Assembly: GCA_944389275.1 (NCBI GenBank)
Contig: CALXLT010000033.1
Span: 62,001 to 126,000 of the forward strand
Length of the DNA stretch: 64,000 bases
Source: an uncultured Spirochaetaceae bacterium
GTDB lineage: Bacteria; Spirochaetota; Spirochaetia; Sphaerochaetales; Sphaerochaetaceae
Reading direction: 5' to 3'
In this document: piece after piece, positions 1-64,000 of the stretch
Layout of the letters: each line of letters opens with the position of its first letter
Numbering within the stretch: the stretch's first letter is position 1
Made by a program: the position numbers and the translations under genes
Notes under the pieces: model-generated
Databases searched by the model: none
Seen by the model: the letters and a program-made list of their open reading frames with translations, nothing else
Told to the model about the DNA's origin: nothing

Positions 1-450
1 CCTATCTCATCCAGCCGCCAGATGCCATCATCGGCGTCCGGCATATCAAGATGGATCGCTTCAATCAGGGAGGATGAGAAGGCAGTGACAGCTGAGGTGC
101 TCACGATAGCTGACAACATGGTGGATGACAACGCGCTCATAGCCCTCTCCGCCCCATCTCCGGCAACCGCTGACTGGACGGATCTGACACCGTATAGCTA
201 CAGGCATCAGGAATCATTCCTCCTTTCCGACAGGCTTGCGGACAATGGCTGGAGGGACGCCTATAGGGATACCCATTTCTCCGCGGAGACAGACCCTGGC
301 ATAACGGCCATAAGCGGCGAAGTTTACGAACGGCTGGACTTTATATACATTAAGGATATGATTCCGGGCAGCGTAGTCTCATTCCCAGTCGCGGGGCTGA
401 CTGATACAGTGGGCAATCTCGGGGTCGTCGCGGAATTCGCGATACCATAG
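1..450 (+). CDS. Endonuclease/exonuclease/phosphatase-fold protein, C-terminal part
   Basis: The reading frame is open from the first base, so the 5' end lies outside the window. The visible tail resembles the C-terminal half of the endonuclease/exonuclease/phosphatase superfamily: an ADWTDLT segment, then WRDAYRDTHF, a DPGITA stretch and YERLDFIYIKD, matching the family pattern of DWT, DSYR, PG-T and RIDFIY. These enzymes are metal-dependent phosphodiesterases. Oddly, the usual GDFN metal-binding motif just before the DWT segment is replaced by the residues ALIALSAP, so catalysis may be lost, and the C-terminal SDH motif is not evident. It lies 10 bp upstream of the thioredoxin gene and may be cotranscribed with it. 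The family call rests on spaced motifs only. Confidence 0.6.
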   Translation, partial: PISSSRQMPSSASGISRWIASIREDEKAVTAEVLTIADNMVDDNALIALSAPSPATADWTDLTPYSYRHQESFLLSDRLADNGWRDAYRDTHFSAETDPGITAISGEVYERLDFIYIKDMIPGSVVSFPVAGLTDTVGNLGVVAEFAIP

Positions 451-460
451 GAGGAAAACG

Positions 461-766
461 ATGACAGCGATAACGAAAGCAAATTTCGAGAGCGAAGTGC
501 TTAAGGCCGAGGGCCCTGTCCTTCTTGATTTCTGGGCAGAGTGGTGCGGACCATGCAGGATACAGTCCAGGATACTCGAGGAGTCGGCAGAAACGCTCAG
601 CGGCGCTAAGATATGCAAGTGCAATGTCGATGAGAACGCAGAGCTAGCCGGGCAGTTCGGGGTCCAGGCGATCCCTACCCTGCTGGTGTTCAGGAACGGC
701 GAGATCGTTGACAGGGCAACAGGCGTAAGGAAGGAAGCGGAGCTCAAGCGCATGCTCGGGCTCTGA
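461..766 (+). CDS. trxA: Thioredoxin
   Basis: A 101-residue single-domain thioredoxin, the usual length for the family. It reduces protein disulfides in the cytoplasm using the WCGPC active site, seen at residues 28-32. The fold-defining cis-proline follows in AIPTLL (Pro72). The start is supported by an AGGAGG Shine-Dalgarno seven bases ahead of the ATG. No thioredoxin reductase gene is nearby in this window. A hairpin with a T-run follows the stop codon. Confidence 0.96.
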   Translation: MTAITKANFESEVLKAEGPVLLDFWAEWCGPCRIQSRILEESAETLSGAKICKCNVDENAELAGQFGVQAIPTLLVFRNGEIVDRATGVRKEAELKRMLGL

Positions 767-775
767 GAAAAGCGC

Positions 776-806
776 AAGGGAGCGGGGCGTAGGCCTTGCT
801 CCTTTT
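776..806 (+). terminator. Terminator-like hairpin after trxA
   Basis: GGAGC (779-783) pairs with GCTCC (798-802), followed by a short TTTTCTT tract, directly after the trxA stop codon. The stem is short, so this is a moderate call. Confidence 0.55.
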
Positions 807-869
807 CTTATCCTCCCTATTCCCATCCTTTGCCGATAAGCGCAGAATCATCAACGGGAATGGCAAGGG

Positions 870-2276
870 ATGAAAAGGCTTTCAGAGAAGGAATTCAGGG
901 AATACTCCCTTTCAGGCAATCTATATAAGCTCATCGTGCAGGTAGGCACCCCGTTTGCCGTATTCGCGGTCTTCAACAGCCTTTTCTCGATACTTGACAC
1001 GATGATGGCGAGCCATCTTGGGACCATAGATGTATCAACGGTCGCATATATGTCGCAGCTCAGGATGATACTCAACGCGCTTGGCTCAGGGCTTGTCACG
1101 GGCTCCATGATCCTCATAAACAGGGCATATGGAGCCGGGGACAACGAGAAGGCGAATATGCTCATGAACACCCTGATAAGGCTCATACTGATCCTCTCGG
1201 CGATCTTCCTCTCGCTCATACCGCTCATTCCCTGGATACTCAGCCTCATAGGGACGCCAGAGGAATTCATAGAGGAAGGGACACCGTATTTCAGGGTCAT
1301 CATCGTTGCCACCGCGGTCAATTTCATAAACCTGATCTACATCAACGTCGAGAAGGCAAGAGGAAACACAAGGACGATAATGATCGCAAACATGACAACC
1401 ATGGCGATAAAGCTTGCCCTTACTGCCCTCTTCATCTATGCCATGGGCAAAGGGATCATATACATAGCCCTGGCCACGCTTATCGCATACACGCTGTTCG
1501 CGCTGTATTCCCTGCCCCATCTTTTCGAGAAGGGAAGCATATTCTGCATAAGGCCCGGCATTGTGCTGAAAGGCCGCAAAGGCTATATGAAGGGGCTTGT
1601 GGATATCTCATACCCTGTCGCGGTGGAGGACTCCGCCTTCTCCCTCGGCAAGGTCGTGGTCAACTCGCTCGCGGCATCCTACGGGGCGGAGATGATCGGG
1701 GCCTTGGGGATATCAAACAACATCTCAGGCATAGCCTCAAGCTTCGAGAACGGCTTCTCGGATGCCTCCAGCTCGATAGTGAGCCAGAACTACGGAGCGG
1801 GAAGATATGACAGGGCCGTGAAGGCATACAAGGCGAATATAGCCATAACGTTCATAGCCTGCTTCTTCGCCATGACGCTGCTGTACCTTATGGATGACGT
1901 CCTCATCAGGATATTCGCCACCAGCCGCACGGGGCTGGACGCATCATTCATGTCGATGATAAAGCGAGTCTTCGTGTTCGATTCGCTCAGCTGCCTCGGC
2001 ATCGCCCTCGGCGGAGCCGGCATGGATTTCCTGCTAGGGCTTGGCAAGACGCGGATAACGCTTCTGCTGAACTTCCTGAAGATCTTCGTCCTCCGCATCC
2101 CCGTGCTCCTGATCCTGCAGCGCTTCATAAGCGATGGAGCTACGGCGCTAGGCGTAATGATGATGATCTCAAACTGCGGAGGGGCGATTCCGATCACCAT
2201 CATCTGCTATTTCACGGCAAAGAAGCTTAGGAAAGAAGATCCGGGGATCAGACAGACAGCAGATACTCATCGGTAA
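870..2276 (+). CDS. MATE family efflux transporter
   Basis: A 468-residue integral membrane protein of the multidrug and toxic compound extrusion family, which exports organic cations or drugs using ion gradients. About twelve hydrophobic segments are visible in two similar halves, with MATE-type features such as SILDTMMASHLG near residue 45, NRAYGAGD near 85 and the matching SQNYGAGR in the second half. Length is typical (440-480). The start has an AAGGG sequence immediately upstream, not an ideal ribosome site. Its 3' end overlaps the convergent abiEii gene by 29 bp. The substrate cannot be told from sequence. Confidence 0.93.
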   Translation: MKRLSEKEFREYSLSGNLYKLIVQVGTPFAVFAVFNSLFSILDTMMASHLGTIDVSTVAYMSQLRMILNALGSGLVTGSMILINRAYGAGDNEKANMLMNTLIRLILILSAIFLSLIPLIPWILSLIGTPEEFIEEGTPYFRVIIVATAVNFINLIYINVEKARGNTRTIMIANMTTMAIKLALTALFIYAMGKGIIYIALATLIAYTLFALYSLPHLFEKGSIFCIRPGIVLKGRKGYMKGLVDISYPVAVEDSAFSLGKVVVNSLAASYGAEMIGALGISNNISGIASSFENGFSDASSSIVSQNYGAGRYDRAVKAYKANIAITFIACFFAMTLLYLMDDVLIRIFATSRTGLDASFMSMIKRVFVFDSLSCLGIALGGAGMDFLLGLGKTRITLLLNFLKIFVLRIPVLLILQRFISDGATALGVMMMISNCGGAIPITIICYFTAKKLRKEDPGIRQTADTHR

Positions 2277-3116
2277 TGGAGCAGAAGAAATCTGACGACC
2301 AAAGGGAAAGCTTCTCAGGATCAGATATAAACGGAATGACATCCAACCTTGCCTCTCCATAGTCGATTTCCCGGAATTTCCCATAAAGCATGTCCTTGAG
2401 CACGCTAATGGAGAATGGCTCATTCCGCTCTATTGTACCAGATGCGACCAACCTTTCCCTCAGATGGTCTGAGATTAACCGGGACACGCCTGGAAAGATA
2501 GAAGATATAGTCGTAGAAATCCCTTCCTTTGGCCCTTGTACGCCAGGCCCTTGCCAGAACAGCATGAAGCTTGCCGGCGAACATGGAAGGTAAATCATAT
2601 AGCCTTGCTTCATACGGTGATGGAAGCAATCGATACTTATATTCGTACCCAGCCCCGCCGGAGTATCCGCATCAACCTCAAGCTTGATCTTAAGGTCCTC
2701 ATTTGAAGGTACTTTCCTGAAGATATCCCCATTTGGGAAGAAATACAGGAACATCTCTCTCATATTCCCCCTGGCAACGGCAGCCCGCACATTGCTATCG
2801 CTGCTCTTTCCCCTCGATTGTATCTCCATCCTGAGGCCATATGATCCTACCCATGTCCCTATAGCGGAGAGGAAAGGCGTGAAGCTGAAAGAGCCATCAG
2901 GCACCAGAAGAGAGAAATCCAGATCTTCCGAGAATCGGTCAAGCTTATGGAAAATCCTGAGAGCGGTACCTCCATAGAATGCTGCGATATCGAAGAAGCC
3001 TGCCTTAGCGAGACCAGAAAGCACGATCTCCTGGACAACTTCCTTCATCGCATTCTTCTTATCAACGTATCATCAGGGTGATACACGCTGAGCATTTCTT
3101 CCAGGGACCTATCCAT
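2248..3116 (-). pseudogene. abiEii: AbiEii-type nucleotidyltransferase toxin, frameshifted near its start
   Basis: This is the toxin half of an AbiE (type IV) toxin-antitoxin pair, a nucleotidyltransferase-fold protein. The GGTALR and SEDLDF motifs that define the active site are intact (about residues 26-45 counted from the internal Met at 3048). The natural start appears to be the ATG at 3116, which overlaps the antitoxin stop by 8 bp as in other abiE operons; it encodes MDRSLEEMLSVYHPDDTL, then the frame is lost. The family-typical continuation DKKNAMKEVVQEIVL lies in the -1 frame from about 3060. Either one base is missing or a shorter toxin starts at 3048. The 3' end overlaps the convergent MATE gene. 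Confidence 0.75.
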
Positions 3117-3695
3117 GCATTCTCCTTATATATAGCGCAAGCAACTTCACATTCGTTGAGTGATAAAGCTCTGCAGCACGTTCAATAAAAGCCTCATCTA
3201 AAGATAATATATCCTCTTCCTCTATCCTGAGGTCATCATACAAGCAGGCTTCTATCTCCTTCTGGCTTCGCATAGGATGGATATGGGACAATTCATCGCA
3301 AATGGCTTTCTCCCTGCATGCGATCCGGAAGCGATACTCCCCTCCTCAACAACCCTTATTCCCAGCGGAAATGCCGAATCCGGTATATCCTGGAAAACAA
3401 ACAGCCCAAATGGTGTGCTGTAGGTCTTTGTCTTATGTTTCCTGAATGATGCAGACATCACGTTTACAACCCGTTCAGGAATCATTCCATAATAGCTGAG
3501 CGCCGTCTTGAATGAGATATACGACGGACTGCATATGCTTGCGGCAAGACAATATGGCGATACATTCCTATCAGTCTCATAGAGTCCTCTGACTACAGGT
3601 ATAAGCTGCCCCTTATCCACCATCCGCCTTATCTTGCTTTGAGGGTTGGCATAATCCTTAAGTTCATCAAGCAATATTCTAGTCGTGATTATCAT
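3109..3695 (-). pseudogene. abiEi: AbiEi-type antitoxin, frameshifted at a G run
   Basis: The antitoxin and autorepressor partner of abiEii. It starts at the ATG at 3695 with MIITTRILLDELKDYANP, a winged-helix N-terminus followed by the region that recognises its own promoter. The frame breaks at a run of four G (3339-3342 on the other strand): reading on in the -1 frame gives GEYRFRIACREKAICDELSH, then the family-typical helical C-terminus ending in LLALYIRRMHG at 3109. The longer upstream frame to 3842 is not coding, since it covers the operator and an opposing gene fragment. The protein is complete if one base is restored, so this is either a recent pseudogene, an assembly error or frameshifted translation. 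Confidence 0.75.
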
Positions 3696-3697
3696 AT

Positions 3698-3740
3698 TTG
3701 CTCCAGCAACTACAATAATAATGCATTTACTGGAGTAAAT
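3698..3740. promoter_or_regulatory. Paired inverted repeats upstream of abiEi
   Basis: Two inverted repeats sit just before the antitoxin start: TTGCT-CC-AGCAA (3698-3709) and ATTTACT-GG-AGTAAAT (3725-3740). They share a CTCCAG/CTGGAG core. AbiEi antitoxins are known to repress their own promoter by binding inverted repeats, so these are the likely operators. The assignment is inference from position and symmetry. Confidence 0.6.
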
Positions 3741-3909
3741 ATACAATAAATTTGGAGAGAAGAAAGACGAAAGACGCGAAACGATACGAGGCGAGGAGAA
3801 TGGCCGCATGGATGTCGCCAGAAGCCTGCTGAGAGATGGCACTCCAGCCGCGAAGGTCGCGGAGCTGACAAAGCTTCCGCTTCAGAAGGTGGAGAATATC
3901 AGGATATGA
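3739..3909 (+). pseudogene. C-terminal fragment of an Rpn/PD-(D/E)XK family nuclease
   Basis: An open stretch without a start codon, beginning just after an in-frame stop, encodes a charged linker and then MDVARSLLRDGTPAAKVAEL and TKLPLQKVENIRI. This is the signature tail of Rpn-type (recombination-promoting, transposase-31-like) nucleases, in which a KE-rich linker is followed by a short helical repeat of the form AK-ML-KG-I--I---TGL. The nuclease domain itself is absent. The fragment lies antisense to the abiEi leader, suggesting the AbiE cassette was inserted next to, or replaced, the body of the gene. Confidence 0.6.
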
Positions 3910-4049
3910 GATAACTGGGGCACTGCTTTTGCCATTGCCCCGTTGGAATCAGCATATCCTATGCTTGCAGATCGAGGCGGCATTTATCCTCACAGGTTGA
4001 TCAGATGCAATCCGTAGCATAGAGCACATCCTTGCGTTATCCTTAGGAC

Positions 4050-4442
4050 ATGATTACGGCAATAGTGACAGATCCTGAAGGAGGATTCAGCTACAAAGGG
4101 AAACGTATAGCCCAGGACAGGACCGTGAGGCGGAAGATCCTAGGCCTGGCTCCTAAGATATACATGTCGGAATATACGGCAAGCCAGTATCTAGAAGCCG
4201 ACAGGGATCATATATCCATAACGGAACACCCACCGATAGATGATGAAGCGGTATATTATCTGGAAGCCGGCCATATTCCAGAGAACACGCACATGCTTAT
4301 GATCTATCGTCTGGATGCCAGCTACCCTTCCGACACCCGCATAGTTCCCGATCCTAGGGATTGGGAACTGATGGACACTGAGGAGTTCGCAGGACACTCC
4401 CATAAGAAAGTCACATTGGAAAGGTACAGAAGGCTTCGCTAG
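4050..4442 (+). CDS. Conserved hypothetical protein, 130 residues
   Basis: Function unknown. The protein opens with MITAIVTDPEGGFSYKGKR, followed by an AQDRTVRRKI segment, and later has MLMIYRLDASYPSDTRI. This arrangement (a short beta-strand, a GG turn, then SQDR or AQDR and a final W/L-R-YPAD-like element) recalls small bacterial proteins that are often, and probably wrongly, labelled ribonuclease Z. There are no transmembrane segments or signal peptide. It stands alone between the AbiE/Rpn debris and the nuclease gene, 44 bp before the latter. No strong ribosome-binding site is seen upstream. Real coding is supported by length and codon pattern. Confidence 0.6.
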   Translation: MITAIVTDPEGGFSYKGKRIAQDRTVRRKILGLAPKIYMSEYTASQYLEADRDHISITEHPPIDDEAVYYLEAGHIPENTHMLMIYRLDASYPSDTRIVPDPRDWELMDTEEFAGHSHKKVTLERYRRLR

Positions 4443-4486
4443 GCTATCTGACAATCACGCATATTTATCCCAGAGGAGGAATTTAT

Positions 4487-5449
4487 ATGGGTAAGATGAG
4501 AAATCGGAGAAGGATATGGCTATATGCCTCCATCCTTGCTATCGCTCTCATGTTCCTTGCTTCATGCGATTTCCTTTTCAGTCCACCGGACGGGACTGGA
4601 GACGGAAGCTTGCAGACAGGAGCAGCAACTGGCATCGAGGCATTCAGGAACCATGAGGATGTGATCGCTACAGCAATAAATGACGAGGTGAATTACTTTG
4701 AAGTGAATGGCAACAAGCCTGTATTCACTGATACGGAGAAGACCTCGGAATATACAGGAACACATCTATCAGAACTTGATGCTTTGAAACGTGTAGGCGC
4801 TGCATGGGGCTCATACAATGCAACGGAATTGCCAACTGATGACCGAGAGCCAAGCCTTGATACAGAACCAACTGGCTGGCATCAGAACCGTTACGATGGC
4901 CAATGGCTGATGAATAGATGCCACCTTATCGGCTATCAGATATCAGGGCTGAATGATGAGCCAAGGAACCTGATGTCGGGAACACGTTCGTTCAATGTCG
5001 GGGATGGCATGGTCAAATGGGAGAATCTCGTTGCGAATCATATGAAGGAATTCGATGGCACTGAAGGCTACGGACTTCATCATGTGATGTACAGGATCAA
5101 GCCTGACTTCCATGAAGATAACCTCCTCGCGCATGGCATATATATGGAAGCGGATTGCCTTGAGTGCGATGAGATAGACTTCAATGTATATGTAATGAAC
5201 AGAGAGCCAGGCGTAACCATCGATTACAGAACAGGTGATAACTGGGCTAATGGAGAAGAGACTCCTGTTGAAGATGAAGTACCGATCGATGAGGCTACAT
5301 ACGTTATCAACACGAATTCAGACATCTTCCATAAGCTAGATTGCAGCAGGCTTCCTGGTACTCTTAATGACAATTATGACCTTACAGATGAAACAAGGGA
5401 TAATCTTGTCGCTGAAGGTTACAAGCCATGCGGTTCATGTAAGCCATAA
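4487..5449 (+). CDS. Secreted DNA/RNA non-specific endonuclease lipoprotein
   Basis: A 320-residue lipoprotein: an N-terminal RNRRR stretch, a hydrophobic core and the lipobox LASC near residue 27. The central domain (roughly residues 75-240) fits the EndA/NS_2 group of non-specific nucleases, with NRCHLIGYQISGLNDEPRNL and TRSFNVGDGM; His in CHLIGYQ is the probable catalytic base and the Asn in EPRNL the metal ligand. The C-terminus (about 275-320) is a separate small module with DIFHKLDCS and KPCGSCKP, a pattern of one Cys plus a CGSC pair often found after secreted nucleases and thought to bind metal. It has a strong GAGGAGG ribosome site. Likely role is nucleic-acid scavenging or degradation outside the inner membrane. 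Confidence 0.87.
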   Translation: MGKMRNRRRIWLYASILAIALMFLASCDFLFSPPDGTGDGSLQTGAATGIEAFRNHEDVIATAINDEVNYFEVNGNKPVFTDTEKTSEYTGTHLSELDALKRVGAAWGSYNATELPTDDREPSLDTEPTGWHQNRYDGQWLMNRCHLIGYQISGLNDEPRNLMSGTRSFNVGDGMVKWENLVANHMKEFDGTEGYGLHHVMYRIKPDFHEDNLLAHGIYMEADCLECDEIDFNVYVMNREPGVTIDYRTGDNWANGEETPVEDEVPIDEATYVINTNSDIFHKLDCSRLPGTLNDNYDLTDETRDNLVAEGYKPCGSCKP

Positions 5450-5535
5450 AAGATTATAGAGGGGAAATGTTGATTTACATCCCCTCTGCTTAATCCAGAA
5501 AACTCAAATCATCACCTTTTATACTAGAAAAAAAT

Positions 5536-5557
5536 CTACTAGAAAATTTTCTAGTAG
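5536..5557. repeat. Perfect 22-bp palindrome
   Basis: Each half reads CTACTAGAAAA and the two halves are exact reverse complements with no spacer. Further CTAG-containing copies (ACTAGAAAA at 5523 and AACTAGTGAT at 5565) flank it. It lies in the AT-rich gap between the nuclease gene and the phe operon. It may be an operator or a hairpin terminator for the nuclease gene; nothing else in the gap decides. Confidence 0.6.
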
Positions 5558-5642
5558 TTCAAAAACTAGTGATATTGACAACTTTGATTGACCCTCTTCA
5601 GAACCAAAATAATGTAGCTGCAAAGCAATAATCAAAGATAAT

Positions 5643-5668
5643 GCCCTCTCCCGAACTCGGAAGAGGGC
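5643..5668 (-). terminator. Hairpin downstream of pheT
   Basis: GCCCTCT at 5643-5649 pairs with AGAGGGC at 5662-5668, with further pairing inside. It lies 20 bp beyond the pheT stop and is followed on the minus strand by a moderately T-rich stretch. Confidence 0.65.
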
Positions 5669-5688
5669 TGTAATGCTTATCGGCAGCT

Positions 5689-7389
5689 TCAGGCCATCAG
5701 CGCATCAAGATCGATCTCGCACATGATCGCGGGCATCGAGCAGCCCCAGGACTCAAGGACCTGCGGATGCGTCTCGCCGAATATGCCTACGGCCTTGCCG
5801 TTATAGATGATCTGAGCCGCGCGGCCGGGGATGAATCTCTCATCTCCGGAGACCTCGCCAAGGGTATACTCCTTCCTGAGGAAGTACATGAGCGTATTCA
5901 CGTACGATGCCGCCTCGTTGTATCCGATATGGGCATTCGAGGAGAGGAAGCCAAGGCTGTCCTTCGTCACCGTTCCGCTGTTGTCGCTCTCATCCTTTAT
6001 CGTGATCTTGCCGACCTCGAATATGCTGTGAGGATACACGGCATGGCCCGATACAGCCTCGCTCTCGAGCAGGCAAGGAAGCACGGATGGCCTTATGACC
6101 TCATAGTTCTCGCTCATCGGATTGGCTATGAACACGCACTTCTCATCGGAGATATGCATATTGTCGATGTACTCCCTTCTCGATCCAAGGTAGTTGTACA
6201 TCATCTCCTGGAAGCCAAGGCCTACAAGTATGCCCTTGACCTTCCTTGAGAACTCCTCCACTGGAGAGAGGCGGCCGATGGTGAAATCAGAAGGGAGCTC
6301 AGGAGCGAAGTTCTCCAGGCCATATCCGATCATGACATCCTCAACGATATCCACGGCATGCAGGAAGTCGTTGCGCCACTCCGGGCACTCTGCGATGATC
6401 CTTCCATCCTTGACGGATGCCTTCACGCCCATCTTCCTGAGAGCTGCGACAGCCTCATCTCCGGAGATCGGAAGGCCAAGCTTCCTCTCGACCAGCGAAA
6501 GCTCCGCCTCAGCGCTCTGCTGGAAGCGGTACGGCACGGTTATCTCACGGCCATATGGGGTGTCCTTCGCGAACCTGACCTTGACCGGCTGGATCTCGAA
6601 GCCCATGTCAGCCATATCGCAGGCGAGGATATTCGCAGCAAGCAGCAGGTCATCGAGGATCGGGCCGGAAAGCTCGATGAAGAAATCGGAATCCCCTACC
6701 TCGACAGCACCGATGCGCGCGCTGTTGATCACAGGAGGGAATGAAAGTGTGTCATTGTTGTCATCGTAGAGGTACGGGAACTTCGGGAATGACGATACGA
6801 TATACCCGTAATCCTTTCCCTTCGGATGCTTCTCGCAGATCTCGCGGAGTGAGAGCTCCTCGGTCATCCCAAGCGGAACGAACTTCGTCTTGTCAGGATC
6901 AACCGCGGCATAGTGCACAGGGAACTTGATGAGCTCCTTGCGGTAGATACCCATCGCGATCGTCTTCCTCTTGCGTCCGAAGTTCGTGCAGAGCTTCTCC
7001 TGGCTCTGGATGAGATTCACCAGAAGATCATCATCGACGGTCTTGCCCTTCGCGGCGAAGCCTATGGAGTAATCACGTATGCCGATGACGCTCTCATCGT
7101 CGATGACCATGCGTCCCTCGCTATCCTTCTCCTCATCCTTCGAAGAGAAGAAGCCATACTCAGGGATGACGCTTGTCTCATAGCACTTCAGTGCCCTTGC
7201 AACGCCTGCAGGGGACCAGAGATCCGGGCGGTTCGTGTCATTGAGCTCAATCTTTATGACATGATGCTCGGTATCATGGCCATCAAGCTCTGCCTTGGCA
7301 ACAGGGAAGATGTCGACAAGCTCATCATCGCTCATCTTCCTGCCAAGAAGCGAATAGAAGATTTTCTCAGGTGCGTCGATCTTCGGCAT
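5689..7389 (-). CDS. pheT: Phenylalanyl-tRNA synthetase beta subunit, archaeal/eukaryotic type
   Basis: A 566-residue beta subunit that pairs with PheS to charge tRNA-Phe. The length and the opening MPKIDAPEKIFYSLLGRKMS are those of the archaeal/eukaryotic form; the usual bacterial PheT is about 800 residues with an N-terminal tRNA-binding domain. NDTNRPDLWSPAGVARAL near residue 50 is the B1 core, and the catalytic-like core lies at the C-terminus. Spirochaetes are known to carry this version. It starts 1 bp after the pheS stop, so the two are translationally linked. A hairpin follows the stop. Confidence 0.94.
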   Translation of the reverse strand: MPKIDAPEKIFYSLLGRKMSDDELVDIFPVAKAELDGHDTEHHVIKIELNDTNRPDLWSPAGVARALKCYETSVIPEYGFFSSKDEEKDSEGRMVIDDESVIGIRDYSIGFAAKGKTVDDDLLVNLIQSQEKLCTNFGRKRKTIAMGIYRKELIKFPVHYAAVDPDKTKFVPLGMTEELSLREICEKHPKGKDYGYIVSSFPKFPYLYDDNNDTLSFPPVINSARIGAVEVGDSDFFIELSGPILDDLLLAANILACDMADMGFEIQPVKVRFAKDTPYGREITVPYRFQQSAEAELSLVERKLGLPISGDEAVAALRKMGVKASVKDGRIIAECPEWRNDFLHAVDIVEDVMIGYGLENFAPELPSDFTIGRLSPVEEFSRKVKGILVGLGFQEMMYNYLGSRREYIDNMHISDEKCVFIANPMSENYEVIRPSVLPCLLESEAVSGHAVYPHSIFEVGKITIKDESDNSGTVTKDSLGFLSSNAHIGYNEAASYVNTLMYFLRKEYTLGEVSGDERFIPGRAAQIIYNGKAVGIFGETHPQVLESWGCSMPAIMCEIDLDALMA

Positions 7390-7390
7390 G

Positions 7391-8932
7391 TCAGTTACCC
7401 CTCCTTGTCCTTACGCTGTCGATATCAGGGGTGAAGAGCTCCCTGAGGTCATTGAGCCCGAGATGCATGAGGGCCATGCGGTCAATACCGAGTCCCCACG
7501 CAAGGACAGGCACGTCTATGCCGAGCGCCTCTGTCACTTCCGGGCGGAATATGCCTGAGCCGCCAAGCTCGAACCAGCCGAGCACAGGATGCTTGATGTG
7601 CACCTCGATCGAAGGCTCAGTGAACGGGAAGTAGCCTGGGACGTACTTGACCTCCTCGGCTCCCGCGATCTCCTCCGCGAACATCTTAAGCAGTCCGAGA
7701 AGGTTGCGCAGGTTCACGTCCTTGCCAAGCACGATTCCCTCTGTCTGATAGAAGTCAGCGCCATGGGTAGCATCGACCTGGTCATAGCGGAAGCACCTCA
7801 CGATGCCGAAATACTTGCCTGGGACCTTCGCCTTGGTAAGCTGATGGGCAGAGAGCACGGTGCCCTGGCTCCTTAGCACCTGGCGCCTCGTGAACTCATG
7901 ATCAAAGGTGTAGCCCCAGCCCCTGGATCCTGTCTTCCATCCATTCTCATGGGTGGCGGCGACCTGGCTGAGCCAAGGCTCCTCGATTCTCTTCGCGTGC
8001 ACCGGATCCTTCACATAATATACATCGTGGATATCGCGGGCAGAGTGGAACTGAGGCATGAAGAGGGCGTCGCCGTTCCAGAACTCATTCTCCACGAGCG
8101 GGCCATCGAACTCCTCGAATCCGAGAGCGGCAAGCTTGTCCTTGACCCACTGCAGATACTCAGAGTAGGCGTTGCGCCTGCCTGGGATAAGGCGGGATGT
8201 CGGGGCATTGATGCCGTAAGGCCTGAACGTGCCGTTCTTCCACGCGCCTGTCTGCAGCATCTCCGGCGTGAGGATACCGAACTCCTCGCCTGTGATGTTG
8301 GCATCAAGAAGCGCCTTCTTCGCCTTCTCGCCCTCCGTGGTGAGGTTATAGACTACGATATCGCCCTCGATGACCTTGAAGTCAGCGGAAGCCGCGCCCC
8401 TCTTCTTCGCGAGCTGCTGTATCGCGGCCTTCTCCTTGTCGCTGAGCGTGGACTCATCTATCATGCCGCTGCCGACGGCCTTATCGAGGAAGGAACGCTG
8501 GATGCGGACATCCTCAGGAAGCTCATCCTTGACGATCTCCGCCTTCCTCTCATCGTTCATCTTCGCGACTCCCTTTGAGGAAAGGAGGCCGAACGCGGAT
8601 CCCGTATCGCTCTTCTCAAGACCGAGGGCCTGGGATATCTCAGGCATGGCATGGGGCCCCTCTGATGAAAGGAACGAGAATATCCTTTCCGCCGGAAGGC
8701 CATCCTTCTGATGGCTGCGGCCAAGATCGGTAAGCTCATAGGCTACCCTATGGCTCCTGCCTGTCTCCACAAGGCATCCCTTGGCCAGAAGCCATGAGAA
8801 CGCCTGGTTGCACTGCCCTACCTTATAATCAAGCTCCTTGATGATCCTCTCTGCCGTGATATCCTCACCGGAAGAGACATGACGGAGAAGCTTTACCTCA
8901 AGAGGATGAAGGTTCTTTACCTCTATATCCAT
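7391..8932 (-). CDS. pheS: Phenylalanyl-tRNA synthetase alpha subunit, archaeal/eukaryotic type
   Basis: A 513-residue catalytic subunit. The N-terminal 200 residues are helical, winged-helix-like tRNA-contacting modules (HPLEVKLLRHVSSGEDI), which the roughly 340-residue standard bacterial PheS lacks. Class II aminoacyl-tRNA synthetase motifs follow: motif 2 around CFRYDQVDATHGADFYQTEG and motif 3 in VLAWGLGIDRMAL near the C-terminus. First gene of the pheS-pheT pair. A TATAAT-like hexamer lies about 30 bp upstream, suggesting its own promoter after the E1 gene. Confidence 0.95.
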   Translation of the reverse strand: MDIEVKNLHPLEVKLLRHVSSGEDITAERIIKELDYKVGQCNQAFSWLLAKGCLVETGRSHRVAYELTDLGRSHQKDGLPAERIFSFLSSEGPHAMPEISQALGLEKSDTGSAFGLLSSKGVAKMNDERKAEIVKDELPEDVRIQRSFLDKAVGSGMIDESTLSDKEKAAIQQLAKKRGAASADFKVIEGDIVVYNLTTEGEKAKKALLDANITGEEFGILTPEMLQTGAWKNGTFRPYGINAPTSRLIPGRRNAYSEYLQWVKDKLAALGFEEFDGPLVENEFWNGDALFMPQFHSARDIHDVYYVKDPVHAKRIEEPWLSQVAATHENGWKTGSRGWGYTFDHEFTRRQVLRSQGTVLSAHQLTKAKVPGKYFGIVRCFRYDQVDATHGADFYQTEGIVLGKDVNLRNLLGLLKMFAEEIAGAEEVKYVPGYFPFTEPSIEVHIKHPVLGWFELGGSGIFRPEVTEALGIDVPVLAWGLGIDRMALMHLGLNDLRELFTPDIDSVRTRRGN

Positions 8933-9006
8933 ACAGATAACTCCCTATCGTTGTTTCAATGGATAGGATTATAACAATATGAGGGGAAAAGCAACAGGGC
9001 CGGGGA

Positions 9007-10941
9007 TCAGAGTCCGAGCGAAAAAGCGGCCTTGAGCACAGCCTCGCGATCAGGGAAGACAGAAGACTCGAGCTCCTTCGACACCGGAACCGGCATATCA
9101 AGGGCGGATACAAGCCGTGCATCCACCTTCATGCCCAGTCCTGAGATGACCCTGAGCACGGATTCCCCGACAGAGCCGGGAAGCGGGGTATCCTGGACTA
9201 TGAGGGCCTTTCCTATCCTTCTATAAGCTCTCGCTATCGCATCCTCATCAAGGGGATGGATCGTCGCGAGATCCAGGAACGTGATCCTATTACGGTACTC
9301 GGAAAGGGCCTTCCACGCTGTCTGGAAGGCGTGGGAGTACGAGATCACCAGGAAATCGCTGCCGCTGCCGCGCACGATCGCCCTTCCTGGCGGGATGATA
9401 TCATCAGAGTCTCCGATCTCCCCTTCTTCCCCATAAAGGGCCTTATGCTCTATGAAGACAACAGGATCGGAAGAGAGCGCCGCGCCTTTCAGGAGAGCCT
9501 TCGCAGAACGCGCGTCGGACGGGGCCATCACGATAAGGCCCGGGACGCGGAACATGTTCTCCAGGGACTGCGTATGCTGCGCGCCATGTCCTGTTCCCCC
9601 TCCCATCGGGGCGCGGAGGATCATAGGGCATGAAAGCTGCCCGCCTGACATGAAGCGAAGCTTCGACGCGTGGTTTATCATGGCATCGGAGGCAAGGGTG
9701 GAGAAATCGCCATACATAAGCTCGGCTATCGGATGCTCCCCCATCGCGGCGGCCCCAACGGCCATATCGGTGAATGCCTCCTCGGAGACTGGCGTCTCCA
9801 ATATCTGTCCAGGAAACCTTCTATAGAGGTCGCCCGTAACGCCGAAGCATCCGCCGTACTCCCCTATATCCTCGCCCATGAGGAATGAGGAGGGGTCTGT
9901 GGAGAATATCTCGCTTATAGCCTCCCTTATAGCCTCCCTGTACGTGCCGCGATGCGTCTTGCCGCTTTCACGGGCAGCTGCAGAGGAGATTGATTGGGAG
10001 GAGAGCGCCGAGAGCTCCTCTGCGGACAGGACCTCATCCTTGCTTCTCAAAGCTTCATCCATTGCAGAGCGGACAGCCATATGGGCTTCCTCATCAGCCT
10101 TCCTTATGTCCTCAGCGGAAAGGATGCCCTCCCTGACAAGGCGCTCGGAGAAGCGCGCTATAGGATCCCTTTCCCTCCAGGCCTCCTCCTCTTCCCTTGT
10201 CCTGTATATATTGCGGTCGGACCTGCTATGCCCGCACATCCTGTATGTCTCAAGCTCGATGAAATACGGGCGATGGCTTCCTGTTATATATTCCTTGGCG
10301 TTCCTTACCGCGGAATACACTGCCATGATATCGTTGCCATCGACCTTCGAGGATCCGATCGAGTACCCCGCGGCACGCTTATAGATCGAATCTGTGGATA
10401 TCATGCGCGAGGCTGAGGCGGACATGCCATAGTGGTTGTTCTCGAGGACGAAAAGGAGGGGAAGGTCCCAGATCGATGCCATGTTCATCATCTCGTGCAG
10501 CGTACCGCGCGACGCGGCGCCGTCTCCGAAGACAGCCACGGCTATGTTCGGCTTCCCCTGCCGCTTCATGGCAAGCGCCACGCCGCCGGCGATGGCAATG
10601 CCGGAGCCAACAACGGCGGAGGAGCCGAGGTTGCCATGCTCCATATCTGTCATATGCATGGAGCCTCCGATCCCGCGGCAAAGGCCATGCCGTGAGCCAA
10701 GGATCTCCGAGAAGAAGCGGAAAAGCGAGGAGCCACGGCCTATGTTATAGCCATGGCAGCGGTGTGTAGGCACGACAACGTCCCCATCCTCGAGGGCCAT
10801 GCACACGCCTATATGGCTCGCTTCCTGCCCTATCGAGAGATGGTATGTCCCCCATACGAGGTCCTTTGAGGCAAGCTCCTCGATGCCCTCTTCCGCATAG
10901 CGTGAGGTTAGCATAAGGGAAAGAGCCTTGCGATGATCCAT
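9007..10941 (-). CDS. Fused alpha-beta E1 component of a 2-oxoacid or acetoin dehydrogenase
   Basis: A 644-residue fusion of the two E1 chains that are usually separate genes. The alpha half (about 1-300) holds the thiamine diphosphate motif GDGAASRGTLHEMMNMAS ending at ENNHYGMS, the HRCHGYN element and the GGSMHMTD segment. The beta half starts near 330 (FLMGEDIGEYGG) and ends with the transketolase C-terminal domain. These enzymes decarboxylate pyruvate, branched-chain 2-oxoacids or acetoin and pass the acyl group to a lipoyl E2. No E2, E3 or lipoate gene is present here, so the substrate and partner are unknown. A fused form is known in some bacteria. Confidence 0.88.
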   Translation of the reverse strand: MDHRKALSLMLTSRYAEEGIEELASKDLVWGTYHLSIGQEASHIGVCMALEDGDVVVPTHRCHGYNIGRGSSLFRFFSEILGSRHGLCRGIGGSMHMTDMEHGNLGSSAVVGSGIAIAGGVALAMKRQGKPNIAVAVFGDGAASRGTLHEMMNMASIWDLPLLFVLENNHYGMSASASRMISTDSIYKRAAGYSIGSSKVDGNDIMAVYSAVRNAKEYITGSHRPYFIELETYRMCGHSRSDRNIYRTREEEEAWRERDPIARFSERLVREGILSAEDIRKADEEAHMAVRSAMDEALRSKDEVLSAEELSALSSQSISSAAARESGKTHRGTYREAIREAISEIFSTDPSSFLMGEDIGEYGGCFGVTGDLYRRFPGQILETPVSEEAFTDMAVGAAAMGEHPIAELMYGDFSTLASDAMINHASKLRFMSGGQLSCPMILRAPMGGGTGHGAQHTQSLENMFRVPGLIVMAPSDARSAKALLKGAALSSDPVVFIEHKALYGEEGEIGDSDDIIPPGRAIVRGSGSDFLVISYSHAFQTAWKALSEYRNRITFLDLATIHPLDEDAIARAYRRIGKALIVQDTPLPGSVGESVLRVISGLGMKVDARLVSALDMPVPVSKELESSVFPDREAVLKAAFSLGL

Positions 10942-10963
10942 GCCTGCTACCGCCTTATTGGAG

Positions 10964-11458
10964 TCAGGGGATATATACCCCCTCTATGAATCCGGCATAC
11001 ATATGATGCCAGTCCCCATGAGGATAGAGCTTCGATATGCTCTCGTCAATCAATGTGCCTGCATCAAGAACCACATGCGCGGCCTTCCTGCATGTCATTA
11101 TGAGGTTTGCCTCCTCGAACGCGACGGTGCCATCCAGCCCTGTGGGGGTTATGCCAGCGCCCTTCGCCTTGTCCGTATCGGCCCCGGTGTGCGTGCCGCA
11201 GTAATCAAGGACGCCCTTCAGCTGCGGAGGGAAGAAAGAAAGCGAGAACATGCCGCTTCTTTCGAGAAAGCCTAATGTGTACCGGGATTCCCTCACGAAA
11301 ACGAAGGCTGCCGGCTGGTTCCATAGATACCCCAGGCCTCCCCACCCTGCAGTCATCGTATTCCATGTGTCATACGAGCCAGCCGTGAGAAGGAATGAAT
11401 CCTCGCCGATAACCGTGAACGGATTGAGCTCAAGCTGCCTGAAATCGATCTTCTGCAT
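10964..11458 (-). CDS. Flavin reductase-like FMN-binding protein
   Basis: A 164-residue protein of the FMN-binding split-barrel flavin-reductase group. LLTAGSYDTWNTMTAGWGGL near residue 25 is the flavin-binding strand-turn, and FVFVRESRYTLGFLERSGMF follows the family pattern of a partner strand and R-Y-T. Family members bind FMN and reduce flavin or act in redox chemistry; the donor is unknown. Start supported by AAGGAGG seven bases upstream and a good promoter at 11482-11511. It lies 22 bp ahead of the E1 gene and could be cotranscribed with it. Confidence 0.87.
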   Translation of the reverse strand: MQKIDFRQLELNPFTVIGEDSFLLTAGSYDTWNTMTAGWGGLGYLWNQPAAFVFVRESRYTLGFLERSGMFSLSFFPPQLKGVLDYCGTHTGADTDKAKGAGITPTGLDGTVAFEEANLIMTCRKAAHVVLDAGTLIDESISKLYPHGDWHHMYAGFIEGVYIP

Positions 11459-11481
11459 GATCTTACCTCCTTATGCCTAAG

Positions 11482-11511
11482 ATTATAAGATTGGTTGGAT
11501 GTCCTTTTCAA
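11482..11511 (-). promoter_or_regulatory. Sigma-70-type promoter for the flavin-reductase gene
   Basis: On the minus strand, TTGAAA (11506-11511) and TATAAT (11482-11487) are separated by 18 bp. The -10 box is a perfect consensus and lies about 20 bp ahead of the start codon. Confidence 0.7.
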
Positions 11512-11551
11512 ATGGAAAGCATTCCGATAGACTGATGGGCAGGAGAATGTC

Positions 11552-12106
11552 ATGGCAGATAACCCACATCTTGCAAAGGATCTCAGGCGCATCCTCATAG
11601 ACGAGGAGACAATCGCGAAGCGGGTGCAGGAGCTCGCGGACGAGATCAATGAGAAGTACAAGGACTCAGAGGAGCCCCTGATACTCGTAGGAGTCCTCAA
11701 GGGCTCGTTTATTTTCCTGGCAGACCTCTCGCGCCGCCTCACGATTCCTCATATCGTTGACTTCATCGCTATCTCATCGTATGGGAAGAAGGGAGACAAG
11801 AGAGGAGAGGTAAGGCTTCTGATGGACACAAGGGAGAACCTCGCGGGGCATGATGTCCTGATAGTCGAGGATATCCTGGACAGCGGCTCGACCCTCAGCT
11901 ACCTTATCCGGACATTCGGCGCGAGGAGCACGAAATCAGTCTCAACCGCTGTCTTCCTGGATAAGCCAGCCAGGCACGAGGTCGATATAGACATCCAGTT
12001 CAAAGGCTTTGAGATCCCTGATGTATGGGTCGTGGGCTATGGGCTTGATTATAAGGAAAGGCACAGGACGCTGCCTTACATCGCAGAGATGATCCCGGAG
12101 AACTAA
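11552..12106 (+). CDS. hpt: Hypoxanthine phosphoribosyltransferase
   Basis: A 184-residue enzyme that converts hypoxanthine (and usually guanine) with PRPP to IMP or GMP. The PRPP-binding signature DVLIVEDILDSGSTL lies at residues 101-115, the LKGSFIFLADL loop at 49-59 and the base-contacting VGYGLDYKERHR near the end. Length matches bacterial Hpt. It is the first gene of a three-gene purine operon with a second phosphoribosyltransferase 4 bp later and purA. Its promoter shares the 93-bp gap with the divergent flavin-reductase gene. Confidence 0.95.
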   Translation: MADNPHLAKDLRRILIDEETIAKRVQELADEINEKYKDSEEPLILVGVLKGSFIFLADLSRRLTIPHIVDFIAISSYGKKGDKRGEVRLLMDTRENLAGHDVLIVEDILDSGSTLSYLIRTFGARSTKSVSTAVFLDKPARHEVDIDIQFKGFEIPDVWVVGYGLDYKERHRTLPYIAEMIPEN

Positions 12107-12110
12107 GATC

Positions 12111-12677
12111 ATGGACGAGAAATTCTACGTTAGCTATAACACGGTGCACAAGCTCATCAAGAGCCTTGCGAAGAGAATCGAGGATTCCGGATTCGATCCG
12201 GACGTTATCGTTGCGATCGGGTCCGGCGGCTTCATACCGGCCAGGATAATAAAGACATTCATCCACCGCCCGATATACGCAGTCGGCATATCCTATTACG
12301 GCATGGACCATAAGCACAGGGAGCATCCGACGAAAATCCAGTGGATCGATGAGGTGCAGGAGCAGCTCAGGGGCAAGAAGGTCCTGCTGATCGATGAGGT
12401 CGATGACACAAGGGCCACGCTCGCATACTGCGTCGGCGAGCTTCTTTCCTACCAGCCGGAGGAGATCGCGGTGCTCGTGCTCCACAACAAGCTGAAGAAG
12501 AAGGACGTGGAGTTCCCGCCTGAGATCAAGAGATACTACCCTGCCCTCGAGATCGAGGATATGTGGATAAAATACCCTTGGGACGCTGAGGATATAGAGG
12601 AGCATACAAGGCTCGAGAAGGAAATGATCGAAGAGATGAGAAAGCAGGGAAAGGAGATCTTCAATGGCATCATATAA
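12111..12677 (+). CDS. Second purine phosphoribosyltransferase, yeast/archaeal HPT1-like
   Basis: A 188-residue type I phosphoribosyltransferase. The PRPP loop is VLLIDEVDDTRATL (residues 91-104), in which DEVDDTRAT replaces the ED-(I/T)-xD-(T/S)-G-T pattern of ordinary Hpt. This variant, and the short AIGSGGFIPARII element at 35-47, are typical of xanthine/guanine or hypoxanthine PRTases of the fungal and archaeal HPT1 group. It probably salvages xanthine, guanine or hypoxanthine, complementing the hpt product 4 bp upstream. The last 14 bp overlap purA, so the three genes are translated together. Exact base preference cannot be read from sequence. Confidence 0.85.
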   Translation: MDEKFYVSYNTVHKLIKSLAKRIEDSGFDPDVIVAIGSGGFIPARIIKTFIHRPIYAVGISYYGMDHKHREHPTKIQWIDEVQEQLRGKKVLLIDEVDDTRATLAYCVGELLSYQPEEIAVLVLHNKLKKKDVEFPPEIKRYYPALEIEDMWIKYPWDAEDIEEHTRLEKEMIEEMRKQGKEIFNGII

Positions 12678-13944
12678 TGTAAATGCAGTAGTAGGCGTGC
12701 AGTGGGGCGATGAAGGCAAGGGACGCATCGTCGATTACCTTGCCTCCGACGCGGAGCTCGTCATCCGCTTCCAGGGCGGAGACAACGCGGGCCATACGGT
12801 AATAAACGAATACGGCAAGTTCGGCCTCCATATACTTCCGTCCGGCGTGTTCAATCCTGAGACCATGAACATCGTTGGAGCTGGCACGGTCGTCAACTTC
12901 GACAGGATGAAGGAAGAGATGAACAACATCAAGAAGAGCGCCGGCCTTGATATCGACAACGTGTTCATCGATGAGAGGGCGCATATCATCATGCCATACC
13001 ACATGGCGCTTGATGGAGCCGAGGAAGGCAAGAGAAGCGAGAAGGACAAGATCGGGACGACGAAGAGAGGCATCGGCCCCTGCTACTCCGACAAGGCCGC
13101 GAGGATCGGCATCAGGGCCGCGGATATCATGGATCCTGAGACGCTTGAGAAGAGGCTTTCGGCAGTGGTTCCCAAGAAGAACAGGGAGCTTGAGTACTAT
13201 GGCCTCGAGACCGTGAAGCTTGAGGACATGCTCGCCCTCGCGGAGAAATGGAGGAATGAGTTCGGCGATCATATCATCGATACCCTCCCGATAATCCGCG
13301 ACGCTGTCGAGGAAGGGAAGAAGATCCTCCTCGAAGGCCAGCTCGGTATCATGAGGGACAACGACTGGGGCATCTACCCATACTCCACATCCTCCAATCC
13401 GACCGCTGCGGGAGCCTGCAACGGAGCCGGCATCCCTCCACGCGCGATCACGAAGGTCGTGGGAGTCGCGAAGGCCTATTCCACATCGGTCGGCGGAGGC
13501 CCGTACATGACAGAGCTCTTCGATGCCGATGGCGAGAAGCTCAGGGATATCGGGCACGAGTATGGCGTCACGACAGGCCGCCCAAGGCGCTGCGGATGGT
13601 TCGACGCGGTGGCTGCTGACTATGCATGCTACATGAACGGCATCACCGATATCGCCCTCACGAAGCTCGATGTGCTAGACACGTTCGAGAAGATCAAGGT
13701 CTGCACAGGCTATATGATCGATGGCGAATACTACAGCAACCTCCCGGAGACAAGGCTCCAGGACAGGGCGAAGCCTATCTACGAGGTCTATGATGGCTGG
13801 ATGTGCGACACGACAGGCTGCAGGACCTGGGATGAGCTGCCTGAGAAGGCAAAGACATACATCCTCGCGCTCGAGAGCCTTATGCACACGCATATCACAT
13901 ATGTATCGGTAGGTCCGGAAAGGAACCAGCTGATCATAAGATAA
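12664..13944 (+). CDS. purA: Adenylosuccinate synthetase
   Basis: A 426-residue GTP-dependent ligase that joins IMP and aspartate, the first of two steps to AMP. The N-terminal GTP-binding motif WGDEGKG (residues 14-20) and the next loop GGDNAGHTVINEYGKFG are intact, as is the catalytic Asp of GDEGKG. Length matches the family. It overlaps the upstream phosphoribosyltransferase by 14 bp and ends at a bidirectional terminator. purB, which performs the next step, is 3.6 kb further on in the same orientation. Confidence 0.97.
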   Translation: MASYNVNAVVGVQWGDEGKGRIVDYLASDAELVIRFQGGDNAGHTVINEYGKFGLHILPSGVFNPETMNIVGAGTVVNFDRMKEEMNNIKKSAGLDIDNVFIDERAHIIMPYHMALDGAEEGKRSEKDKIGTTKRGIGPCYSDKAARIGIRAADIMDPETLEKRLSAVVPKKNRELEYYGLETVKLEDMLALAEKWRNEFGDHIIDTLPIIRDAVEEGKKILLEGQLGIMRDNDWGIYPYSTSSNPTAAGACNGAGIPPRAITKVVGVAKAYSTSVGGGPYMTELFDADGEKLRDIGHEYGVTTGRPRRCGWFDAVAADYACYMNGITDIALTKLDVLDTFEKIKVCTGYMIDGEYYSNLPETRLQDRAKPIYEVYDGWMCDTTGCRTWDELPEKAKTYILALESLMHTHITYVSVGPERNQLIIR

Positions 13945-13957
13945 CGTGAAGCCTATC

Positions 13958-13989
13958 AGGAGGGCCGGAGGAATCCGGTCCTTCTTATT
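13958..13989. terminator. Bidirectional terminator between purA and lacI-type gene
   Basis: A 12-bp stem (13958-13969 with 13974-13985) closes a GGAA loop. It is flanked by T-rich sequence on the plus strand (CTTCTTATTT). The stem reaches the stop codon of the convergent lacI-type gene. Confidence 0.8.
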
Positions 13990-14968
13990 TCCTTGTGCTT
14001 TCCCTGATCACAAGGGAGAACGGAAGCTCTATGCGGCGCTCTGGCACCTTGCCCTTCATAGCGCTTTCCAGCATGCGCACGCACTCTGCGGACATGGCGC
14101 TGAGGCTGGTGTCGACAGATGAGATAGATGGAGTCGATATAACCGAATAAAGGGAGTTGTCCACACCGAAGACAGAGACCTCGCCTGGTATGTCTATCCC
14201 CTTGGAAAGAAGGGCCCTCACCCCGCCGGCTGCAAGTATATCCATTGAATAGATGATGGCATCGGGATGGCTCTCGGCAAGAAGCGCGAGCGTCGCCTCC
14301 TCTCCTCCTTCGAATGAATCCACGGTATCGCGGAAGACGCACTCAAGGCCAAGCGCGGAAGATGCGCTAACGACGCCTTCCTTCTTCAGCCTGTTGGAGG
14401 GAGTGTCATTCGCGTTTATGTATGCCAGGCTGCGGCATCCCGTCGAGGCAAGATACCTCACGGCGCTCTCCATGCCCGCCTTGTCGGCAGCCGCGACAGT
14501 ATAGGCGTTGCCAAGCGGAAGCTCCCCGTTCTCCATGACGATAGGGGTATTGGGCATATATGTGGATACAGCCTCCGCAACCGCTTCGGATGAGAATGAC
14601 GAGCCGATGAAGACAGCCCCGTCGACACGGCGTGATGAGAGCATCCGGACAGCCTCCCTCTTGCTCTCATCGCTCACGCCAGCGTTCATGATGATCGAGC
14701 AGTATCCCCTCTTCTGGAACTCCTCGACCATCACGTAAGCACCTTCGGTATAGTGCTGGTTACGGATATCGGAGACAAGGATGCCGATGAGCATGCTGCT
14801 TCGCTTCTTCAGCGCCCTGGCATTCTCACTCAGCTCAAAGCCCTCCGCCCTGGCTATGGCCAGGATCCTCTTCCTTGTCCCCTCGCTTATGCCAGGCTGC
14901 CCGTTCAGCACCCTCGAAACGGTGCTGCCGGCAACCCCGGCCTTCTTAGCGATATCGTATATCGTCAC
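13985..14968 (-). CDS. LacI-family transcriptional regulator
   Basis: A 327-residue repressor with a LacI helix-turn-helix at the N-terminus (TIYDIAKKAGVAGSTVSRVL, residues 2-21), the hinge after about residue 50, then a periplasmic-binding-protein-like effector domain with the MLIGILVSDIRNQHY strand and SVFGVDNSLYS near the end. The start codon is GTG and comes directly after the stop of the cyclase gene, so both genes are one operon. A 14-bp perfect palindrome in the operon's promoter region is the probable operator, implying autoregulation. The effector is unknown. Confidence 0.94.
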   Translation of the reverse strand: MTIYDIAKKAGVAGSTVSRVLNGQPGISEGTRKRILAIARAEGFELSENARALKKRSSMLIGILVSDIRNQHYTEGAYVMVEEFQKRGYCSIIMNAGVSDESKREAVRMLSSRRVDGAVFIGSSFSSEAVAEAVSTYMPNTPIVMENGELPLGNAYTVAAADKAGMESAVRYLASTGCRSLAYINANDTPSNRLKKEGVVSASSALGLECVFRDTVDSFEGGEEATLALLAESHPDAIIYSMDILAAGGVRALLSKGIDIPGEVSVFGVDNSLYSVISTPSISSVDTSLSAMSAECVRMLESAMKGKVPERRIELPFSLVIRESTRK

Positions 14969-15655
14969 TTACTCAGAGAACTCCTTGATGCCCTCGATGG
15001 CATATGCCCTGACAGGACTGGAATCGAGGCCGATGATCGGAAGCGGTGAGTAGGACATGAAGAATACCTTCTTCTCGAGCAGCTCAAGGTTCTTGAGGAC
15101 CTCGATGAACACGATGTTGTGGGCAAGGAGGATATCGTGGAAAGGCTTGACGTCCTCGTTGCAGTTCTCGATGGAGACACCGTCACCGAAGCCGACAGCC
15201 TTCGCGTGGTGGTCAAGGAACCACTGCGCTGTCTCGCCGTTGACGAAGAGCCTCTTATCCTCTTCCGTGTTCGTCTTAGGCGTGAACGGAGTGAGCTTGT
15301 AAGGGCTGTCGATGACGACGATCGTATCGTCCTTCATAAGCGGAAGGCAGTACTTATCGAGCATCTCTGCCGTGATATGGCTATTAGGCTCAGCCTCGAT
15401 GTTCACATAGATGGCGCGGCCCATGAATGTCGTGAGAGGGACCTCCGCGACGCTTGGCCAGTTGTCATCGTGATGATAAGGGCACTCGGCATGTGTACCG
15501 AGATGGCTCATCAGGTCCATGTTGGTATGGAAATCAGGGATAGCTCCGCCCGTGTTGAAGCGGAAAAGCTTGCATCTCCTTGTCTCAGTAGCTGGATCAA
15601 GGATCTTCGAGAGATCGATTACCCTAAGGTCTCCCATCTTATATACAGCATCCAT
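14969..15655 (-). CDS. Cyclase family (kynurenine-formamidase-like) metal hydrolase
   Basis: A 228-residue protein of the cyclase family, metal-dependent hydrolases that include kynurenine formamidase and isatin hydrolase. The family motif HLGTHAECPYHHDD (about residues 55-70) supplies the metal-binding His/Asp residues. The chosen ATG at 15655 has an AAGGAG site six bases ahead; an in-frame ATG at 15694 would overlap the operator and has no ribosome site. It is followed directly by the LacI-type regulator. The substrate is not known; tight coupling with a sugar-type repressor suggests a carbohydrate-linked or aromatic substrate, but this is only inference. Confidence 0.87.
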   Translation of the reverse strand: MDAVYKMGDLRVIDLSKILDPATETRRCKLFRFNTGGAIPDFHTNMDLMSHLGTHAECPYHHDDNWPSVAEVPLTTFMGRAIYVNIEAEPNSHITAEMLDKYCLPLMKDDTIVVIDSPYKLTPFTPKTNTEEDKRLFVNGETAQWFLDHHAKAVGFGDGVSIENCNEDVKPFHDILLAHNIVFIEVLKNLELLEKKVFFMSYSPLPIIGLDSSPVRAYAIEGIKEFSE

Positions 15656-15689
15656 GTCTTTCTCCTTCGCAATCGGTTTCCAATGCTTC

Positions 15690-15703
15690 TGCAATCGATT
15701 GCA
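15690..15703. promoter_or_regulatory. LacI-type operator
   Basis: TGCAATCGATTGCA is a perfect 14-bp palindrome with the central CG typical of LacI/GalR operators. It lies directly downstream of the -10 box at about +5 to +18 of the cyclase-lacI operon, where bound repressor would block transcription. A weaker related site (GCAATCGGTTTCC) lies at 15669-15681. Confidence 0.8.
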
Positions 15704-15714
15704 CTAACATCTGC

Positions 15715-15743
15715 ACTATACTTCAGGCATTCATGGCTGTCAA
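15715..15743 (-). promoter_or_regulatory. Sigma-70 promoter of the cyclase-lacI operon
   Basis: On the minus strand TTGACA (15738-15743) and TATAGT (15715-15720) are spaced by 17 bp, close to the ideal consensus. The LacI-type operator lies immediately downstream. Confidence 0.82.
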
Positions 15744-15835
15744 GGAAAACATGAGCGCGGCATTGAAAGCCGACAATGGTGCTTGACCCGCAGGCGAATC
15801 GCAAAGAACATATGGGAAGGACTAGGAGGTCTGAT

Positions 15836-17455
15836 ATGAAGAACATAAGGAAGCTCGCTGCAATAGCAGTGCTGGCGGTGTTTGCTCTTTCCGCCATCTT
15901 CGCCACTGGCCTGCCCTATGAGGGAAAGACAGTGATACTCCACTCAAACGATGTACATGGCGCGATTGCGCAGTACGCGAACATCGCTGAGCTGAGGAAC
16001 AGATACGAGGCAGAGGGTGCGGAGGTGATACTCGTCGACGCCGGCGACTTCAGCCAGGGAACGACGTACGTAAGCACATCAAAGGGCCTGGATGCGATCA
16101 CGATGATGAATGCGGTCGGCTATGATATCGCGACGCTCGGCAACCATGAGTTCGACTACGGCTACGCCCAGCTCAGGGAGAATCTGGATAAGGCTGAGTT
16201 CCTAGTGGTCTGCGCCGATGTCTTCGCTGAGGACGGCAGCACGATCTACCCGGCATCAGCTGTCATCACGACCGAGGGCGGCGTGAGCATCGGATTCGTC
16301 GGATTCGAGACACCAGAGGCCCAGACAAAGGCGAACCCCGCGCTTATCAAGGGACTCAGGTTCGCATCCGGCGATGAGCTCTATGCGATCGCGCAGGAGA
16401 ACATCGACGCGCTGAAGGCAGAGGGCGTGGATCTCGTCATCGCGCTCTCGCACCTTGGAGTCGACGCTGAGTCCGAGCCGAACAGGTCCGTCGATCTCTA
16501 CGCCAACACGACCGGCTTTGACTTCATCATCGATGGCCACTCCCATACGGTCATGACCGAAGGCGAGAACGGCGAGCCTATCCAGTCAACGGGAACGGCA
16601 TTCGCCAATATCGGCGTAATCGTCATCGATAACGAGACAAAGGCAATCGAGGATAACTTCCTCCAGCCTGTAAGCCATGATGAGGACGGCACGACTGTCT
16701 ATGACATCCCGAACGACCCATCTGTCTCCGGCTACGCCCAGGAGATCATGGACAGGGTGAATGGCGAGTACAACATCGTATTCGCAGAGTCCCTGGTAGA
16801 CCTCAACGGCGAGAGGGATCCAGGCAACAGGACAGAGGAGACGAACCTCGGCTCCCTGATCGCGGATGCGATCACATGGACGGTCCTCAAGGATGAGGGA
16901 AGCCTCAAGGTAGACACGGCCAATGCGGTAGCTGTCGTGAACGGCGGAGGCATCAGGGCATCCATCGCGGCCGGCAGCATAACCAAGAAGGACGTGAACA
17001 CGGTCCTCCCGTTCGGCAACACGATAACGGTCGTATACGTGACAGGCGCGGAGCTTCTCGAGGCGCTTGAGGCATCGACATACTGCACTCCGACCGCGAT
17101 CGGAGGATTCCCGCAGGTTGCAGGCATCGAGTTCACTGTCGATACATCGAAGCCGTACGACAGCAATGCCGAGACATATCCTGCGTCGACATACTATGGG
17201 CCTGCTTCGATAAACAGGGTCACGATCAACAGCATCAACGGCAACCCATTCGATGAGGATGCCGTATACGCGGTCATAACCAACGACTTCATGGCAGCGG
17301 GCGGCGATACATACTATGCGTTCGCTTCCTCAACCGACAAGTTCGACACGGGCATCCCGCTTGATGAGGCTGTGATGGCGTTCATCACCGACAAGCTTGG
17401 AGGTGTCGTCGGCGAGGAGTATGCCGAGCCATTCGGACGCATCCACATAATCTAA
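15836..17455 (+). CDS. Exported 5'-nucleotidase / metallophosphoesterase
   Basis: A 539-residue bifunctional-type 5'-nucleotidase that removes phosphate from nucleotides outside the cytoplasm. It begins at the ATG at 15836, preceded by AGGAGGT; an upstream in-frame ATG at 15776 lacks this and adds a non-hydrophobic extension. A signal peptide covers residues 1-24. The calcineurin-like domain has SNDVHGAI, DAGDFSQG, GNHEFDYG and IDGHSHT; the C-terminal nucleotide-binding domain has NGGGIRASI and AAGGDTYYAF. It likely supplies nucleosides from extracellular nucleotides, in keeping with the purine salvage genes upstream. A strong terminator follows. Confidence 0.95.
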   Translation: MKNIRKLAAIAVLAVFALSAIFATGLPYEGKTVILHSNDVHGAIAQYANIAELRNRYEAEGAEVILVDAGDFSQGTTYVSTSKGLDAITMMNAVGYDIATLGNHEFDYGYAQLRENLDKAEFLVVCADVFAEDGSTIYPASAVITTEGGVSIGFVGFETPEAQTKANPALIKGLRFASGDELYAIAQENIDALKAEGVDLVIALSHLGVDAESEPNRSVDLYANTTGFDFIIDGHSHTVMTEGENGEPIQSTGTAFANIGVIVIDNETKAIEDNFLQPVSHDEDGTTVYDIPNDPSVSGYAQEIMDRVNGEYNIVFAESLVDLNGERDPGNRTEETNLGSLIADAITWTVLKDEGSLKVDTANAVAVVNGGGIRASIAAGSITKKDVNTVLPFGNTITVVYVTGAELLEALEASTYCTPTAIGGFPQVAGIEFTVDTSKPYDSNAETYPASTYYGPASINRVTINSINGNPFDEDAVYAVITNDFMAAGGDTYYAFASSTDKFDTGIPLDEAVMAFITDKLGGVVGEEYAEPFGRIHII

Positions 17456-17476
17456 GAAGGATACCTACAGGTACCT

Positions 17477-17509
17477 AAGGGCAGGGGCAGCGGTTCCCTG
17501 CCCTTTTTC
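17477..17509 (+). terminator. Rho-independent terminator after the 5'-nucleotidase gene
   Basis: AAGGGCAGGG (17477-17486) pairs with CCCTGCCCTT (17496-17505), followed by a T-run. Confidence 0.92.
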
Positions 17510-17551
17510 CAGCCATGGCGGAGATCGAGGCGTTAGGATATAATCAAGGCC

Positions 17552-18967
17552 ATGGAATACTCTCACGATACATTCATAAGCCCACTGACATGGAGATATG
17601 GCTCGGAGGAGATGAAGCATGTCTTCTCTGAAGTCCACAAGAGAAAGCTTCTCAGGCGCGTCTGGATAGCTCTAGCGCGCGCGGAGTCAAAGGCGGGGCT
17701 CGTCACCGATGAGCAGGTCAGGGAGCTGGAGGCCCATAAGGACGATGTCGACATAGACAGGGCCACCGAGATCGAGAATGTGATCCATCACGACCTGATG
17801 GCTGAGATCAAGACATACGCCGAGCAATGCCCGAAGGCCGGAGGGATCATACATCTGGGAGCTACCAGCATGGACGCCCTGGACAACGCGGACGCGCTCC
17901 GCTTCCGCGAGGCGCTGGACATCATAATAGAGAAGACCGGAGTCCTCATCGAAGAGCTCGCGAAGCGCGCTGAGGAGGGAAAGGACATGGCGACGATGGC
18001 CTTCACCCATATCCAGCCCGCGGAGATAACCACGATCGGCTACAGGCTCTCGCAGACGCTGCAGGACCTTGCGGAGGATGCCGAGGAGCTTCTGAGGGTA
18101 AGGGATTCCATCAGGGGCAAGGGAATGAAGGGGGCTGTCGGGACAAGCGCCAGCTACTCGGTCCTTCTCAGCGGCACCGGCATAAGCGCGATGGAGCTCG
18201 AGCAGATGGTGATGGATGAGCTTGGCATAAAGGCCTATGATGCGGCGACGCAGGTCTACTCAAGGAAGCAGGACCTGAGGATAATCGCATCGCTTTCATC
18301 GCTTGCCGCGACGCTCCACAAGTTCTCGCTGGACCTGCGCATACTGCAGTCCCCTCCTATCGGGGAGATATCAGAGCCATTCGGGAAGATGCAGGTCGGA
18401 TCGTCCGCGATGCCGTTCAAGCGCAACCCGATAAACAACGAGAAGATCGACTCCCTCGCGCGCATAGTCGAAGGGGCTTATCAGAGCGCCTGGAACAACT
18501 CATCCCTGATGATCCTTGAGCGCACGCTCGATGACAGCGCGAACAGGAGGATATTCATCCCGGAGGCATTCATAGCGATGGATGAGATGCTCGTCACGGC
18601 AACGAGGATCGTGAAGGGCATGAACGTGCATCCAAGCGCGACGCGCCGCCTGATGGAAAGCTATGGCATCTTCGCCTCAACCGAAAGGCTCCTGATGGAG
18701 CTTGGGCGCCGCGGTGCCGACAGGCAGGAGATGCATGAGGTGATAAGGGAGGAAAGCCTCGCCGCGTGGCGCGACGTGCAGGAAGGAAGGGAGAATCCCC
18801 TGAGGCAGAGGCTGATGAACGATGAGAGGATAACGGTCTTCATCCCCGCTAAGGAGATAGACGCCCTCCTTGATGCATCGGCCTATACAGGGGATGCATC
18901 AAAGCGCACGGAGATGGTCGTGGCTCATGCCACGGCGCTCAGGCCAAGGCTGAAGAAGGTGAAATAG
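17552..18967 (+). CDS. purB: Adenylosuccinate lyase
   Basis: A 471-residue fumarase-superfamily lyase that releases fumarate from adenylosuccinate to give AMP, and acts earlier on SAICAR in IMP synthesis. The superfamily signature GSSAMPFKRNP (residues 283-293) is complete, with the catalytic-His region HLGATSMD near 101 and FTHIQPA at 151-157. Length is normal. The gene has its own short leader after the 5'-nucleotidase terminator. Its last 43 bp overlap the convergent VTT-domain gene. Confidence 0.96.
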   Translation: MEYSHDTFISPLTWRYGSEEMKHVFSEVHKRKLLRRVWIALARAESKAGLVTDEQVRELEAHKDDVDIDRATEIENVIHHDLMAEIKTYAEQCPKAGGIIHLGATSMDALDNADALRFREALDIIIEKTGVLIEELAKRAEEGKDMATMAFTHIQPAEITTIGYRLSQTLQDLAEDAEELLRVRDSIRGKGMKGAVGTSASYSVLLSGTGISAMELEQMVMDELGIKAYDAATQVYSRKQDLRIIASLSSLAATLHKFSLDLRILQSPPIGEISEPFGKMQVGSSAMPFKRNPINNEKIDSLARIVEGAYQSAWNNSSLMILERTLDDSANRRIFIPEAFIAMDEMLVTATRIVKGMNVHPSATRRLMESYGIFASTERLLMELGRRGADRQEMHEVIREESLAAWRDVQEGRENPLRQRLMNDERITVFIPAKEIDALLDASAYTGDASKRTEMVVAHATALRPRLKKVK

Positions 18968-19557
18968 AGCGCGGTGCGGAGATAGCGCACCAGGCAGCAT
19001 GGAAGCACCTTCTTCGCCGAGAGCTTCATGGCTCCTGCCACTGAGCATATAGTGCTGAACGGCAGGGGCAGTATCCCCGAAAGGAGCACGAAGAGCGTTC
19101 CGTATTTCCTGATATACGCGCCCCAGCGCACAAAGGCCTTGTCCGTAAGCCTCTTAACGATCGGTATCTTATGGATCAGGAGCCCTATCCCGAAGGATGT
19201 CACGCCCCCGAGCGCGGACGCCGTTCCGATAAGAGGCACCACGACAAAGGGGTTCATGCCCGCGACTATCGGGAAGACGAAATCCGGAGAGAGCGGCATG
19301 ATGAGGGTATCCACGATATAGACATAGAGGAAGATGCCCAGAAGGCCGAAGTTCTGGTCTATGAGCATCACGACATCATCATAGTTATCACGTCCGATGA
19401 ACTTCACCACCGCGAAGAATACGGCGAAGATGATGATTATAGGTATAAGGCCCACGAGGACGAACTTCTTCCAGTTTATCCTGACATCCTTATCCTGGTG
19501 GCTGTCCTGATTGCAATCCGCATCGCATTCAGGCTCTTTCAGTGCTTCCATTCCCAT
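18925..19557 (-). CDS. VTT-domain (SNARE-associated-like) membrane protein
   Basis: A 210-residue membrane protein of the VTT group, related to YqaA/DedA proteins, which are linked to lipid movement or membrane homeostasis. It has about five hydrophobic segments, with IMPLSPDFVFPIVAGMNP and GTASALGGVTSFGIGLLIHK as the conserved re-entrant region and LFVLLSGILPLPFSTICSVA near 165. A highly charged 30-residue cytoplasmic N-terminus precedes the first membrane segment. Its 5' end overlaps the AlaX gene by 29 bp and its 3' end overlaps convergent purB. Confidence 0.83.
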   Translation of the reverse strand: MGMEALKEPECDADCNQDSHQDKDVRINWKKFVLVGLIPIIIIFAVFFAVVKFIGRDNYDDVVMLIDQNFGLLGIFLYVYIVDTLIMPLSPDFVFPIVAGMNPFVVVPLIGTASALGGVTSFGIGLLIHKIPIVKRLTDKAFVRWGAYIRKYGTLFVLLSGILPLPFSTICSVAGAMKLSAKKVLPCCLVRYLRTALYFTFFSLGLSAVA

Positions 19558-20689
19558 CCAATATATTCCTTGCGCCTGATATGAAGGACTCAGCGTCCAT
19601 CTGGAACGATCCTCTGTAGCGTCCGTTCCTGCCTCCTCCCCTCAGACCAGGCAGCGCGGCCTTAAGCGCCTCGAAGCTTTTCTCCGGTCCCTGGAACAGG
19701 AACCTGCCTTCCCTATCGGCAATCAGGACCGTCCTATCATCGTCCGGCCTGACGACGCTATCGAATGCGGCTGCCGCAGCATCAGAGATAAATATAACAG
19801 GTTCCCCGCCTTTCGTCTCCGCCACCGCTGCGGCGAACAGGGAAAACGCCAGCTTTTCCGACATAGCGCCTAGATCATGTCGGAGAGACTTCACCTCCGC
19901 GATGCATCTTGCCGCTTCCTTCTCTATATTCCCAGGCTCAGCGGAGAAGAGCGAGGAGAGGAAGCGCACGATGGCGGCATTCTCACGCCTGTACCCGACG
20001 GCACGTTCCGCGCACTTCCAATATGTCCGTACATGTCCCCTGATCTTCTCCGACGAGACATATGCGATCTCGCCTATCTCAGACAGCGATGCGACATGGA
20101 CCCCTCCGCAGGCCACGACATCGATGCCGTCTATATGCACGAGCATGACGCGCCCCTGGACCTTTATCGAGCGCCGCATATGAAGGCTTTCCGCGCTCTC
20201 ATGGTCAGTCTCATCCTGCCAGACAGCCGCACCTTTCCTTATAGCCTCATTGGCCTTGTCCTCCACCGAAAGGAGCGTCTCCTCATCTATCTCAGCCTTA
20301 TCTGTCTCGACAGTGAAGAACATATCGCCCTGATGGACGGCGACGGTGCCGATCGAGAAGCAGGAGAAGAGGAGCGCTGATACAAGGTGCTGCGCGCTAT
20401 GCTCCTTCATGAAGAAATAACGATGCTCCCAATCAAGGGAAAGGGTATGGGTCTCACCAACAGAGGGAACGGCAGAGCCCTTCCCAACCAGATGCAGCAC
20501 ATCCCCGTCCTCAGCCTTCTGGGTATCAACGATGGAGTACGGGCCGAATGTCCCCCTATCCCCGGGCTGCCCGCCGGCCTCCGGATAGAATATGGTGCGG
20601 TCAAGCCTGAACCAGCCATCGCCTGAGGCTGTCACGGCCGCGCTTATGCTGGTGGCATACCTGTCCTTGTAGTAAAGGCGTTCGGTCAT
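19529..20689 (-). CDS. AlaX-type alanyl-tRNA editing protein, long form
   Basis: A 386-residue free-standing editing protein related to the editing and C-terminal parts of alanyl-tRNA synthetase; it hydrolyses Ser- or Gly-tRNA-Ala. The zinc site is intact: KEHSAQHL (residues 95-102, HxxxH) and CGGVHV near 185. After the editing domain comes a coiled-coil linker and a DHHA1-like C-terminal part ending in LRGGGRNGRYRGSFQ. There is no aminoacylation core. It starts 4 bp inside the end of the TRIC gene and overlaps the VTT gene, forming a tight three-gene unit. Confidence 0.9.
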   Translation of the reverse strand: MTERLYYKDRYATSISAAVTASGDGWFRLDRTIFYPEAGGQPGDRGTFGPYSIVDTQKAEDGDVLHLVGKGSAVPSVGETHTLSLDWEHRYFFMKEHSAQHLVSALLFSCFSIGTVAVHQGDMFFTVETDKAEIDEETLLSVEDKANEAIRKGAAVWQDETDHESAESLHMRRSIKVQGRVMLVHIDGIDVVACGGVHVASLSEIGEIAYVSSEKIRGHVRTYWKCAERAVGYRRENAAIVRFLSSLFSAEPGNIEKEAARCIAEVKSLRHDLGAMSEKLAFSLFAAAVAETKGGEPVIFISDAAAAAFDSVVRPDDDRTVLIADREGRFLFQGPEKSFEALKAALPGLRGGGRNGRYRGSFQMDAESFISGARNILDGNGSTERA

Positions 20690-21318
20690 TTCCTCTTCTC
20701 CTCTCCTACCATCCTCGCGACAGGCAGGCGCCAGCGGAAGCGGTAGCCGCAGATGCGCAGTATCGTCGTGAACGCCGCCGTGAGATACAGGTTCATATCA
20801 GGATTGACGCCAAGATGGGCAAGGATCACGAACAGCACGGCTCCCGAGATCGAGGCGGAAGCATAGAAGTCAGAGGTGAAGACCGCCGGGATCTCCTTTG
20901 AGAACACATCACGCAGCACGCCTCCACCCACAGCGCCGAACACCCCGCTTGTTATGACAGCGACGGTCCCCAGCCCCAGCGCATATGCCTTCACGCATCC
21001 GATAGCCGTGAAGACTCCAAGCCCGAACGCGTCGAAGTACTGGATGATGCCCCAGCGTCCTATCGTCTTAGGGCTGAGAAGGAACACGGCCATTCCAGCG
21101 ATTATGCAGACTATCACATACAGCTCATTGCTGAAGACAGCTATCGGGAAGATGCCGAGGAGGGTGTCACGGAGCATGCCCCCGCCGCATCCGACGGTGA
21201 TCGCGAAGACGATGACACCAAGCGCGTCCAGCCTGTGCCTGACGCCCTTAACAGCCCCTGTTATGGCGAATATCATCGTTCCGAAGATATCAAAGATATA
21301 TACTATGCTGCTGGTCAT
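20686..21318 (-). CDS. TRIC-family (UPF0126/YicG-like) cation channel protein
   Basis: A 210-residue membrane protein with seven predicted helices in two tandem repeats, as in prokaryotic TRIC channels. The paired motifs GCGGGMLRDTLLG and GAVGGGVLRDVFSKEIP, one in each repeat, are diagnostic. TRIC proteins form monovalent cation channels. The ATG at 21318 begins the family-typical MTSSIVYIFDIFGTMIFAIT; the frame extends upstream to 21477, but that part is unlike the family and overlaps the divergent gene. First gene of the TRIC-AlaX-VTT unit. Confidence 0.88.
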   Translation of the reverse strand: MTSSIVYIFDIFGTMIFAITGAVKGVRHRLDALGVIVFAITVGCGGGMLRDTLLGIFPIAVFSNELYVIVCIIAGMAVFLLSPKTIGRWGIIQYFDAFGLGVFTAIGCVKAYALGLGTVAVITSGVFGAVGGGVLRDVFSKEIPAVFTSDFYASASISGAVLFVILAHLGVNPDMNLYLTAAFTTILRICGYRFRWRLPVARMVGEEKRK

Positions 21319-21396
21319 CCCCGATAGACTATCCAAAAGAAGGAAGAGCGTCCACAGCCGTAGCCGATTCCACCGCATATAGTTATACTTTGCAGC

Positions 21397-21984
21397 ATGG
21401 GAAAGATAAGAAGCGCATGGGAGATCGCGCTGGAGAAGACCGCGGATATCCAGCTCGACAAGGAGAAGTACCAGCATGACGCGGAGCTGGCAAGGATAAG
21501 GAAGATAGCAGGCGGCTATCTCTCTGACGATGAGGGAAAGAGCCTGGAGGAGATAACGAAGGAGCTTGCCGCATTCAGCGCGACGGATCTCCGGGAAGCC
21601 CTCTCGATAACGATACTGCAGTCGCTCTCGCTGCCTCAGGAAGAGGTCCTGGATGACAGATACGAGAAGATAGAGGCGCTCGCGGCGATCGCCACGCGGG
21701 ATGACGAGCAGGTGAAGCAGCTATTGGACCAGCTTGTGGGATTCCTGAAGCAGTACCCGCTGCACAGGAAGGACCTTGTGGAGAAGATGAAGGCCCAGTA
21801 CCAGCCGATGCTCGAGGAGAAGGAGGCGAAGCTCAGCGAGCAGTATGGACAGCCCATAAAGCTGAAGGCCGAGAACGACAAGGAATTCATAGAGCTCGCA
21901 TCCAAGAACCTCGAGAGGCTGCAGGAGCAGTACGTGAAGACGCTTGATGGGGCGAAGGCGCAGCTTAGGGATATGCTCGCCTGA
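21397..21984 (+). CDS. Coiled-coil conserved hypothetical protein
   Basis: A 195-residue, highly charged, cytoplasmic helical protein of unknown function. It begins MGKIRSAWEIALEKTADIQL, contains a central DDEGKSLEEITKELAAFSAT segment and a C-terminal heptad-like stretch (KLSEQYGQPIKLKAENDKEF). I recall similar short proteins as a spirochaete-restricted DUF (possibly DUF6657), but this is from memory. No enzyme motif is visible. It is divergent from the TRIC gene with a 78-bp gap and followed 17 bp later by an oxidoreductase gene, so the two may be cotranscribed. Confidence 0.72.
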   Translation: MGKIRSAWEIALEKTADIQLDKEKYQHDAELARIRKIAGGYLSDDEGKSLEEITKELAAFSATDLREALSITILQSLSLPQEEVLDDRYEKIEALAAIATRDDEQVKQLLDQLVGFLKQYPLHRKDLVEKMKAQYQPMLEEKEAKLSEQYGQPIKLKAENDKEFIELASKNLERLQEQYVKTLDGAKAQLRDMLA

Positions 21985-22001
21985 TGTGATACAATAGCAT
22001 C

Positions 22002-22979
22002 ATGAGTCTGAATGCTGCAGTCATCGGCCTTGGCTCCTTCGGGAGCAGGCACATAAGGACAATACAGAAGCTGGGGCTTGGAAAGGTCTCCGCGATAGTC
22101 ACGAGGAAGAAGTCCAACAGGCTTGTCCCTGATGCCTCCATCTACCGCACGGCAGAGGAGCTCTTCAGCCATGAGCGACCTGATCTCCTTATAATCACTG
22201 TCCCGCCTTCGGCGCATGGGGATCCCGAGACGCTGGCAGCGGAGCACTCAGTCCCCTTCTTCGTCGAGAAGCCTGTGTCAAACGACGCGGCGACAGCTCT
22301 CAGCGTGCTTGAGAAGGTCGAGAAGAGCGGCATCATCACCTCCGTAGGCTACCACTCGCGCTACAGCCCGGCAATCGAGAGGGCCAAGGCCGCGATAAGC
22401 GAAAGCGAGCCGCTCTCGATACAGGGCTACTGGATCGATGGCATGCCATATACCCCATGGTGGAGGAAGAAGGCTGAATCCGGAGGCCAGGCCGTCGAGC
22501 AGGCAACGCATATCGTGGATATCCTCCGCTATCTCTTCGGAGACCCGATCGATGTCTATTCACGCGGCAGGAAAGCCCTGAAAGCCGTGGATTTCGAGAG
22601 CTCATCGGAGACGATCATCACATTCCCTGAAGGAAGGATCGCCACTCTCTCTGTCTCCTGCGAGAAGGAGAGAGGAAGCCGCATAGGCTTCACGATAGGC
22701 TTCGCGGACGGATCTGCTGAGTACATGTGGAACGGCAAGCTCTCGATACGCAACAGCAAGGGAACGGCAACGGCGGGGCCTGAGAATCCGAACGCGCTTT
22801 ATGAGGATGAGCTCTCCGCGTTCTTCAAGGCCGTGGAGACAGGCGACAGGTCCCTGATAAAGTCAGATTACAGGGACGGGGTGAAGACGCTGATGACAAC
22901 GCTCGCTATGAACGAGAGCATGAGGAAGGCGAAGCCTATAAAGATGAAGAATTTCCTTGACGGCTCGCTATTTCAATGA
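22002..22979 (+). CDS. Gfo/Idh/MocA-family oxidoreductase
   Basis: A 325-residue NAD(P)-dependent dehydrogenase of the glucose-fructose/inositol dehydrogenase group. The Rossmann motif AVIGLGSFGSRHIRTI is at residues 5-20, the family motif VEKPVSNDAA near 89-98 contains the catalytic Lys-Pro, and the second domain supplies YHSRYSP and GGQAVEQATHIVDILRYLFG. Substrates are usually sugars or inositols, but none can be assigned. The next bases hold no clear gene until a plus-strand terminator. Confidence 0.92.
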   Translation: MSLNAAVIGLGSFGSRHIRTIQKLGLGKVSAIVTRKKSNRLVPDASIYRTAEELFSHERPDLLIITVPPSAHGDPETLAAEHSVPFFVEKPVSNDAATALSVLEKVEKSGIITSVGYHSRYSPAIERAKAAISESEPLSIQGYWIDGMPYTPWWRKKAESGGQAVEQATHIVDILRYLFGDPIDVYSRGRKALKAVDFESSSETIITFPEGRIATLSVSCEKERGSRIGFTIGFADGSAEYMWNGKLSIRNSKGTATAGPENPNALYEDELSAFFKAVETGDRSLIKSDYRDGVKTLMTTLAMNESMRKAKPIKMKNFLDGSLFQ

Positions 22980-22987
22980 TAGGGTGA

Positions 22988-23149
22988 AATCAGAAAGAGG
23001 CAGGGATAAAACCTGCAGAGAAAAGAAAATGGTACACCCTGAAGTACCGAAGGGCCATCAGGAAGGATGGCGATAGCGGATGGTACTCCGCTATAGGGGC
23101 CGAGCTAGGATGTCCCCTGAACATCATAGCAGTCGTGGAGACGACTTAA
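22988..23149 (+). other. Unassigned open stretch in an otherwise empty gap
   Basis: The 279 bp between the oxidoreductase and malic enzyme genes holds one open frame of 53 codons with no plausible start, ending in WYSAIGAELGCPLNIIAVV then ETT. I do not recognise it. It may be the tail of a lost gene or chance. A strong terminator at 23195-23223 follows it. Confidence 0.3.
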
Positions 23150-23194
23150 AACAAACGTCGGCTCTGGGAAAATCATAAATCCGGAGCATTGGAG

Positions 23195-23223
23195 GGCTGT
23201 TCTATAGATCGGAACAGCCTTTT
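23195..23223 (+). terminator. Rho-independent terminator
   Basis: GGCTGTTC (23195-23202) pairs with GAACAGCC (23212-23219), followed by TTTT. It lies more than 200 bp after the oxidoreductase stop. Confidence 0.85.
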
Positions 23224-23233
23224 GCATTGGAAA

Positions 23234-23251
23234 CGGCCCCTTCCGGAGCCG
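23234..23251 (-). terminator. Terminator-like hairpin after malic enzyme gene
   Basis: Read on the minus strand, CGGCTCC pairs with GGGGCCG around a GGAA loop, followed by TTTCC. It is 7 bp beyond the malic enzyme stop codon. Confidence 0.65.
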
Positions 23252-23258
23252 CATCATC

Positions 23259-24542
23259 TCACTTCCAATAATGTTCCATCCTCTTCCTGAGGGATTCCCT
23301 ATAGGCGTCCCAGTCAGAGATCGGGAAGCGCGCGACGCCATCGGAGACAGCGGCCTTGGCTACAGCAACCGCCTCGTATTCGATGACACGCGGATCGAAT
23401 GGCTTTGGAACGATATACTCACGGCCGAAGGAGAAATCCCTGCCGCCATATGCCCTCTTCACCTCCACCGGCACGCTCTCCTTGGCAAGAGCCGAGAGAG
23501 CCTTTGCTGCGGCCATCTTCATGTTCTCCGTTATGCGCGATGCCCTCACATCAAGAGCGCCGCGGAATATGAACGGGAAGCCGAGGACGTTGTTTATCTG
23601 GTTGGGGTAATCAGAGCGCCCGGTAGCCATTATGACATCGCTTCGCGCCGCCATCGCGTCCCCATACGTGATCTCAGGATCGGGATTCGCCATCGCGAAC
23701 ACGATAGGATCATCCGCCATCGTCCTGAGCATATCACCGGTAAGGACGCCCTTCACGGAAAGGCCCATGAAGACATCAGCACCAGCCACGGCCTCGGCAA
23801 GCGTCCTCTTATCCGTAGCGACAGCGAACTCAGCCTTCTCGGGCGTAAGGCCTTCCCTTCCCTCGTATATGACGCCGTGGCTATCAAGCATGATGAGGTT
23901 CTCCTTCCTCACGCCGGCCATAAGGAACATCCTCGCGCATGATATCCCGGCAGCTCCCGCTCCGTTCACGACGACCTTCGTCTCCTTGAGATTGCGTCCT
24001 GTTATCTCAGCGGCATTCATGAGCCCGGCTGTCGCGATGATCGCGGTCCCATGCTGGTCATCATGGAACACGGGAATCGGACAGCGCTCGATAAGCGCCT
24101 TCTCTATCCTGAAGCACTCAGGCCCCTTTATGTCCTCAAGGTTTATCCCGCCGAAAGTCGGGGCGATGGCCGCAACTATGTCTATCACCTTCTCAGGATC
24201 CTTCTCGTCTATCTCGATATCGAAGACATCGATATCCGCGAATCTCTTGAAGAGCACTCCCTTCCCTTCCATGACAGGCTTCGAGGCAAGGGCTCCCCTG
24301 TCCCCAAGGCCAAGGATGGCCGTTCCATTGGAGATGACGGCGACAAGGTTTCCCTTGGCAGTGTACTTATATGCGTTCTCTGGATCTTCCTCGATCTTCA
24401 GCACAGGCTTGGCGACCCCTGGCGTATACGCAAGCGCAAGATCATCAGCGGTCCTGCAGGGCTTTGTCGGCACAACGGAGATCTTTCCGGGAACCCCATC
24501 CGCCTCATGATATGCCAATGCCCTCTTCTCAAGATTATCCAT
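23259..24542 (-). CDS. NAD(P)-dependent malic enzyme
   Basis: A 427-residue malic enzyme of the short bacterial type, converting malate to pyruvate and CO2 with reduction of NAD(P). Visible motifs are the catalytic-Tyr region [12 protein letters not shown] (residues 36-47), the metal-binding segment [13 protein letters not shown], and the nucleotide fold [17 protein letters not shown]. There is no phosphotransacetylase domain of the MaeB kind. Cofactor preference is not certain. It is the last gene of the run beginning with purO, 9 bp after the heparinase-like gene, and a terminator follows. Confidence 0.94.
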
Positions 24543-24551
24543 ATATCCTCC

Positions 24552-26324
24552 TCATAGAATTATCCTCCATTCAAGATTATCAGAGAATGAGACGAGTGTC
24601 CTGTACAGCTTCTCCGGCCATGCGATGCGGAGTCTCGCGCCTTTTATCGCGATTTCCTCGACCGCGATGCCGCTGCAGCCTTTGAACTCTATTCTCCAGC
24701 CATCGGCAGAGATAGCGTCACACGCAGCCTCAGGCCTGTCAAGCGTTATGAGCGATAGGACAGGTCTAGAGGCGCCTTTGACAACGTCTGCCACGGTTAT
24801 GCTCCTTCCACAGAAGGAAACTCTCCTTTGATACGATGAGACAGTTCCTTCCGGATACGCTCCCCCAAGCTCCATCGATACCCCACGCTCATCAGCCTCC
24901 ACATCCTTAGCCCTGAACTGAGCTCCCGCTTCCTGGCCAACACCAGCGAAGTTGACGACATTGTGATAAAGGCTCTGCATCGGGAAAAGCGTGTAGCGAT
25001 CCTTGCTGAATGTTGTCTTGGTATATGTCTCCACACCTATGTCCGCGAGGATCGGGTGGCTGCCGTCATAGAGTATGAGGCTTCCTGTATCGTTATGGTT
25101 ATGGCTGTCATCATTCCCGCCGCCCTTCACCGCGAGCACCACGCCATCCCTCCTGTAGATATAGAGGCCCACGCTGTCGTATCGCGTGAAGGAGGGAAGC
25201 GGCTTTGAAGACGACAGCCTGCACTCCAGCATCTCGTCTGCAAGCGAATACTCCAGATAGTTGTACCATAGGTTGTAGTCGTTGTCATAAAGACGGACGG
25301 CGCGGCCCTCGGCCACGGCCTTGCTGTACTGCTCCCTGAAATCAGAGACAGCGAGATCCACAAGCTCGCTGCAGCCTATAAAGGATCCGAAAAGATACTC
25401 CCGGGCCCCAAGCCAGCCCGCGCAAGGCGAGCAATCCGCGAAATTGAGGTATCTGTCATCCACGACATGGACATTCGTGATATACGAGGCCATGGCACGG
25501 AGCTTCATGTCAGACGAGAGGGAAGACAAAGCGCCGCCTGTCGCCTCGCTAAGTATCTTTATGCAGCCGAAGAAGCACAGAGGAGCCGCGTGCCAGTACT
25601 GCGCGCCCTCATCGCAGCAGCCGTCATCGCTGTACTGCATATACCAGTCATCAATGGATGCCGCGGCCTTCTCCGCAACCCTCGTGCGGATATCATCAGC
25701 GAAGGGCATGGCAAGGACGGTAAGGAGCACGTTCTGCGAGCACCACACGGTCCAGTTGTTCAGCTTCTCCTTCCCTTCCTTCCCCATCCACCAGAACCAT
25801 GACGAAAGATAAGGATCTATTATCCTCCGCCTCACCTCATAGAGCATCGAGGCCTTGAGGGACTGATCGAGCCTATCGCCGAGAAGCGAATAGGAAAGCG
25901 CCATGATCTCAGCGCTCTCCATCGCGAAGAGATCGAGGACAGGACGCGAGAGGTCCGGGACAGGAAGCTGCTGCGTGTCCCTGATATACACATTGTGGGC
26001 GGGAATCGCCCAGGACGGCTCGGAGATGAGGGACCATATCTCATCCTCTATCCTGTCCATGAAGCGCCCATTGCCCTCTAATAGCTCAGCGATGACAAGA
26101 TGCGAGAGCCTCCTGCGCTTCCGGAAGTACGGGGTCTCATACACGGCCCTGGAACCGGTGCGGGAGAAAGCCCTGTAAAGGGAGAGGGGGAGCTCATCCA
26201 TGGGCTCTTCAAGAAGCATCTCACCCTCCTCTATCGCAAGCATCCTCATCTTCTCAGGGACAGATGAAAGGGAGGTGAATCGAAGCGGCCTAAGCCTTCG
26301 CCCCTTTATAAGCTCAGATACCAT
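24552..26324 (-). CDS. Heparinase II/III-like protein
   Basis: A 590-residue protein with the two-part layout of heparinase II/III-type polysaccharide lyases: an N-terminal alpha/alpha toroid rich in W/Y (SSWFWWMGKEGKEKLNNWTV) and a C-terminal beta-sandwich beginning near 400. The catalytic-region motif GGGNDDSHNHNDTGSLILY is clear. It may cleave uronic-acid glycans, but no signal peptide is visible, so it probably acts on imported oligosaccharides in the cytoplasm. The ATG at 26324 is chosen because GGAGG lies seven bases upstream; this gives an 11-bp overlap with the FAD-oxidoreductase gene. Confidence 0.84.
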   Translation of the reverse strand: MVSELIKGRRLRPLRFTSLSSVPEKMRMLAIEEGEMLLEEPMDELPLSLYRAFSRTGSRAVYETPYFRKRRRLSHLVIAELLEGNGRFMDRIEDEIWSLISEPSWAIPAHNVYIRDTQQLPVPDLSRPVLDLFAMESAEIMALSYSLLGDRLDQSLKASMLYEVRRRIIDPYLSSWFWWMGKEGKEKLNNWTVWCSQNVLLTVLAMPFADDIRTRVAEKAAASIDDWYMQYSDDGCCDEGAQYWHAAPLCFFGCIKILSEATGGALSSLSSDMKLRAMASYITNVHVVDDRYLNFADCSPCAGWLGAREYLFGSFIGCSELVDLAVSDFREQYSKAVAEGRAVRLYDNDYNLWYNYLEYSLADEMLECRLSSSKPLPSFTRYDSVGLYIYRRDGVVLAVKGGGNDDSHNHNDTGSLILYDGSHPILADIGVETYTKTTFSKDRYTLFPMQSLYHNVVNFAGVGQEAGAQFRAKDVEADERGVSMELGGAYPEGTVSSYQRRVSFCGRSITVADVVKGASRPVLSLITLDRPEAACDAISADGWRIEFKGCSGIAVEEIAIKGARLRIAWPEKLYRTLVSFSDNLEWRIIL

Positions 26325-27432
26325 CCTCTCCTCCATATGGCTTTCCAATCATGGCCTTGACGGAAGCAGGCGCTTTCTCACCTACGAAGACAGCGCCTTT
26401 CAATATGCCATCCTCCACGAATAACGTACGGCGGCTTCTCTCTCCTTCCCTGACGATCGGATCACCCTTCATCTCGCCAAACGAGGCCACGTCAAGGCCT
26501 CCGACCTTGAGCATCGAGGATGGGGATGACGGGATATAAGGAGCGCTGCCACCCATTATGAGAGAAGCGACAGCCGAGCCCATCTCGCGGGCATGCATGG
26601 CGAGTCCGAAAAGCCTTCCATCAAGCTCTGCAGCATCACCTATGGCATAGATTCCTGGAACAGACGTGCGGAGGAAGCTATCGACGATTATCCCGCGGCC
26701 TGTCTTGATACGGGTCCCATCCGCGATAGATAGATCCGTGTGGACACCTGCAGAGAATATGATCACCGATGAGGGTATGCTCCTGCCATCCTCAAGGAAA
26801 AGAGAGCTCTCATCAGCGCCTTTGGCCTTCGCGCCTGTTATCACGGAGACACCTTTATCCTTCAGAAGGCTCTCAAGGAGGGCTGCCGATTCCCCATCAA
26901 GCTGGCGAGGCAGTATATAAGGAGCTGTCTCGACCACGCTCACGCTGACGCCGCTGTGGGATGCGATGGATGCAGCGAGCTCAAGGCCCAGAAGCCCGCC
27001 TCCGATGATGGTGGCAGAAGAGGAGGAAGCCAAGACTTCCCTTATCCTGACCGCGTCCTCGATTGTCCTCAGCGAGAAATATTCTTTCCGGCTTCCTTCA
27101 AGCGGGAAGACATTGGCCTTGCTTCCTGTCGCGATGACAAGGCTATCGAAAGGAAGCGATGCCCCATCGGAAAGATACACGGCCCGCGCCTCGTCATCTA
27201 TGCGCAAGACAGCGCCGCTTACCATCCTTATGCCCTTATCCTCATACCATTTCGCGGGATGCATGAAGAGGGATTCCGGGCTGCTGCCGCTGACGACCTC
27301 CTCTATCCTCATCCTGTAATATGGAAGATACGGCTCATTGTTTATCAACGTAACATCAAAGGAGGGGGAAAGCATCTCCGCGGCCCTTACGCCGGCGATT
27401 CCCGCTCCGATTATAACCACACGATCCTGCAT
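26314..27432 (-). CDS. FAD/NAD(P)-dependent pyridine nucleotide-disulfide-type oxidoreductase
   Basis: A 372-residue flavoprotein related to NADH-rubredoxin reductase and the N-terminal part of NirB. It shows the FAD-binding VVIIGAGIAGVRAAEML (residues 5-21), the NAD(P)-binding ATIIGGGLLGLELAASI near 140, and the second FAD contact GIYAIGDAAEL near 265. There is no redox-active Cys pair, so it is not a dithiol reductase. The electron acceptor is unknown. It is followed by the heparinase-like gene with an 11-bp overlap and preceded by purH-C after 25 bp. Confidence 0.9.
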   Translation of the reverse strand: MQDRVVIIGAGIAGVRAAEMLSPSFDVTLINNEPYLPYYRMRIEEVVSGSSPESLFMHPAKWYEDKGIRMVSGAVLRIDDEARAVYLSDGASLPFDSLVIATGSKANVFPLEGSRKEYFSLRTIEDAVRIREVLASSSSATIIGGGLLGLELAASIASHSGVSVSVVETAPYILPRQLDGESAALLESLLKDKGVSVITGAKAKGADESSLFLEDGRSIPSSVIIFSAGVHTDLSIADGTRIKTGRGIIVDSFLRTSVPGIYAIGDAAELDGRLFGLAMHAREMGSAVASLIMGGSAPYIPSSPSSMLKVGGLDVASFGEMKGDPIVREGERSRRTLFVEDGILKGAVFVGEKAPASVKAMIGKPYGGEDGI

Positions 27433-27457
27433 AGCTACAAGGATAGCACAGATAATG

Positions 27458-28621
27458 CTAGTGATGGAAAAGGCGTTGGGAGGTGAAGCACATCACCATG
27501 CCGTTCCTGTCCGCGGCTTCGATGACAAGATCGTCCCTCGCGCTTCCCCCTGGCTCCGCGATATAGCTGACACCCGAGCGCCTCGCGCGCTCGATGTTGT
27601 CAGGGAACGGGAAGAAGGCATCGGACGCGAGCGATACCCCGCTTATTCCCGCAAGGAACGCCTTCCTCTCCTCCTTCGCAAATGGCTCGGGCTTCTCCGC
27701 AAAATAATCCCGCCAGCCTGCGATAACATCAATCTCAGGGTCATCCGAGAGGTACTGCTCTATCACGTTATCCCTATCGTTACGGGAAAGGCCGGAAGCG
27801 AAAGGAAGGGAGAGGACACGGCTGCTTTGGCGAAGATGCCAGAGGTCCGCCTTGCTGCCTGCCAGACGCGTGCAGTGTATCCTCGACTGCTGCCCGGCCC
27901 CGACTCCTACCGTCTGTCCATGCTCGGCGTAGCACACGGAGTTCGACTGGGTGTATTTCAGGGCGACAAGGGCCACCTTGAGATCGAGGAGAGCGGACTG
28001 GGGAAGGTTCTTCTCCTTCGTGACTATGCGTGAAAGATCTGCGTCAGAGGGAAGGTAGCCATTGCGCGCCTGGGAAAAGGAGATGCCGAAGACCGTCCTT
28101 CTCTCCTCCATCTCCGGAGAAAACGATGGATCGATCTGGATTATCGCGTATCCTCCCTTCTTCTTCCTCCGAAGCTTTTCCAGGGCCGCAGCCTCATACC
28201 CAGGAGCGATGATACCATCCGACACCTCCTTGGCTATGACAGAGGCCGTTGACTCATCGCAGATATCGGAAAGGGCTATGAAATCCCCGAACGAGCTCAT
28301 CCTGTCAGCTCCCCTTGCCCTGATGTAGGCAACGGCGAGAGGGGAAGGATCGGAGGGAGCGAAATACATCATCCTCTCCTCTTCCGAAAGCGGAACCGAG
28401 ACCGCGGCGCCTGCTGGGGAGACATGCTTGAACGAAGCAGCGGCAGGAAGCCCTGTGACAGCCTTGAGTTCCCGCACCAGCTGCCATCCATTGAGGGCAT
28501 CCAGGAGGTTTATATACCCAGGATTGCCATTGAGGACCATTATCGGAAGACCTCCCTCGCGATAGACGAATGCTTCCTTCTGATTAGGGTTGAGCCCATA
28601 CTTAAGATCAAGCCTCTCCAT
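27458..28621 (-). CDS. purH: AICAR transformylase, stand-alone PurH C-terminal domain
   Basis: A 387-residue protein that matches only the formyltransferase half of the usual two-domain PurH. It adds the formyl group to AICAR to give FAICAR. The family opening LKYGLNPNQKEAFVY, the catalytic Lys-His pair in ASFKHVSPAGAAV and the SNSVCYAEHGQTVGVGAGQQ element are all seen. The N-terminal IMP cyclohydrolase domain is absent; that activity is supplied by the purO gene directly upstream, overlapping by 14 bp. The ATG at 28621 has GGAGG seven bases ahead and is preferred over 28627. Confidence 0.93.
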   Translation of the reverse strand: MERLDLKYGLNPNQKEAFVYREGGLPIMVLNGNPGYINLLDALNGWQLVRELKAVTGLPAAASFKHVSPAGAAVSVPLSEEERMMYFAPSDPSPLAVAYIRARGADRMSSFGDFIALSDICDESTASVIAKEVSDGIIAPGYEAAALEKLRRKKKGGYAIIQIDPSFSPEMEERRTVFGISFSQARNGYLPSDADLSRIVTKEKNLPQSALLDLKVALVALKYTQSNSVCYAEHGQTVGVGAGQQSRIHCTRLAGSKADLWHLRQSSRVLSLPFASGLSRNDRDNVIEQYLSDDPEIDVIAGWRDYFAEKPEPFAKEERKAFLAGISGVSLASDAFFPFPDNIERARRSGVSYIAEPGGSARDDLVIEAADRNGMVMCFTSQRLFHH

Positions 28622-29276
28622 TTCCATCCTCCAGCGCGTTGATTATCCTCACATCGTTTCCAGCGATGCAGCAGGAAGCGACCCTGTAGCCTTTGCTGAG
28701 CGAGGACCAGACATCCTCAAGCACATCCCCATCAAGCTCCACGCGCAAAGGCATTGAGGCAAAGGGCTCAACACTCTCGCTGTCCCCTTCATATGTATGG
28801 ATGACATGAGCGACCCCAGGCTCCTTGCCATAGCGATAGAGAAGACGCTCTGCATTCTCACCGTCCTTGCGGATGATGCCGAGGCAGTATCCTGCGTCAT
28901 CGATGATCCCGGTTATCCGAGGGGTGTAGATAGGGCCATCGGGCTCATATGTCCGCTTCATAAGAGCCCCTTCCACGTCCCCTCCTGATATAATCTCATC
29001 GTATATGGTATCGGTATGGTCGCCGTTGGTGACTATGATACTCTCGCCGATCCGCCGTACAGCGCTGTATATGATGAGTGATGGATCTGAAACCTTGGAC
29101 TCATCGAAAGGCTCAGTACGTATGATGCCATCCTGGCTTCTTAGCACCCTGTTCCGGCTATTCTCGCTCCTGCCTGTTATCGCATAGAGAGCCACCGGCT
29201 GCCCTGCCCTGTCATATCCTAGAAGTATGATCCGTCCCGGGTAATCGATCCCGGAAAGATATGTGCCTGCTGTCAT
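28608..29276 (-). CDS. purO: IMP cyclohydrolase, archaeal PurO type
   Basis: A 222-residue enzyme of the PurO family, which closes FAICAR to IMP in archaea and some bacteria. The signature parts are TYLSGIDYPGRIILLGYDRA near the start, YAITGRSENSRNRVL near 31-45, and IIVTNGDHTDTIYD near 98. It does not resemble the PurH N-terminal domain. It is the first gene of a pair with the PurH formyltransferase, so together they perform the last two steps of IMP synthesis. Upstream on the same strand are a stem-loop and a T-run that could act as an attenuator. Confidence 0.9.
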   Translation of the reverse strand: MTAGTYLSGIDYPGRIILLGYDRAGQPVALYAITGRSENSRNRVLRSQDGIIRTEPFDESKVSDPSLIIYSAVRRIGESIIVTNGDHTDTIYDEIISGGDVEGALMKRTYEPDGPIYTPRITGIIDDAGYCLGIIRKDGENAERLLYRYGKEPGVAHVIHTYEGDSESVEPFASMPLRVELDGDVLEDVWSSLSKGYRVASCCIAGNDVRIINALEDGNGEA

Positions 29277-29293
29277 ATAGAGATGGTGAGCCG

Positions 29294-29334
29294 AAAAAAG
29301 CCATTGTTCAATGGATAGCTGCCGATTTCACGGC
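29294..29334 (-). promoter_or_regulatory. Hairpins with T-run in the purO leader
   Basis: On the minus strand GCCG-tgaaat-CGGC (29321-29334) is followed by CCATTG-AA-CAATGG (29301-29314) and then C and six T (29294-29299), ending 18 bp ahead of the purO start. The order of stem-loop then T-run in a leader suggests an attenuator, but the stems are short. Confidence 0.4.
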
Positions 29335-29392
29335 AAATTAACGCAAGCTTCGACACATTGCAACATGATGCGTATATAGATGAGCTGAGTAT

Positions 29393-30355
29393 ATGGACAT
29401 ACAGCTCAGGAACATCACCAAATCCTTTGGAAGGAAGAAAGTGATAGAAGGCCTTTCGATGGATATATCATCTGGCAGCTTCACGACGCTTCTCGGGCCA
29501 TCAGGATGCGGGAAGACAACGCTGCTGAGGATGATAGCGGGCCTTGAGACTCCAGACATCGGTGAGATATTCCTTGGGGGCCGCTGCGTCTTCTCTGCTG
29601 ACAAGAAGCTGAATATCCCTCCAGAGAAGAGAGGTCTGGGCTTTGTCTTCCAGGATTTCGCGCTCTGGCCGCACATGAGGGTTCGCGATAATGTCGCTTT
29701 TGCCCTTAAGGCATGCAGGATGACAGAGAACCTGGACAAGAAGGTTAAGGAAGCCCTGCATGCTGTCCAGCTTGATGATTATGCTGACCGCTATCCCTCA
29801 GAGCTCTCAGGAGGTCAGCAGCAGAGGGTATCGTTCGCAAGAGCCATCATAATGGAGCCTGAATGCATACTTTTCGATGAGCCGCTATCCGCGCTGGATG
29901 CGATGCTCAGGGAGGAGATGAGAGGAGAGCTGAAGGCACTGGTATCAGAGAGAGGTATCACATCGGTATTCGTCACCCATGACCAGAGCGAGGCAATGTC
30001 GATGTCAGACAGAATCGCGGTGCTCAACCATGGCGAGATCGAGCAGTATGACACACCTGAGAACATATACAGAAAGCCGGCTACTTCCTTCTCTGCTCGT
30101 TTCATAGGCTCCTCAAACTGGATAGACAGCGCCTCGATGTTCCGGCCTGAGAATGCAAGCTTTACAAGACAAAGCAGCTCTGACCTGGAATACAAGGCAA
30201 CGGTCTATGAATCTGAATTCCTCGGATCTTCATACAGGGTGCTCATGCATCATGGATCCGAGAGGTGGATAGCCCAATCTGACAGACGAATGGAGCCAGG
30301 CACATCCGTACCTGTCTATATAGATAAGAACTCAATCATAGTGATTGGAAAGTGA
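29393..30355 (+). CDS. Fbp/Pot-type ABC transporter ATP-binding protein
   Basis: A 320-residue ATPase that drives import by the substrate-binding protein and permease encoded next. The Walker A motif is GPSGCGKTT (35-43), the ABC signature LSGGQQQRVSFARA is near 140, and Walker B with the D-loop reads CILFDEPLSALDA. A C-terminal regulatory domain (about 240-320) follows, as in FbpC and PotA. It is the first gene of a three-gene operon. Iron(III) is the commonest substrate for this arrangement; no Fur-type box is obvious upstream. Confidence 0.93.
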   Translation: MDIQLRNITKSFGRKKVIEGLSMDISSGSFTTLLGPSGCGKTTLLRMIAGLETPDIGEIFLGGRCVFSADKKLNIPPEKRGLGFVFQDFALWPHMRVRDNVAFALKACRMTENLDKKVKEALHAVQLDDYADRYPSELSGGQQQRVSFARAIIMEPECILFDEPLSALDAMLREEMRGELKALVSERGITSVFVTHDQSEAMSMSDRIAVLNHGEIEQYDTPENIYRKPATSFSARFIGSSNWIDSASMFRPENASFTRQSSSDLEYKATVYESEFLGSSYRVLMHHGSERWIAQSDRRMEPGTSVPVYIDKNSIIVIGK

Positions 30356-30365
30356 GAAAAGGAAA

Positions 30366-31334
30366 ATGAAGAGAACACTGATCATCTTAGCTCTCCTTCT
30401 TGCCTGTGTGTCAGTCTTTGCCGCTGGCGGCGAGAAGGGAATCGTAACTGTCTACATGCCATCCCCTGCGGGGCTCGCGAACAAGCTTGCCGCGGATTTC
30501 GAAGCAAAGACAGGAATCGTGGTGAAGACATTCCAGGGAACTACTGGAGAGATTCTTGCACGTCTGGAGACAGAGAAGGCAAATCCTGTTGCCGATGTCG
30601 TCATACTAGCCTCATGGTCTGACGGTCTGTCAATGAAGAATAGCGGCCAGCTTGAGCCATATTCACCCGCCGCGGCAGACAAGATGGTTCCAGGCTGGAT
30701 CGACGAGAACTCAATGCTCTTCGGATACAGCGCATCCGCTGTTGGCGTGATCTACAACACGCTCATCTATCCTTCCTTGGACGCTGACTGGATGGATCTT
30801 GCCGATCCACAGTATAGAAACGACATAGCGATCCCTGACCCGGAGCTTTCAGGAGCATGCAAGGACTTCGTCGCAGGATATGTGAACGCATATGGCTGGG
30901 ATACATTCGAGGCCCTGGCGGAGAACGGGATGATCGTTCCGGGAGCCAACAAGGCGGCACTTGAGGCCGTGACCACAGGTGAAGTCGGAGTGCTCATTGC
31001 GGGCGTTGACTACAACGCTTACTCATCAATGGCAGCTGGCGAACCTCTCTCGATCTACTATCCGGCAAGCGGCACGGTGGTAAATCCTCGTCCTGCCATG
31101 ATAATGAAGACCGCTCCTGACATGGAGAACGCGAAGGCATTTGTCGATTATCTGCTCTCAGATGATGCTCAGAAGATGGTGGCGGACGCGTACCTTCTCC
31201 CGGGAAGGACGGATATAGAGTTCGACAACAGATCCACTCTTAGCGAGATACCTCAGATCCCTTGCGACTGGCAGGCCATGATGGCCGTCTCCTCTGATTC
31301 TGCTGCAAGGATCAACGATCTCTGCGCTAGATAA
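30366..31334 (+). CDS. Fbp-type ABC transporter substrate-binding protein
   Basis: A 322-residue exported binding protein with signal peptide MKRTLIILALLLACVSVFAA. The mature start GGEKGIVTVYMPSPAGLANK and the segment SADVV-like NPVADVVILASWSDGL match the iron/2-aminoethylphosphonate/thiamine-type class of binding proteins; DENSMLFGYSASAVGVIYNT is the usual hinge region. The start at 30366 has an AAAGG site ahead and removes seven non-signal residues. The ligand is probably Fe(III) or a phosphonate, undecided from sequence. Confidence 0.9.
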   Translation: MKRTLIILALLLACVSVFAAGGEKGIVTVYMPSPAGLANKLAADFEAKTGIVVKTFQGTTGEILARLETEKANPVADVVILASWSDGLSMKNSGQLEPYSPAAADKMVPGWIDENSMLFGYSASAVGVIYNTLIYPSLDADWMDLADPQYRNDIAIPDPELSGACKDFVAGYVNAYGWDTFEALAENGMIVPGANKAALEAVTTGEVGVLIAGVDYNAYSSMAAGEPLSIYYPASGTVVNPRPAMIMKTAPDMENAKAFVDYLLSDDAQKMVADAYLLPGRTDIEFDNRSTLSEIPQIPCDWQAMMAVSSDSAARINDLCAR

Positions 31335-32998
31335 TGAAAGGATGCGGGCAGATGAATGGAAAGAAAATAGCTTTTGCTGCATTGATCATATTCCTATCTC
31401 TTCTCATTCTCTGTCCGCTTTTCTCCATATTCGCTGAAGCATTATTCCAGGATGGGCATTTCAGCCTCAGCAATGCCGTAAGCACGATCCAGGAGAGCGA
31501 GAACGCGGCGATGATAGGCTCATCGATCCTTCTTGGCATCCTGGTTGTGATTATCTCATCAGCCATAGCGCTTCCGCTTGCTTATATCTTCTCACGCACT
31601 CAATTCGCCCGCTACCGTTTCTTCGATGTCATCTTCATGATTCCATTCATGACTCCTCCCTACATCGCTTCTATGGGCTGGATACTGTTCATGCAGAAAC
31701 GCGGCCTGATGCAGCAGCTCTTTCCATCCCTGTCATTCCTGACGGATTGGTTCTTCTCCCTAGGAGGGCTTGTGATGGTGATGAGCTTCCATGTGTTCCC
31801 TTTCATGATGACGATGATGAAGAACGCGATGCTCTCAGTCCCCTCCTCTCTCGATGAAGCCGGTGCCGTGTTCGGCGTCTCATTCCCCACAAGGCTGCGA
31901 AAGCTTTTTCTTCCGCTTCTTACGGGAAACTACGCGATAGGCGCGCTTCTTGTGTTCGTGAAGACGATCTCTGAATATGGAACACCATCAACGCTTGGCA
32001 GGAGGATCGGCTTTGCAGTCTTCACGACGGATATCCACAGATACGCCACGGTAGCGCCTATAGAGCTTGGGAAATCCGCGTCGCTGGCATCGGTGCTCAT
32101 AGGCATCTGCCTCCTGATATGGATGCTTCAGAATTACATCACAGCGCGTAAGACCTATAATCTGATCTCAGGGAAAGGAAGCGCGATGAGAACCAGGAGG
32201 CTGTCCATCGGCACACGCGTTGCCATCATCATATTCATCGCTGCGGTGGTTTTCTTCTCCATGGTGATACCTCTATTCTCAGTCACGGCATCTTCTCTGA
32301 TAAAGCTCAGGGGCTATGGACTCAGGCCCGGGAACTTCACGATCGGCAACTATATAGCTGTATTCACCGAGGATAAGCAGGGAATAAACGCCTTGCTTGT
32401 CTCGATCTTCCTGGCAGTATCATCAGCAACCATAGCCGCAATTCTCGGTACTGTGATAGCAACATCCATCAGGGCCGCGGGCAAAAAGGTTGGGAATATC
32501 ATTGAAGGCATCTCGCTCCTGCCTGAGATGCTTCCGAGCATTGTCCTCGTGCTGGGCATAATGCTCTTCTATAACGGCATATATAAGATTATCCCGATAT
32601 ATGGAACGATATGGATAATGGTCCTGAGCTACGTAATCCTTTTCCTGCCATACACGATACAGTACGTCACATCAGCTTATTCGCAGATAAGCCCAAGCCT
32701 TGCAGCGGCAGGCAGGATCTGCGGAGCAGGACCTCTATATTCATTCATGCATATCACGCTGCCGCTCATAGCCCGCGGGATAATGTCTGGATGGATGATG
32801 ACTTTCATAATCGCTTTCAGAGAACTTGTTACACCTTCTCTCATCGCGCCAACCAATACACTTACCGTCTCAACATACATAAATCGGCAGTTTGAGCAGG
32901 GAAGCGTAGGCAAAGGCATGTCAATGGCAGTCATCTGCATACTATTCAGCCTTGTCTCGCTTCTAATACTCAACAAGGCTATAAACAGAAAAAGATAA
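31334..32998 (+). CDS. Fbp-type ABC transporter permease, two-domain
   Basis: A 554-residue permease carrying two fused membrane domains of six helices each, as in FbpB/SfuB. Each half has its own EAA loop: DEAGAVFGVSFPTRLRKLFL near 175 and AAAGRICGAGPLYSFMHITL near 455. It overlaps the binding-protein stop codon by one base; an alternative ATG at 31352 is possible. Together with the two preceding genes it completes an importer. Its 3' end lies 12 bp from the convergent amidohydrolase gene. Confidence 0.93.
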   Translation: MKGCGQMNGKKIAFAALIIFLSLLILCPLFSIFAEALFQDGHFSLSNAVSTIQESENAAMIGSSILLGILVVIISSAIALPLAYIFSRTQFARYRFFDVIFMIPFMTPPYIASMGWILFMQKRGLMQQLFPSLSFLTDWFFSLGGLVMVMSFHVFPFMMTMMKNAMLSVPSSLDEAGAVFGVSFPTRLRKLFLPLLTGNYAIGALLVFVKTISEYGTPSTLGRRIGFAVFTTDIHRYATVAPIELGKSASLASVLIGICLLIWMLQNYITARKTYNLISGKGSAMRTRRLSIGTRVAIIIFIAAVVFFSMVIPLFSVTASSLIKLRGYGLRPGNFTIGNYIAVFTEDKQGINALLVSIFLAVSSATIAAILGTVIATSIRAAGKKVGNIIEGISLLPEMLPSIVLVLGIMLFYNGIYKIIPIYGTIWIMVLSYVILFLPYTIQYVTSAYSQISPSLAAAGRICGAGPLYSFMHITLPLIARGIMSGWMMTFIIAFRELVTPSLIAPTNTLTVSTYINRQFEQGSVGKGMSMAVICILFSLVSLLILNKAINRKR

Positions 32999-33010
32999 AC
33001 ATTGCCTTTT

Positions 33011-34606
33011 TCAAATATTGATGAAAGTCCCTGCATCCTTGCCAAGCCAAACACCATCTTTGACTGTCATCTTTCCATTTATGAATGAATAAGAAAGCCC
33101 CTCTGCGAGTTCAGTAGGTTTTGAGTAAGTTGCTTTGTCAACAAATTTGTCCAAAGAGAATATATTGATATCTGCCTTCTTCCCAGGCATAAGAAGACCT
33201 CGATCCCTTATCCTGATTTTCGATGCAGGCAACCCTGTCATCTTATATATTGCCCTCTCTATAGGCAGTATCTTCTTTTCAACGACATACTCACGCAGGA
33301 ATCTTGGGAATGCCCCATACAGCCTTGGATGAGGGAAACGCGCAGAACCATAAAGTGCATCAGAAATGAGTGATGAATAAGGAAGAGAAGCAACAAAGTC
33401 GACATCATGGCTATCCATGCTTCTGACGATTACGCCAACCTTTCCATTATTTTCAGAGAAAAGCCTGCATAACAGCATAACCTCATCCATTCCACATGAC
33501 TTTGCCGCGATATGGAAATCCAAGCCTTCAAGTAAACGCTGATCATCATTATCAACAGACCCGATGATAATCCTATCCCACCCGATAGATTCCACCATGT
33601 TATCCCAAGCATTGTCTTTCTTATCAATGACAGACCGAAGATGCTCTATGCCCGTCTTCGTGGAAAGATATGCTGCTGTTTCAATAATGCTTGATTTCAT
33701 GCAGGATGGAGGAATAATGGATTGGATAGTGGAGCTACCACAGTCATACGGATAAAAATCGCAGCTTACATCCAATCCTCCCTCTCTTGCATTTCCTATC
33801 AATTCAGCAGCTTGATGGATAAGGGAACTCCAATTACGCCTGCCTGTCGCCTTAAAATGGCTTATATTCAATCGGCAGCCTGCTTTGGAAGCTATATCAA
33901 TGACCTCTTCAACTGATAAGAGCAAGCTATCCCCTTCTCCTCTGATATGGCAGCACAACAGCCCATCACGATCGGATACAGGAGCAAGCAGCTGGATGAA
34001 TTCATCCCTAGAGGAATAACATTCAGGAGGATACATTATCCCAGATGATGTACCAAGAGCACCATTATCAAACCCACTATTTATAAGAGCTTGGGCTAAC
34101 CTCATCTCTTCCTTTGAGAATGCGGATCTTGAGAATCCTTTGATAGCCGCCTTCACTGCACCAGTACCAACAAGAAAACCAAAATTAACGGATAGAACAG
34201 ATCTGCTTATAGCCTCACGATACTCCTTATAATCATTGAAAACCGCATTTCTGCCCAAGATTCCCAAACATGGCTGAAGGAAATCAACCATATCCTGCAT
34301 ATTGCTACCATTAGGATTGATAGGAACAGAAGCCAATCCGCAATTACCTGACACCACCGTTGTGATTCCCTGAAGGTTCTCAATCTCTCCGAAGCGGCCA
34401 TCCACCATCGGCCTTGAATCTGCATGACGATGGATATCAATGAACCCAGGAGTGATATACATGCCTGCTGCATCAATTACTTCAGCATCTGCCTTGATAC
34501 CATTCCCGATGGCCTCAATGGTATCACCACACAAAAGCACATCCGTCCTAACAGGCGGATTGCCATTACCATCTATGCATATTCCATTCTTGATAAGTAT
34601 CTTCAT
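33011..34606 (-). CDS. N-acyl-D-amino-acid deacylase-type amidohydrolase
   Basis: A 531-residue amidohydrolase of the D-aminoacylase group, zinc enzymes that remove the acyl group from N-acyl-D-amino acids. It shows the metal site PGFIDIHRHADSRP (about 55-68), the family motif GNCGLASVPINP near 94, HIRGEGDSLLL and SHFKATGRRN with further His ligands, and SSLISDALY carrying the likely catalytic Asp. The ATG at 34606 gives the family-typical MKILIKNGICIDGNG. Last gene of the seven-gene operon. Its presence beside glycan-utilisation genes is unusual, so the substrate is open. Confidence 0.86.
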   Translation of the reverse strand: MKILIKNGICIDGNGNPPVRTDVLLCGDTIEAIGNGIKADAEVIDAAGMYITPGFIDIHRHADSRPMVDGRFGEIENLQGITTVVSGNCGLASVPINPNGSNMQDMVDFLQPCLGILGRNAVFNDYKEYREAISRSVLSVNFGFLVGTGAVKAAIKGFSRSAFSKEEMRLAQALINSGFDNGALGTSSGIMYPPECYSSRDEFIQLLAPVSDRDGLLCCHIRGEGDSLLLSVEEVIDIASKAGCRLNISHFKATGRRNWSSLIHQAAELIGNAREGGLDVSCDFYPYDCGSSTIQSIIPPSCMKSSIIETAAYLSTKTGIEHLRSVIDKKDNAWDNMVESIGWDRIIIGSVDNDDQRLLEGLDFHIAAKSCGMDEVMLLCRLFSENNGKVGVIVRSMDSHDVDFVASLPYSSLISDALYGSARFPHPRLYGAFPRFLREYVVEKKILPIERAIYKMTGLPASKIRIRDRGLLMPGKKADINIFSLDKFVDKATYSKPTELAEGLSYSFINGKMTVKDGVWLGKDAGTFINI

Positions 34607-34615
34607 AGCCAGCAA

Positions 34616-36343
34616 TCAGAGCATATATCCACCCTTCATAGGGTTGGTCGCATGCTCAGAATATATCTTCAGTACACCTGATTTATATTTTGACGGATGA
34701 GGTTTCCAGCACTCTCGGCGATCAGCCAGTATTCGAGCGATATCCTCGATATCCATACGCTCTCCAGCTATACCAATTATATCAAGCCTACGATTGGATA
34801 TATCAAGTTCAATCAGATCACCATCCTGTATAAGAGCTATCGGTCCTCCTTCAGCAGCCTCTGGTGATACATGCCCAATAGAGGGCCCCGTAGAAGCCCC
34901 TGAGAAACGTCCATCCGTGATAAGGGCGATACTTCTGCCAAGCGCCGGGTCAGATGAAATAGCCTCAGTGGTATAGAAAAGCTCTGGCATACCTGAGCCT
35001 TTCGGGCCTTCATATCTGACAATAACAGCATCCCCAGGGTTTATTGAATGGGATAACACAGCCGAGATAGCATCCTCATCGCAATCAAAAGTCCTAGCTC
35101 TAAGTACAGCATGGAACATTTCTTTCGGCACAGCTGAATGCTTTATTACGGCTCCATCAGGAGCAAGATTTCCTTTAAGGATGGCAATAGTTCCGTTCTT
35201 CCCGATAGGATTATCGAAAGATCTAAGGATATCTTCTTTCGAGACTCCTTTGTGTCTTCTCATTTCATCACACAATGCATAATAATCACTCTTTTTTATA
35301 TCATCGAGATTATCTCCGAGGGTTTTTCCCGTAACCGTCAGGGCATCAAGATGGAGAAGATGGCGTATTTCTTCCATTACCGCAGGTACGCCTCCCGCAT
35401 AGAATACATATTCTGCTGGCCAATACCCTGCAGGTCTGACATTCAATATGTAGTGTGCGTTCTTATGTATCCGTTCGAATGTTTCTGCATCAATCTCCAC
35501 ACCGAACTCGTGTGCTATAGCTGGAAGATGAAGGATAGCATTAGTGGACCCGGAGATGGCCGCATGAACCATAATCGCATTTTCAAAACTCTCTAAAGTA
35601 ACTATCTCCCTTGCAGGCTTCCCTGAAAGAGCAAGCTTCATGGCAGCCTCTCCAGCTTTCTCGGCTGTAGCAAGCAGCTCATTGCCAACAGCAGGCAACA
35701 AAGCCGTTCCTGGCAACGCCAACCCTAACGCCTCGCTCATCACTTGCATCGTGCAAGCTGTGCCCATAAAAGAACATGCACCGCATGAGGGACAAGCATT
35801 ATGCTTGTAATATGAAAACTGGCTTTCGTTTATCTCTCCTCTTGCATATTGTGCATTATATTTGCCTATCATTTCTAAAGTAAGCAAATCAGGACCAGCA
35901 CTCATTACTCCCCCTGGCACAACAACCGAAGGGAGATTTGTCCTGCCGATTCCCATAAGAAGTCCCGGAAGTCCCTTATCACAGCTTGCTATGAATATAC
36001 CTGCATCGAATGGAGTCGCATTATTATGTATCTCTACGATTCCAGCAATCATATCACGGCTCGCAAGCGAATAGTTTATGCCATCATGGCCTTGCGCCTG
36101 ACCATCGCATATATCAGTAACAAAGTAACGGGCAGGCCGGCCTCCAGACTTCTTCACACTATCCATGGCCCTGTCAACAAGAGAGAAAAGACCGCTTGAT
36201 CCAGGATGGCTATCACCGAATGTACTCTCTATAAGTATCTTAGGCTTATCCAAATCCGCAGCTGACCAGCCCATACCAAGACGGAGTGGGTCCATTTCCG
36301 GAGCAAGTCTACGTACAGATTCGCTTTTAAGTTGTCTTCTCAT
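34616..36343 (-). CDS. IlvD/Edd-family dehydratase, probably for a sugar acid
   Basis: A 575-residue iron-sulfur dehydratase of the dihydroxy-acid/6-phosphogluconate dehydratase family. The cluster ligands are in CDGQAQGHDG, ASCDKGLPGLLMG and ACPSCGACSFMGTACTMQ, where the family consensus has CG-C-GMYTANTM. No other isoleucine-valine synthesis gene is here, and its place in a beta-mannoside operon with an aldo/keto reductase points to an aldonate or similar sugar acid as substrate. The start at 36343 overlaps the reductase gene by 17 bp. Confidence 0.88.
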   Translation of the reverse strand: MRRQLKSESVRRLAPEMDPLRLGMGWSAADLDKPKILIESTFGDSHPGSSGLFSLVDRAMDSVKKSGGRPARYFVTDICDGQAQGHDGINYSLASRDMIAGIVEIHNNATPFDAGIFIASCDKGLPGLLMGIGRTNLPSVVVPGGVMSAGPDLLTLEMIGKYNAQYARGEINESQFSYYKHNACPSCGACSFMGTACTMQVMSEALGLALPGTALLPAVGNELLATAEKAGEAAMKLALSGKPAREIVTLESFENAIMVHAAISGSTNAILHLPAIAHEFGVEIDAETFERIHKNAHYILNVRPAGYWPAEYVFYAGGVPAVMEEIRHLLHLDALTVTGKTLGDNLDDIKKSDYYALCDEMRRHKGVSKEDILRSFDNPIGKNGTIAILKGNLAPDGAVIKHSAVPKEMFHAVLRARTFDCDEDAISAVLSHSINPGDAVIVRYEGPKGSGMPELFYTTEAISSDPALGRSIALITDGRFSGASTGPSIGHVSPEAAEGGPIALIQDGDLIELDISNRRLDIIGIAGERMDIEDIARILADRRECWKPHPSKYKSGVLKIYSEHATNPMKGGYML

Positions 36344-37319
36344 GTAATCCTCCTTCAAGATTTCCGGGAAAATACTTGTTTATGACAGCAATTTCCGGCT
36401 CCTCAAACTCCCGGGATTTCCCCAATGCCATGATATTCTCCATCAGCTGCCCTTCGGTTCGGGCTCCAATAAGCACAGATGTCACCCTCTTATTGAAAAG
36501 CAGCCAAGCAATTGCCAGCTCTGATATTGTTTGTCCCCTTTCAATTGCCATCCTATCCAATACTCTAAGGTTTTCAACAAGTTTGGGAGTCAGCTCTTTT
36601 CTTATCCTATCGCTTCTTGTCCCTCTTGCGTCAGGAGGGATATCTCCTGAAAGATATTTCCTGGTAAGAATTCCCTGATTCAAAGGAGAGAAAACAACAC
36701 AGCCTATACCAAGTTCATCCAAGCCTTCTAAAAGATCATCATCCTCAATATGACGATCAATGATATTGTAGCGAACCTGATTGACTAGAATATGAAGGCC
36801 TCGCTTCTCCATAAGCTTTGCCATCTTCACGGCCTCTTCCCTGCTATAGTTCGAGATAGCTATATACAAAGCCTTACCACTTCTTACTATTGATTCCAGA
36901 GCTTCAGCGGTTTCTTCCATCGGAGTCACAGGATCTGGCCGATGATGATAGAAAATATCCACATATTCCAACCCAAGCAATCCTAGGCTTCTATCGATAG
37001 ATGCAATAAGATGCTTCTTTGATCCCCAATTCCCATATGGCCCATTCCAGCAATCGTATCCTGCTTTTGTCGCTACGATTATCTCATCTCGATGATTAAC
37101 GAATAAATCCCGCATAATCTGCCCAAACCGTTCTTCAGCACTCCAAGCAGGTGGACCATAATTATCCGCAAGATCAAAATAAGTAATCCCATTGTCAAAT
37201 GCAGTCTTAAGGATATTACGGCATTGCCTATAATCAGAGTCCTTCCCGAAATTCTGCCAAAGTCCAAACGATAATTCAGGAAGGAAGAGCCCTGATTTTC
37301 CAGCTCTTCTATATTCCAT
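36327..37319 (-). CDS. Aldo/keto reductase, YghZ/MgrA type
   Basis: A 330-residue NADPH-dependent reductase of the AKR14/YghZ group, which reduces L-glyceraldehyde 3-phosphate or related aldehydes. The catalytic tetrad is visible: Asp and Tyr in YFDLADNYGPP (48-58), Lys in IIVATKAGYDCW and His in DIFYHHRPDPVTP. The C-terminal cofactor loop VLIGARTEGQLMENI is present. Length matches. It lies between beta-mannosidase (89-bp gap) and the dehydratase (overlap), so it may interconvert a sugar aldehyde for that pathway. Confidence 0.91.
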   Translation of the reverse strand: MEYRRAGKSGLFLPELSFGLWQNFGKDSDYRQCRNILKTAFDNGITYFDLADNYGPPAWSAEERFGQIMRDLFVNHRDEIIVATKAGYDCWNGPYGNWGSKKHLIASIDRSLGLLGLEYVDIFYHHRPDPVTPMEETAEALESIVRSGKALYIAISNYSREEAVKMAKLMEKRGLHILVNQVRYNIIDRHIEDDDLLEGLDELGIGCVVFSPLNQGILTRKYLSGDIPPDARGTRSDRIRKELTPKLVENLRVLDRMAIERGQTISELAIAWLLFNKRVTSVLIGARTEGQLMENIMALGKSREFEEPEIAVINKYFPGNLEGGLHEKTT

Positions 37320-37408
37320 TGCATCAACCTCCCTGTAATGATAGTCATCTCATGCATTCAAAATAGGGATAGCCTTCGTCAAAAGCTATCCCCATGCAAG
37401 ATTTCTAC

Positions 37409-39835
37409 TTATCTGATATCCCAAACACTACGGACACAGAAATCAATGGTTCCAGATTCCTCTTGAATCTTTACACGTCTAACTCCAGGTTCCATATCAA
37501 AGTAATTATCGCTAAGGAGGAAACGCCCTGTATCAGAGTAAATCTCAACTGCCTTCGCATACGCAGATGACCTTATGACCAGTTCATTCCCCTCTCGCTC
37601 AACATCCAATTCTGGATTCTGCCATCTATAATATTTCGGCTCAGTGAAAAGTACAGAATCGAAAGATTTCAGTTCTTCACCTATATACAGCTGATAACTC
37701 AGATGTACATTACGGAAATCAGAACCTGAGAAATCAAGCTCTCCTATCCATGTTGCCTGCATTGCCGGGATATCAACAGGAATCTCTCCTGACTGTAGTT
37801 CAGATCCATCAGGATTTCTGAGCTGCCACTTCACAACAGCTTCAACAGCATCCTGAGTCTCATTCGTCACATTAAGCCTTGCCCTTACAGGCACAGGCCC
37901 ATGCGGCTCCTGTATTATTGATGTCTTATCCTGGCATTCCCCATATTCCTCACAGCTTAGATGGATTGGCTCGAAGAATCTCTTGGCAAAATAATGCAAG
38001 GCTTTCCACCTGCCATAATAATCTATCGAGGCCCATGAAGCTACTGGCCATATATCATTAAGCTGCCAGTAAATGGCACCCATGCAGCGACCTCTGTATC
38101 TTCTCCAGTGCTCTACACCATATTTCATAGCCTCTGCCTGCAACAGCTGTGAAGCGTAGAGAAGCACATCAAAATCAGCAGGATAAAGATAATTCTTAGC
38201 GATATAGGTCATGATAAGTCCATTAGCGCCTTCATTACGCTGATGGGTTTCCATTACGCGTGAGAATATGTTCCAATCCTCTGGTAATGAGAATTCCTTC
38301 ACAGAAGCCTTACACGGAAATGACTGGAATCCGAATTCTGAGACATACCGGAAGAAATCATTCCTATATTCAGAGAACGGAAGACGGCCATGCCATACAT
38401 CCCAGCAATGCGAGTCACCCCTATTCGGATCCGTTGGATTATCGAAGTTTCCTCCAGAGGATGGAGAGGATGGCCAGTATGGAGTGATTGGATCCTCCTT
38501 CTCAAGTATATGCGGTATGATGTGCTGGTACATACGGATATAGGAAGCCTTTGTCTTGCAATTACCATTGTACCTTTCTACCGGGGTATACATCTCCATC
38601 TCATTATTTCCGCACCAAAGGCCAAGAGAAGCATGATGCCTTATGCGACGGACATTTTCTATAATCTCCTTTGATATGTTCTCCTCGAATCTCGGTGCAT
38701 CAATCGGATAATTCGCACAGGCGAACATCAGATCATGCCAAACCACAAGGCCGAATTCATCACAGGCATCAAAGAATTCGTCAGATGGATAATATCCTCC
38801 GCCCCAAATTCTTATTGCATTGAAATTCGCAGCTTTGCAATCAGTCAGGAGCTTCCTTGTACGCTCAGGCGTAATACGAGACAATATATTATCCTCTGGG
38901 ATGTAGTCTGCCCCCATCGCAAAGAAATCAACTCCATTGACACAATGGGAAAAACTTTCACCCCATTCATCAGGCTTACGGGTAAGAGATATCGTTCTCA
39001 ATCCTATACGCTTCGTGATTGAATCAACGACAATACCATCATGGAAAAGCTCAATCCTTAATGTATAAAGGGGCTGGTCTCCAAGCCCATTCGGCCACCA
39101 AAGCTCCGGATTCTCTACGATGAATTCACCCAATGATCTAGCCTTGATAGGTGTACCATCAGGGGAAAGCAAAGATATCACGACATCCGCATCACCTTCC
39201 TTCTCTACGGATACGGAAATCTGCACATTATCATGGTGATGGATTTGCCTGACTTTCCAATCGGTGATCCTCGCAGAATCAATCCCGATGATATCAATAT
39301 CCTTCCAGATGCCAATATCAGGAAGCCGAGGCCCCCAATCCCAGCCAAACATGCAATGAGCCTTCCTTATATACGGGAACCCCTGCATTGCATAAATGCT
39401 ACCGCCCCAATGTTCTTTGGCATCCATCTCTTTGATGTAATTAACAGGCGACTTGAATTCAATCCTGATTGTATTCTCTCCGTTCTTCAAGACCTGCTTT
39501 ATATCAAAAGTCCAATGCCTATGCATATTCTCGGCATGGCCGACGTATACTCCATTGATATATACGTCACAGATTGTATCAAGCCCTTTGCAGCTCAATT
39601 CAATAGCAGGACATGAATAAATATCGCTATCCAGGCTAAATGAACGCTCAAAGACCCAGTCCTGCTTCATTAGGTCCATTGTTTCCAACTCATTATCACG
39701 CCAATATGGATCATTCATGGTGCCATCGGCTAAAAGGATTGAATAAACTGACCCTGGAACATTTCCATTATGTGCTCCAGCAGGATTGCTTTTATTCCAA
39801 GCATTCCACTCCCCATTCAATGTCTGATACTTCAT
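37409..39835 (-). CDS. Beta-mannosidase, glycoside hydrolase family 2
   Basis: An 808-residue GH2 enzyme with the domain order sugar-binding, immunoglobulin-like, TIM barrel and C-terminal domains. The acid/base Glu is in GLWCGNNEMEMY and the nucleophile Glu in YVSEFGFQSFP. The opening LNGEWNAWN and the VPGSVYSILLADGTMNDPYW segment are those of beta-mannosidases rather than beta-galactosidases. No signal peptide is present, so it should act on oligosaccharides imported by the adjacent ABC system, releasing mannose. It begins 3 bp after the inner permease stop. Confidence 0.92.
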   Translation of the reverse strand: MKYQTLNGEWNAWNKSNPAGAHNGNVPGSVYSILLADGTMNDPYWRDNELETMDLMKQDWVFERSFSLDSDIYSCPAIELSCKGLDTICDVYINGVYVGHAENMHRHWTFDIKQVLKNGENTIRIEFKSPVNYIKEMDAKEHWGGSIYAMQGFPYIRKAHCMFGWDWGPRLPDIGIWKDIDIIGIDSARITDWKVRQIHHHDNVQISVSVEKEGDADVVISLLSPDGTPIKARSLGEFIVENPELWWPNGLGDQPLYTLRIELFHDGIVVDSITKRIGLRTISLTRKPDEWGESFSHCVNGVDFFAMGADYIPEDNILSRITPERTRKLLTDCKAANFNAIRIWGGGYYPSDEFFDACDEFGLVVWHDLMFACANYPIDAPRFEENISKEIIENVRRIRHHASLGLWCGNNEMEMYTPVERYNGNCKTKASYIRMYQHIIPHILEKEDPITPYWPSSPSSGGNFDNPTDPNRGDSHCWDVWHGRLPFSEYRNDFFRYVSEFGFQSFPCKASVKEFSLPEDWNIFSRVMETHQRNEGANGLIMTYIAKNYLYPADFDVLLYASQLLQAEAMKYGVEHWRRYRGRCMGAIYWQLNDIWPVASWASIDYYGRWKALHYFAKRFFEPIHLSCEEYGECQDKTSIIQEPHGPVPVRARLNVTNETQDAVEAVVKWQLRNPDGSELQSGEIPVDIPAMQATWIGELDFSGSDFRNVHLSYQLYIGEELKSFDSVLFTEPKYYRWQNPELDVEREGNELVIRSSAYAKAVEIYSDTGRFLLSDNYFDMEPGVRRVKIQEESGTIDFCVRSVWDIR

Positions 39836-39838
39836 GTC

Positions 39839-40711
39839 TCACCCCTTTACTGCTCCAGCGACCATGCCATCCATGATCTTCCTGCTGAAGAATATGTATA
39901 TAAGCAATGATGGGAATGTCGCTATCACCATAGCTGCCATCATCACAGGATAATTCGTGGTAAAGGAACCGCTGAATAATGTAAGCCCCAACGGAACCGT
40001 TCGCAACGTCTCTCGGCTTATGAGAATCAATGCAAAGCTGAATTCATTCCAACAATAGAAAAAGGATATGATCCCTATAGTCACTAATATTGGTTTAGCA
40101 ATTGGAAGGATTATACGGAACAACGTATATGAGAAGCTCGCACCATCAATCGAAGCAGCCTCTTCCATTTCTCTTGGAATGCTATGCACATAGCTTTCTG
40201 CAAGATAGATTCCCTGAGGTAGCTCAAAACAGATATATGGAAGGATTAGCGCAATAAGGCTATCCGTCAGCCCTATATCCGAGAATATGACATACATCGG
40301 TACCATAAGCGAATGCACAGGAACAAGCATTCCTAGAAGGAATAAGTTGAAAATCAGCCTACGCCCTCTGAACTTCATCCTAGCAACGAAATATCCGACT
40401 ATGAAGCTGAAGAGTATGATGCCAGATACCGATACGACAGAAACAATGATTGAATTAAGCATGTATCTGAACATAGGTGTAGTACTTAATACATGCACAT
40501 AATTATCCAATGTGGGAGCTGTTGGAAGAGAAAAGCTATCAACATCGAATTCAAATTGTGTCTTAAGCGAGGAATATACAAGCCATATCATCGGATAAAG
40601 ACAACCAATCGATGCAATGATCGCATATATATTCATGACAACTCTGCCAGCAAAACCCCATCGAGCTGCCCTTTTAAGATCAATAGCCTGAAGATCCTTT
40701 TCCTTATTCAT
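39839..40711 (-). CDS. CUT1-type sugar ABC transporter permease, MalG-like
   Basis: A 290-residue inner-membrane permease with six predicted helices and an EAA motif of the form EEAASIDGASFSYTLFRIILP near residue 190. The C-terminus ends in the MalG-typical GMVAGAVKG. The start at 40711 (MNKEKDLQAIDLKRAAR) is preferred over 40735 and overlaps the MalF-like gene by 8 bp. Works with the MalF-like permease and the binding protein; no ATPase gene is in the operon, so a shared MsiK/MalK-type ATPase elsewhere is expected. Confidence 0.93.
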   Translation of the reverse strand: MNKEKDLQAIDLKRAARWGFAGRVVMNIYAIIASIGCLYPMIWLVYSSLKTQFEFDVDSFSLPTAPTLDNYVHVLSTTPMFRYMLNSIIVSVVSVSGIILFSFIVGYFVARMKFRGRRLIFNLFLLGMLVPVHSLMVPMYVIFSDIGLTDSLIALILPYICFELPQGIYLAESYVHSIPREMEEAASIDGASFSYTLFRIILPIAKPILVTIGIISFFYCWNEFSFALILISRETLRTVPLGLTLFSGSFTTNYPVMMAAMVIATFPSLLIYIFFSRKIMDGMVAGAVKG

Positions 40712-41582
40712 TCTCAGGCCTCCCCTGTGTAGCACGTCTGACCAGAACGGTTATGAGAATGCTAAGTATAAGGATACCTACCGATACCGCACTTCCATAT
40801 CCCATCCTATAGCGTATGAATGAGTTCTGATATGCATAAAGGGCCATCACATTCGTTGCATTCCCAGGCCCGCCTCCTGTCATGACATAAATATGATCGA
40901 AGATCTTCATATTTCCGGATATACATAATGTCAGGCAGACAATAAGTGTATTCCTGATCATCGGCATCACAATATGCATCAGCCTCTGCAAGGCATTTGC
41001 CCCATCAATTTCTGCAACCTCTATAACGGAACTGTCGATTGCTGCCAGCCCTGCAAGGATTATGATCATATAGTATCCGATATTCTTCCAGATCAGAGGG
41101 ATTGAGGATAGGATAAGAGCCATATCAGCGTTGGCAAGCCAAGGCTGTATATATTCATCCAGACCAACAAAGGCGAGGACATCATTTATCAGTCCATTAT
41201 TATAATCATAGAGCATCTGCCATATGAAACCAACGACAACAGCAGAAAGAATAGCGGGAAAGTATGCTACCGACAAATGCATCTGACGCAGCTTTATCCC
41301 CCTGGAATTCAATACAAGCGCCAATATTAAAGCTAGACCTATCTGCCCTATGATGCATATAACTGTTATCTCTATATTGTGCAGGAATGACTGCCAAAAA
41401 ACCTTATCAGATGCAAGTGTGATAAAGTTCTCAACCCCTATGAATGTCTTCTTAGGTCCACCCGCCCAGTTGAACAAGCTATAGTATAGAGCACCAGCAA
41501 CAGGAACAAGGATTATAAAACAATAAAGAAACACAGGAATCGAAAGATATGCAAAATATGTACTTCTGCGTAATGCCTTCAT
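40704..41582 (-). CDS. CUT1-type sugar ABC transporter permease, MalF-like
   Basis: A 292-residue permease with six membrane helices. The EAA loop reads IEVAEIDGANALQRLMHIVMP near residue 200 and the last cytoplasmic loop has MTGGGPGNATNVMALYAYQNS, typical of MalF/UgpA-like proteins. The start at 41582 (MKALRRSTYFAYLSIPVFLY) fits the family better than the upstream codon. A stem-loop separates it from the binding-protein gene. Substrate is inferred to be a beta-mannoside oligosaccharide from the neighbouring GH2 gene. Confidence 0.92.
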   Translation of the reverse strand: MKALRRSTYFAYLSIPVFLYCFIILVPVAGALYYSLFNWAGGPKKTFIGVENFITLASDKVFWQSFLHNIEITVICIIGQIGLALILALVLNSRGIKLRQMHLSVAYFPAILSAVVVGFIWQMLYDYNNGLINDVLAFVGLDEYIQPWLANADMALILSSIPLIWKNIGYYMIIILAGLAAIDSSVIEVAEIDGANALQRLMHIVMPMIRNTLIVCLTLCISGNMKIFDHIYVMTGGGPGNATNVMALYAYQNSFIRYRMGYGSAVSVGILILSILITVLVRRATQGRPENE

Positions 41583-41608
41583 ACCATCTCCTATCCAGAA
41601 CAAGTCGG

Positions 41609-41637
41609 CTGCCAAAAGCCAATGAGGCTAATGGCAG
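41609..41637 (-). other. Intercistronic stem-loop between binding-protein and permease genes
   Basis: CTGCCA/TGGCAG outer arms and AGCC/GGCT inner arms form a nested hairpin between the binding-protein stop (41658) and permease start (41582). There is no T-run, so it is more likely an mRNA-stabilising element that keeps binding protein in excess than a terminator. A comparable hairpin occupies the same place in the other ABC operon at 48 kb. Confidence 0.6.
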
Positions 41638-41657
41638 TCAAATAAACAATGCAGTAA

Positions 41658-42977
41658 TTATCTCGTTGCCTCGTATTCAGCCTGGATTACCTCAGCAGCT
41701 GCCTCCGGTGTTGTCCTTCCTGCAAGAAGCTCTACAAACTGATCATTCATTACAGCAATAAGAGAAGCATTCATATTGGCATCCCAAATAGGAACTGTAC
41801 TTGTTGCATTATCTACAAAAGCAAGATAGTTCTCGTGCAATGTATCAAATTCCACACCTTCACTTGGAGGAGTATTGCAAGTGCTTACGAGACCTACATC
41901 TGTCATTCTCTGAGACAGAGCCGGCCCAGAGATGTAGAGGGCAAGATCGGCAGCCTTTGCAAGGCGCTCCCCAGTGAGCTTTGAATTTACTCCACAGAAC
42001 CAGCCACAACCAGAAGAGGCGGAGGTAGGATCACCGATTCCACCTTCCACCGTAGGCATATATGCGAATCCAACATTCTCTAAGATATCGGGCGTTGCGA
42101 TACCAGCCATATACTCAACATTCCAATAGCCATCAATCGTAGTTGCCGCTTTCCCCTGAAGGAATAATGAGGAAGCATTCTGGTTATCCACTACTGAATA
42201 GTCTGGATTGAACAATCCGCTCTGCCCTAACTGTACCACGAATTCAAGCAGCTTTATGAATTCCGGATCCGTGAAGGCCACCTCGTCGCTTCCAGCAATC
42301 ACAGAATTAACCCAATCCTCTCCACAGAACCTAGGACCAAGTGTTGAAATCCAAGAGGAATTGAACTGCCATTTATCCCGGTTGCCAAAAGCAATAGGAT
42401 ATACCCCCATCTCTTCAAACTTCGGAATCGCAGCAAAGACCTCCTCCCATGTTGAAGGGAATTCATCATAACCGGCTGCAGCCCAAAGCTCCTTATTATA
42501 AAAGACCACAGAAGTCGTTGAGAACTGCATAGGTGTAGCCATTATCTTTCCATCAACAGTTGCTGGGAAGAAAAGCCCATCCCTATACTCATCAAGCCAA
42601 GGACAAGCCTCAACATACTCCGTCAGATCAGCAATGAGCCCACTGTCATAGAAGTTCTTCACCCAAGAACCCTTCATTATGAAGACATCCGCAAGATCAT
42701 CTGCTGCAGCCCTTGCCTGGATTACAGTCTCATAATCATTATGCTGGAACTCTGTTACCTGAAGATCGAGAGTATCAGCATTCAGCTCTGCATATTCCAG
42801 TATAGCCTCCCGTGGCATTTTTCTGGTATTATCAGTTGCTGACTCTTCCTTGGTATATGAACTTGTCATGGCAAGCACCATGCGACCATCCGAGGAAGAT
42901 TCTTCCTTCTGTCCGCCAGCGAAAACAAAGGATGAAACTAGGAAAGCCACCATTACGAATGTGATTATTCTCTTCAT
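41658..42977 (-). CDS. Extracellular sugar-binding protein, CUT1 family
   Basis: A 439-residue solute-binding protein with a spirochaete-style signal: MKRIITFVMVAFLVSSFVFA then GGQKEESS. The binding-protein family 1 fold is seen in TTSVVFYNKELWAAAGYDEF and FLQGKAATTIDGYWNVEYMA. The ATG at 42977 has GGAGGT ahead of it. First gene of the seven-gene operon, transcribed from a promoter at 42998-43025 next to a palindrome shared with the divergent RpiR gene. The ligand is inferred to be a beta-mannoside. Confidence 0.93.
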   Translation of the reverse strand: MKRIITFVMVAFLVSSFVFAGGQKEESSSDGRMVLAMTSSYTKEESATDNTRKMPREAILEYAELNADTLDLQVTEFQHNDYETVIQARAAADDLADVFIMKGSWVKNFYDSGLIADLTEYVEACPWLDEYRDGLFFPATVDGKIMATPMQFSTTSVVFYNKELWAAAGYDEFPSTWEEVFAAIPKFEEMGVYPIAFGNRDKWQFNSSWISTLGPRFCGEDWVNSVIAGSDEVAFTDPEFIKLLEFVVQLGQSGLFNPDYSVVDNQNASSLFLQGKAATTIDGYWNVEYMAGIATPDILENVGFAYMPTVEGGIGDPTSASSGCGWFCGVNSKLTGERLAKAADLALYISGPALSQRMTDVGLVSTCNTPPSEGVEFDTLHENYLAFVDNATSTVPIWDANMNASLIAVMNDQFVELLAGRTTPEAAAEVIQAEYEATR

Positions 42978-42997
42978 TCTTACCTCCACTTATTCCA

Positions 42998-43025
42998 AAC
43001 ATAGCACATTCTAGCATTTTGTAAA
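42998..43025 (-). promoter_or_regulatory. Promoter of the beta-mannoside operon
   Basis: On the minus strand TTTACA (43020-43025) and TATGTT (42998-43003) are 16 bp apart, ahead of the binding-protein gene. Confidence 0.6.
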
Positions 43026-43031
43026 GAAAAA

Positions 43032-43047
43032 TCTTTTCATGAAAAGA
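43032..43047. promoter_or_regulatory. Probable RpiR operator
   Basis: TCTTTTCATGAAAAGA is a perfect 16-bp palindrome in the gap between the RpiR gene and the operon it faces, adjacent to the -35 box. Its AT-rich TTTTC/GAAAA arms resemble sites reported for RpiR-type regulators. Confidence 0.62.
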
Positions 43048-43094
43048 AAATTATTTTATTTGCATCGCAGGACGTTTGTTCCTATCATGTTCTT

Positions 43095-43925
43095 ATGGAT
43101 GTAAGTGTCTTCTACAATATCAAAAGATATAATGATTCATTAAGCGCAAAAGAAAGGAAAATAGCCGATTACATACTCGAGCACCCTTCTGAGGTTATCG
43201 ATTTATCAATAAGCGATATAAGCAATCAGATCGGAATCAGCAATGCGACCATGGTCCGCTTTGTCAGAAAAATAGGATTTGATAGCTACCATGATTTCCG
43301 TATAAGCCTTGCAAAGGAAAATGTTCCGGTCGATATGAAAGCCATCGAAAGTGGATCAGATCCTATTTCACTGGCATTCGATAGGACCAAGAGATGCTTG
43401 GATATAGCCAGAAACAGGATTAGTGCAGAAGCTATATCCAAAGCAGGCGATCTCATCACAAAAGCCTCTATGCTTTATGCATTTGGCGTTGGAGGTTCTG
43501 CAATAACGGCTTTTGACTTCTTCCATAGATTCATAAGTACAGGAATCCCCTGCCTATTCAATACAGATTTCCATACGCAGCTGATACTGGCATCCCAAAG
43601 CAAGCCAGGGGATGTTGCCATCTTATTCTGTTATACCGGCATCAACCGCGATTCCATCGATATAGCGAAGGTACTTAAGGAAAAGGGATGTACAATCATA
43701 ATAGTAACGCGAGATGACAATTCCCCGATAAACCAATATGCGGATCTTGGCATCTATGTTTCTGGCATGACGGCTCCCAGCGAGATAACCGATACATATC
43801 CAGAACGTATCAGTCTGTCGGTCATAGTAGATGTTCTGTATCTCATCGTTATATCAAAGCTTAAAGATAAGAGCATAAAGCCTGTCAAAAATGTTGTCGA
43901 AATAGAGAAAACAAGAAGATTGTAA
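43095..43925 (+). CDS. MurR/RpiR-family transcriptional regulator
   Basis: A 276-residue regulator with an N-terminal RpiR helix-turn-helix (SAKERKIADYILEHPSEVID, then ISNATMVRFVRKIGFDSYHD to about residue 75) and a SIS phosphosugar-binding domain (about 105-235, FGVGGSAITAFDFFHRFIS). Such proteins respond to sugar phosphates. It is divergent from the transporter and beta-mannosidase operon across a 117-bp gap with a palindrome, so it very probably controls that operon. Codon use is AT-rich like the island. A strong terminator follows. Confidence 0.93.
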   Translation: MDVSVFYNIKRYNDSLSAKERKIADYILEHPSEVIDLSISDISNQIGISNATMVRFVRKIGFDSYHDFRISLAKENVPVDMKAIESGSDPISLAFDRTKRCLDIARNRISAEAISKAGDLITKASMLYAFGVGGSAITAFDFFHRFISTGIPCLFNTDFHTQLILASQSKPGDVAILFCYTGINRDSIDIAKVLKEKGCTIIIVTRDDNSPINQYADLGIYVSGMTAPSEITDTYPERISLSVIVDVLYLIVISKLKDKSIKPVKNVVEIEKTRRL

Positions 43926-43935
43926 TCAATAGCCT

Positions 43936-43975
43936 CCATATGCCAATGATAAACACATGGCATATGGCCTCTATT
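43936..43975. terminator. Bidirectional terminator between rpiR-type and dauR-like genes
   Basis: CCATATGCCA (43936-43945) and TGGCATATGG (43958-43967) form a perfect 10-bp stem, followed on the plus strand by CTCTATTTCTTTTT. It separates two convergent genes. Confidence 0.82.
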
Positions 43976-44657
43976 TCTTTTTCTTAGAAGCTTTCTTGCT
44001 CTTCTCCGTATCCGATGAATCCGAACCCCTGATCTCGTCCAGATAGTTGTATATGGAGAATTTGGATATCTGGAACCTGTCAGCGACCTTGTCCATTGAC
44101 TTCATGATGAGGAAAATCCCTTTCTTCTCCAGGAACTCGATGGCCTTCATCTTGTCCTTCTTCGTCATCTCGCTTATCGGCTTGCCGATCAGGTCAAGGG
44201 ACTGCTCGATAAGGTAATCCATCAGATCATCGATGTTCCCTGAGAAATGCTCGCTCATCGCGTTCTCCGGATTGACGCTTATGAATGCGTTCATCTCCCT
44301 TTGCCCGGCTAAAAGCCCTGTGATATCGAAGTTTATGCAGATGCTTCCCGTTATGTTCCCATCCTCATCGTTCAGGTATATAGACGAGGATTTGATTATC
44401 TTGTTATCGAGGGTGCGGTTCACATAGTTGTACTGGTCAGAGCCGGAGGAAGTGCCGCGAAGGATCTCCAGCCCCATATTCGTTCCCGAGTCCCCGACCT
44501 TGCGCCCCGTGACATGGCCATTCTCGATCGCGACGATAGTATGCTCATAGTCCCTCGTCAGGTCATGCAGAACCACCTCGCAGTTCTCCCCGAACTGGGC
44601 GGCGATTCCCTTTATTATCCTGCTGAACATATCGAAGTTATCCATCACGTAGCTCAA
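43971..44657 (-). CDS. DauR/YheO-like PAS-domain transcriptional regulator
   Basis: A 228-residue regulator with an N-terminal YheO-like PAS domain (about 10-120, FGENCEVVLHDLTRDYEHTI and GSICINFDITGLL) and a C-terminal HTH_22-type DNA-binding domain (about 165-215, GIFLIMKSMDKVADRFQISK). A lysine-rich tail ends the protein. The family includes DauR, which controls D-arginine use, consistent with the divergent D-amino-acid-type operon. The TTG at 44657 is preferred: it has AAAGGAGGG at good spacing and overlaps the SGNH stop codon; an ATG at 44678 is possible. Confidence 0.85.
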   Translation of the reverse strand: MSYVMDNFDMFSRIIKGIAAQFGENCEVVLHDLTRDYEHTIVAIENGHVTGRKVGDSGTNMGLEILRGTSSGSDQYNYVNRTLDNKIIKSSSIYLNDEDGNITGSICINFDITGLLAGQREMNAFISVNPENAMSEHFSGNIDDLMDYLIEQSLDLIGKPISEMTKKDKMKAIEFLEKKGIFLIMKSMDKVADRFQISKFSIYNYLDEIRGSDSSDTEKSKKASKKKK

Positions 44658-45295
44658 TTGGTTTTCCCTCCTTTGCATATGGTTCCGATGAAGCCATGGA
44701 CAAGACGGGCCAGCACGGGCTGAGTCTCCTCTGACAGATGGATGCCATCCCTTGGGTCCACGGTTATGGATGAGGTATCCAGGAACGGAATGCCCTCCTC
44801 CTCAGCGTAGGCCTGCAGCATCGCGTTGAAGGCCCTCATCTTCTCCTCGCCGTTCTCGAAAAGCTCTGCCTTGTCCGGGACGATCGGCAGGAAGACAGGA
44901 GGAGCGGCAATCGCGATCACAGCTTCCTGCCTTCTTTCATCCAGGGTTTCCTTCACGCGCTTCACAAGCCGCTTCATCCCCTCAAGGACCTCTTCCGGGG
45001 AAGCTTTATACCTTGTCTTGAAGTCATTCGTGCCAAGCATAATCAGGAAGATATCGAACGGCAGGGAGCGTTCGATCGACGCGAGGACCGAGTCATAGCC
45101 ATTGAGCTCTATCGGGTCAGACTCCTGTGGGAGGATCGATCTGCCAGGGAACCCCTCGTCACAGACTTTCCAGCCATCTCCAAGCGCCTCCTGCAGCAGC
45201 GTTGTCCACCGCACAGGATAAGGGAACCTCCGCTCCTCGGTACCGGGGATGCGTCCGTACGTATTAGAATCTCCAAACAATACAACTTTCTTCAT
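44654..45295 (-). CDS. SGNH/GDSL-type esterase or hydrolase
   Basis: A 213-residue cytoplasmic SGNH hydrolase. Block I is VVLFGDSNTYG (residues 3-13, catalytic Ser in GDSN), block III is IMLGTNDFK with the conserved Gly-Asn, and block V is DGIHLSEETQ with the Asp-His pair. It hydrolyses an ester or acyl group. It is cotranscribed with the DauR-like regulator and divergent from the deacylase-transporter operon, so it may act on the same imported compound. The start at 45295 has no visible Shine-Dalgarno; the mRNA leader may be very short. Confidence 0.88.
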   Translation of the reverse strand: MKKVVLFGDSNTYGRIPGTEERRFPYPVRWTTLLQEALGDGWKVCDEGFPGRSILPQESDPIELNGYDSVLASIERSLPFDIFLIMLGTNDFKTRYKASPEEVLEGMKRLVKRVKETLDERRQEAVIAIAAPPVFLPIVPDKAELFENGEEKMRAFNAMLQAYAEEEGIPFLDTSSITVDPRDGIHLSEETQPVLARLVHGFIGTICKGGKTN

Positions 45296-45315
45296 AAAAT
45301 CAAATATTTTTGTAT

Positions 45316-45343
45316 ATTTTACGATGGATAGGCCAAAAAGCAA
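45316..45343 (-). promoter_or_regulatory. Promoter for the SGNH-dauR-like unit
   Basis: TTGCTT (45338-45343) and TAAAAT (45316-45321) on the minus strand, with a 16-bp spacer. The rest of the 238-bp divergent gap is AT-rich and holds a TTGACA (45467-45472) that could serve the plus-strand operon. Confidence 0.5.
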
Positions 45344-45533
45344 CTTAAAAAGATTTTTTATCCAGAAAGCCTATGATTTATCATACAGAATGCGAATTTT
45401 CGTCTATAAAAGGAAATCTCTAAAGGAGTAGATTGGCATTATTTCAATCTTTTCTGCAAAAATATTTGACAATACGCCAAACCGGTGTTAACCAATATAT
45501 ACAATAATTTTTGAAATTCCGCAGGAGGAGAAG

Positions 45534-46679
45534 ATGGCTGCTGATAAATCCCAGGATCTTGCCAGGCTTTTGTCTGAGATGATACGGATCAATACGGTTT
45601 CGCCTCCTGGGAACGAGAAGGACCTTGCCGCATACATCGCGGAGATCCTCCGAAGCAATGGCCTTGAGCCCACGATACAGGACCTTGGGAACAACAGGGC
45701 GAATATCTTCTGCGAGATCGGAGAGGGGGACGAGTGCCGTCTCATCCTCAACGGACACCTGGATGTGGTGCCGGCAGAAGGCGAATGGAAGCACGATCCT
45801 TTCGAGGGCCGGATCGACGGCGAGTACCTATACGGACGCGGAGCCTGCGACATGAAGGCGGGGCTCGCGTGCATGCTTCAGGCCTTCATCGACACTGCAA
45901 AGGAAGAATCCAGGCTGAAAGGCAGGCTGAAGCTCTTCTTCGTCACGGACGAGGAGACAAGCAACCTCGGCCTGAGAAGCTATATATCTGAATACGGGGA
46001 GAAGGACAGGCTCTCTGCAAAGCGCAACTACGCGCTCATCGGGGAGCCTACGGATCTCAATGTATGCAACAGCCATTATGGCGTCGAGAGGTACTGGATC
46101 AATGTGCATGGGGTAAGCGCCCATTCAAGCAAGCCAGAGCTTGGCGTCAATGCTATATCCGGAGCCGCGGCGATCGTTGATAGCCTCAGCGGCTACCATA
46201 AGGAGCTCAGGTCAAGGGTCACGGAATGGGGAAGCCCTTCATGCGCGGTCACGATGATAGAAGGCGGCGAGAAGCAGAACAGCATAGCAGCCCACGCGCG
46301 TGTATTCATCGACAGGCGCACGGTACCTGGCGAGAAGGCGGAGGATGTGAAGAAGGAAGTCGAGGCATGGCTTGATGAGAGGACTGATCTCAGGGGCTGC
46401 ACCTGCGACACCGAGCTTTATTTCACGTTTGGCTCAGGCCTTCTTCCCTCAGGCAACAGCTTCCTCTCCGCGATCATGGAGGAAGCCGGGCAGGAAAAGG
46501 CAGAGGTATTCCCCGCAGGATGCGAGCAAGGGATAATGCTCTCCGCAGGCTACGAGGCGGCAGTGCTCGGCCCGGGAAGCATAAAGGACGCGCATATGCC
46601 TGACGAGAAGGTACGCGTGAGCGACCTCGGGAAGGCCTATGAGCTATATAGGAAGATCATCTCAAGAATATTGATGTGA
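45534..46679 (+). CDS. M20-family deacylase, ArgE/DapE type
   Basis: A 381-residue metallopeptidase-fold deacylase that removes an acyl group or splits a small peptide bond. The dinuclear metal site is complete: NGHLDVVPAEGEWKHDPF (77-94) with His and Asp, GRGACDMKAGLACM with the bridging Asp, and VTDEETSNLG with the catalytic Glu. The lid domain has GVSAHSSKPELGVNAI. GGAGGAG lies seven bases ahead of the start. First gene of a six-gene operon; the binding-protein gene begins 20 bp downstream. Substrate is probably an N-acyl amino acid or related amide. Confidence 0.92.
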   Translation: MAADKSQDLARLLSEMIRINTVSPPGNEKDLAAYIAEILRSNGLEPTIQDLGNNRANIFCEIGEGDECRLILNGHLDVVPAEGEWKHDPFEGRIDGEYLYGRGACDMKAGLACMLQAFIDTAKEESRLKGRLKLFFVTDEETSNLGLRSYISEYGEKDRLSAKRNYALIGEPTDLNVCNSHYGVERYWINVHGVSAHSSKPELGVNAISGAAAIVDSLSGYHKELRSRVTEWGSPSCAVTMIEGGEKQNSIAAHARVFIDRRTVPGEKAEDVKKEVEAWLDERTDLRGCTCDTELYFTFGSGLLPSGNSFLSAIMEEAGQEKAEVFPAGCEQGIMLSAGYEAAVLGPGSIKDAHMPDEKVRVSDLGKAYELYRKIISRILM

Positions 46680-46699
46680 AAAAAAAAGGAGAAAACCGT

Positions 46700-48010
46700 A
46701 TGAAGAAACTTTTATCAGTTCTTCTGGTCGTGCTTATGGCGGCATCGCTGGTCTTCGCCGGAGGTTCAAAGGAATCCGCAGGGCCAAGGATCCGTGTCCT
46801 CAGCATGACAGCCCAGATTTCCGATGGAATCCTTGAATACCTTGACGAATTCGAGGAAGAATCAGGAATCAAGGTCGATCTCGAGCTTTATGGCGAGGCA
46901 GAGCTCAGGCAGAAAGAGATGACAGAGTTCATGACAGGGAACTCAACTGTCGATGTATATCTCTTCAGCCCTCTCCAGGACATGGCAGCATTCAGCCAGA
47001 ACGGATGGATCGAACCGCTTGATGAGTACCTTGATGATCCAGAGCTCAACTGGGATGATTTCAGCAGCGCACCGCCGAAGCAGATCACTATCCCAGGCAC
47101 GGACAGCATAGGATGCCTCCCGCTCTATTCATCTGTACAGCTCATGTACTACAGGACAGATGTCTTCGAGAAGTATGGCCTCGAGCCGCCTAAGGACTAC
47201 GATGAGCTCATCGAGGTCTGCAAGAAGATCAATGATCCAGCCAACAACTTCTACGCTATCGCGTGCAGAGGCGAAAGGAACGCCCTTACATCACAGTACT
47301 CACCGTTCCTCTTCGCGTTCGGCGGCAGCTTCATCAAGGACGGAAAGAGCAATTTCGCATCTGAAGGCTCCTATGAGGCAACGAAGTTCTATGGCGAGCT
47401 CCTTGGCAACTACGCTCCTCCAGGAATCCTCACCGCTGGCTACTCGCAGATGACGCAGCTCTTCAACTCAGGAACTGTCGGAATGGTCATCGACGCGAAC
47501 GCCCTCTACGCAACGCTCGTCGATCCAGCTGAGTCAGCATACGCGGACAAGGTTGGCGTGGCGGCTATCCCGGCAGGACCGGAAGGCGCTCATTCCTACA
47601 TGCAGGTATCATGGGCAGTGGCTATGTATCCTGGCTCGAAGAACAAGGAAGCTGCATGGGAATTCATGAAGTTCGTGGCAGGATCTGACGTCGCCGCATA
47701 CATCACCCCGCTTGGAATGCCAAGCTTCAGGAACTCCGTATGGACAGACGAGAGAGTCGAGAGCGCGATGACACCTGACATGGTCCAGGCTTATGCCGAT
47801 ACATACGCTATCACGACAAACAACGAGTTCGGCCTGCCAAGGATGACAGCCGTAACCGAAGCCAGGGATATCATGGGCGGAGCCGTCGTGTACTCCATCG
47901 AGACAAAGGGCCAGGGCCCGGAGCTCAAGGGCATGATGGAGGAAGCCGCGGCGGAGGTCGATGAGCTTCTCAAGGCCTACGACGAGTACGGCGAGAACTA
48001 CAACTGGTAA
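46700..48010 (+). CDS. Family 1 extracellular solute-binding protein
   Basis: A 436-residue binding protein with signal MKKLLSVLLVVLMAASLVFA and mature start GGSKESAG. The fold is that of sugar-type binding proteins (SSVQLMYYRTDVFEKYGLEP, NSGTVGMVIDANALY), yet all neighbouring enzymes act on amide or amino-acid chemistry. It may therefore bind an amino-sugar, acyl-amino-acid or peptide-like ligand. The ATG at 46700 has AAGGAG upstream. A stable hairpin lies between it and the next permease gene. Confidence 0.92.
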   Translation: MKKLLSVLLVVLMAASLVFAGGSKESAGPRIRVLSMTAQISDGILEYLDEFEEESGIKVDLELYGEAELRQKEMTEFMTGNSTVDVYLFSPLQDMAAFSQNGWIEPLDEYLDDPELNWDDFSSAPPKQITIPGTDSIGCLPLYSSVQLMYYRTDVFEKYGLEPPKDYDELIEVCKKINDPANNFYAIACRGERNALTSQYSPFLFAFGGSFIKDGKSNFASEGSYEATKFYGELLGNYAPPGILTAGYSQMTQLFNSGTVGMVIDANALYATLVDPAESAYADKVGVAAIPAGPEGAHSYMQVSWAVAMYPGSKNKEAAWEFMKFVAGSDVAAYITPLGMPSFRNSVWTDERVESAMTPDMVQAYADTYAITTNNEFGLPRMTAVTEARDIMGGAVVYSIETKGQGPELKGMMEEAAAEVDELLKAYDEYGENYNW

Positions 48011-48023
48011 AGAACAATACCTC

Positions 48024-48053
48024 GTTCCCGAGGAAGGAGACTTCCCCGGGAAC
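48024..48053 (+). other. Intercistronic stem-loop with GAGA tetraloop
   Basis: A nearly perfect 12-bp stem (48024-48036 with 48041-48053, one A/C mismatch) closes a GAGA loop of the stable GNRA type. It has no T-run. Its place directly after the binding-protein gene suggests protection of that part of the mRNA from decay, or partial transcription stop, to give excess binding protein. Confidence 0.7.
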
Positions 48054-48078
48054 TCTATCCAAACAAAGGAGAAAGCTG

Positions 48079-48954
48079 ATGAATGACTGGATTAGCGATC
48101 ATTATAAATGGGTGTTCGTTGCTCCTGCCTTGATCTTCATGGTACTGATGATAGTAGTACCTATAGTCATGACGCTGGCCTTCAGCCTCACTGACTGGAA
48201 CCTGCTTACGGGAAGGGCACCTAGCTTCAACGGTCTGGCAAATTATATCGAAATCCTGAAAAGCCCGGATTTCTGGCACTCATTCGGTATAACTTTCTAT
48301 TATACGTTCCTTGCGATCGCGATGGAGCTGGTAGCGGGTGTGCTCCTGGCTGTCCTCATAAACAAGGATTTCAGAGGAAAGGGTGTCGTGAAGACGATCA
48401 TCCTCCTTCCCTATATGATGGCTCCTGTGGCCGTAGGCATGATGTGGATGCTCTTCTATGAGCCTACAAGCGGATTCATGAACTGGCTCTTCACGACCAT
48501 AGGCCTTCCGCGCTCAGGCTTCACCTCAGCCCGTGGCTCTGTAATACCATCGCTCGCGTTCGTCGAGTTCTGGCAGATGACGCCGATGGTGGTGATCGTC
48601 TGCATGGCCGGCCTCGCCGCGCTCCCGGAAGACTGCATGGAAGCCGCCGTCGTTGATGGCGCCACGCCTATACAGACCTTCTTCCGCGTGAAGCTCCCGA
48701 TGCTGCTGCCTACGATATTCTCAATCGGACTGCTGCGTTTCGTTGATGTGTTCAAGTCCTTCGACCTCATCTACGCGATGACGAAAGGCGGACCCGCGAA
48801 TGCGTCAAGGACACTTAATATATACGCGTATGAGGAAGCGTTCTCATACTACAAGTTCGGGCTCTCATCTTCGATACTGACCGTCGTGTTCATAATCGTG
48901 CTGGCCATAAGCTTCGCAACGATGAAGCTCAAGAACAAAGTCGTGGAGGTGTAG
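48079..48954 (+). CDS. CUT1-type ABC transporter permease, MalF-like
   Basis: A 291-residue permease with six helices. The EAA loop reads MEAAVVDGATPIQTFFRVKL near residue 190, and MTKGGPANASRTLNIYAYEE is the MalF-like last cytoplasmic segment. AAAGGAG lies ahead of the start. One base separates its stop from the next permease. It works with the binding protein upstream; the ATPase must come from elsewhere in the genome. Confidence 0.93.
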   Translation: MNDWISDHYKWVFVAPALIFMVLMIVVPIVMTLAFSLTDWNLLTGRAPSFNGLANYIEILKSPDFWHSFGITFYYTFLAIAMELVAGVLLAVLINKDFRGKGVVKTIILLPYMMAPVAVGMMWMLFYEPTSGFMNWLFTTIGLPRSGFTSARGSVIPSLAFVEFWQMTPMVVIVCMAGLAALPEDCMEAAVVDGATPIQTFFRVKLPMLLPTIFSIGLLRFVDVFKSFDLIYAMTKGGPANASRTLNIYAYEEAFSYYKFGLSSSILTVVFIIVLAISFATMKLKNKVVEV

Positions 48955-48955
48955 G

Positions 48956-49786
48956 ATGGAAGCATATAAGGCAAAGAAGACCATCGGGAAGATCATATTC
49001 TATATCGCGGTAGCGGCGATCTGCCTCGTTATCATCTTCCCTCTGTATTTCGTCTTCATCTCGTCATTCAAGAACATGGCGGATGTATACGTGATGCCTC
49101 CGAAGCTAATCGGGTTCAAGCCTGTGTTCGCGCATTACGAGTATATATTCAAGACGCAGAACTATGGCACGTATATCGTGAACAGCGCCGTTGTCGGCAT
49201 CTTCTCAACGCTCTTCGCGCTGGTGCTGGGACTTCCCGCTGCCTACGCGATCAACCGAAACGGGATGAAGAACTCGCTTCTGGGCATACTGGTCGCGAGG
49301 CTGCTGCCTCCTATGTCATTCCTGCTGCCGTTCTACTTCATCTTCTCGGAGCTCGGCATGGTAGACACGTACGGAGCGCTGATCCTCAGCCACATGGTGC
49401 TCTCGGTGCCTCTTATCGTATGGCTGATGGAAGGCTTCATAGCGGGCATCCCGCGCGAGCTTGACGAGGCCGCGACGATAGATGGATGCACAAGGCAGCG
49501 CTGCTTCGGCTCGATAATCCTGCCGATGTGCAAGTCAGGAATGGCGACAAGCACGATCCTCTCGTTCCTTGGATCATGGAACAACTTCCAGTTCGCGCTG
49601 ATCCTCAGCGGACCGAGGACAAGGACTCTTCCTGTCACGCTCCAGTACTTCGTATCAGGCGCGGACATCAGGTGGGGACGCATGCTCGCCGCGACAATAG
49701 TGGTTATCATACCAGCAATAGTAGTGACACTGTTGCTGCAGAAGAATATCGTATCTGGAATGACAGCCGGTGCTGTCAAAGGCTAA
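48956..49786 (+). CDS. CUT1-type ABC transporter permease, MalG-like
   Basis: A 276-residue permease of the MalG type with six helices, an EAA loop DEAATIDGCTRQRCFGSIIL near residue 168 and the standard C-terminus VSGMTAGAVKG. It pairs with the preceding permease in one membrane channel. The start overlaps the upstream ribosome-site region GTGGAGGTGTAGG, and the RidA gene follows after 12 bp. Confidence 0.93.
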   Translation: MEAYKAKKTIGKIIFYIAVAAICLVIIFPLYFVFISSFKNMADVYVMPPKLIGFKPVFAHYEYIFKTQNYGTYIVNSAVVGIFSTLFALVLGLPAAYAINRNGMKNSLLGILVARLLPPMSFLLPFYFIFSELGMVDTYGALILSHMVLSVPLIVWLMEGFIAGIPRELDEAATIDGCTRQRCFGSIILPMCKSGMATSTILSFLGSWNNFQFALILSGPRTRTLPVTLQYFVSGADIRWGRMLAATIVVIIPAIVVTLLLQKNIVSGMTAGAVKG

Positions 49787-49798
49787 GGAGGAAACAAT

Positions 49799-50269
49799 AT
49801 GCAGGAAATCTATGAGAATCTCAAGAAGGCAGGCGTCGAGGTACCTGGCGACAATCCGAAGGGCGGCATCTACAAGCCAGTCATGAGAGTCGGCAACATG
49901 CTCTATGTATCAGGACAGGGCTGCACGGTAAGCGGCAAGCCTGTGTACCAGGGAGCTGTCGGAAGGGAGTGCACGCTTGAGGAAGGACAGGATGCCGCGA
50001 AGCTCTGCGCTATCAACGCACTCGGCGTGCTCCAGGACTATCTCGGGGATCTCAGGAAGGTCAAATGCCTTGTGAAGACACTTGCATTCGTGCACAGCGC
50101 TCCTGATTTCGCGCTGCAGCACCTCGTAGCCAACGGTTGCTCCGACTTTCTGAAGACCGTATTCGGCGATGATGCGGGAGTCGGCGCGCGCTCTGCTATC
50201 GGAGTGGCTCAGCTTCCGAACAACATCCCTGTGGAGATCGAGTTCGTCTTTGAGGCGGAAGAGGAATAA
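49799..50269 (+). CDS. RidA-family (YjgF) enamine/imine deaminase
   Basis: A 156-residue member of the RidA superfamily, which hydrolyses reactive enamines and imines formed by PLP enzymes. The strand MRVGNMLYVSGQGCTVSGK and the C-terminal QLPNNIPVEIEFVFEA are typical; the conserved Arg of active RidA proteins may be the one in GVGARSAIGV. It is longer than classic RidA (about 130) and belongs to the group often found in amino-acid catabolic operons. One base separates its stop from the PLP enzyme gene, a strong hint that it clears an enamine made by that enzyme. Confidence 0.9.
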   Translation: MQEIYENLKKAGVEVPGDNPKGGIYKPVMRVGNMLYVSGQGCTVSGKPVYQGAVGRECTLEEGQDAAKLCAINALGVLQDYLGDLRKVKCLVKTLAFVHSAPDFALQHLVANGCSDFLKTVFGDDAGVGARSAIGVAQLPNNIPVEIEFVFEAEEE

Positions 50270-50270
50270 G

Positions 50271-51386
50271 ATGGAAAGGAATATCTACGGAATCACGGAT
50301 GAGGAGAGCGTGATCACCCCCGCTCTCGTATACTATCTGGATATCGTCAGGAAGAACACCGAGGAAGTGATCAGGATCGCGGGCTCTGCAGAGAGGCTGT
50401 GGCCGCACGTGAAGACCCACAAGTCCATCGATATGGTACGCCTCCTCCTTGGAATGGGGATCCATAAGTTCAAGTGCGCCACGATCCCTGAGTGCGAGAT
50501 GGTCGCGATGGCCGGAGCGACGGACGCGGTGCTCGCCTATCCGATCGTCGGACCTAATATCGCAAGGTTCCTCGAGCTGGAGAAGATGTATCCGAAGTGC
50601 GCGTTCTACGCTATCGGCGATGACTATGGCGCTATAAAGGCCCTTTCCGACGTGGCTGTGAAGAATGGCTCCAAGGTCCGCTTCCTCCTGGATGTGAACA
50701 TGGGCATGAACCGCACCGGTGTCGAGCTGGACAAGGCGGAGGAGCTTGCAAGGCAGGCGGCTGCGCTTCCTGGCATCGATTTCTGCGGCATGCACTGCTA
50801 TGACGGGAACCACAACAACAGTGATTTCCAGCAGAGGCTCAAGGATGTCAAGGAGACAGATGACCAGGTCGACGCGACCAAGGCATCACTCGAGAAGGAC
50901 GGCATAAGCTGCCGTGTCATGATCATGGGAGGAACGCCATCATTCCCATGCCATGCCCAGCTTACAAACTACTACCTCTCCCCTGGCACATGCTTCGTGT
51001 ATGACGGAGGCTATAAGAGGAACCTGCCTGACATCAACCTGACGCCGGCAGGCATCCTCATGACGCGTGTCATAAGCCATCCTGCAGACGGCATGTTCAC
51101 GATCGATCTCGGCTACAAGGGCATTGCCTCCGATCCCGCGGGAGCAAGGGGAGCCATCGTGGGCCTTGATGACGCGGAGATAGCCTTCCAGAGCGAGGAG
51201 CACTGGGTGTTCAGGATGAAGGAGGGAAAGGAAGACAAGCGTCCTCAGATCGGCACGATGCTCTACGTCATCCCGACGCACATCTGCCCGACATCCGCCC
51301 TCTATTCTGATATCCTCGTGGCCGAAGGCGGAAAGATAACGGCCAAGTGGCCGGTAACGGCAAGGAACAGGAAGATAAACATCTGA
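50271..51386 (+). CDS. D-threonine aldolase/D-serine dehydratase-type PLP enzyme
   Basis: A 371-residue fold-type III PLP enzyme of the alanine racemase-like D-TA group, which splits D-threonine or dehydrates D-serine and similar beta-hydroxy D-amino acids. The PLP lysine is in LWPHVKTHKSIDM (about 41-53), GGTPSFP is the phosphate loop and the divalent-metal site is the late THICPTSAL. The start at 50271 carries no overlap with RidA. The RidA neighbour favours the dehydratase (enamine-forming) reaction, but both are possible. Last gene of the operon, followed by a terminator. Confidence 0.88.
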   Translation: MERNIYGITDEESVITPALVYYLDIVRKNTEEVIRIAGSAERLWPHVKTHKSIDMVRLLLGMGIHKFKCATIPECEMVAMAGATDAVLAYPIVGPNIARFLELEKMYPKCAFYAIGDDYGAIKALSDVAVKNGSKVRFLLDVNMGMNRTGVELDKAEELARQAAALPGIDFCGMHCYDGNHNNSDFQQRLKDVKETDDQVDATKASLEKDGISCRVMIMGGTPSFPCHAQLTNYYLSPGTCFVYDGGYKRNLPDINLTPAGILMTRVISHPADGMFTIDLGYKGIASDPAGARGAIVGLDDAEIAFQSEEHWVFRMKEGKEDKRPQIGTMLYVIPTHICPTSALYSDILVAEGGKITAKWPVTARNRKINI

Positions 51387-51404
51387 CGATCCGGGCCATC
51401 AGAG

Positions 51405-51438
51405 AGCTGCCGTGGAGCGATCCCGGCAGCTTTTTATT
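51405..51438 (+). terminator. Rho-independent terminator after the PLP enzyme gene
   Basis: AGCTGCCG (51405-51412) pairs with CGGCAGCT (51424-51431), followed by TTTTTATT. Confidence 0.92.
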
Positions 51439-51526
51439 ACCTCAAGCCTGCCCTCCTCGCTTTGCTGCCGCCTCCGTGCTATGCTGGAGGAGAGTCTTCA
51501 TCAATACATAAATGATGGAAATATAT

Positions 51527-51557
51527 TGACAGTGTGTCAGATAAGGCCTAGCCTTAT
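51527..51557. promoter_or_regulatory. Tandem inverted repeats over the tetR-type promoter
   Basis: TGACA-GTG-TGTCA (51527-51539) includes a TTGACA -35 box, and ATAAGGC-CTA-GCCTTAT (51541-51557) covers the -10 zone. Both are perfect inverted repeats and lie 27 bp ahead of the TetR gene, so they are likely operators for autorepression. Confidence 0.62.
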
Positions 51558-51583
51558 TGACGCCGGCCAGAAAGGAGCGACCA

Positions 51584-52234
51584 GTGGCAAAGGTAGCGAA
51601 GGATATCGTCGAGACGCGTCCCGGGGAGATAGCTGACGCGTGCAGGAAGCTGTACAGGACGATGGCGTTCCAGGAGATAACGCTGAAGGACATAAGCAGG
51701 GAGACAAGCCTTTCCCGCCCATCGATCTACAACTATTTCCAGACAAAGGAGGAGATATTCCTCTATATCCTCGAGGATGAATACAGGGAATGGGGTGATT
51801 CGCTGGAGAAAATGCTGAAGGAGAATGACGCTCTGGACATCGAAGGCTTTGCGACTGAACTCGCGGCGAGTCTCAGGGACAGGGAGACGATGCTCAGGAT
51901 CCAGTGCATGAACCTCTATGAGATCGAGGAGAACAGCAGGGAAGAAAGGCTTGTCAGCTTCAAGAAGGAGTATGGGAGATCTAGGGATCTGGTATCTGAA
52001 AGCCTCAGGAAGTTCTTCCCCATGCTCACTGATGAGGACAGGGATTTCTTCATATTCGAGTTCTTCCCGTTCATGTACGGCATCTATCCATACGCCTATC
52101 CCACGGCAAAGCAGATGGCTGCGATGGCCAAGGCCGGTATAATGGCCATGGATATCTCCATCACAGGCCTTGCAAGGAGATGCGTCTCCGATCTCCTTCG
52201 CTCGGCCATAAACGGAAAGGAGGAGCGAGGATGA
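51584..52234 (+). CDS. TetR/AcrR-family transcriptional regulator
   Basis: A 216-residue TetR-type regulator. The DNA-binding domain is clear at about residues 20-62: FQEITLKDISRETSLSRPSI then YNYFQTKEEIFLYIL. The GTG at 51584 is preferred because AAAGGAG lies nine bases upstream; the ATG at 51557 falls in the operator. The C-terminal ligand domain does not indicate an inducer. Its stop overlaps the flavodoxin start (ATGA), and the operon continues to a MATE exporter, so the protein probably senses a toxic compound. Confidence 0.92.
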   Translation: MAKVAKDIVETRPGEIADACRKLYRTMAFQEITLKDISRETSLSRPSIYNYFQTKEEIFLYILEDEYREWGDSLEKMLKENDALDIEGFATELAASLRDRETMLRIQCMNLYEIEENSREERLVSFKKEYGRSRDLVSESLRKFFPMLTDEDRDFFIFEFFPFMYGIYPYAYPTAKQMAAMAKAGIMAMDISITGLARRCVSDLLRSAINGKEERG

Positions 52235-52680
52235 GGAAGCTCATAGCATATTTCTCGGCAAGCGGAACGACAAGGAGAGCCGCGATAGCGCTCTCGCTGA
52301 TCACAGAGGCGGACCTCTTTGAGATAGCCCCTGCCGTCCCATACACGGCAAAGGACCTGGACTGGAACGATAAGAGGAGCAGGAGCTCAATGGAGATGAA
52401 GGACGAGAGTTCACGCCCGGCTCTCAAGGAAGCGAAGGTTGATCTATCGGGATACGACATGATCTACATCGGATTCCCCATCTGGTGGGGAGTCGCGCCG
52501 AGGGCAGTCAACACATTCATCGAGAGCAATGACCTGAAAGGCCTCAGGATCGTCATCTTCGCCACCTCTGGCGGAAGCGGGCTGCCATACGCCGTGGAGG
52601 ATCTGAAGAAGAAGTATCACGATCTTGATATCACAGGCGGCCGCCTTCTCAATGGCACCGTCACGGAGGATATCATCTGA
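52231..52680 (+). CDS. Flavodoxin-like protein
   Basis: A 149-residue flavodoxin of the flavodoxin_4 group. The FMN phosphate loop is AYFSASGTTRRAAIAL near residues 6-21 and the second FMN contact is IGFPIWWGVAPRAVNTFI near 78-95. It carries electrons or reduces quinone-like compounds with bound FMN. It overlaps the TetR gene by 4 bp, and the monooxygenase start overlaps its stop by one base. Confidence 0.9.
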   Translation: MRKLIAYFSASGTTRRAAIALSLITEADLFEIAPAVPYTAKDLDWNDKRSRSSMEMKDESSRPALKEAKVDLSGYDMIYIGFPIWWGVAPRAVNTFIESNDLKGLRIVIFATSGGSGLPYAVEDLKKKYHDLDITGGRLLNGTVTEDII

Positions 52681-53000
52681 TGTCCATCGTGATGAACCTG
52701 TATTACACAGGGCAGAACGGGAACGCGCGGAAGTTCGCAAAGGAGATGGAGGAAAGCGGTGTCGCGTCCCTCATCAGGGCCGAGGATGGAAATGAAAGAT
52801 ATGAGTACTTCTTCCCCGCGGATGACGCAGAGACCGTGCTTCTGATTGATGCGTGGCGCGACCAGGAGGCGCTGGATAGTCACCACCATTCTCCATTGAT
52901 GAGGAGGATCGCGGAGCTTCGGGATAAATATGACCTTCATATGAGAGCAGAACGCTACATTCCCGAGGAGAATCCGGACTTGGAGTTCATCAGGAAATAA
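52680..53000 (+). CDS. Antibiotic-biosynthesis-monooxygenase (ABM)-fold protein, quinol monooxygenase-like
   Basis: A 106-residue dimeric alpha-beta ABM-domain protein. IVMNLYYTGQNGNARKFAKE begins the first strand and helix, and VLLIDAWRDQEALDSHHHSP is the typical second strand and W-x-D/N-x-A-H motif. The family includes YgiN quinol monooxygenase and heme-degrading enzymes. Coupling to a flavodoxin, a TetR regulator and a MATE exporter suggests handling of quinones or other electrophiles. Confidence 0.85.
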   Translation: MSIVMNLYYTGQNGNARKFAKEMEESGVASLIRAEDGNERYEYFFPADDAETVLLIDAWRDQEALDSHHHSPLMRRIAELRDKYDLHMRAERYIPEENPDLEFIRK

Positions 53001-53080
53001 GCCCGCGGCCATCCCCTATCGCTGTTTTCAGTCAGGGCTTTCAAATTCCACCATTGCGTCTTACTATCAATGGTAGGAAT

Positions 53081-54484
53081 ATGAAGACACAGACAGCAGA
53101 GGAGAAGTACAGGCGAATGACGGAAACGCCTGTAAAAGGGCTTATACTGACGCTTTCCGTCCCGACCATCATCAGCAATCTGATATCGACGCTATACAAT
53201 GCCGCCGATACCTTCTTCGTCGGCCAGATATCCACAAGCGCCTCAGCGGCGGTAGGAGTGGCGCTATCACTTCAGGCCGTGATACAGGCAATAGGCTTCT
53301 TCTTCGGACAGGGAAGCGGGAACAACATGTCACGGCGGCTTGGCGCGCATGACGAGAAGACAGCGGAAGAGCTGGCATCCACGGGCTTCTTCTCGTCCCT
53401 GCTTCTTTCCGTGGCCATCACTGTCATCGGCATCATATTCCTCCGTCCGCTGGCCATATTCCTTGGCTCCTCCGATACGATACTGCCATACGCCATGGAC
53501 TACATGTTCTGGATCCTCATAGCCTCCCCTTTCATGGCCTCATCGCTTGTGCTGAACAACCAGCTGAGATTCGAGGGCAACTCGTTTTATTCGATGATCG
53601 GCCTGACCACGGGAGGCATCCTCAACCTGTTCCTGGACCCACTCTTCATATTCGTCTTCGATATGGGGATATCAGGGGCGGCGCTGGCCACAGCGATAAG
53701 CCAGTTCGTGAGCTTCGCCATCCTCTTCATACTCTCCGAGCGCATAGGAACGGTCAAGATAAGGCCACGCTCATTCAAGCCAACGCTGCAGATGCTTGGA
53801 ATGATCACGAATGGCGGCCTGCCATCGCTTTGCAGGCAGAGCGTGACATCGGTCGCCATGATCTGCCTCAACAACGCCGCCCTTCCTTATGGGGATGCTG
53901 CGATAGCCGCGATGGCCATCGTCAACAAGATAGGCAACTTCACCAACTCGGTGCTCATAGGAGTCGGACAAGGCTTCCAGCCAGTGTGCGGCTACAACTA
54001 TGGAGCCAAGCTATATAAGAGAGTGAAGGAAGGCTTCTGGTTCTGCGTGAAGATGATGTCCGTTGTCCTTCTCATCCTTGCCGTCATCGAGTTCATATGG
54101 GCCTCACCTATCGTGGGATTCTTCCGCAAGGGAGATCCGGACGTAATTGAAATAGGAGACATAGCGCTGAGGCTGCGGTGCTTCACGCTCGTCTTCTCCT
54201 CCTGGATAACGATAAGCAACATGCTGCTGCAGACAACAGGCAAGATGTGGAGGGCGTCAATACTCGGCTTCGCGCGCCAGGGAATCATACTCATCCCGAT
54301 CGTGCTTATCCTTCCTCAGTTCATCGGCATCTGGGGCATACAGATAGCCCAGCCGCTCGCTGACCTTATATCATTCATCATATCCGTACCGATGACGATG
54401 GGCGTCATAAGGCAGATGAACGAGGGAGCGAAGGTAGAGGAAGCCAGCATATTCGCCAAGGCCAGTGAAAAACAGCTTGATTGA
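53081..54484 (+). CDS. MATE family efflux transporter (second)
   Basis: A 467-residue transporter with twelve helices in two halves, of the DinF/MepA-like branch. Typical elements are SVPTIISNLISTLYNAADTF and FFGQGSGNNMSRRLGAHDEK near residue 85, and GVGQGFQPVCGYNYGAKLYK in the second half. The ATG at 53081 gives a normal N-terminus; one at 53054 adds nine non-typical residues. It ends the TetR-flavodoxin-ABM set after an 80-bp gap and is probably part of the same response. Confidence 0.92.
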   Translation: MKTQTAEEKYRRMTETPVKGLILTLSVPTIISNLISTLYNAADTFFVGQISTSASAAVGVALSLQAVIQAIGFFFGQGSGNNMSRRLGAHDEKTAEELASTGFFSSLLLSVAITVIGIIFLRPLAIFLGSSDTILPYAMDYMFWILIASPFMASSLVLNNQLRFEGNSFYSMIGLTTGGILNLFLDPLFIFVFDMGISGAALATAISQFVSFAILFILSERIGTVKIRPRSFKPTLQMLGMITNGGLPSLCRQSVTSVAMICLNNAALPYGDAAIAAMAIVNKIGNFTNSVLIGVGQGFQPVCGYNYGAKLYKRVKEGFWFCVKMMSVVLLILAVIEFIWASPIVGFFRKGDPDVIEIGDIALRLRCFTLVFSSWITISNMLLQTTGKMWRASILGFARQGIILIPIVLILPQFIGIWGIQIAQPLADLISFIISVPMTMGVIRQMNEGAKVEEASIFAKASEKQLD

Positions 54485-54525
54485 TTCCTCTTCTTCTGCT
54501 AGAGTCATAAAGCAACTTAATGCAT

Positions 54526-54599
54526 GGTGTGATACCCAAGTGGCCTAAGGGGACGGTCTGCAAAACCGTTTTTCATCGGTTCGAATCCGATTCACACCT
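54526..54599 (+). tRNA. tRNA-Cys (GCA)
   Basis: A complete 74-nt cloverleaf: acceptor GGTGTGA pairs with TCACACC (54592-54598), the anticodon stem ACGGT/ACCGT encloses CTGCAAA with anticodon GCA (54560-54562), and the T-loop is GGTTCGAATCC. The discriminator base is T, as expected for tRNA-Cys. CCA is not encoded. A terminator follows, then a cluster of toxin-antitoxin genes. Confidence 0.96.
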
Positions 54600-54607
54600 C
54601 TAGAACC

Positions 54608-54634
54608 AACTCCTTGCAATGCAAGGAGTTCTTT
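54608..54634 (+). terminator. Terminator of tRNA-Cys
   Basis: AACTCCTTGC (54608-54617) pairs with GCAAGGAGTT (54621-54630), followed by CTTTC. Confidence 0.85.
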
Positions 54635-54725
54635 CATGAATGTTACAAAATAAGGCCAGGAAATAGATAATTCGATAGATTTTTGGGAAATTCCATATGC
54701 TGGTTTTCCATATTTTATGTTGATT

Positions 54726-54745
54726 TGTACATAAAATAATGTACA
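54726..54745. promoter_or_regulatory. Probable brnTA operator
   Basis: TGTACAT and ATGTACA form a perfect inverted repeat with a 6-bp AT spacer, about 20 bp ahead of the brnT start. BrnA is known to repress its own operon, so this is the likely site. Confidence 0.6.
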
Positions 54746-54765
54746 TTGATATATGGATATTGAAT

Positions 54766-55062
54766 ATGACAGAGAAGAGCCGCGATGGATTATTTGAATG
54801 GGATACCGAAAAGAACAAGGTGAATATCGTTAAACATGGAATCTCATTCTCTGAAGCCATAGGGATCTTTCTGGATGCAGACAGACAGGAATTCTTTGAT
54901 GAACTGCATTCATCAGAAGAAGAACAAAGATACATAACTATAGGAAGATTGCCTGGAAAACTTCTTATCGTACTTGTTGTATCTACTGATCGGAATGGAA
55001 TAACAAGGATCATATCTGCTAGATATGCTTCGAAAAAGGAGGAACAGCTTTATTATGGATGA
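54766..55062 (+). CDS. brnT: BrnT-family ribonuclease toxin
   Basis: A 98-residue toxin of the BrnT family, a RelE-like mRNase. The family opening GLFEWDTEKNKVNIVKHGISF (given here as two parts: GLFEWDTEKNK and VNIVKHGISF) starts near residue 8, and the C-terminal IISARYASKKEEQLYYG supplies the conserved Arg-x-x-Ser-x-Lys region. The ATG at 54766 fits known BrnT starts; a further ATG at 54739 lies inside the operator. It overlaps brnA by 8 bp in the normal toxin-first order. The pair appears intact. Confidence 0.9.
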   Translation: MTEKSRDGLFEWDTEKNKVNIVKHGISFSEAIGIFLDADRQEFFDELHSSEEEQRYITIGRLPGKLLIVLVVSTDRNGITRIISARYASKKEEQLYYG

Positions 55063-55300
55063 TAAAAGATTGGATTTCTCTGATATTCCGGAACTTACAT
55101 CGGATTATCTCAAGACATTGAAGAAAGTGACGCCCAGGGAGTTCTATAAAGTGACGCCAATCAAGGAATCATGCCACATAATGCTCGACAAGGACGTTCT
55201 CGATTTCTTTGGCAAAGGAACGAAGAGAGGCTATCAGACGAGAATAAACGAGGCCTTGAGGGAATATATGGCAGAGCATATCAATGAGTATCATGCCTAG
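55055..55300 (+). CDS. brnA: BrnA-family antitoxin
   Basis: An 81-residue antitoxin with an N-terminal toxin-binding part and a C-terminal ribbon-helix-helix-like DNA-binding segment (VLDFFGKGTKRGYQTRINEA then LREYM, about 48-73), as in BrnA/BrnA-like proteins. GGAGG lies 12 bases ahead of the start. It neutralises BrnT and represses the operon. Its last 8 bp overlap a small DUF2442-like fragment. Confidence 0.9.
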   Translation: MDDKRLDFSDIPELTSDYLKTLKKVTPREFYKVTPIKESCHIMLDKDVLDFFGKGTKRGYQTRINEALREYMAEHINEYHA

Positions 55301-55409
55301 ACCTGCAGCAATCAGGGTTCTTGCTTTTGATGATCCCGTATTCTCGTTGAGTTTGATACGGGAGAGGAAAATCATGGATGTTAAGCCATATGCCTCTGGG
55401 AGGTTTTAA
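55293..55409 (+). pseudogene. DUF2442-like N-terminal fragment
   Basis: A 38-codon frame starting inside brnA encodes IRVLAFDDPVFSLSLIRERK then IMDVKPYASGRF and stops. This matches the first half of DUF2442 proteins (IK-V----Y-L-L-F-NG---FDVKPY----F), small proteins often found beside toxin-antitoxin genes. The second half is missing, so it is a remnant or a very short member. The overlap with brnA suggests it was once cotranscribed. Confidence 0.5.
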
Positions 55410-55552
55410 TTATCGTAGCTATTTTCTTCAAGCATAATTGAGTGTCGTCTCAGGATTCTCTTGTCTAAGCTAGCTGTTGGACCATTGAAGACTTGTGCCG
55501 TCTGAAATAGTTGCAATTATATATGGCAATATACTTCTATTAGAGGCAGAGC

Positions 55553-55822
55553 ATGGCAGATACAACGAATTTCAGTTTGCGCATAGACAATGATTAAAAA
55601 ACAGAGTGAAGTTCTTTTTGCTGAACTTGGAATGAATCTCACCACTGCGATAAATGTTTTTCTCCGTCAGGCTGTGCGGGATGGCGGTTTTCCGTTTGAG
55701 GCCAGGCTGGATGTGCCAAATAAACGGGCGGCAGCTGCTATAGAAGAAGCTCTTGCATTGATTGCTGACAAGAATATAAAAAGTATTCCGTTGAAGAGGC
55801 GCTGCAGGAACTGAAGAAATGA
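55553..55822 (+). pseudogene. dinJ: DinJ/RelB-type antitoxin, two frameshifts
   Basis: The frame opens MADTTNFSLRIDND and hits a TAA (55595-55597) at an A-run. Reading in the -1 frame continues with KKQSEVLFAELGMNLTTAIN and VFLRQAVRDGGFPFEARL, an unmistakable ribbon-helix-helix antitoxin. A second -1 shift near 55787 is needed to reach the family-typical VEEALQELKK ending at 55822, where the stop overlaps the yafQ start (ATGA), the normal gene order. The gene is probably inactive. Confidence 0.8.
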
Positions 55823-56081
55823 GTCTCCCACTCAATTCAATCAGGATTATAAGAAAGCTTCTAAACGTAATCTTCCGATTGGGCTTCTGGATGACATAAT
55901 CTAGAAACTTGCAGCAGGAGAAAAATTGCCAGAGAAGAATAGGAATCATGCACTTTCCGGTACTTGGAATGGATTCCGGGAATGCCATATCCTGCCTGAC
56001 TGGCTTCTGATATATCGGATTGAAGCCGATATCCTTGTGCTGACTTTAGCGAGAACAGGAAGTCATAGAGATTTATTTTGA
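55819..56081 (+). pseudogene. yafQ: YafQ-type mRNase toxin, broken
   Basis: The start MSLP is followed after a -1 shift (about 55830) by TQFNQDYKKASKRNLPIGLL, then an in-frame TAG at 55902-55904, then KLAAGEKLPEKNRNHALSGT, WNGFRECHILPDWLLIYRIE and LARTGSHRDLF. This is the RelE-superfamily YafQ toxin with its catalytic His in SGSH-like GSHRDLF. The nonsense codon and the shift make it almost certainly inactive. Confidence 0.82.
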
Positions 56082-56509
56082 TTTTAGGATTGATCCTCTT
56101 AGATAAAGGAAGCTGAAAAGAGTTTATTGACCATATTCATCAAACACTCCATCGCGTATATGCTTACTGTGGCATCACGCTGCAGCCCCCTCTTTTTTGA
56201 TTCTACAGAGGGTAGCGCGCATAGGAAAAGGACTTTGGGTGTCGCGAGAGCGGGATTTTGCTATATGACAAAGATGATCCTGCTCGGCCCTCTTGAACTT
56301 AGATCATCTCTTTGGCTATCGCTAACCTTTGATTATCAGAATCAGACATCATAGATATATTCCCCATTGATGATGGATATATCCTATGTTCCTCGCTTGA
56401 AAGAAAGTATGATTAAGTCCTTCGGAATATCGGCTCGTTTACTAAGTTTAAACTTAGTAAAATACGATTGAGTGAAAATCGAGAGGAAGCAATACCGCTA
56501 TAATGCAAA
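56082..56509. other. Gap without recognisable genes
   Basis: These 428 bp hold only short frames with no family resemblance. The sequence is AT-rich and looks like decayed accessory DNA; a perfect palindrome lies near its end. Confidence 0.5.
56439..56462. repeat. Perfect 24-bp palindrome
   Basis: Each half reads TTTACTAAGTTT and the halves are exact reverse complements. It is AT-rich and stands alone between the toxin-antitoxin debris and the GH88 fragment. It may be an operator left from a lost gene. Confidence 0.6.
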
Positions 56510-56527
56510 GAGGGGCCTAAGCCCCTC
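56510..56527 (-). terminator. Hairpin after the GH88 fragment
   Basis: GAGGGGC (56510-56516) pairs with GCCCCTC (56521-56527) around CTAA, 4 bp past the GH88 stop codon; TTTGC follows on the minus strand. Confidence 0.65.
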
Positions 56528-56531
56528 ATTA

Positions 56532-57354
56532 TCACCACCAGCTCTGCCAGCCACCGCCAAGCCTGACAAGCACTTCAAGCCAGTAGTAATCACCCCAGCT
56601 GACGCACTCATCGACACCGGCGGGAGTGCAGGTGTTGTATGGGCTCTTCTTTGAATACGTGCCATGCTTCACAAGCCCGTTCACGCCCTCCTCCTCAGGA
56701 AGCGTCATGCACGTGTCATACACAGCCTTGAGAAGCTGTTTCGCGAGCTTACGGTACTTGATGGCCTTATCGCATTCCCCGAGCTTATCGTATGAGTCCG
56801 CCGCGTCCAGGAAGCCACAGGCCACGATAGAGGCGGAGGAAGAGTCACGAGGCTCATCACCTGAGGTGAAAATAAGATCCCAGTAAGGTATCATGTCCTC
56901 AGGCAGGCGCTTCATGAAATAGTCAGAGACATGCTCGAAAAGATCGAGATAGGACCTCTCCCCTGTGTGCCTGTACGCGAGGGCAAGTCCATATACGCCC
57001 CAGGTCTGGCCTCGGGCCCATGAGGAATCGGCCTTATAGCCCTGGCAGGTCTCGCCTCTGAGCGGCTCTCCTGTCTCCTTATCCATGAAGAATGTATGGA
57101 AGCTCGAGTAATCGCTGCGGAAGGAGTTCGCGACACAGGTCTTGGTATGGCGTACCGCGATATCCCTATAGATGGCCTTGCCCGTCTCCTTCTCCGCCCA
57201 ATAAAGCAGAGGCAGGTTCAGAAGGCAATCGATTATGTACCTGTAGTTATCATCAGCGCCCATCTTGCCCCAGGCCTGGATGAACTGGCCCTTCTCCTGG
57301 AACCGGGACACGAGATTATCCGCGGCCGCGATTGCGGCCTCACCTGCGTGGAAC
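56532..57354 (-). pseudogene. GH88 unsaturated glucuronyl hydrolase, N-terminus missing
   Basis: About 274 codons matching the C-terminal three quarters of family 88 glycoside hydrolases, which hydrate and split unsaturated uronic acids from polysaccharide-lyase products. Motifs include RFQEKGQFIQAWGKMGADDN, SSFHTFFMDKETGEPLRGET and SSWARGQTWGVYGLALAYRH. Roughly the first 90 residues of the usual 370-390, including the first catalytic Asp, are absent. The open frame runs on to 57551, but that part is antisense to the sensor kinase gene. The break at about 57350 coincides with the kinase's own truncation, so both lost their 5' ends in one deletion. Confidence 0.8.
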
Positions 57355-58701
57355 CACCTGAACAAGATAGTCCTCTTCAGCGCGGATGGAAGCCTTTCGT
57401 TCGAATACGTGAAATGGCGCAGCGGCAGCATGAGCGACGCTGAAAGCATCCTCTCCTCCGACAGCTTCGCATCCCTCTCGTTCCCGCCCGGGGCCGTCGT
57501 GCAGCTGATGCTATCCGAGACGATAAACGAGCCGAGGCAGCCCGCCGTCATAGCATATGGGAAGATAAGGAACTCGGAGGCATATGTCTACGCGGAGATA
57601 TCGGCAAGCATCTTCAACGGGATCACGGAGTCATCGATAAGCAACGCGTACATAGTCTCGGGCGATGAAGCCTATCCGGGAGAGATACCGGCAGCTCTCA
57701 TGGACGGGAAGGAATGGGAAGCGACCGAGTATGAGACGGCGATCCCGGGATGCAGCATAATCCATTTCATAAACAAGAGCCCGATGGGAGTCGCCTCTGC
57801 ATACGGCCTGGCGATGTTCGTCTGCATCCTCATAGCCTCGGCGGCCCTGTTCCTCTTCCTGTCAGTCCTGCTTTCCCGCTATCTCACGAAGACCTCATCC
57901 AGGCTTGTCAGGCATATCAGATACCTCATGGACACCAATGACTTCGGCTATACAGATGAATCCATCGAGGAAGGGGATGTGGAGATAGCGAGCATAGGGC
58001 GCACGCTCAATGCGATGAGTGTCTCGATATCAGATCTTTTGAAGCGCAATGAGGCTTTATACGAGGACAAGAAGAAGATGGAGATCAGCATGCTGCAGAT
58101 GCAGGTGAATCCTCATTTCCTGTACAACACGCTGGAATCAATGCACTACCTTGCCGATGTGCAGAAGAACGACGGGATAGCCCGGATGAGCCGGGGGCTC
58201 TCAACACTGCTGCGCAACATGGCGAAAGGCAGCAGCGACAAGATCACGCTTCGCGAGGAGCTGTCGCTTCTCAATGACTATGATGACATACAGCAGGTCA
58301 GGTACATGGGCATGTACGAGATCGCGTATGATGTCCCGGAGAGCCTTATGGACCTCCTTATACAGAAATTCACCCTGCAGCCGCTTGTCGAGAACGCGAT
58401 ATTCCATGGCATAGAGCCATCGGGGCGCTGCGGCACGATAACAGTCCGCGCGCGACTTGAAGGACAGGACCTCGCCATCGCGGTCATTGATGATGGCGTC
58501 GGCATATCAAAGGAGGATATCGGCCACATATTCGATGAGAGGATGCACTCCAAGACAGATATGACCGGAGTCGGCATCAGGAACATAGATGAGAGGATAA
58601 AGCTCGTGTATGGCGAGGGCTATGGCCTCTCGTTCCGATCGGAGAAAGGCAGGTTCACTGAGGTGACCGTGAGGATAAAGGCGGAAAGAGATGGGGTATA
58701 A
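57346..58701 (+). pseudogene. YesM/LytS-type sensor histidine kinase, N-terminus missing
   Basis: About 450 codons of a two-component sensor kinase. The remaining part holds the end of an extracytoplasmic sensor region, one membrane helix (YGLAMFVCILIASAALFLFL), a HAMP-like linker, the phosphorylated-His box MQVNPHFLYNTLESMHYL, the N-box LVENAIFHGIEPS and the G-box IDDGVGISKED. The first membrane helix and most of the sensor are missing and no start codon with a ribosome site is seen; the first in-frame ATG after the junction is at 57430. The stop overlaps the response regulator start by 11 bp. Confidence 0.8.
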
Positions 58702-60256
58702 AGTCATCGTGGTGGATGATGAGCCGATCATCCTCTCCGGCATAAGGCACCTTATCGCATGGGACGAGGTCGATGCCGAGATCATAGGATGCGCGGCAAA
58801 TGGTGATGAGGCGTACAGGATGATACAGGAAAGCCATCCTGATATCGTAATCACGGACATAAGGATGACCGTGATGGACGGCCTTGCACTTGCAGGGCGG
58901 TGCAGCGAGGAATTTCCGGAGATAGTATTCATAATACTCACGAGCCTTGCAGAGTTCAGCCTCGCGAAGGAAGCCATAAGCTACGGCATCACCGACTACC
59001 TACTGAAGACAGAGCTTGACAGCAAAAGCCTTGCATCTGCCATGCAGAGGGCTGAGGAAGAATCCGACAGGAGAAAAGACAGCTATGGCAAGGAGGACGG
59101 GGAGAAGAGCGCGGCGACCATTGCCCACGTTGTCTCAAGCCTCCTTATAATGCGTGATATCACGAACAGCACGAAGGCTATCATGGAGGAGCAAGGGCTT
59201 CTTGAGAGCTATGCCTTCATAGCCTTCGCCTATAGCTTCCCATCCCCTAGCCTGGAGACCCAATGGAACACGGATGACTACAGGAAGCTTCAGGAATGGG
59301 AGCGTGACATCATAGAGAAGATACTCTCATCATCGCTGCGCTCCTTCTGGCCCGTCACCCCTATATCAGGCAAGACCGGAAGCCTCATCTATTTCGTGCC
59401 GGACGTGCCGCCAGCTACATGGCAGGCCGTGGCGTCAAGGATAGAGAGCAAGGCTATCTCCGCCTCATCGATGGTGACAGGGCTGACGCCAACGCTTCTG
59501 AGGACACCTGTCATGGAAGGCCGGGACAGGCTGAAGGACGCGAGGGACAGCCTAGAGCTTCTGCTGCAGGCTTATTACCTCGAGAAGGATGAGAATGACA
59601 TCACGCCATCATCGCTTGATGTCGATGCCGTATTCCCGAAGATAGAGAATGCGATAACGGCCAAGGACGCCGTAAGCTGCCGGGCCTGCTTTTCGGTCCT
59701 GCGCGCATCGCTCTCCACGATCGACCATAGCCTCAGCCAGTTCACGTTCCTCTCATCCGCGCTTCAGTCGGCGATCTCAAGCGGTCTTTCAGCGATAGGG
59801 CTCAAGGAAGAAAGATCCATACTCGATGCCTTTGAGACTGCAAGATTCATAACAAGGCGTACCGAGGCCCTCGCGTTCATCGATGACGCGGAAAGCAGCC
59901 TGCTTGAGCTCATAGAGAGCAAGGGCGGGACAGGAAGCGATGTCGCGGACAAGGCCAGGGAATATGTACTTGCGCATATAACGGAGAGGATCTCCCTTTC
60001 CGATGTCGCGGCCTACGCCTGCGTGTCCCCCGGCTATATGTCCAAAAGCTTCAAGCGCATAATGGGCATAAGCCTCGTTGATTACATCAATTCCATGAAG
60101 ATAGAGAAGTCGAAGGAGATGATGGAGACAGACCCATCGCTCCGCATCGCTGATATAGCGCTCAGCCTCGGCTTCAGCAATATCTATTATTTCTCGAAGG
60201 TATTCAGGAAGATGGAAGGCGTCCCTCCGACGGAATACCAGAAGAGGAAAGAGTAA
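58691..60256 (+). CDS. YesN-type response regulator with AraC DNA-binding domain
   Basis: A 521-residue regulator. The receiver domain (1-120) has the acidic pair DDEP, the phospho-acceptor in VITDIRMTVMDG and the conserved Lys in DYLLKTELD. A long middle region (about 150-400) of unknown fold follows, and the C-terminal AraC helix-turn-helix pair (about 420-520) contains ISLSDVAAYACVSPGYMSKS and LRIADIALSLGFSNIYYFSK. Its partner kinase is truncated just upstream, so its signalling is probably disconnected. Such pairs often control glycan uptake, fitting the GH88 fragment. Confidence 0.93.
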   Translation: MGYKVIVVDDEPIILSGIRHLIAWDEVDAEIIGCAANGDEAYRMIQESHPDIVITDIRMTVMDGLALAGRCSEEFPEIVFIILTSLAEFSLAKEAISYGITDYLLKTELDSKSLASAMQRAEEESDRRKDSYGKEDGEKSAATIAHVVSSLLIMRDITNSTKAIMEEQGLLESYAFIAFAYSFPSPSLETQWNTDDYRKLQEWERDIIEKILSSSLRSFWPVTPISGKTGSLIYFVPDVPPATWQAVASRIESKAISASSMVTGLTPTLLRTPVMEGRDRLKDARDSLELLLQAYYLEKDENDITPSSLDVDAVFPKIENAITAKDAVSCRACFSVLRASLSTIDHSLSQFTFLSSALQSAISSGLSAIGLKEERSILDAFETARFITRRTEALAFIDDAESSLLELIESKGGTGSDVADKAREYVLAHITERISLSDVAAYACVSPGYMSKSFKRIMGISLVDYINSMKIEKSKEMMETDPSLRIADIALSLGFSNIYYFSKVFRKMEGVPPTEYQKRKE

Positions 60257-60281
60257 GCGCAGCCCCGTAAGGAAGCTGCGC
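60257..60281. terminator. Hairpin between convergent genes
   Basis: GCGCAGC (60257-60263) pairs with GCTGCGC (60275-60281) directly after the response-regulator stop. No clear T-run, so termination is uncertain. Confidence 0.5.
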
Positions 60282-60286
60282 ATGGA

Positions 60287-61675
60287 TCATACGGAAAGCC
60301 AGGAAAGGGCAGCTTCGAGGCGCCTGTCATCCCCTCGCTCGAACGCCTCGGCGTCAAACGAGACCACCTCATCCACGGGGATTCCCATCCCCTCATAGCT
60401 CCTGCCGTCAAGATACCTCGTCTGCAGATAAGGCGTATACATAAGCGTTATGTATGGCGATACGGATGTTATCCCGGCGTTGAACAGCTGCTCGGACGCA
60501 TCATGCAGAGTCCCCGTGCCTCCACAGGAATGGGTTCCGAACAGCCTCACGTCATAGCCATAATTATCCCTCAGGGCCATGAGCGTGAACGTGGACATCT
60601 CCGCGCATGACACGCTGTTTTCATTGAGGATGACAGCTATAGGGACATCCTTGCTGAACGTGCCATATTCAAGAAGGGTGCATCGCTTGATCCAGAAAGG
60701 CGTCCACGCGCTATAGTCAGTCCTGTTCTCGCTGGCCTTGCGTCTTGTCTCCCCTATCCTGATGCTATCCACATCGCTTGGCATTAGCGCCGTCCACAGT
60801 ACAGACATCTCCGCGACCCTTCCTCCGAGATTGCCACGAAGATCGATGATGACTCCTGTTGTATCAGGCTCCGCGACAAGGGAGATGAAGCTATTCACGA
60901 TAGCCGAGACCTCATTCTCCGCGCCGCTATCATCAGCATCTGCCATGTATTCATATATGCCGAACGCGCTGAAGGAGAAATAGACTATGCCATCACGGCT
61001 CTTTCCAAGCACTAGATGGAGCTCATCAACTCCATCGCTCTCAGCGATATTCACATACTGCATCTCTCCAAAGCCATACTCTGAAGCTAACGCGCCGGAA
61101 GCGGTGGCTGTTCCCGAGCCCGTTGAAGGAAGGCCGAACGAATACTCCATGATATGTGCAGTATCCTCTTTGGAATGATCCCAATATCGATCATAAAGAG
61201 CGGCATGGCGTCCATCGAAATCCGAGAAGAACCGGAAGATCTGGTCATCATCATATCCTAGCTCCTTCATATTCCTATATGTGCTCGGAACCAGCTGGAT
61301 ATTATTCTCCGCGGAATCATCGATCATGAGCGCATAGTGCCCGTCGCTGAGGTCTTTCGTGATATCAAAGAGATAGCGGCCCGCCGTGAGTGTATTGGCC
61401 CTCTGCTCTTCCGCGCTCCTTTCCTCATCAAAGACAATCCCAAGTTCCTCGAACTTGCCCTTGTACTCATCATAGACACGGTCCCAGTCCCTTCCCTCTC
61501 CATAATCAAGGCTCCAGAAAGGATAGTTCGTGCTCATCTTCTTCCAGAAGATATCGAAGGTCTCACCCCAGGTCTCAGCCTCAGGGAAATCACGGGAAAG
61601 ATCCGCCTGAGGGCGGCATGAGACGATAAGCAGCGCAGCAATCAGGAAAAGCGCGATATTCCTACCCTTTCTCAT
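60287..61675 (-). CDS. S41-family peptidase lipoprotein
   Basis: A 462-residue lipoprotein with lipobox LIVSC near residue 20. The S41 (C-terminal-processing/tricorn-like) core lies in the second half: VIIDLRGNLGGRVAEMSVLW, then AVILNENSVSCAEMSTFTLM with the catalytic Ser in the SCAE element. There is no obvious PDZ domain. It may degrade or process envelope proteins or peptides. The start at 61675 has GGAGG seven bases ahead; it overlaps the barrel-protein gene by 4 bp. Confidence 0.87.
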   Translation of the reverse strand: MRKGRNIALFLIAALLIVSCRPQADLSRDFPEAETWGETFDIFWKKMSTNYPFWSLDYGEGRDWDRVYDEYKGKFEELGIVFDEERSAEEQRANTLTAGRYLFDITKDLSDGHYALMIDDSAENNIQLVPSTYRNMKELGYDDDQIFRFFSDFDGRHAALYDRYWDHSKEDTAHIMEYSFGLPSTGSGTATASGALASEYGFGEMQYVNIAESDGVDELHLVLGKSRDGIVYFSFSAFGIYEYMADADDSGAENEVSAIVNSFISLVAEPDTTGVIIDLRGNLGGRVAEMSVLWTALMPSDVDSIRIGETRRKASENRTDYSAWTPFWIKRCTLLEYGTFSKDVPIAVILNENSVSCAEMSTFTLMALRDNYGYDVRLFGTHSCGGTGTLHDASEQLFNAGITSVSPYITLMYTPYLQTRYLDGRSYEGMGIPVDEVVSFDAEAFERGDDRRLEAALSWLSV

Positions 61676-62364
61676 ATGATCCTCCACATGAACCCGACAT
61701 CCACGCTGATGCTGTCAAAATATGAATGAGCAGCCATACGCGAGTCCTTCGCCAGGCTCGTCAGCCCATATTGATAGCGCCCAAGAAGATATAGGCTCCC
61801 GTAATCCCCGAACTCATAGGAAGCCCCGGCCTCCGCGATAAGCCCCGCGTCAAAGAGGTTGTCATCAGCCTCAAAGGCGATGTGCTGGTAATAGCGCTCC
61901 CAGTATCCGCGCTCCTCCGCGTCCGATGCCGTCAGATAGGACGAGCCCGCGTCCACATCAAGCGTCCTCACACCTATATAGCCACCGCCTCCGATAAACA
62001 GCCTGAAATCATCAAGCGGAAGGGAGAACCTCACCGTAAGAGGAATCTCAATGGCGTGATGCATCTTCACATAGTCATCGGCAACGAAGGTACCACCCGC
62101 ATCGGAATATGACTTGCGGTATCCAGAGCTCCTCATTATCCAGCGAAGACCTGAATTAACGGAGAACCAGTCATTCACCCTGTACTCGACAGGAACGGAG
62201 ATATCGAAGCCATGCCCATTTGAGTTCTGTGTCCCAGCCCATCCCGTAGCGGTATTTATGATATCGTAGTTGTAGCCAGCCTCGACTCCCACGAACAGCC
62301 CCGAAGCCGCGAACACAGGAAGCGGCAGCAGGACAAGAAGCAACACGATCAATCTTCTGCGCAT
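61672..62364 (-). CDS. Outer-membrane beta-barrel protein
   Basis: A 230-residue protein with signal peptide MRRRLIVLLLVLLPLPVFAA and a mature chain of alternating hydrophobic strands and polar turns (LFVGVEAGYNYDIINTATGW, FRLFIGGGGYIGVRTLDVDA), ending in an aromatic-hydrophobic strand VDVGFMWRII. This is the pattern of an OmpA/OprF-size porin-like barrel. The ATG at 62364 follows GAGGA; a GTG at 62376 overlaps the preceding gene. Role unknown; cotranscribed with the S41 lipoprotein. Confidence 0.75.
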   Translation of the reverse strand: MRRRLIVLLLVLLPLPVFAASGLFVGVEAGYNYDIINTATGWAGTQNSNGHGFDISVPVEYRVNDWFSVNSGLRWIMRSSGYRKSYSDAGGTFVADDYVKMHHAIEIPLTVRFSLPLDDFRLFIGGGGYIGVRTLDVDAGSSYLTASDAEERGYWERYYQHIAFEADDNLFDAGLIAEAGASYEFGDYGSLYLLGRYQYGLTSLAKDSRMAAHSYFDSISVDVGFMWRII

Positions 62365-62372
62365 AGAAGTCC

Positions 62373-62870
62373 TCACGGAAGGATGCGGTAACCGCCAAGG
62401 CCATTACGACTGAATTCAAACCATATTACTGGCTCCCCCAGCCAATTCGTTCCCTTCTTAATCCATAACGTTGTCTGCGGATAAGCCCCTACATAAGCAC
62501 TGATAGTGAATACACCAGGATACTGTTCGACGGGAACAGACGCGGTATACGAAGGATTTATCATCGCAGGGACTTTCTCTTGGCTATATACGACAAGCCG
62601 ATCTGTTTTGCTGTCCGTACCGGTTCCCTTTATCCTATACAGAAGCGAGATGTTATTCGATGTTGCCTTGATTCCGACAAAATACCTCTGTCCGTCGTCA
62701 GCCTCTTCCCTTGCCGTTTCTGCTGTGTCCGTCAGATACTCAACCCGTAGCCATGTCGGAACGGTATAAATATATTGAGTTGGCCCTTCTAAATCACATG
62801 ATGATACAAAACATAGAACGAATGCAGCGGCAATCAAAGCAACCATCGCCTTTGATATCTTCCCTCTCAT
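62373..62870 (-). CDS. Lipoprotein of unknown function
   Basis: A 165-residue lipoprotein: signal with the lipobox VSSC near residue 25, then a short beta-rich domain (YIYTVPTWLRVEYLTDTAET, QRYFVGIKATSNNISLLYRI). No family recognised. The ATG at 62870 follows GGAGG; the frame runs open to 62942 without a ribosome site. First gene of a three-gene envelope unit with the barrel protein and S41 peptidase, 8 bp before the barrel gene. Confidence 0.75.
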   Translation of the reverse strand: MRGKISKAMVALIAAAFVLCFVSSCDLEGPTQYIYTVPTWLRVEYLTDTAETAREEADDGQRYFVGIKATSNNISLLYRIKGTGTDSKTDRLVVYSQEKVPAMINPSYTASVPVEQYPGVFTISAYVGAYPQTTLWIKKGTNWLGEPVIWFEFSRNGLGGYRILP

Positions 62871-63073
62871 AGGATCCTCCTTTCGAATGACTTCCCTTTG
62901 AAGACAGTCAGATTCTATCTGATAAACTTTGGCCTTTTCCACTTCAAAGAAGCTGTATGAAAAGAATTTGATGAATCCAAGTCATAAAAAATTTCAACAG
63001 ACAGCCCAACAAAACTACCCATAAACGTGCATCCCCATGGTATCATCATGAAAAACAAGTTCTGGAAGAAACG

Positions 63074-63648
63074 ATGAAGAAGCTGATCACAGCACTATCG
63101 CTTATAGCTATCATACTCATAATCTCAGCATGCAGTCCTGCTGGTGGAGATGCCTCGGATAAACCTGCTGGTACACTTGACTCAGGAGAAGCAATCGCAA
63201 AGTCGCTGTCTCTCGACCCAAATGAAACCGTGGTTTTCGAAGGCAGCCTTGAGATTCTTCAGCAGAAAATCCAAATAGATCTGTGATAGAGTTCAAGACC
63301 GACAAGGAATCTGTGGCCCAGCGGGAAAATAAATTTGCAATAGGTGATGCTAACGGCAAGGCTGGCATAATGACTACTACAGGAGAGGCAAATCCCTATC
63401 ACTCCAACGTAACTTCTACATTTGACCAAAACGGTGCTGCAAAGTTTGATTTCGAGATTGAGGCAAATTCTGCAAAAGGAACAATCATAATCATATTCTC
63501 CAACGCAGCAGGACAGGAACTTAAGATCGAGAATACCATCCCTAAAGGCTCAGAAAGCATAACAATGACATTCAAAACTGTTGAAGGCGAAAAGCCATGC
63601 CATGTAAGAGTTGGAGAGAATTTCACGACTACAGAAGAAGCCGAATAA
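63074..63648 (+). pseudogene. Small lipoprotein, apparent single frameshift
   Basis: The frame opens with MKKLITALSLIAIILIISAC, a lipoprotein signal, and stops at 63286. In the -1 frame from about 63255 the protein continues as SAENPNRSVIEFKTDKESVA, a beta-sandwich-like domain with AKFDFEIEANSAKGTIIIIF, ending at 63648. Joined, it would be about 190 residues. Alternatively these are two overlapping genes with a GTG start at 63283, but no ribosome site supports that. Function unknown. Confidence 0.6.
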
Positions 63649-63657
63649 TATCCACAC

Positions 63658-63687
63658 ATGCCTCTGGCCCCAAGCCAGGGGCATTTC
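63658..63687 (+). terminator. Rho-independent terminator
   Basis: ATGCCTCTGGC (63658-63668) pairs with GCCAGGGGCAT (63674-63684), with one G-T pair, followed by TTTCTCTCTC. Confidence 0.82.
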
Positions 63688-63748
63688 TCTCTCTTGACTC
63701 ATAGCATGGGAAATCCCACCATAGAGCAGAAATGCTAGGAGGGATAAG

Positions 63749-64000
63749 ATGCATATCAAGCCATTTGCCGTTGAGGAATGGATGAACGCATATGAGACAG
63801 GAGCGAAGTATAACATAGCTGAGACATGTGTTGATTCCGTGTCTCTTGATGAGCTCTTTGAGCTTGCTGGAGAGGACAAGGACGCGTTCCTCTCATCATT
63901 CAGCTCACGCCGCCTTACCTACGGGGATATCATGGGAAGCGATAGCCTCAAGGAAGGCATATCCAAGCTATATAGGACAATAAAGCCATCAGATATAGTC
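63749..64000 (+). CDS. PLP-dependent aminotransferase, class I/II, N-terminal part
   Basis: The first 84 residues of a gene cut by the window edge. The sequence FAVEEWMNAYETGAKYNIAE, followed by TCVDSVSLDELFELAG and RRLTYGDIMGSDSLKEGISKLY, is that of a group of aspartate-aminotransferase-fold enzymes whose N-terminus lacks the usual long arm. The catalytic Lys lies beyond the window. AGGAGG is eight bases ahead of the start. Confidence 0.78.
   Translation, partial: MHIKPFAVEEWMNAYETGAKYNIAETCVDSVSLDELFELAGEDKDAFLSSFSSRRLTYGDIMGSDSLKEGISKLYRTIKPSDIV

Follow-up and report, generated by a model that had tools for sequence, protein, structure and literature searches.

An operon that joins a sugar-type importer to enzymes of D-amino-acid chemistry raises the question of which compound it serves. 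We addressed this in a window of 64,000 nucleotides from an uncultured Spirochaetaceae bacterium, for which an initial annotation had described eight genes as one pathway for an N-acylated or D-amino-acid compound. All eight open reading frames were recovered with unchanged coordinates, and their families were assigned by Pfam:

43971–44678 (−): DauR/YheO-type regulator (PAS_6 and HTH_22)
44654–45343 (−): SGNH/GDSL hydrolase (Pfam GDSL; GDS, GTND and DxxH motifs)
45457–45513 (no strand): candidate operator with two 12-mers, CAAAAATATTTG and CAATAATTTTTG
45534–46679 (+): M20 ArgE/DapE-family deacylase (M20 and M20_dimer; TIGR01910)
46700–48010 (+): sugar-type solute-binding protein (SBP_bac_1; the reading frame opens at 46676)
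48079–48954 (+): ABC importer permease A (BPD_transp_1)
48956–49786 (+): ABC importer permease B (BPD_transp_1)
49799–50269 (+): Rid-family imine/enamine deaminase (YjgF/Rid; PF14588, PF01042)
50271–51386 (+): fold-type III PLP protein of the metal-dependent D-amino-acid dehydratase family (D-Ser dehydratase/D-Thr aldolase/OngC kind; Ala_racemase_N and D-ser_dehydrat)

As described initially, the regulator and SGNH genes face a single tight operon running from M20 through the binding protein, permeases A and B and Rid to PLP, with gaps of 1–68 bp; no ATPase gene of its own was found within this operon. On its domains, the regulator is predicted to be of DauR type (YheO PAS 126.9 bits, HTH_22 71.2 bits, both above cut-offs). 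Motif inspection showed that the catalytic residues of the encoded enzymes are present: the M20 protein (TIGR01910 score 238.9, cut-off 217.6) retains all of its metal residues (HxD, D, EE, E and H), and the Rid protein (PF14588 score 53.7, cut-off 35) carries an arginine like RidA Arg105 in an ARS motif. The two 12-mers resemble each other and are kept in three genomes, making 45457–45513 a candidate operator; assignment as a firm DauR operator was set aside, as the evidence consists of these two similar conserved 12-mers.

Family and chemistry of the PLP enzyme

The PLP protein had been placed in the D-threonine-aldolase fold. The family held up, whereas the metal motif proved to be of the dehydratase type (His337/Cys339) and not of the aldolase type. 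This His-x-Cys motif was found in 81/81 aligned homologs, in contrast to the His-x-Asp at the corresponding site of D-threonine aldolase and BhcC. The best NCBIfam model was BhcC, at 124.8 bits against a cut-off of 690, and D-threonine aldolase or hydroxyaspartate aldolase activity was rejected because of the motif together with this score. Relatives of solved structure include D-Ser dehydratase and a D-3-hydroxyaspartate aldolase (6qkb, 2e-26). Judged by its two domains and its motif, the protein is predicted to be a fold-type III enzyme of the D-Ser dehydratase type. A plasmid search for OngC-like relatives returned best matches of 37% identity or less.

An adjoining upstream operon

The eight genes originally delimited are correct as far as they go, but leave out an upstream half that reaches to 33011. 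There, a seven-gene operon (33011–42989, minus strand) under an RpiR regulator adjoins the DauR-facing operon:

33011–34615 (−): D-aminoacylase/OngB-like deacetylase (COG3653-type amidohydrolase with subtype V residues; solved-structure matches and motifs)
34616–36358 (−): IlvD/EDD-family dehydratase, probably an aldonate dehydratase (sequence matches)
36327–37319 (−): aldo/keto reductase, AKR, YghZ-like (sequence matches; 32-bp overlap with IlvD)
37409–39835 (−): GH2 beta-mannosidase-like glycosidase (beta-mannosidases 6bye, 4e-137, and 2vjx, 1e-135)
39839–40735 (−): permease B of a second ABC importer (68% identical in locus L026)
40704–41615 (−): permease A of the second ABC importer (61% identical in L026)
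41658–42989 (−): second sugar-type solute-binding protein (weak match to the chitin-oligosaccharide protein NgcE; 60% identical in L026)
43095–43925 (+): RpiR/MurR-type regulator of this operon (domain models; same position in L026)

We consider it probable that the functional unit extends to 33011 and that this operon belongs to the pathway. The IlvD protein scores about 800 bits against Lachnospiraceae IlvD genes that adjoin PLP and Rid genes. It was rejected as an island-specific component, 11 congeneric genomes having close orthologs elsewhere without an adjoining GH2 or COG3653 gene. GH2 genes also occur in the PLP clusters of loci L026, L176, L177 and L178.

The 33011–34615 protein provides a second candidate deacylase beside M20. 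Its solved relatives include D-aminoacylase (1m7j, 5e-64), N-acyl-D-Glu deacylase (3gip, 3e-58) and, scoring below D-aminoacylase, PpOngB (9kb1, 2e-52), and its HxH, Cys, two-His and catalytic Asp motifs are present. At three of the four alignable specificity positions that carry Met or Thr in D-aminoacylase it is polar (T257, S295, equivalent to OngB Ser292, and S399; M194 is not polar). In OngB (structure in PMC12017989) the substrate pocket has Ser292, Gln298 and a small/polar wall; the loop of Gln298, the decisive position, could not be aligned. The better score against D-aminoacylase weighs against the sugar-acid reading proposed below.

Conservation among spirochaetes

The co-occurrence in other spirochaetes that the initial annotation had put forward as a check was found. 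When 393 spirochaete genomes were searched without bias, five contained M20 homologs of at least 49% identity, and the PLP gene was adjacent in all five. Enzymes and transporter proteins of the DauR-facing operon are each 79–99% identical in two further Ornithospirochaeta-type genomes, and the operon is 49–72% identical in Treponema UBA1798, where the two operons are direct neighbours and AKR, IlvD and SGNH are missing; the SGNH gene is absent from the Treponema versions. The gene set is rare yet genuine, and its arrangement is not due to chance, since the operon is kept in relatives and the M20–PLP adjacency recurs in every one of the five genomes.

Locus L026 holds both the DauR arm and the upstream arm, whereas L025 and L042 carry the DauR operon without the upstream arm. 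This arm is also missing in the closest relative, homology to which ends at 43355, inside rpiR, and the GC content of its genes is 0.42–0.46 versus 0.49–0.57 in the other arm.

Genomic context of homologs

Neighbourhoods were counted across 80 PLP-homolog loci, which are not mutually independent. A Rid gene lay within 250 bp of the PLP gene in 59 of them, a COG3653 deacylase homolog was present in 27 and a DauR-type regulator in 15. A KDG-type kinase and/or KDPG aldolase was nearby in 14 of the 27 loci with COG3653 versus 3 of the 53 without, and 14 aldolases were observed near PLP homologs against about 0.9 expected from the density in the window genome, the same non-independence applying. 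Examples include a spirochaete locus (L185: IclR, PLP, Rid, KDPG aldolase, PfkB), a locus of the window's genus that combines PLP–Rid with SSS, DauR, COG3653, aldolase and kinase genes (L117), and Lachnospiraceae clusters that likewise carry an SSS-type transporter, PfkB kinase and KDPG aldolase. Two loci (L179 and L180) show the order COG3653, PLP, DapA-type aldolase, Rid; the aldolase speaks for a sugar-acid product, as pyruvate or 2-oxobutyrate as products would call for no such enzyme.

Glycosidases (GH2, GH9, GH3) occur in clusters of congeners. Three congeners unite GH2, PLP, COG3653 and Rid in one cluster (L176, L177 and L178, with a PLP protein of another branch at 25–29% identity); L176 and L177 also hold binding-protein and permease genes and DauR, with GH9 downstream of Rid. 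Sister binding proteins (38–39%) adjoin 6PGDH, KDG/KDGal kinase-like and idonate-dehydrogenase-like genes. Substrates may vary by clade, since a homologous set (G015) adjoins MurNAc-recycling genes (MurQ-like, BadF-type kinase, PIG-L and NamZ) and, in Flavobacteria, PLP–Rid is paired with a renal-dipeptidase-like gene. A link to lysine biosynthesis through downstream genes in T. parvum, identified by eye as DapA, Asd and decarboxylase-like, was judged a neighbour effect, because those genes form their own set and are missing at other M20–PLP loci.

Proposed pathway and alternatives

Our favoured reading, to which we give somewhat better than even weight, is that 33011–51386 forms a single island for the breakdown of an N-acylated 2-amino-2-deoxy-aldonic acid (N-acetylglucosaminic-acid type) or of its glycoside. 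Gene content, operon structure, catalytic motifs and conserved association are shown by the sequences, and the substrate, the sequence of reactions and the regulation are inferred. The two sugar-type ABC importers would take up the free acid and/or its beta-glycoside, and the GH2 enzyme would cleave off the beta-linked sugar. Loss of the N-acyl group would then fall to M20, to the D-aminoacylase/OngB-like enzyme or to both. Dehydration of the resulting 2-amino-aldonate by the PLP enzyme would give an enamine, which turns into 2-keto-3-deoxy-gluconate (or -galactonate) with release of ammonia; Rid would speed this final enamine-to-keto-acid step. No kinase or aldolase was recognised inside the island, which weighs against this reading; a KDPG aldolase and a KDG/KDGal-type kinase are grouped with a galactonate dehydratase elsewhere in the genome and could complete the route to pyruvate and glyceraldehyde-3-phosphate. 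Non-amino aldonates could enter at the same keto-deoxy intermediate by way of the IlvD protein, and the DauR and RpiR regulators would switch the two operons.

The conserved gene association lends good support to the outline of the one-pathway proposal (import, deacylation, beta-hydroxy D-amino acid breakdown, Rid clean-up and DauR-type control), with the ligand revised: a sugar acid doubling as a beta-hydroxy D-amino acid (a 2-acylamino-2-deoxy-aldonate) is the more likely candidate. This is favoured because the neighbours of PLP relatives include KDG kinase, aldolases of KDPG or DapA type and glycosidases, and the sisters of the binding protein adjoin sugar-acid genes. The sugar-type transporter had been regarded as new for its ligand, an oddity that falls away if the ligand is such a compound, which is both sugar acid and beta-hydroxy D-amino acid.

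The main rival is that the island degrades simple D-amino acids (D-Ser, D-Thr) that carry an N-acyl group or are bound in dipeptides, perhaps of peptidoglycan or glycopeptide origin, with M20 or the D-aminoacylase freeing them, the PLP enzyme dehydrating them together with Rid and the sugar genes handling a carrier glycan. DauR-type regulators are known to control D-amino-acid genes, the solved relatives of the PLP protein include D-Ser dehydratase, OngC accepts D-Ser and D-Thr too, and the G015 and flavobacterial contexts also fit. However, this would leave unexpected the kinase and aldolases (KDG/KDPG or DapA-type) in several PLP operons, the sister binding proteins in sugar-acid operons and the GH2, GH9 and GH3 genes in congeners' clusters, and we regard it as somewhat unlikely. 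Still less probable is that the two operons are adjacent but differ in function, the one under RpiR serving mannosides or sugar acids and the one under DauR serving N-acyl-D-amino acids: the low GC of the upstream arm, its absence from the closest relative beyond the breakpoint in rpiR and the solitary DauR operons of L025 and L042 agree with this, but both arms are adjacent in Treponema UBA1798 and three congeners merge GH2, COG3653, PLP and Rid into a single cluster. A beta-hydroxyaspartate route, through a BhcC-like 3-hydroxy-D-aspartate aldolase or a D-threo-3-hydroxyaspartate dehydratase, draws on the top NCBIfam model and the relationship to 6qkb, yet the score lies far under the BhcC cut-off, other bhc genes were not recognised among the island's annotated genes and a sugar-type importer would be unexpected, leaving it very improbable.

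Within the sugar-acid reading, an anaerobic gut route for beta-glycosylated N-acetyl-hexosaminates (for example, mannosyl-N-acetylglucosaminate from glycoprotein glycans), deacylated by M20 and possibly turning both sugar units into keto-deoxy-sugar acids without prior phosphorylation, is an unlikely possibility. To our knowledge, M20 would be the first enzyme of its peptidase family to act on an amino-sugar acid. If the favoured pathway is correct, it would identify a food source for gut spirochaetes about which little is known, bring M20 into amino-sugar-acid deacetylation and give a function to many proteins labelled just 'D-TA family PLP-dependent enzyme'. Gene sets suggest that related chemistry is widespread in spirochaetes, Lachnospiraceae and other groups, many of them from the gut judging by the titles of their records. 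Its parts look exchangeable: candidate deacylases are of three kinds, importers of several and aldolases of two.

Comparison with known systems

The Salmonella D-glucosaminate PTS (Dga) pathway acts on a phosphorylated substrate, takes it up through a PTS and relies on another PLP enzyme, and none of these features was seen in the island. Modules of D-aminoacylase, D-Ser dehydratase (D-TA family) and RidA share three enzyme kinds and their adjacency with the island, which differs in that sugar ABC importers, glycosidases and genes of sugar-acid metabolism accompany them. The Dga pathway is alike in its stage from amino-aldonate to keto-deoxy-gluconate and ammonia (DGL, PMC9529869).

The closest parallel discussed here is the ong cluster of Pseudoalteromonas prydzensis for N-acetylglucosaminic acid (GlcNAc1A) catabolism, whose OngB–OngC–OngD–KdgK route has been demonstrated genetically and biochemically (PMC9537276). 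Such catabolism has been described mainly for marine, LPMO-bearing Gammaproteobacteria, and experimental proof of a route of this type is so far limited to marine chitin-eating bacteria, whereas the island's host is a gut-type spirochaete. In its genome (87.7% complete) neither an LPMO (LPMO_10) nor a GH20 was matched; it would therefore be without its own source of chitin-derived GlcNAc1A, a further point against the sugar-acid reading. The island further differs in its ABC importers (SSS and TonB in ong), its DauR and RpiR regulators, a GH2 in place of the GH20 OngA, and a KDG kinase that, like the aldolase, is unlinked. Both systems have a D-aminoacylase-fold deacetylase (here in the adjacent operon, 33011–34615), a Rid protein in the cluster (49799–50269), a fold-III PLP protein, here a predicted deaminase broadly alike in fold and metal motif, and a keto-deoxy-sugar-acid endpoint, predicted for the island. 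The proposed pathway resembles a kind already known from ong, but its importer and regulators are others and an M20 deacylase is added.

A rare, conserved gene set and its divergent neighbour

Each of the eight genes in the initial annotation was found, with family assignments as claimed. Genes for an M20 deacylase, a binding protein (SBP), two permeases, Rid and a PLP enzyme share one orientation with spacing of 1–68 bp, while the DauR-type regulator overlaps an SGNH hydrolase gene, this pair diverging from the M20 operon across 190 bp. Two similar 12-mers in this spacer, kept in three genomes, are a possible operator. The M20, Rid, SGNH and PLP enzymes have intact catalytic motifs.

Across 393 evenly sampled spirochaete genomes, PLP homologs (E ≤ 1e-50) were present in 7; five genomes had an M20 protein with 49% identity or more, in each case with the PLP gene adjoining. 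SBPs of at least 70% identity were found in three genomes of this sample, all with M20 and PLP genes. The complete set is kept in two Ornithospirochaeta-type loci (L025 and L042), and seven of the genes in Treponema UBA1798 (L026), where SGNH is missing. The co-occurrence suggested as a check therefore exists elsewhere, and the gene set is a genuine, rare and conserved unit. The proposed outline of import, deacylation and breakdown of a beta-hydroxy D-amino acid held, made more specific here on substrate and enzyme and enlarged by an upstream minus-strand operon that the initial annotation had overlooked:

42989 down to 33011, minus strand: SBP2, two permeases, GH2, AKR, IlvD and COG3653 amidohydrolase genes, divergent from RpiR
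43095–43925: RpiR regulator

Intergenic spacing in this operon is −32 to +89 bp. Its COG3653 amidohydrolase is homologous to D-aminoacylase and to PpOngB, the Pseudoalteromonas prydzensis deacetylase, and has homologs in 27/80 PLP loci (IlvD in 10/80). Both halves are adjacent in Treponema UBA1798 (DauR-M20-SBP-PA-PB-Rid-PLP, RpiR, then SBP2-PA2-PB2-GH2-COG3653, PA and PB being permeases). Three congeneric loci (L176–L178) carry GH2, COG3653, Rid and a distant-branch PLP gene (25–29% identity) in a single cluster; the two extending far enough upstream (L176, L177) also have SBP-permeases and DauR there, and the gene after their Rid is GH9 by Pfam (with CelD_N). One of the three has a GH3 beside this set. 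Positions 33011–43355 are GC-poor (0.42–0.46 versus mostly 0.51–0.57 in neighbouring parts of the window). In the closest relative (G323) the match stops at 43355 within rpiR, leaving an rpiR remnant without the upstream half, which thus varies between genomes, through either loss there or exchange in a recent event.

The window genome (2.2 Mb, 57 contigs, 87.7% complete) belongs to a spirochaete, probably of an animal gut; its operon shares 97.4% DNA identity with an 'uncultured Spirochaetaceae' record (L024) and is also close to that of Candidatus Ornithospirochaeta stercoripullorum (L042). The leaders of SBP (46700–48010) and SBP2 (41658–42989) end in FAGG, without a lipobox cysteine for lipoprotein anchoring. 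Elsewhere, an IMP_cyclohyd-family protein (28608–29276) and an AICARFT-domain protein (27458–28627) are separate genes, not one PurH fusion.

Predicted enzyme chemistry

The PLP enzyme is of fold-type III and has D-threonine aldolases, D-3-hydroxyaspartate aldolase and D-Ser dehydratase among its relatives. Its metal motif, His337-x-Cys339, is that of chicken D-Ser dehydratase, and His-x-Cys occurs in 81/81 aligned sequences and five distant homologs in the window genus. From this motif, dehydration (loss of water, then ammonia) is expected; retro-aldol cleavage is disfavoured, the aldolases having His-x-Asp. Rid lies within 250 bp of the PLP gene in 59/80 loci, which fits an enamine product.

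In the COG3653 deacetylase, Thr257/Ser295/Ser399 align with Met254/Thr290/Met346 of D-aminoacylase and Ala256/Ser292/Gly348 of OngB, the key Gln298 loop being unalignable, and a hydrophobic Met194 occupies the OngB Ala193 position. With this enzyme also present, the target of M20 may be a different acyl group or a dipeptide-like amide. One genome (G300) has M20-PLP-Rid alone, which suggests that M20 can serve in the deacylase slot.

Candidate substrate and relation to the ong pathway

In the marine ong pathway, OngB deacetylates 2-acetamido-2-deoxy-gluconate, OngC converts the product to 2-keto-3-deoxy-gluconate (KDG) and ammonia, growth requires OngD (RidA), and KDG is phosphorylated by KdgK (Jiang et al., PMC9537276). 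The OngB substrate qualifies both as a sugar acid and as a beta-hydroxy D-amino acid. Around PLP relatives we found the same accompaniment: across 80 loci, COG3653 deacylase in 27, SSS-type transporter in 17, PfkB kinase in 14, KDPG aldolase in 14 and IlvD in 10, several of these neighbour clusters being named by eye from their sequences. A kinase or aldolase was nearby in 14/27 loci with COG3653 versus 3/53 without, and such loci were scattered across the tree. Among spirochaetes, this is exemplified by L117 (window genus), by L185, and by L179/L180 with a DapA-type aldolase.

Among other transporters of the SBP family, the closest adjoin 6-phosphogluconate dehydrogenase, KDG/KDGal-kinase-like and idonate-dehydrogenase-like genes. 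Galactonate dehydratase, KDPG-type aldolase and KDG/KDGal-type kinase genes are adjacent to one another in the window genome, which also has a second kinase-aldolase pair. An N-acyl 2-amino-2-deoxy-aldonate, of glucose, galactose or mannose configuration, is the more probable substrate. No LPMO or GH20 was found in the 87.7% complete genome, and so the substrate would have to be obtained from the diet, the host or other microbes.

From its context in other clades, the module could also act on peptidoglycan or D-amino acids. One operon of G015 (L116, 4322–9392), with a PLP gene nearby, encodes Rid and COG3653 deacylase, then a SIS protein that we take, by eye, to be MurQ-like (SIS/GKRP-type domains by Pfam), a BadF-type kinase, PIG-L and the exo-muramidase NamZ, a possible link of PLP/Rid to cell-wall (MurNAc) recycling; Flavobacteria have a renal-dipeptidase-like partner gene. 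As a separate observation, in T. parvum (L027) DauR-M20-PLP directly precedes what we presume by eye to be DapA, Asd and decarboxylase-like genes, without ABC genes or Rid. Rid is missing from a related Treponema too (L181), where the ABC genes are retained.

On the aldonate reading, the window island works like the ong pathway, but it is missing several ong-defining parts, namely a kinase in the cluster, an SSS importer and GH20/LPMO; we therefore count it as a variant of an ong-like pathway and not as an ong member.
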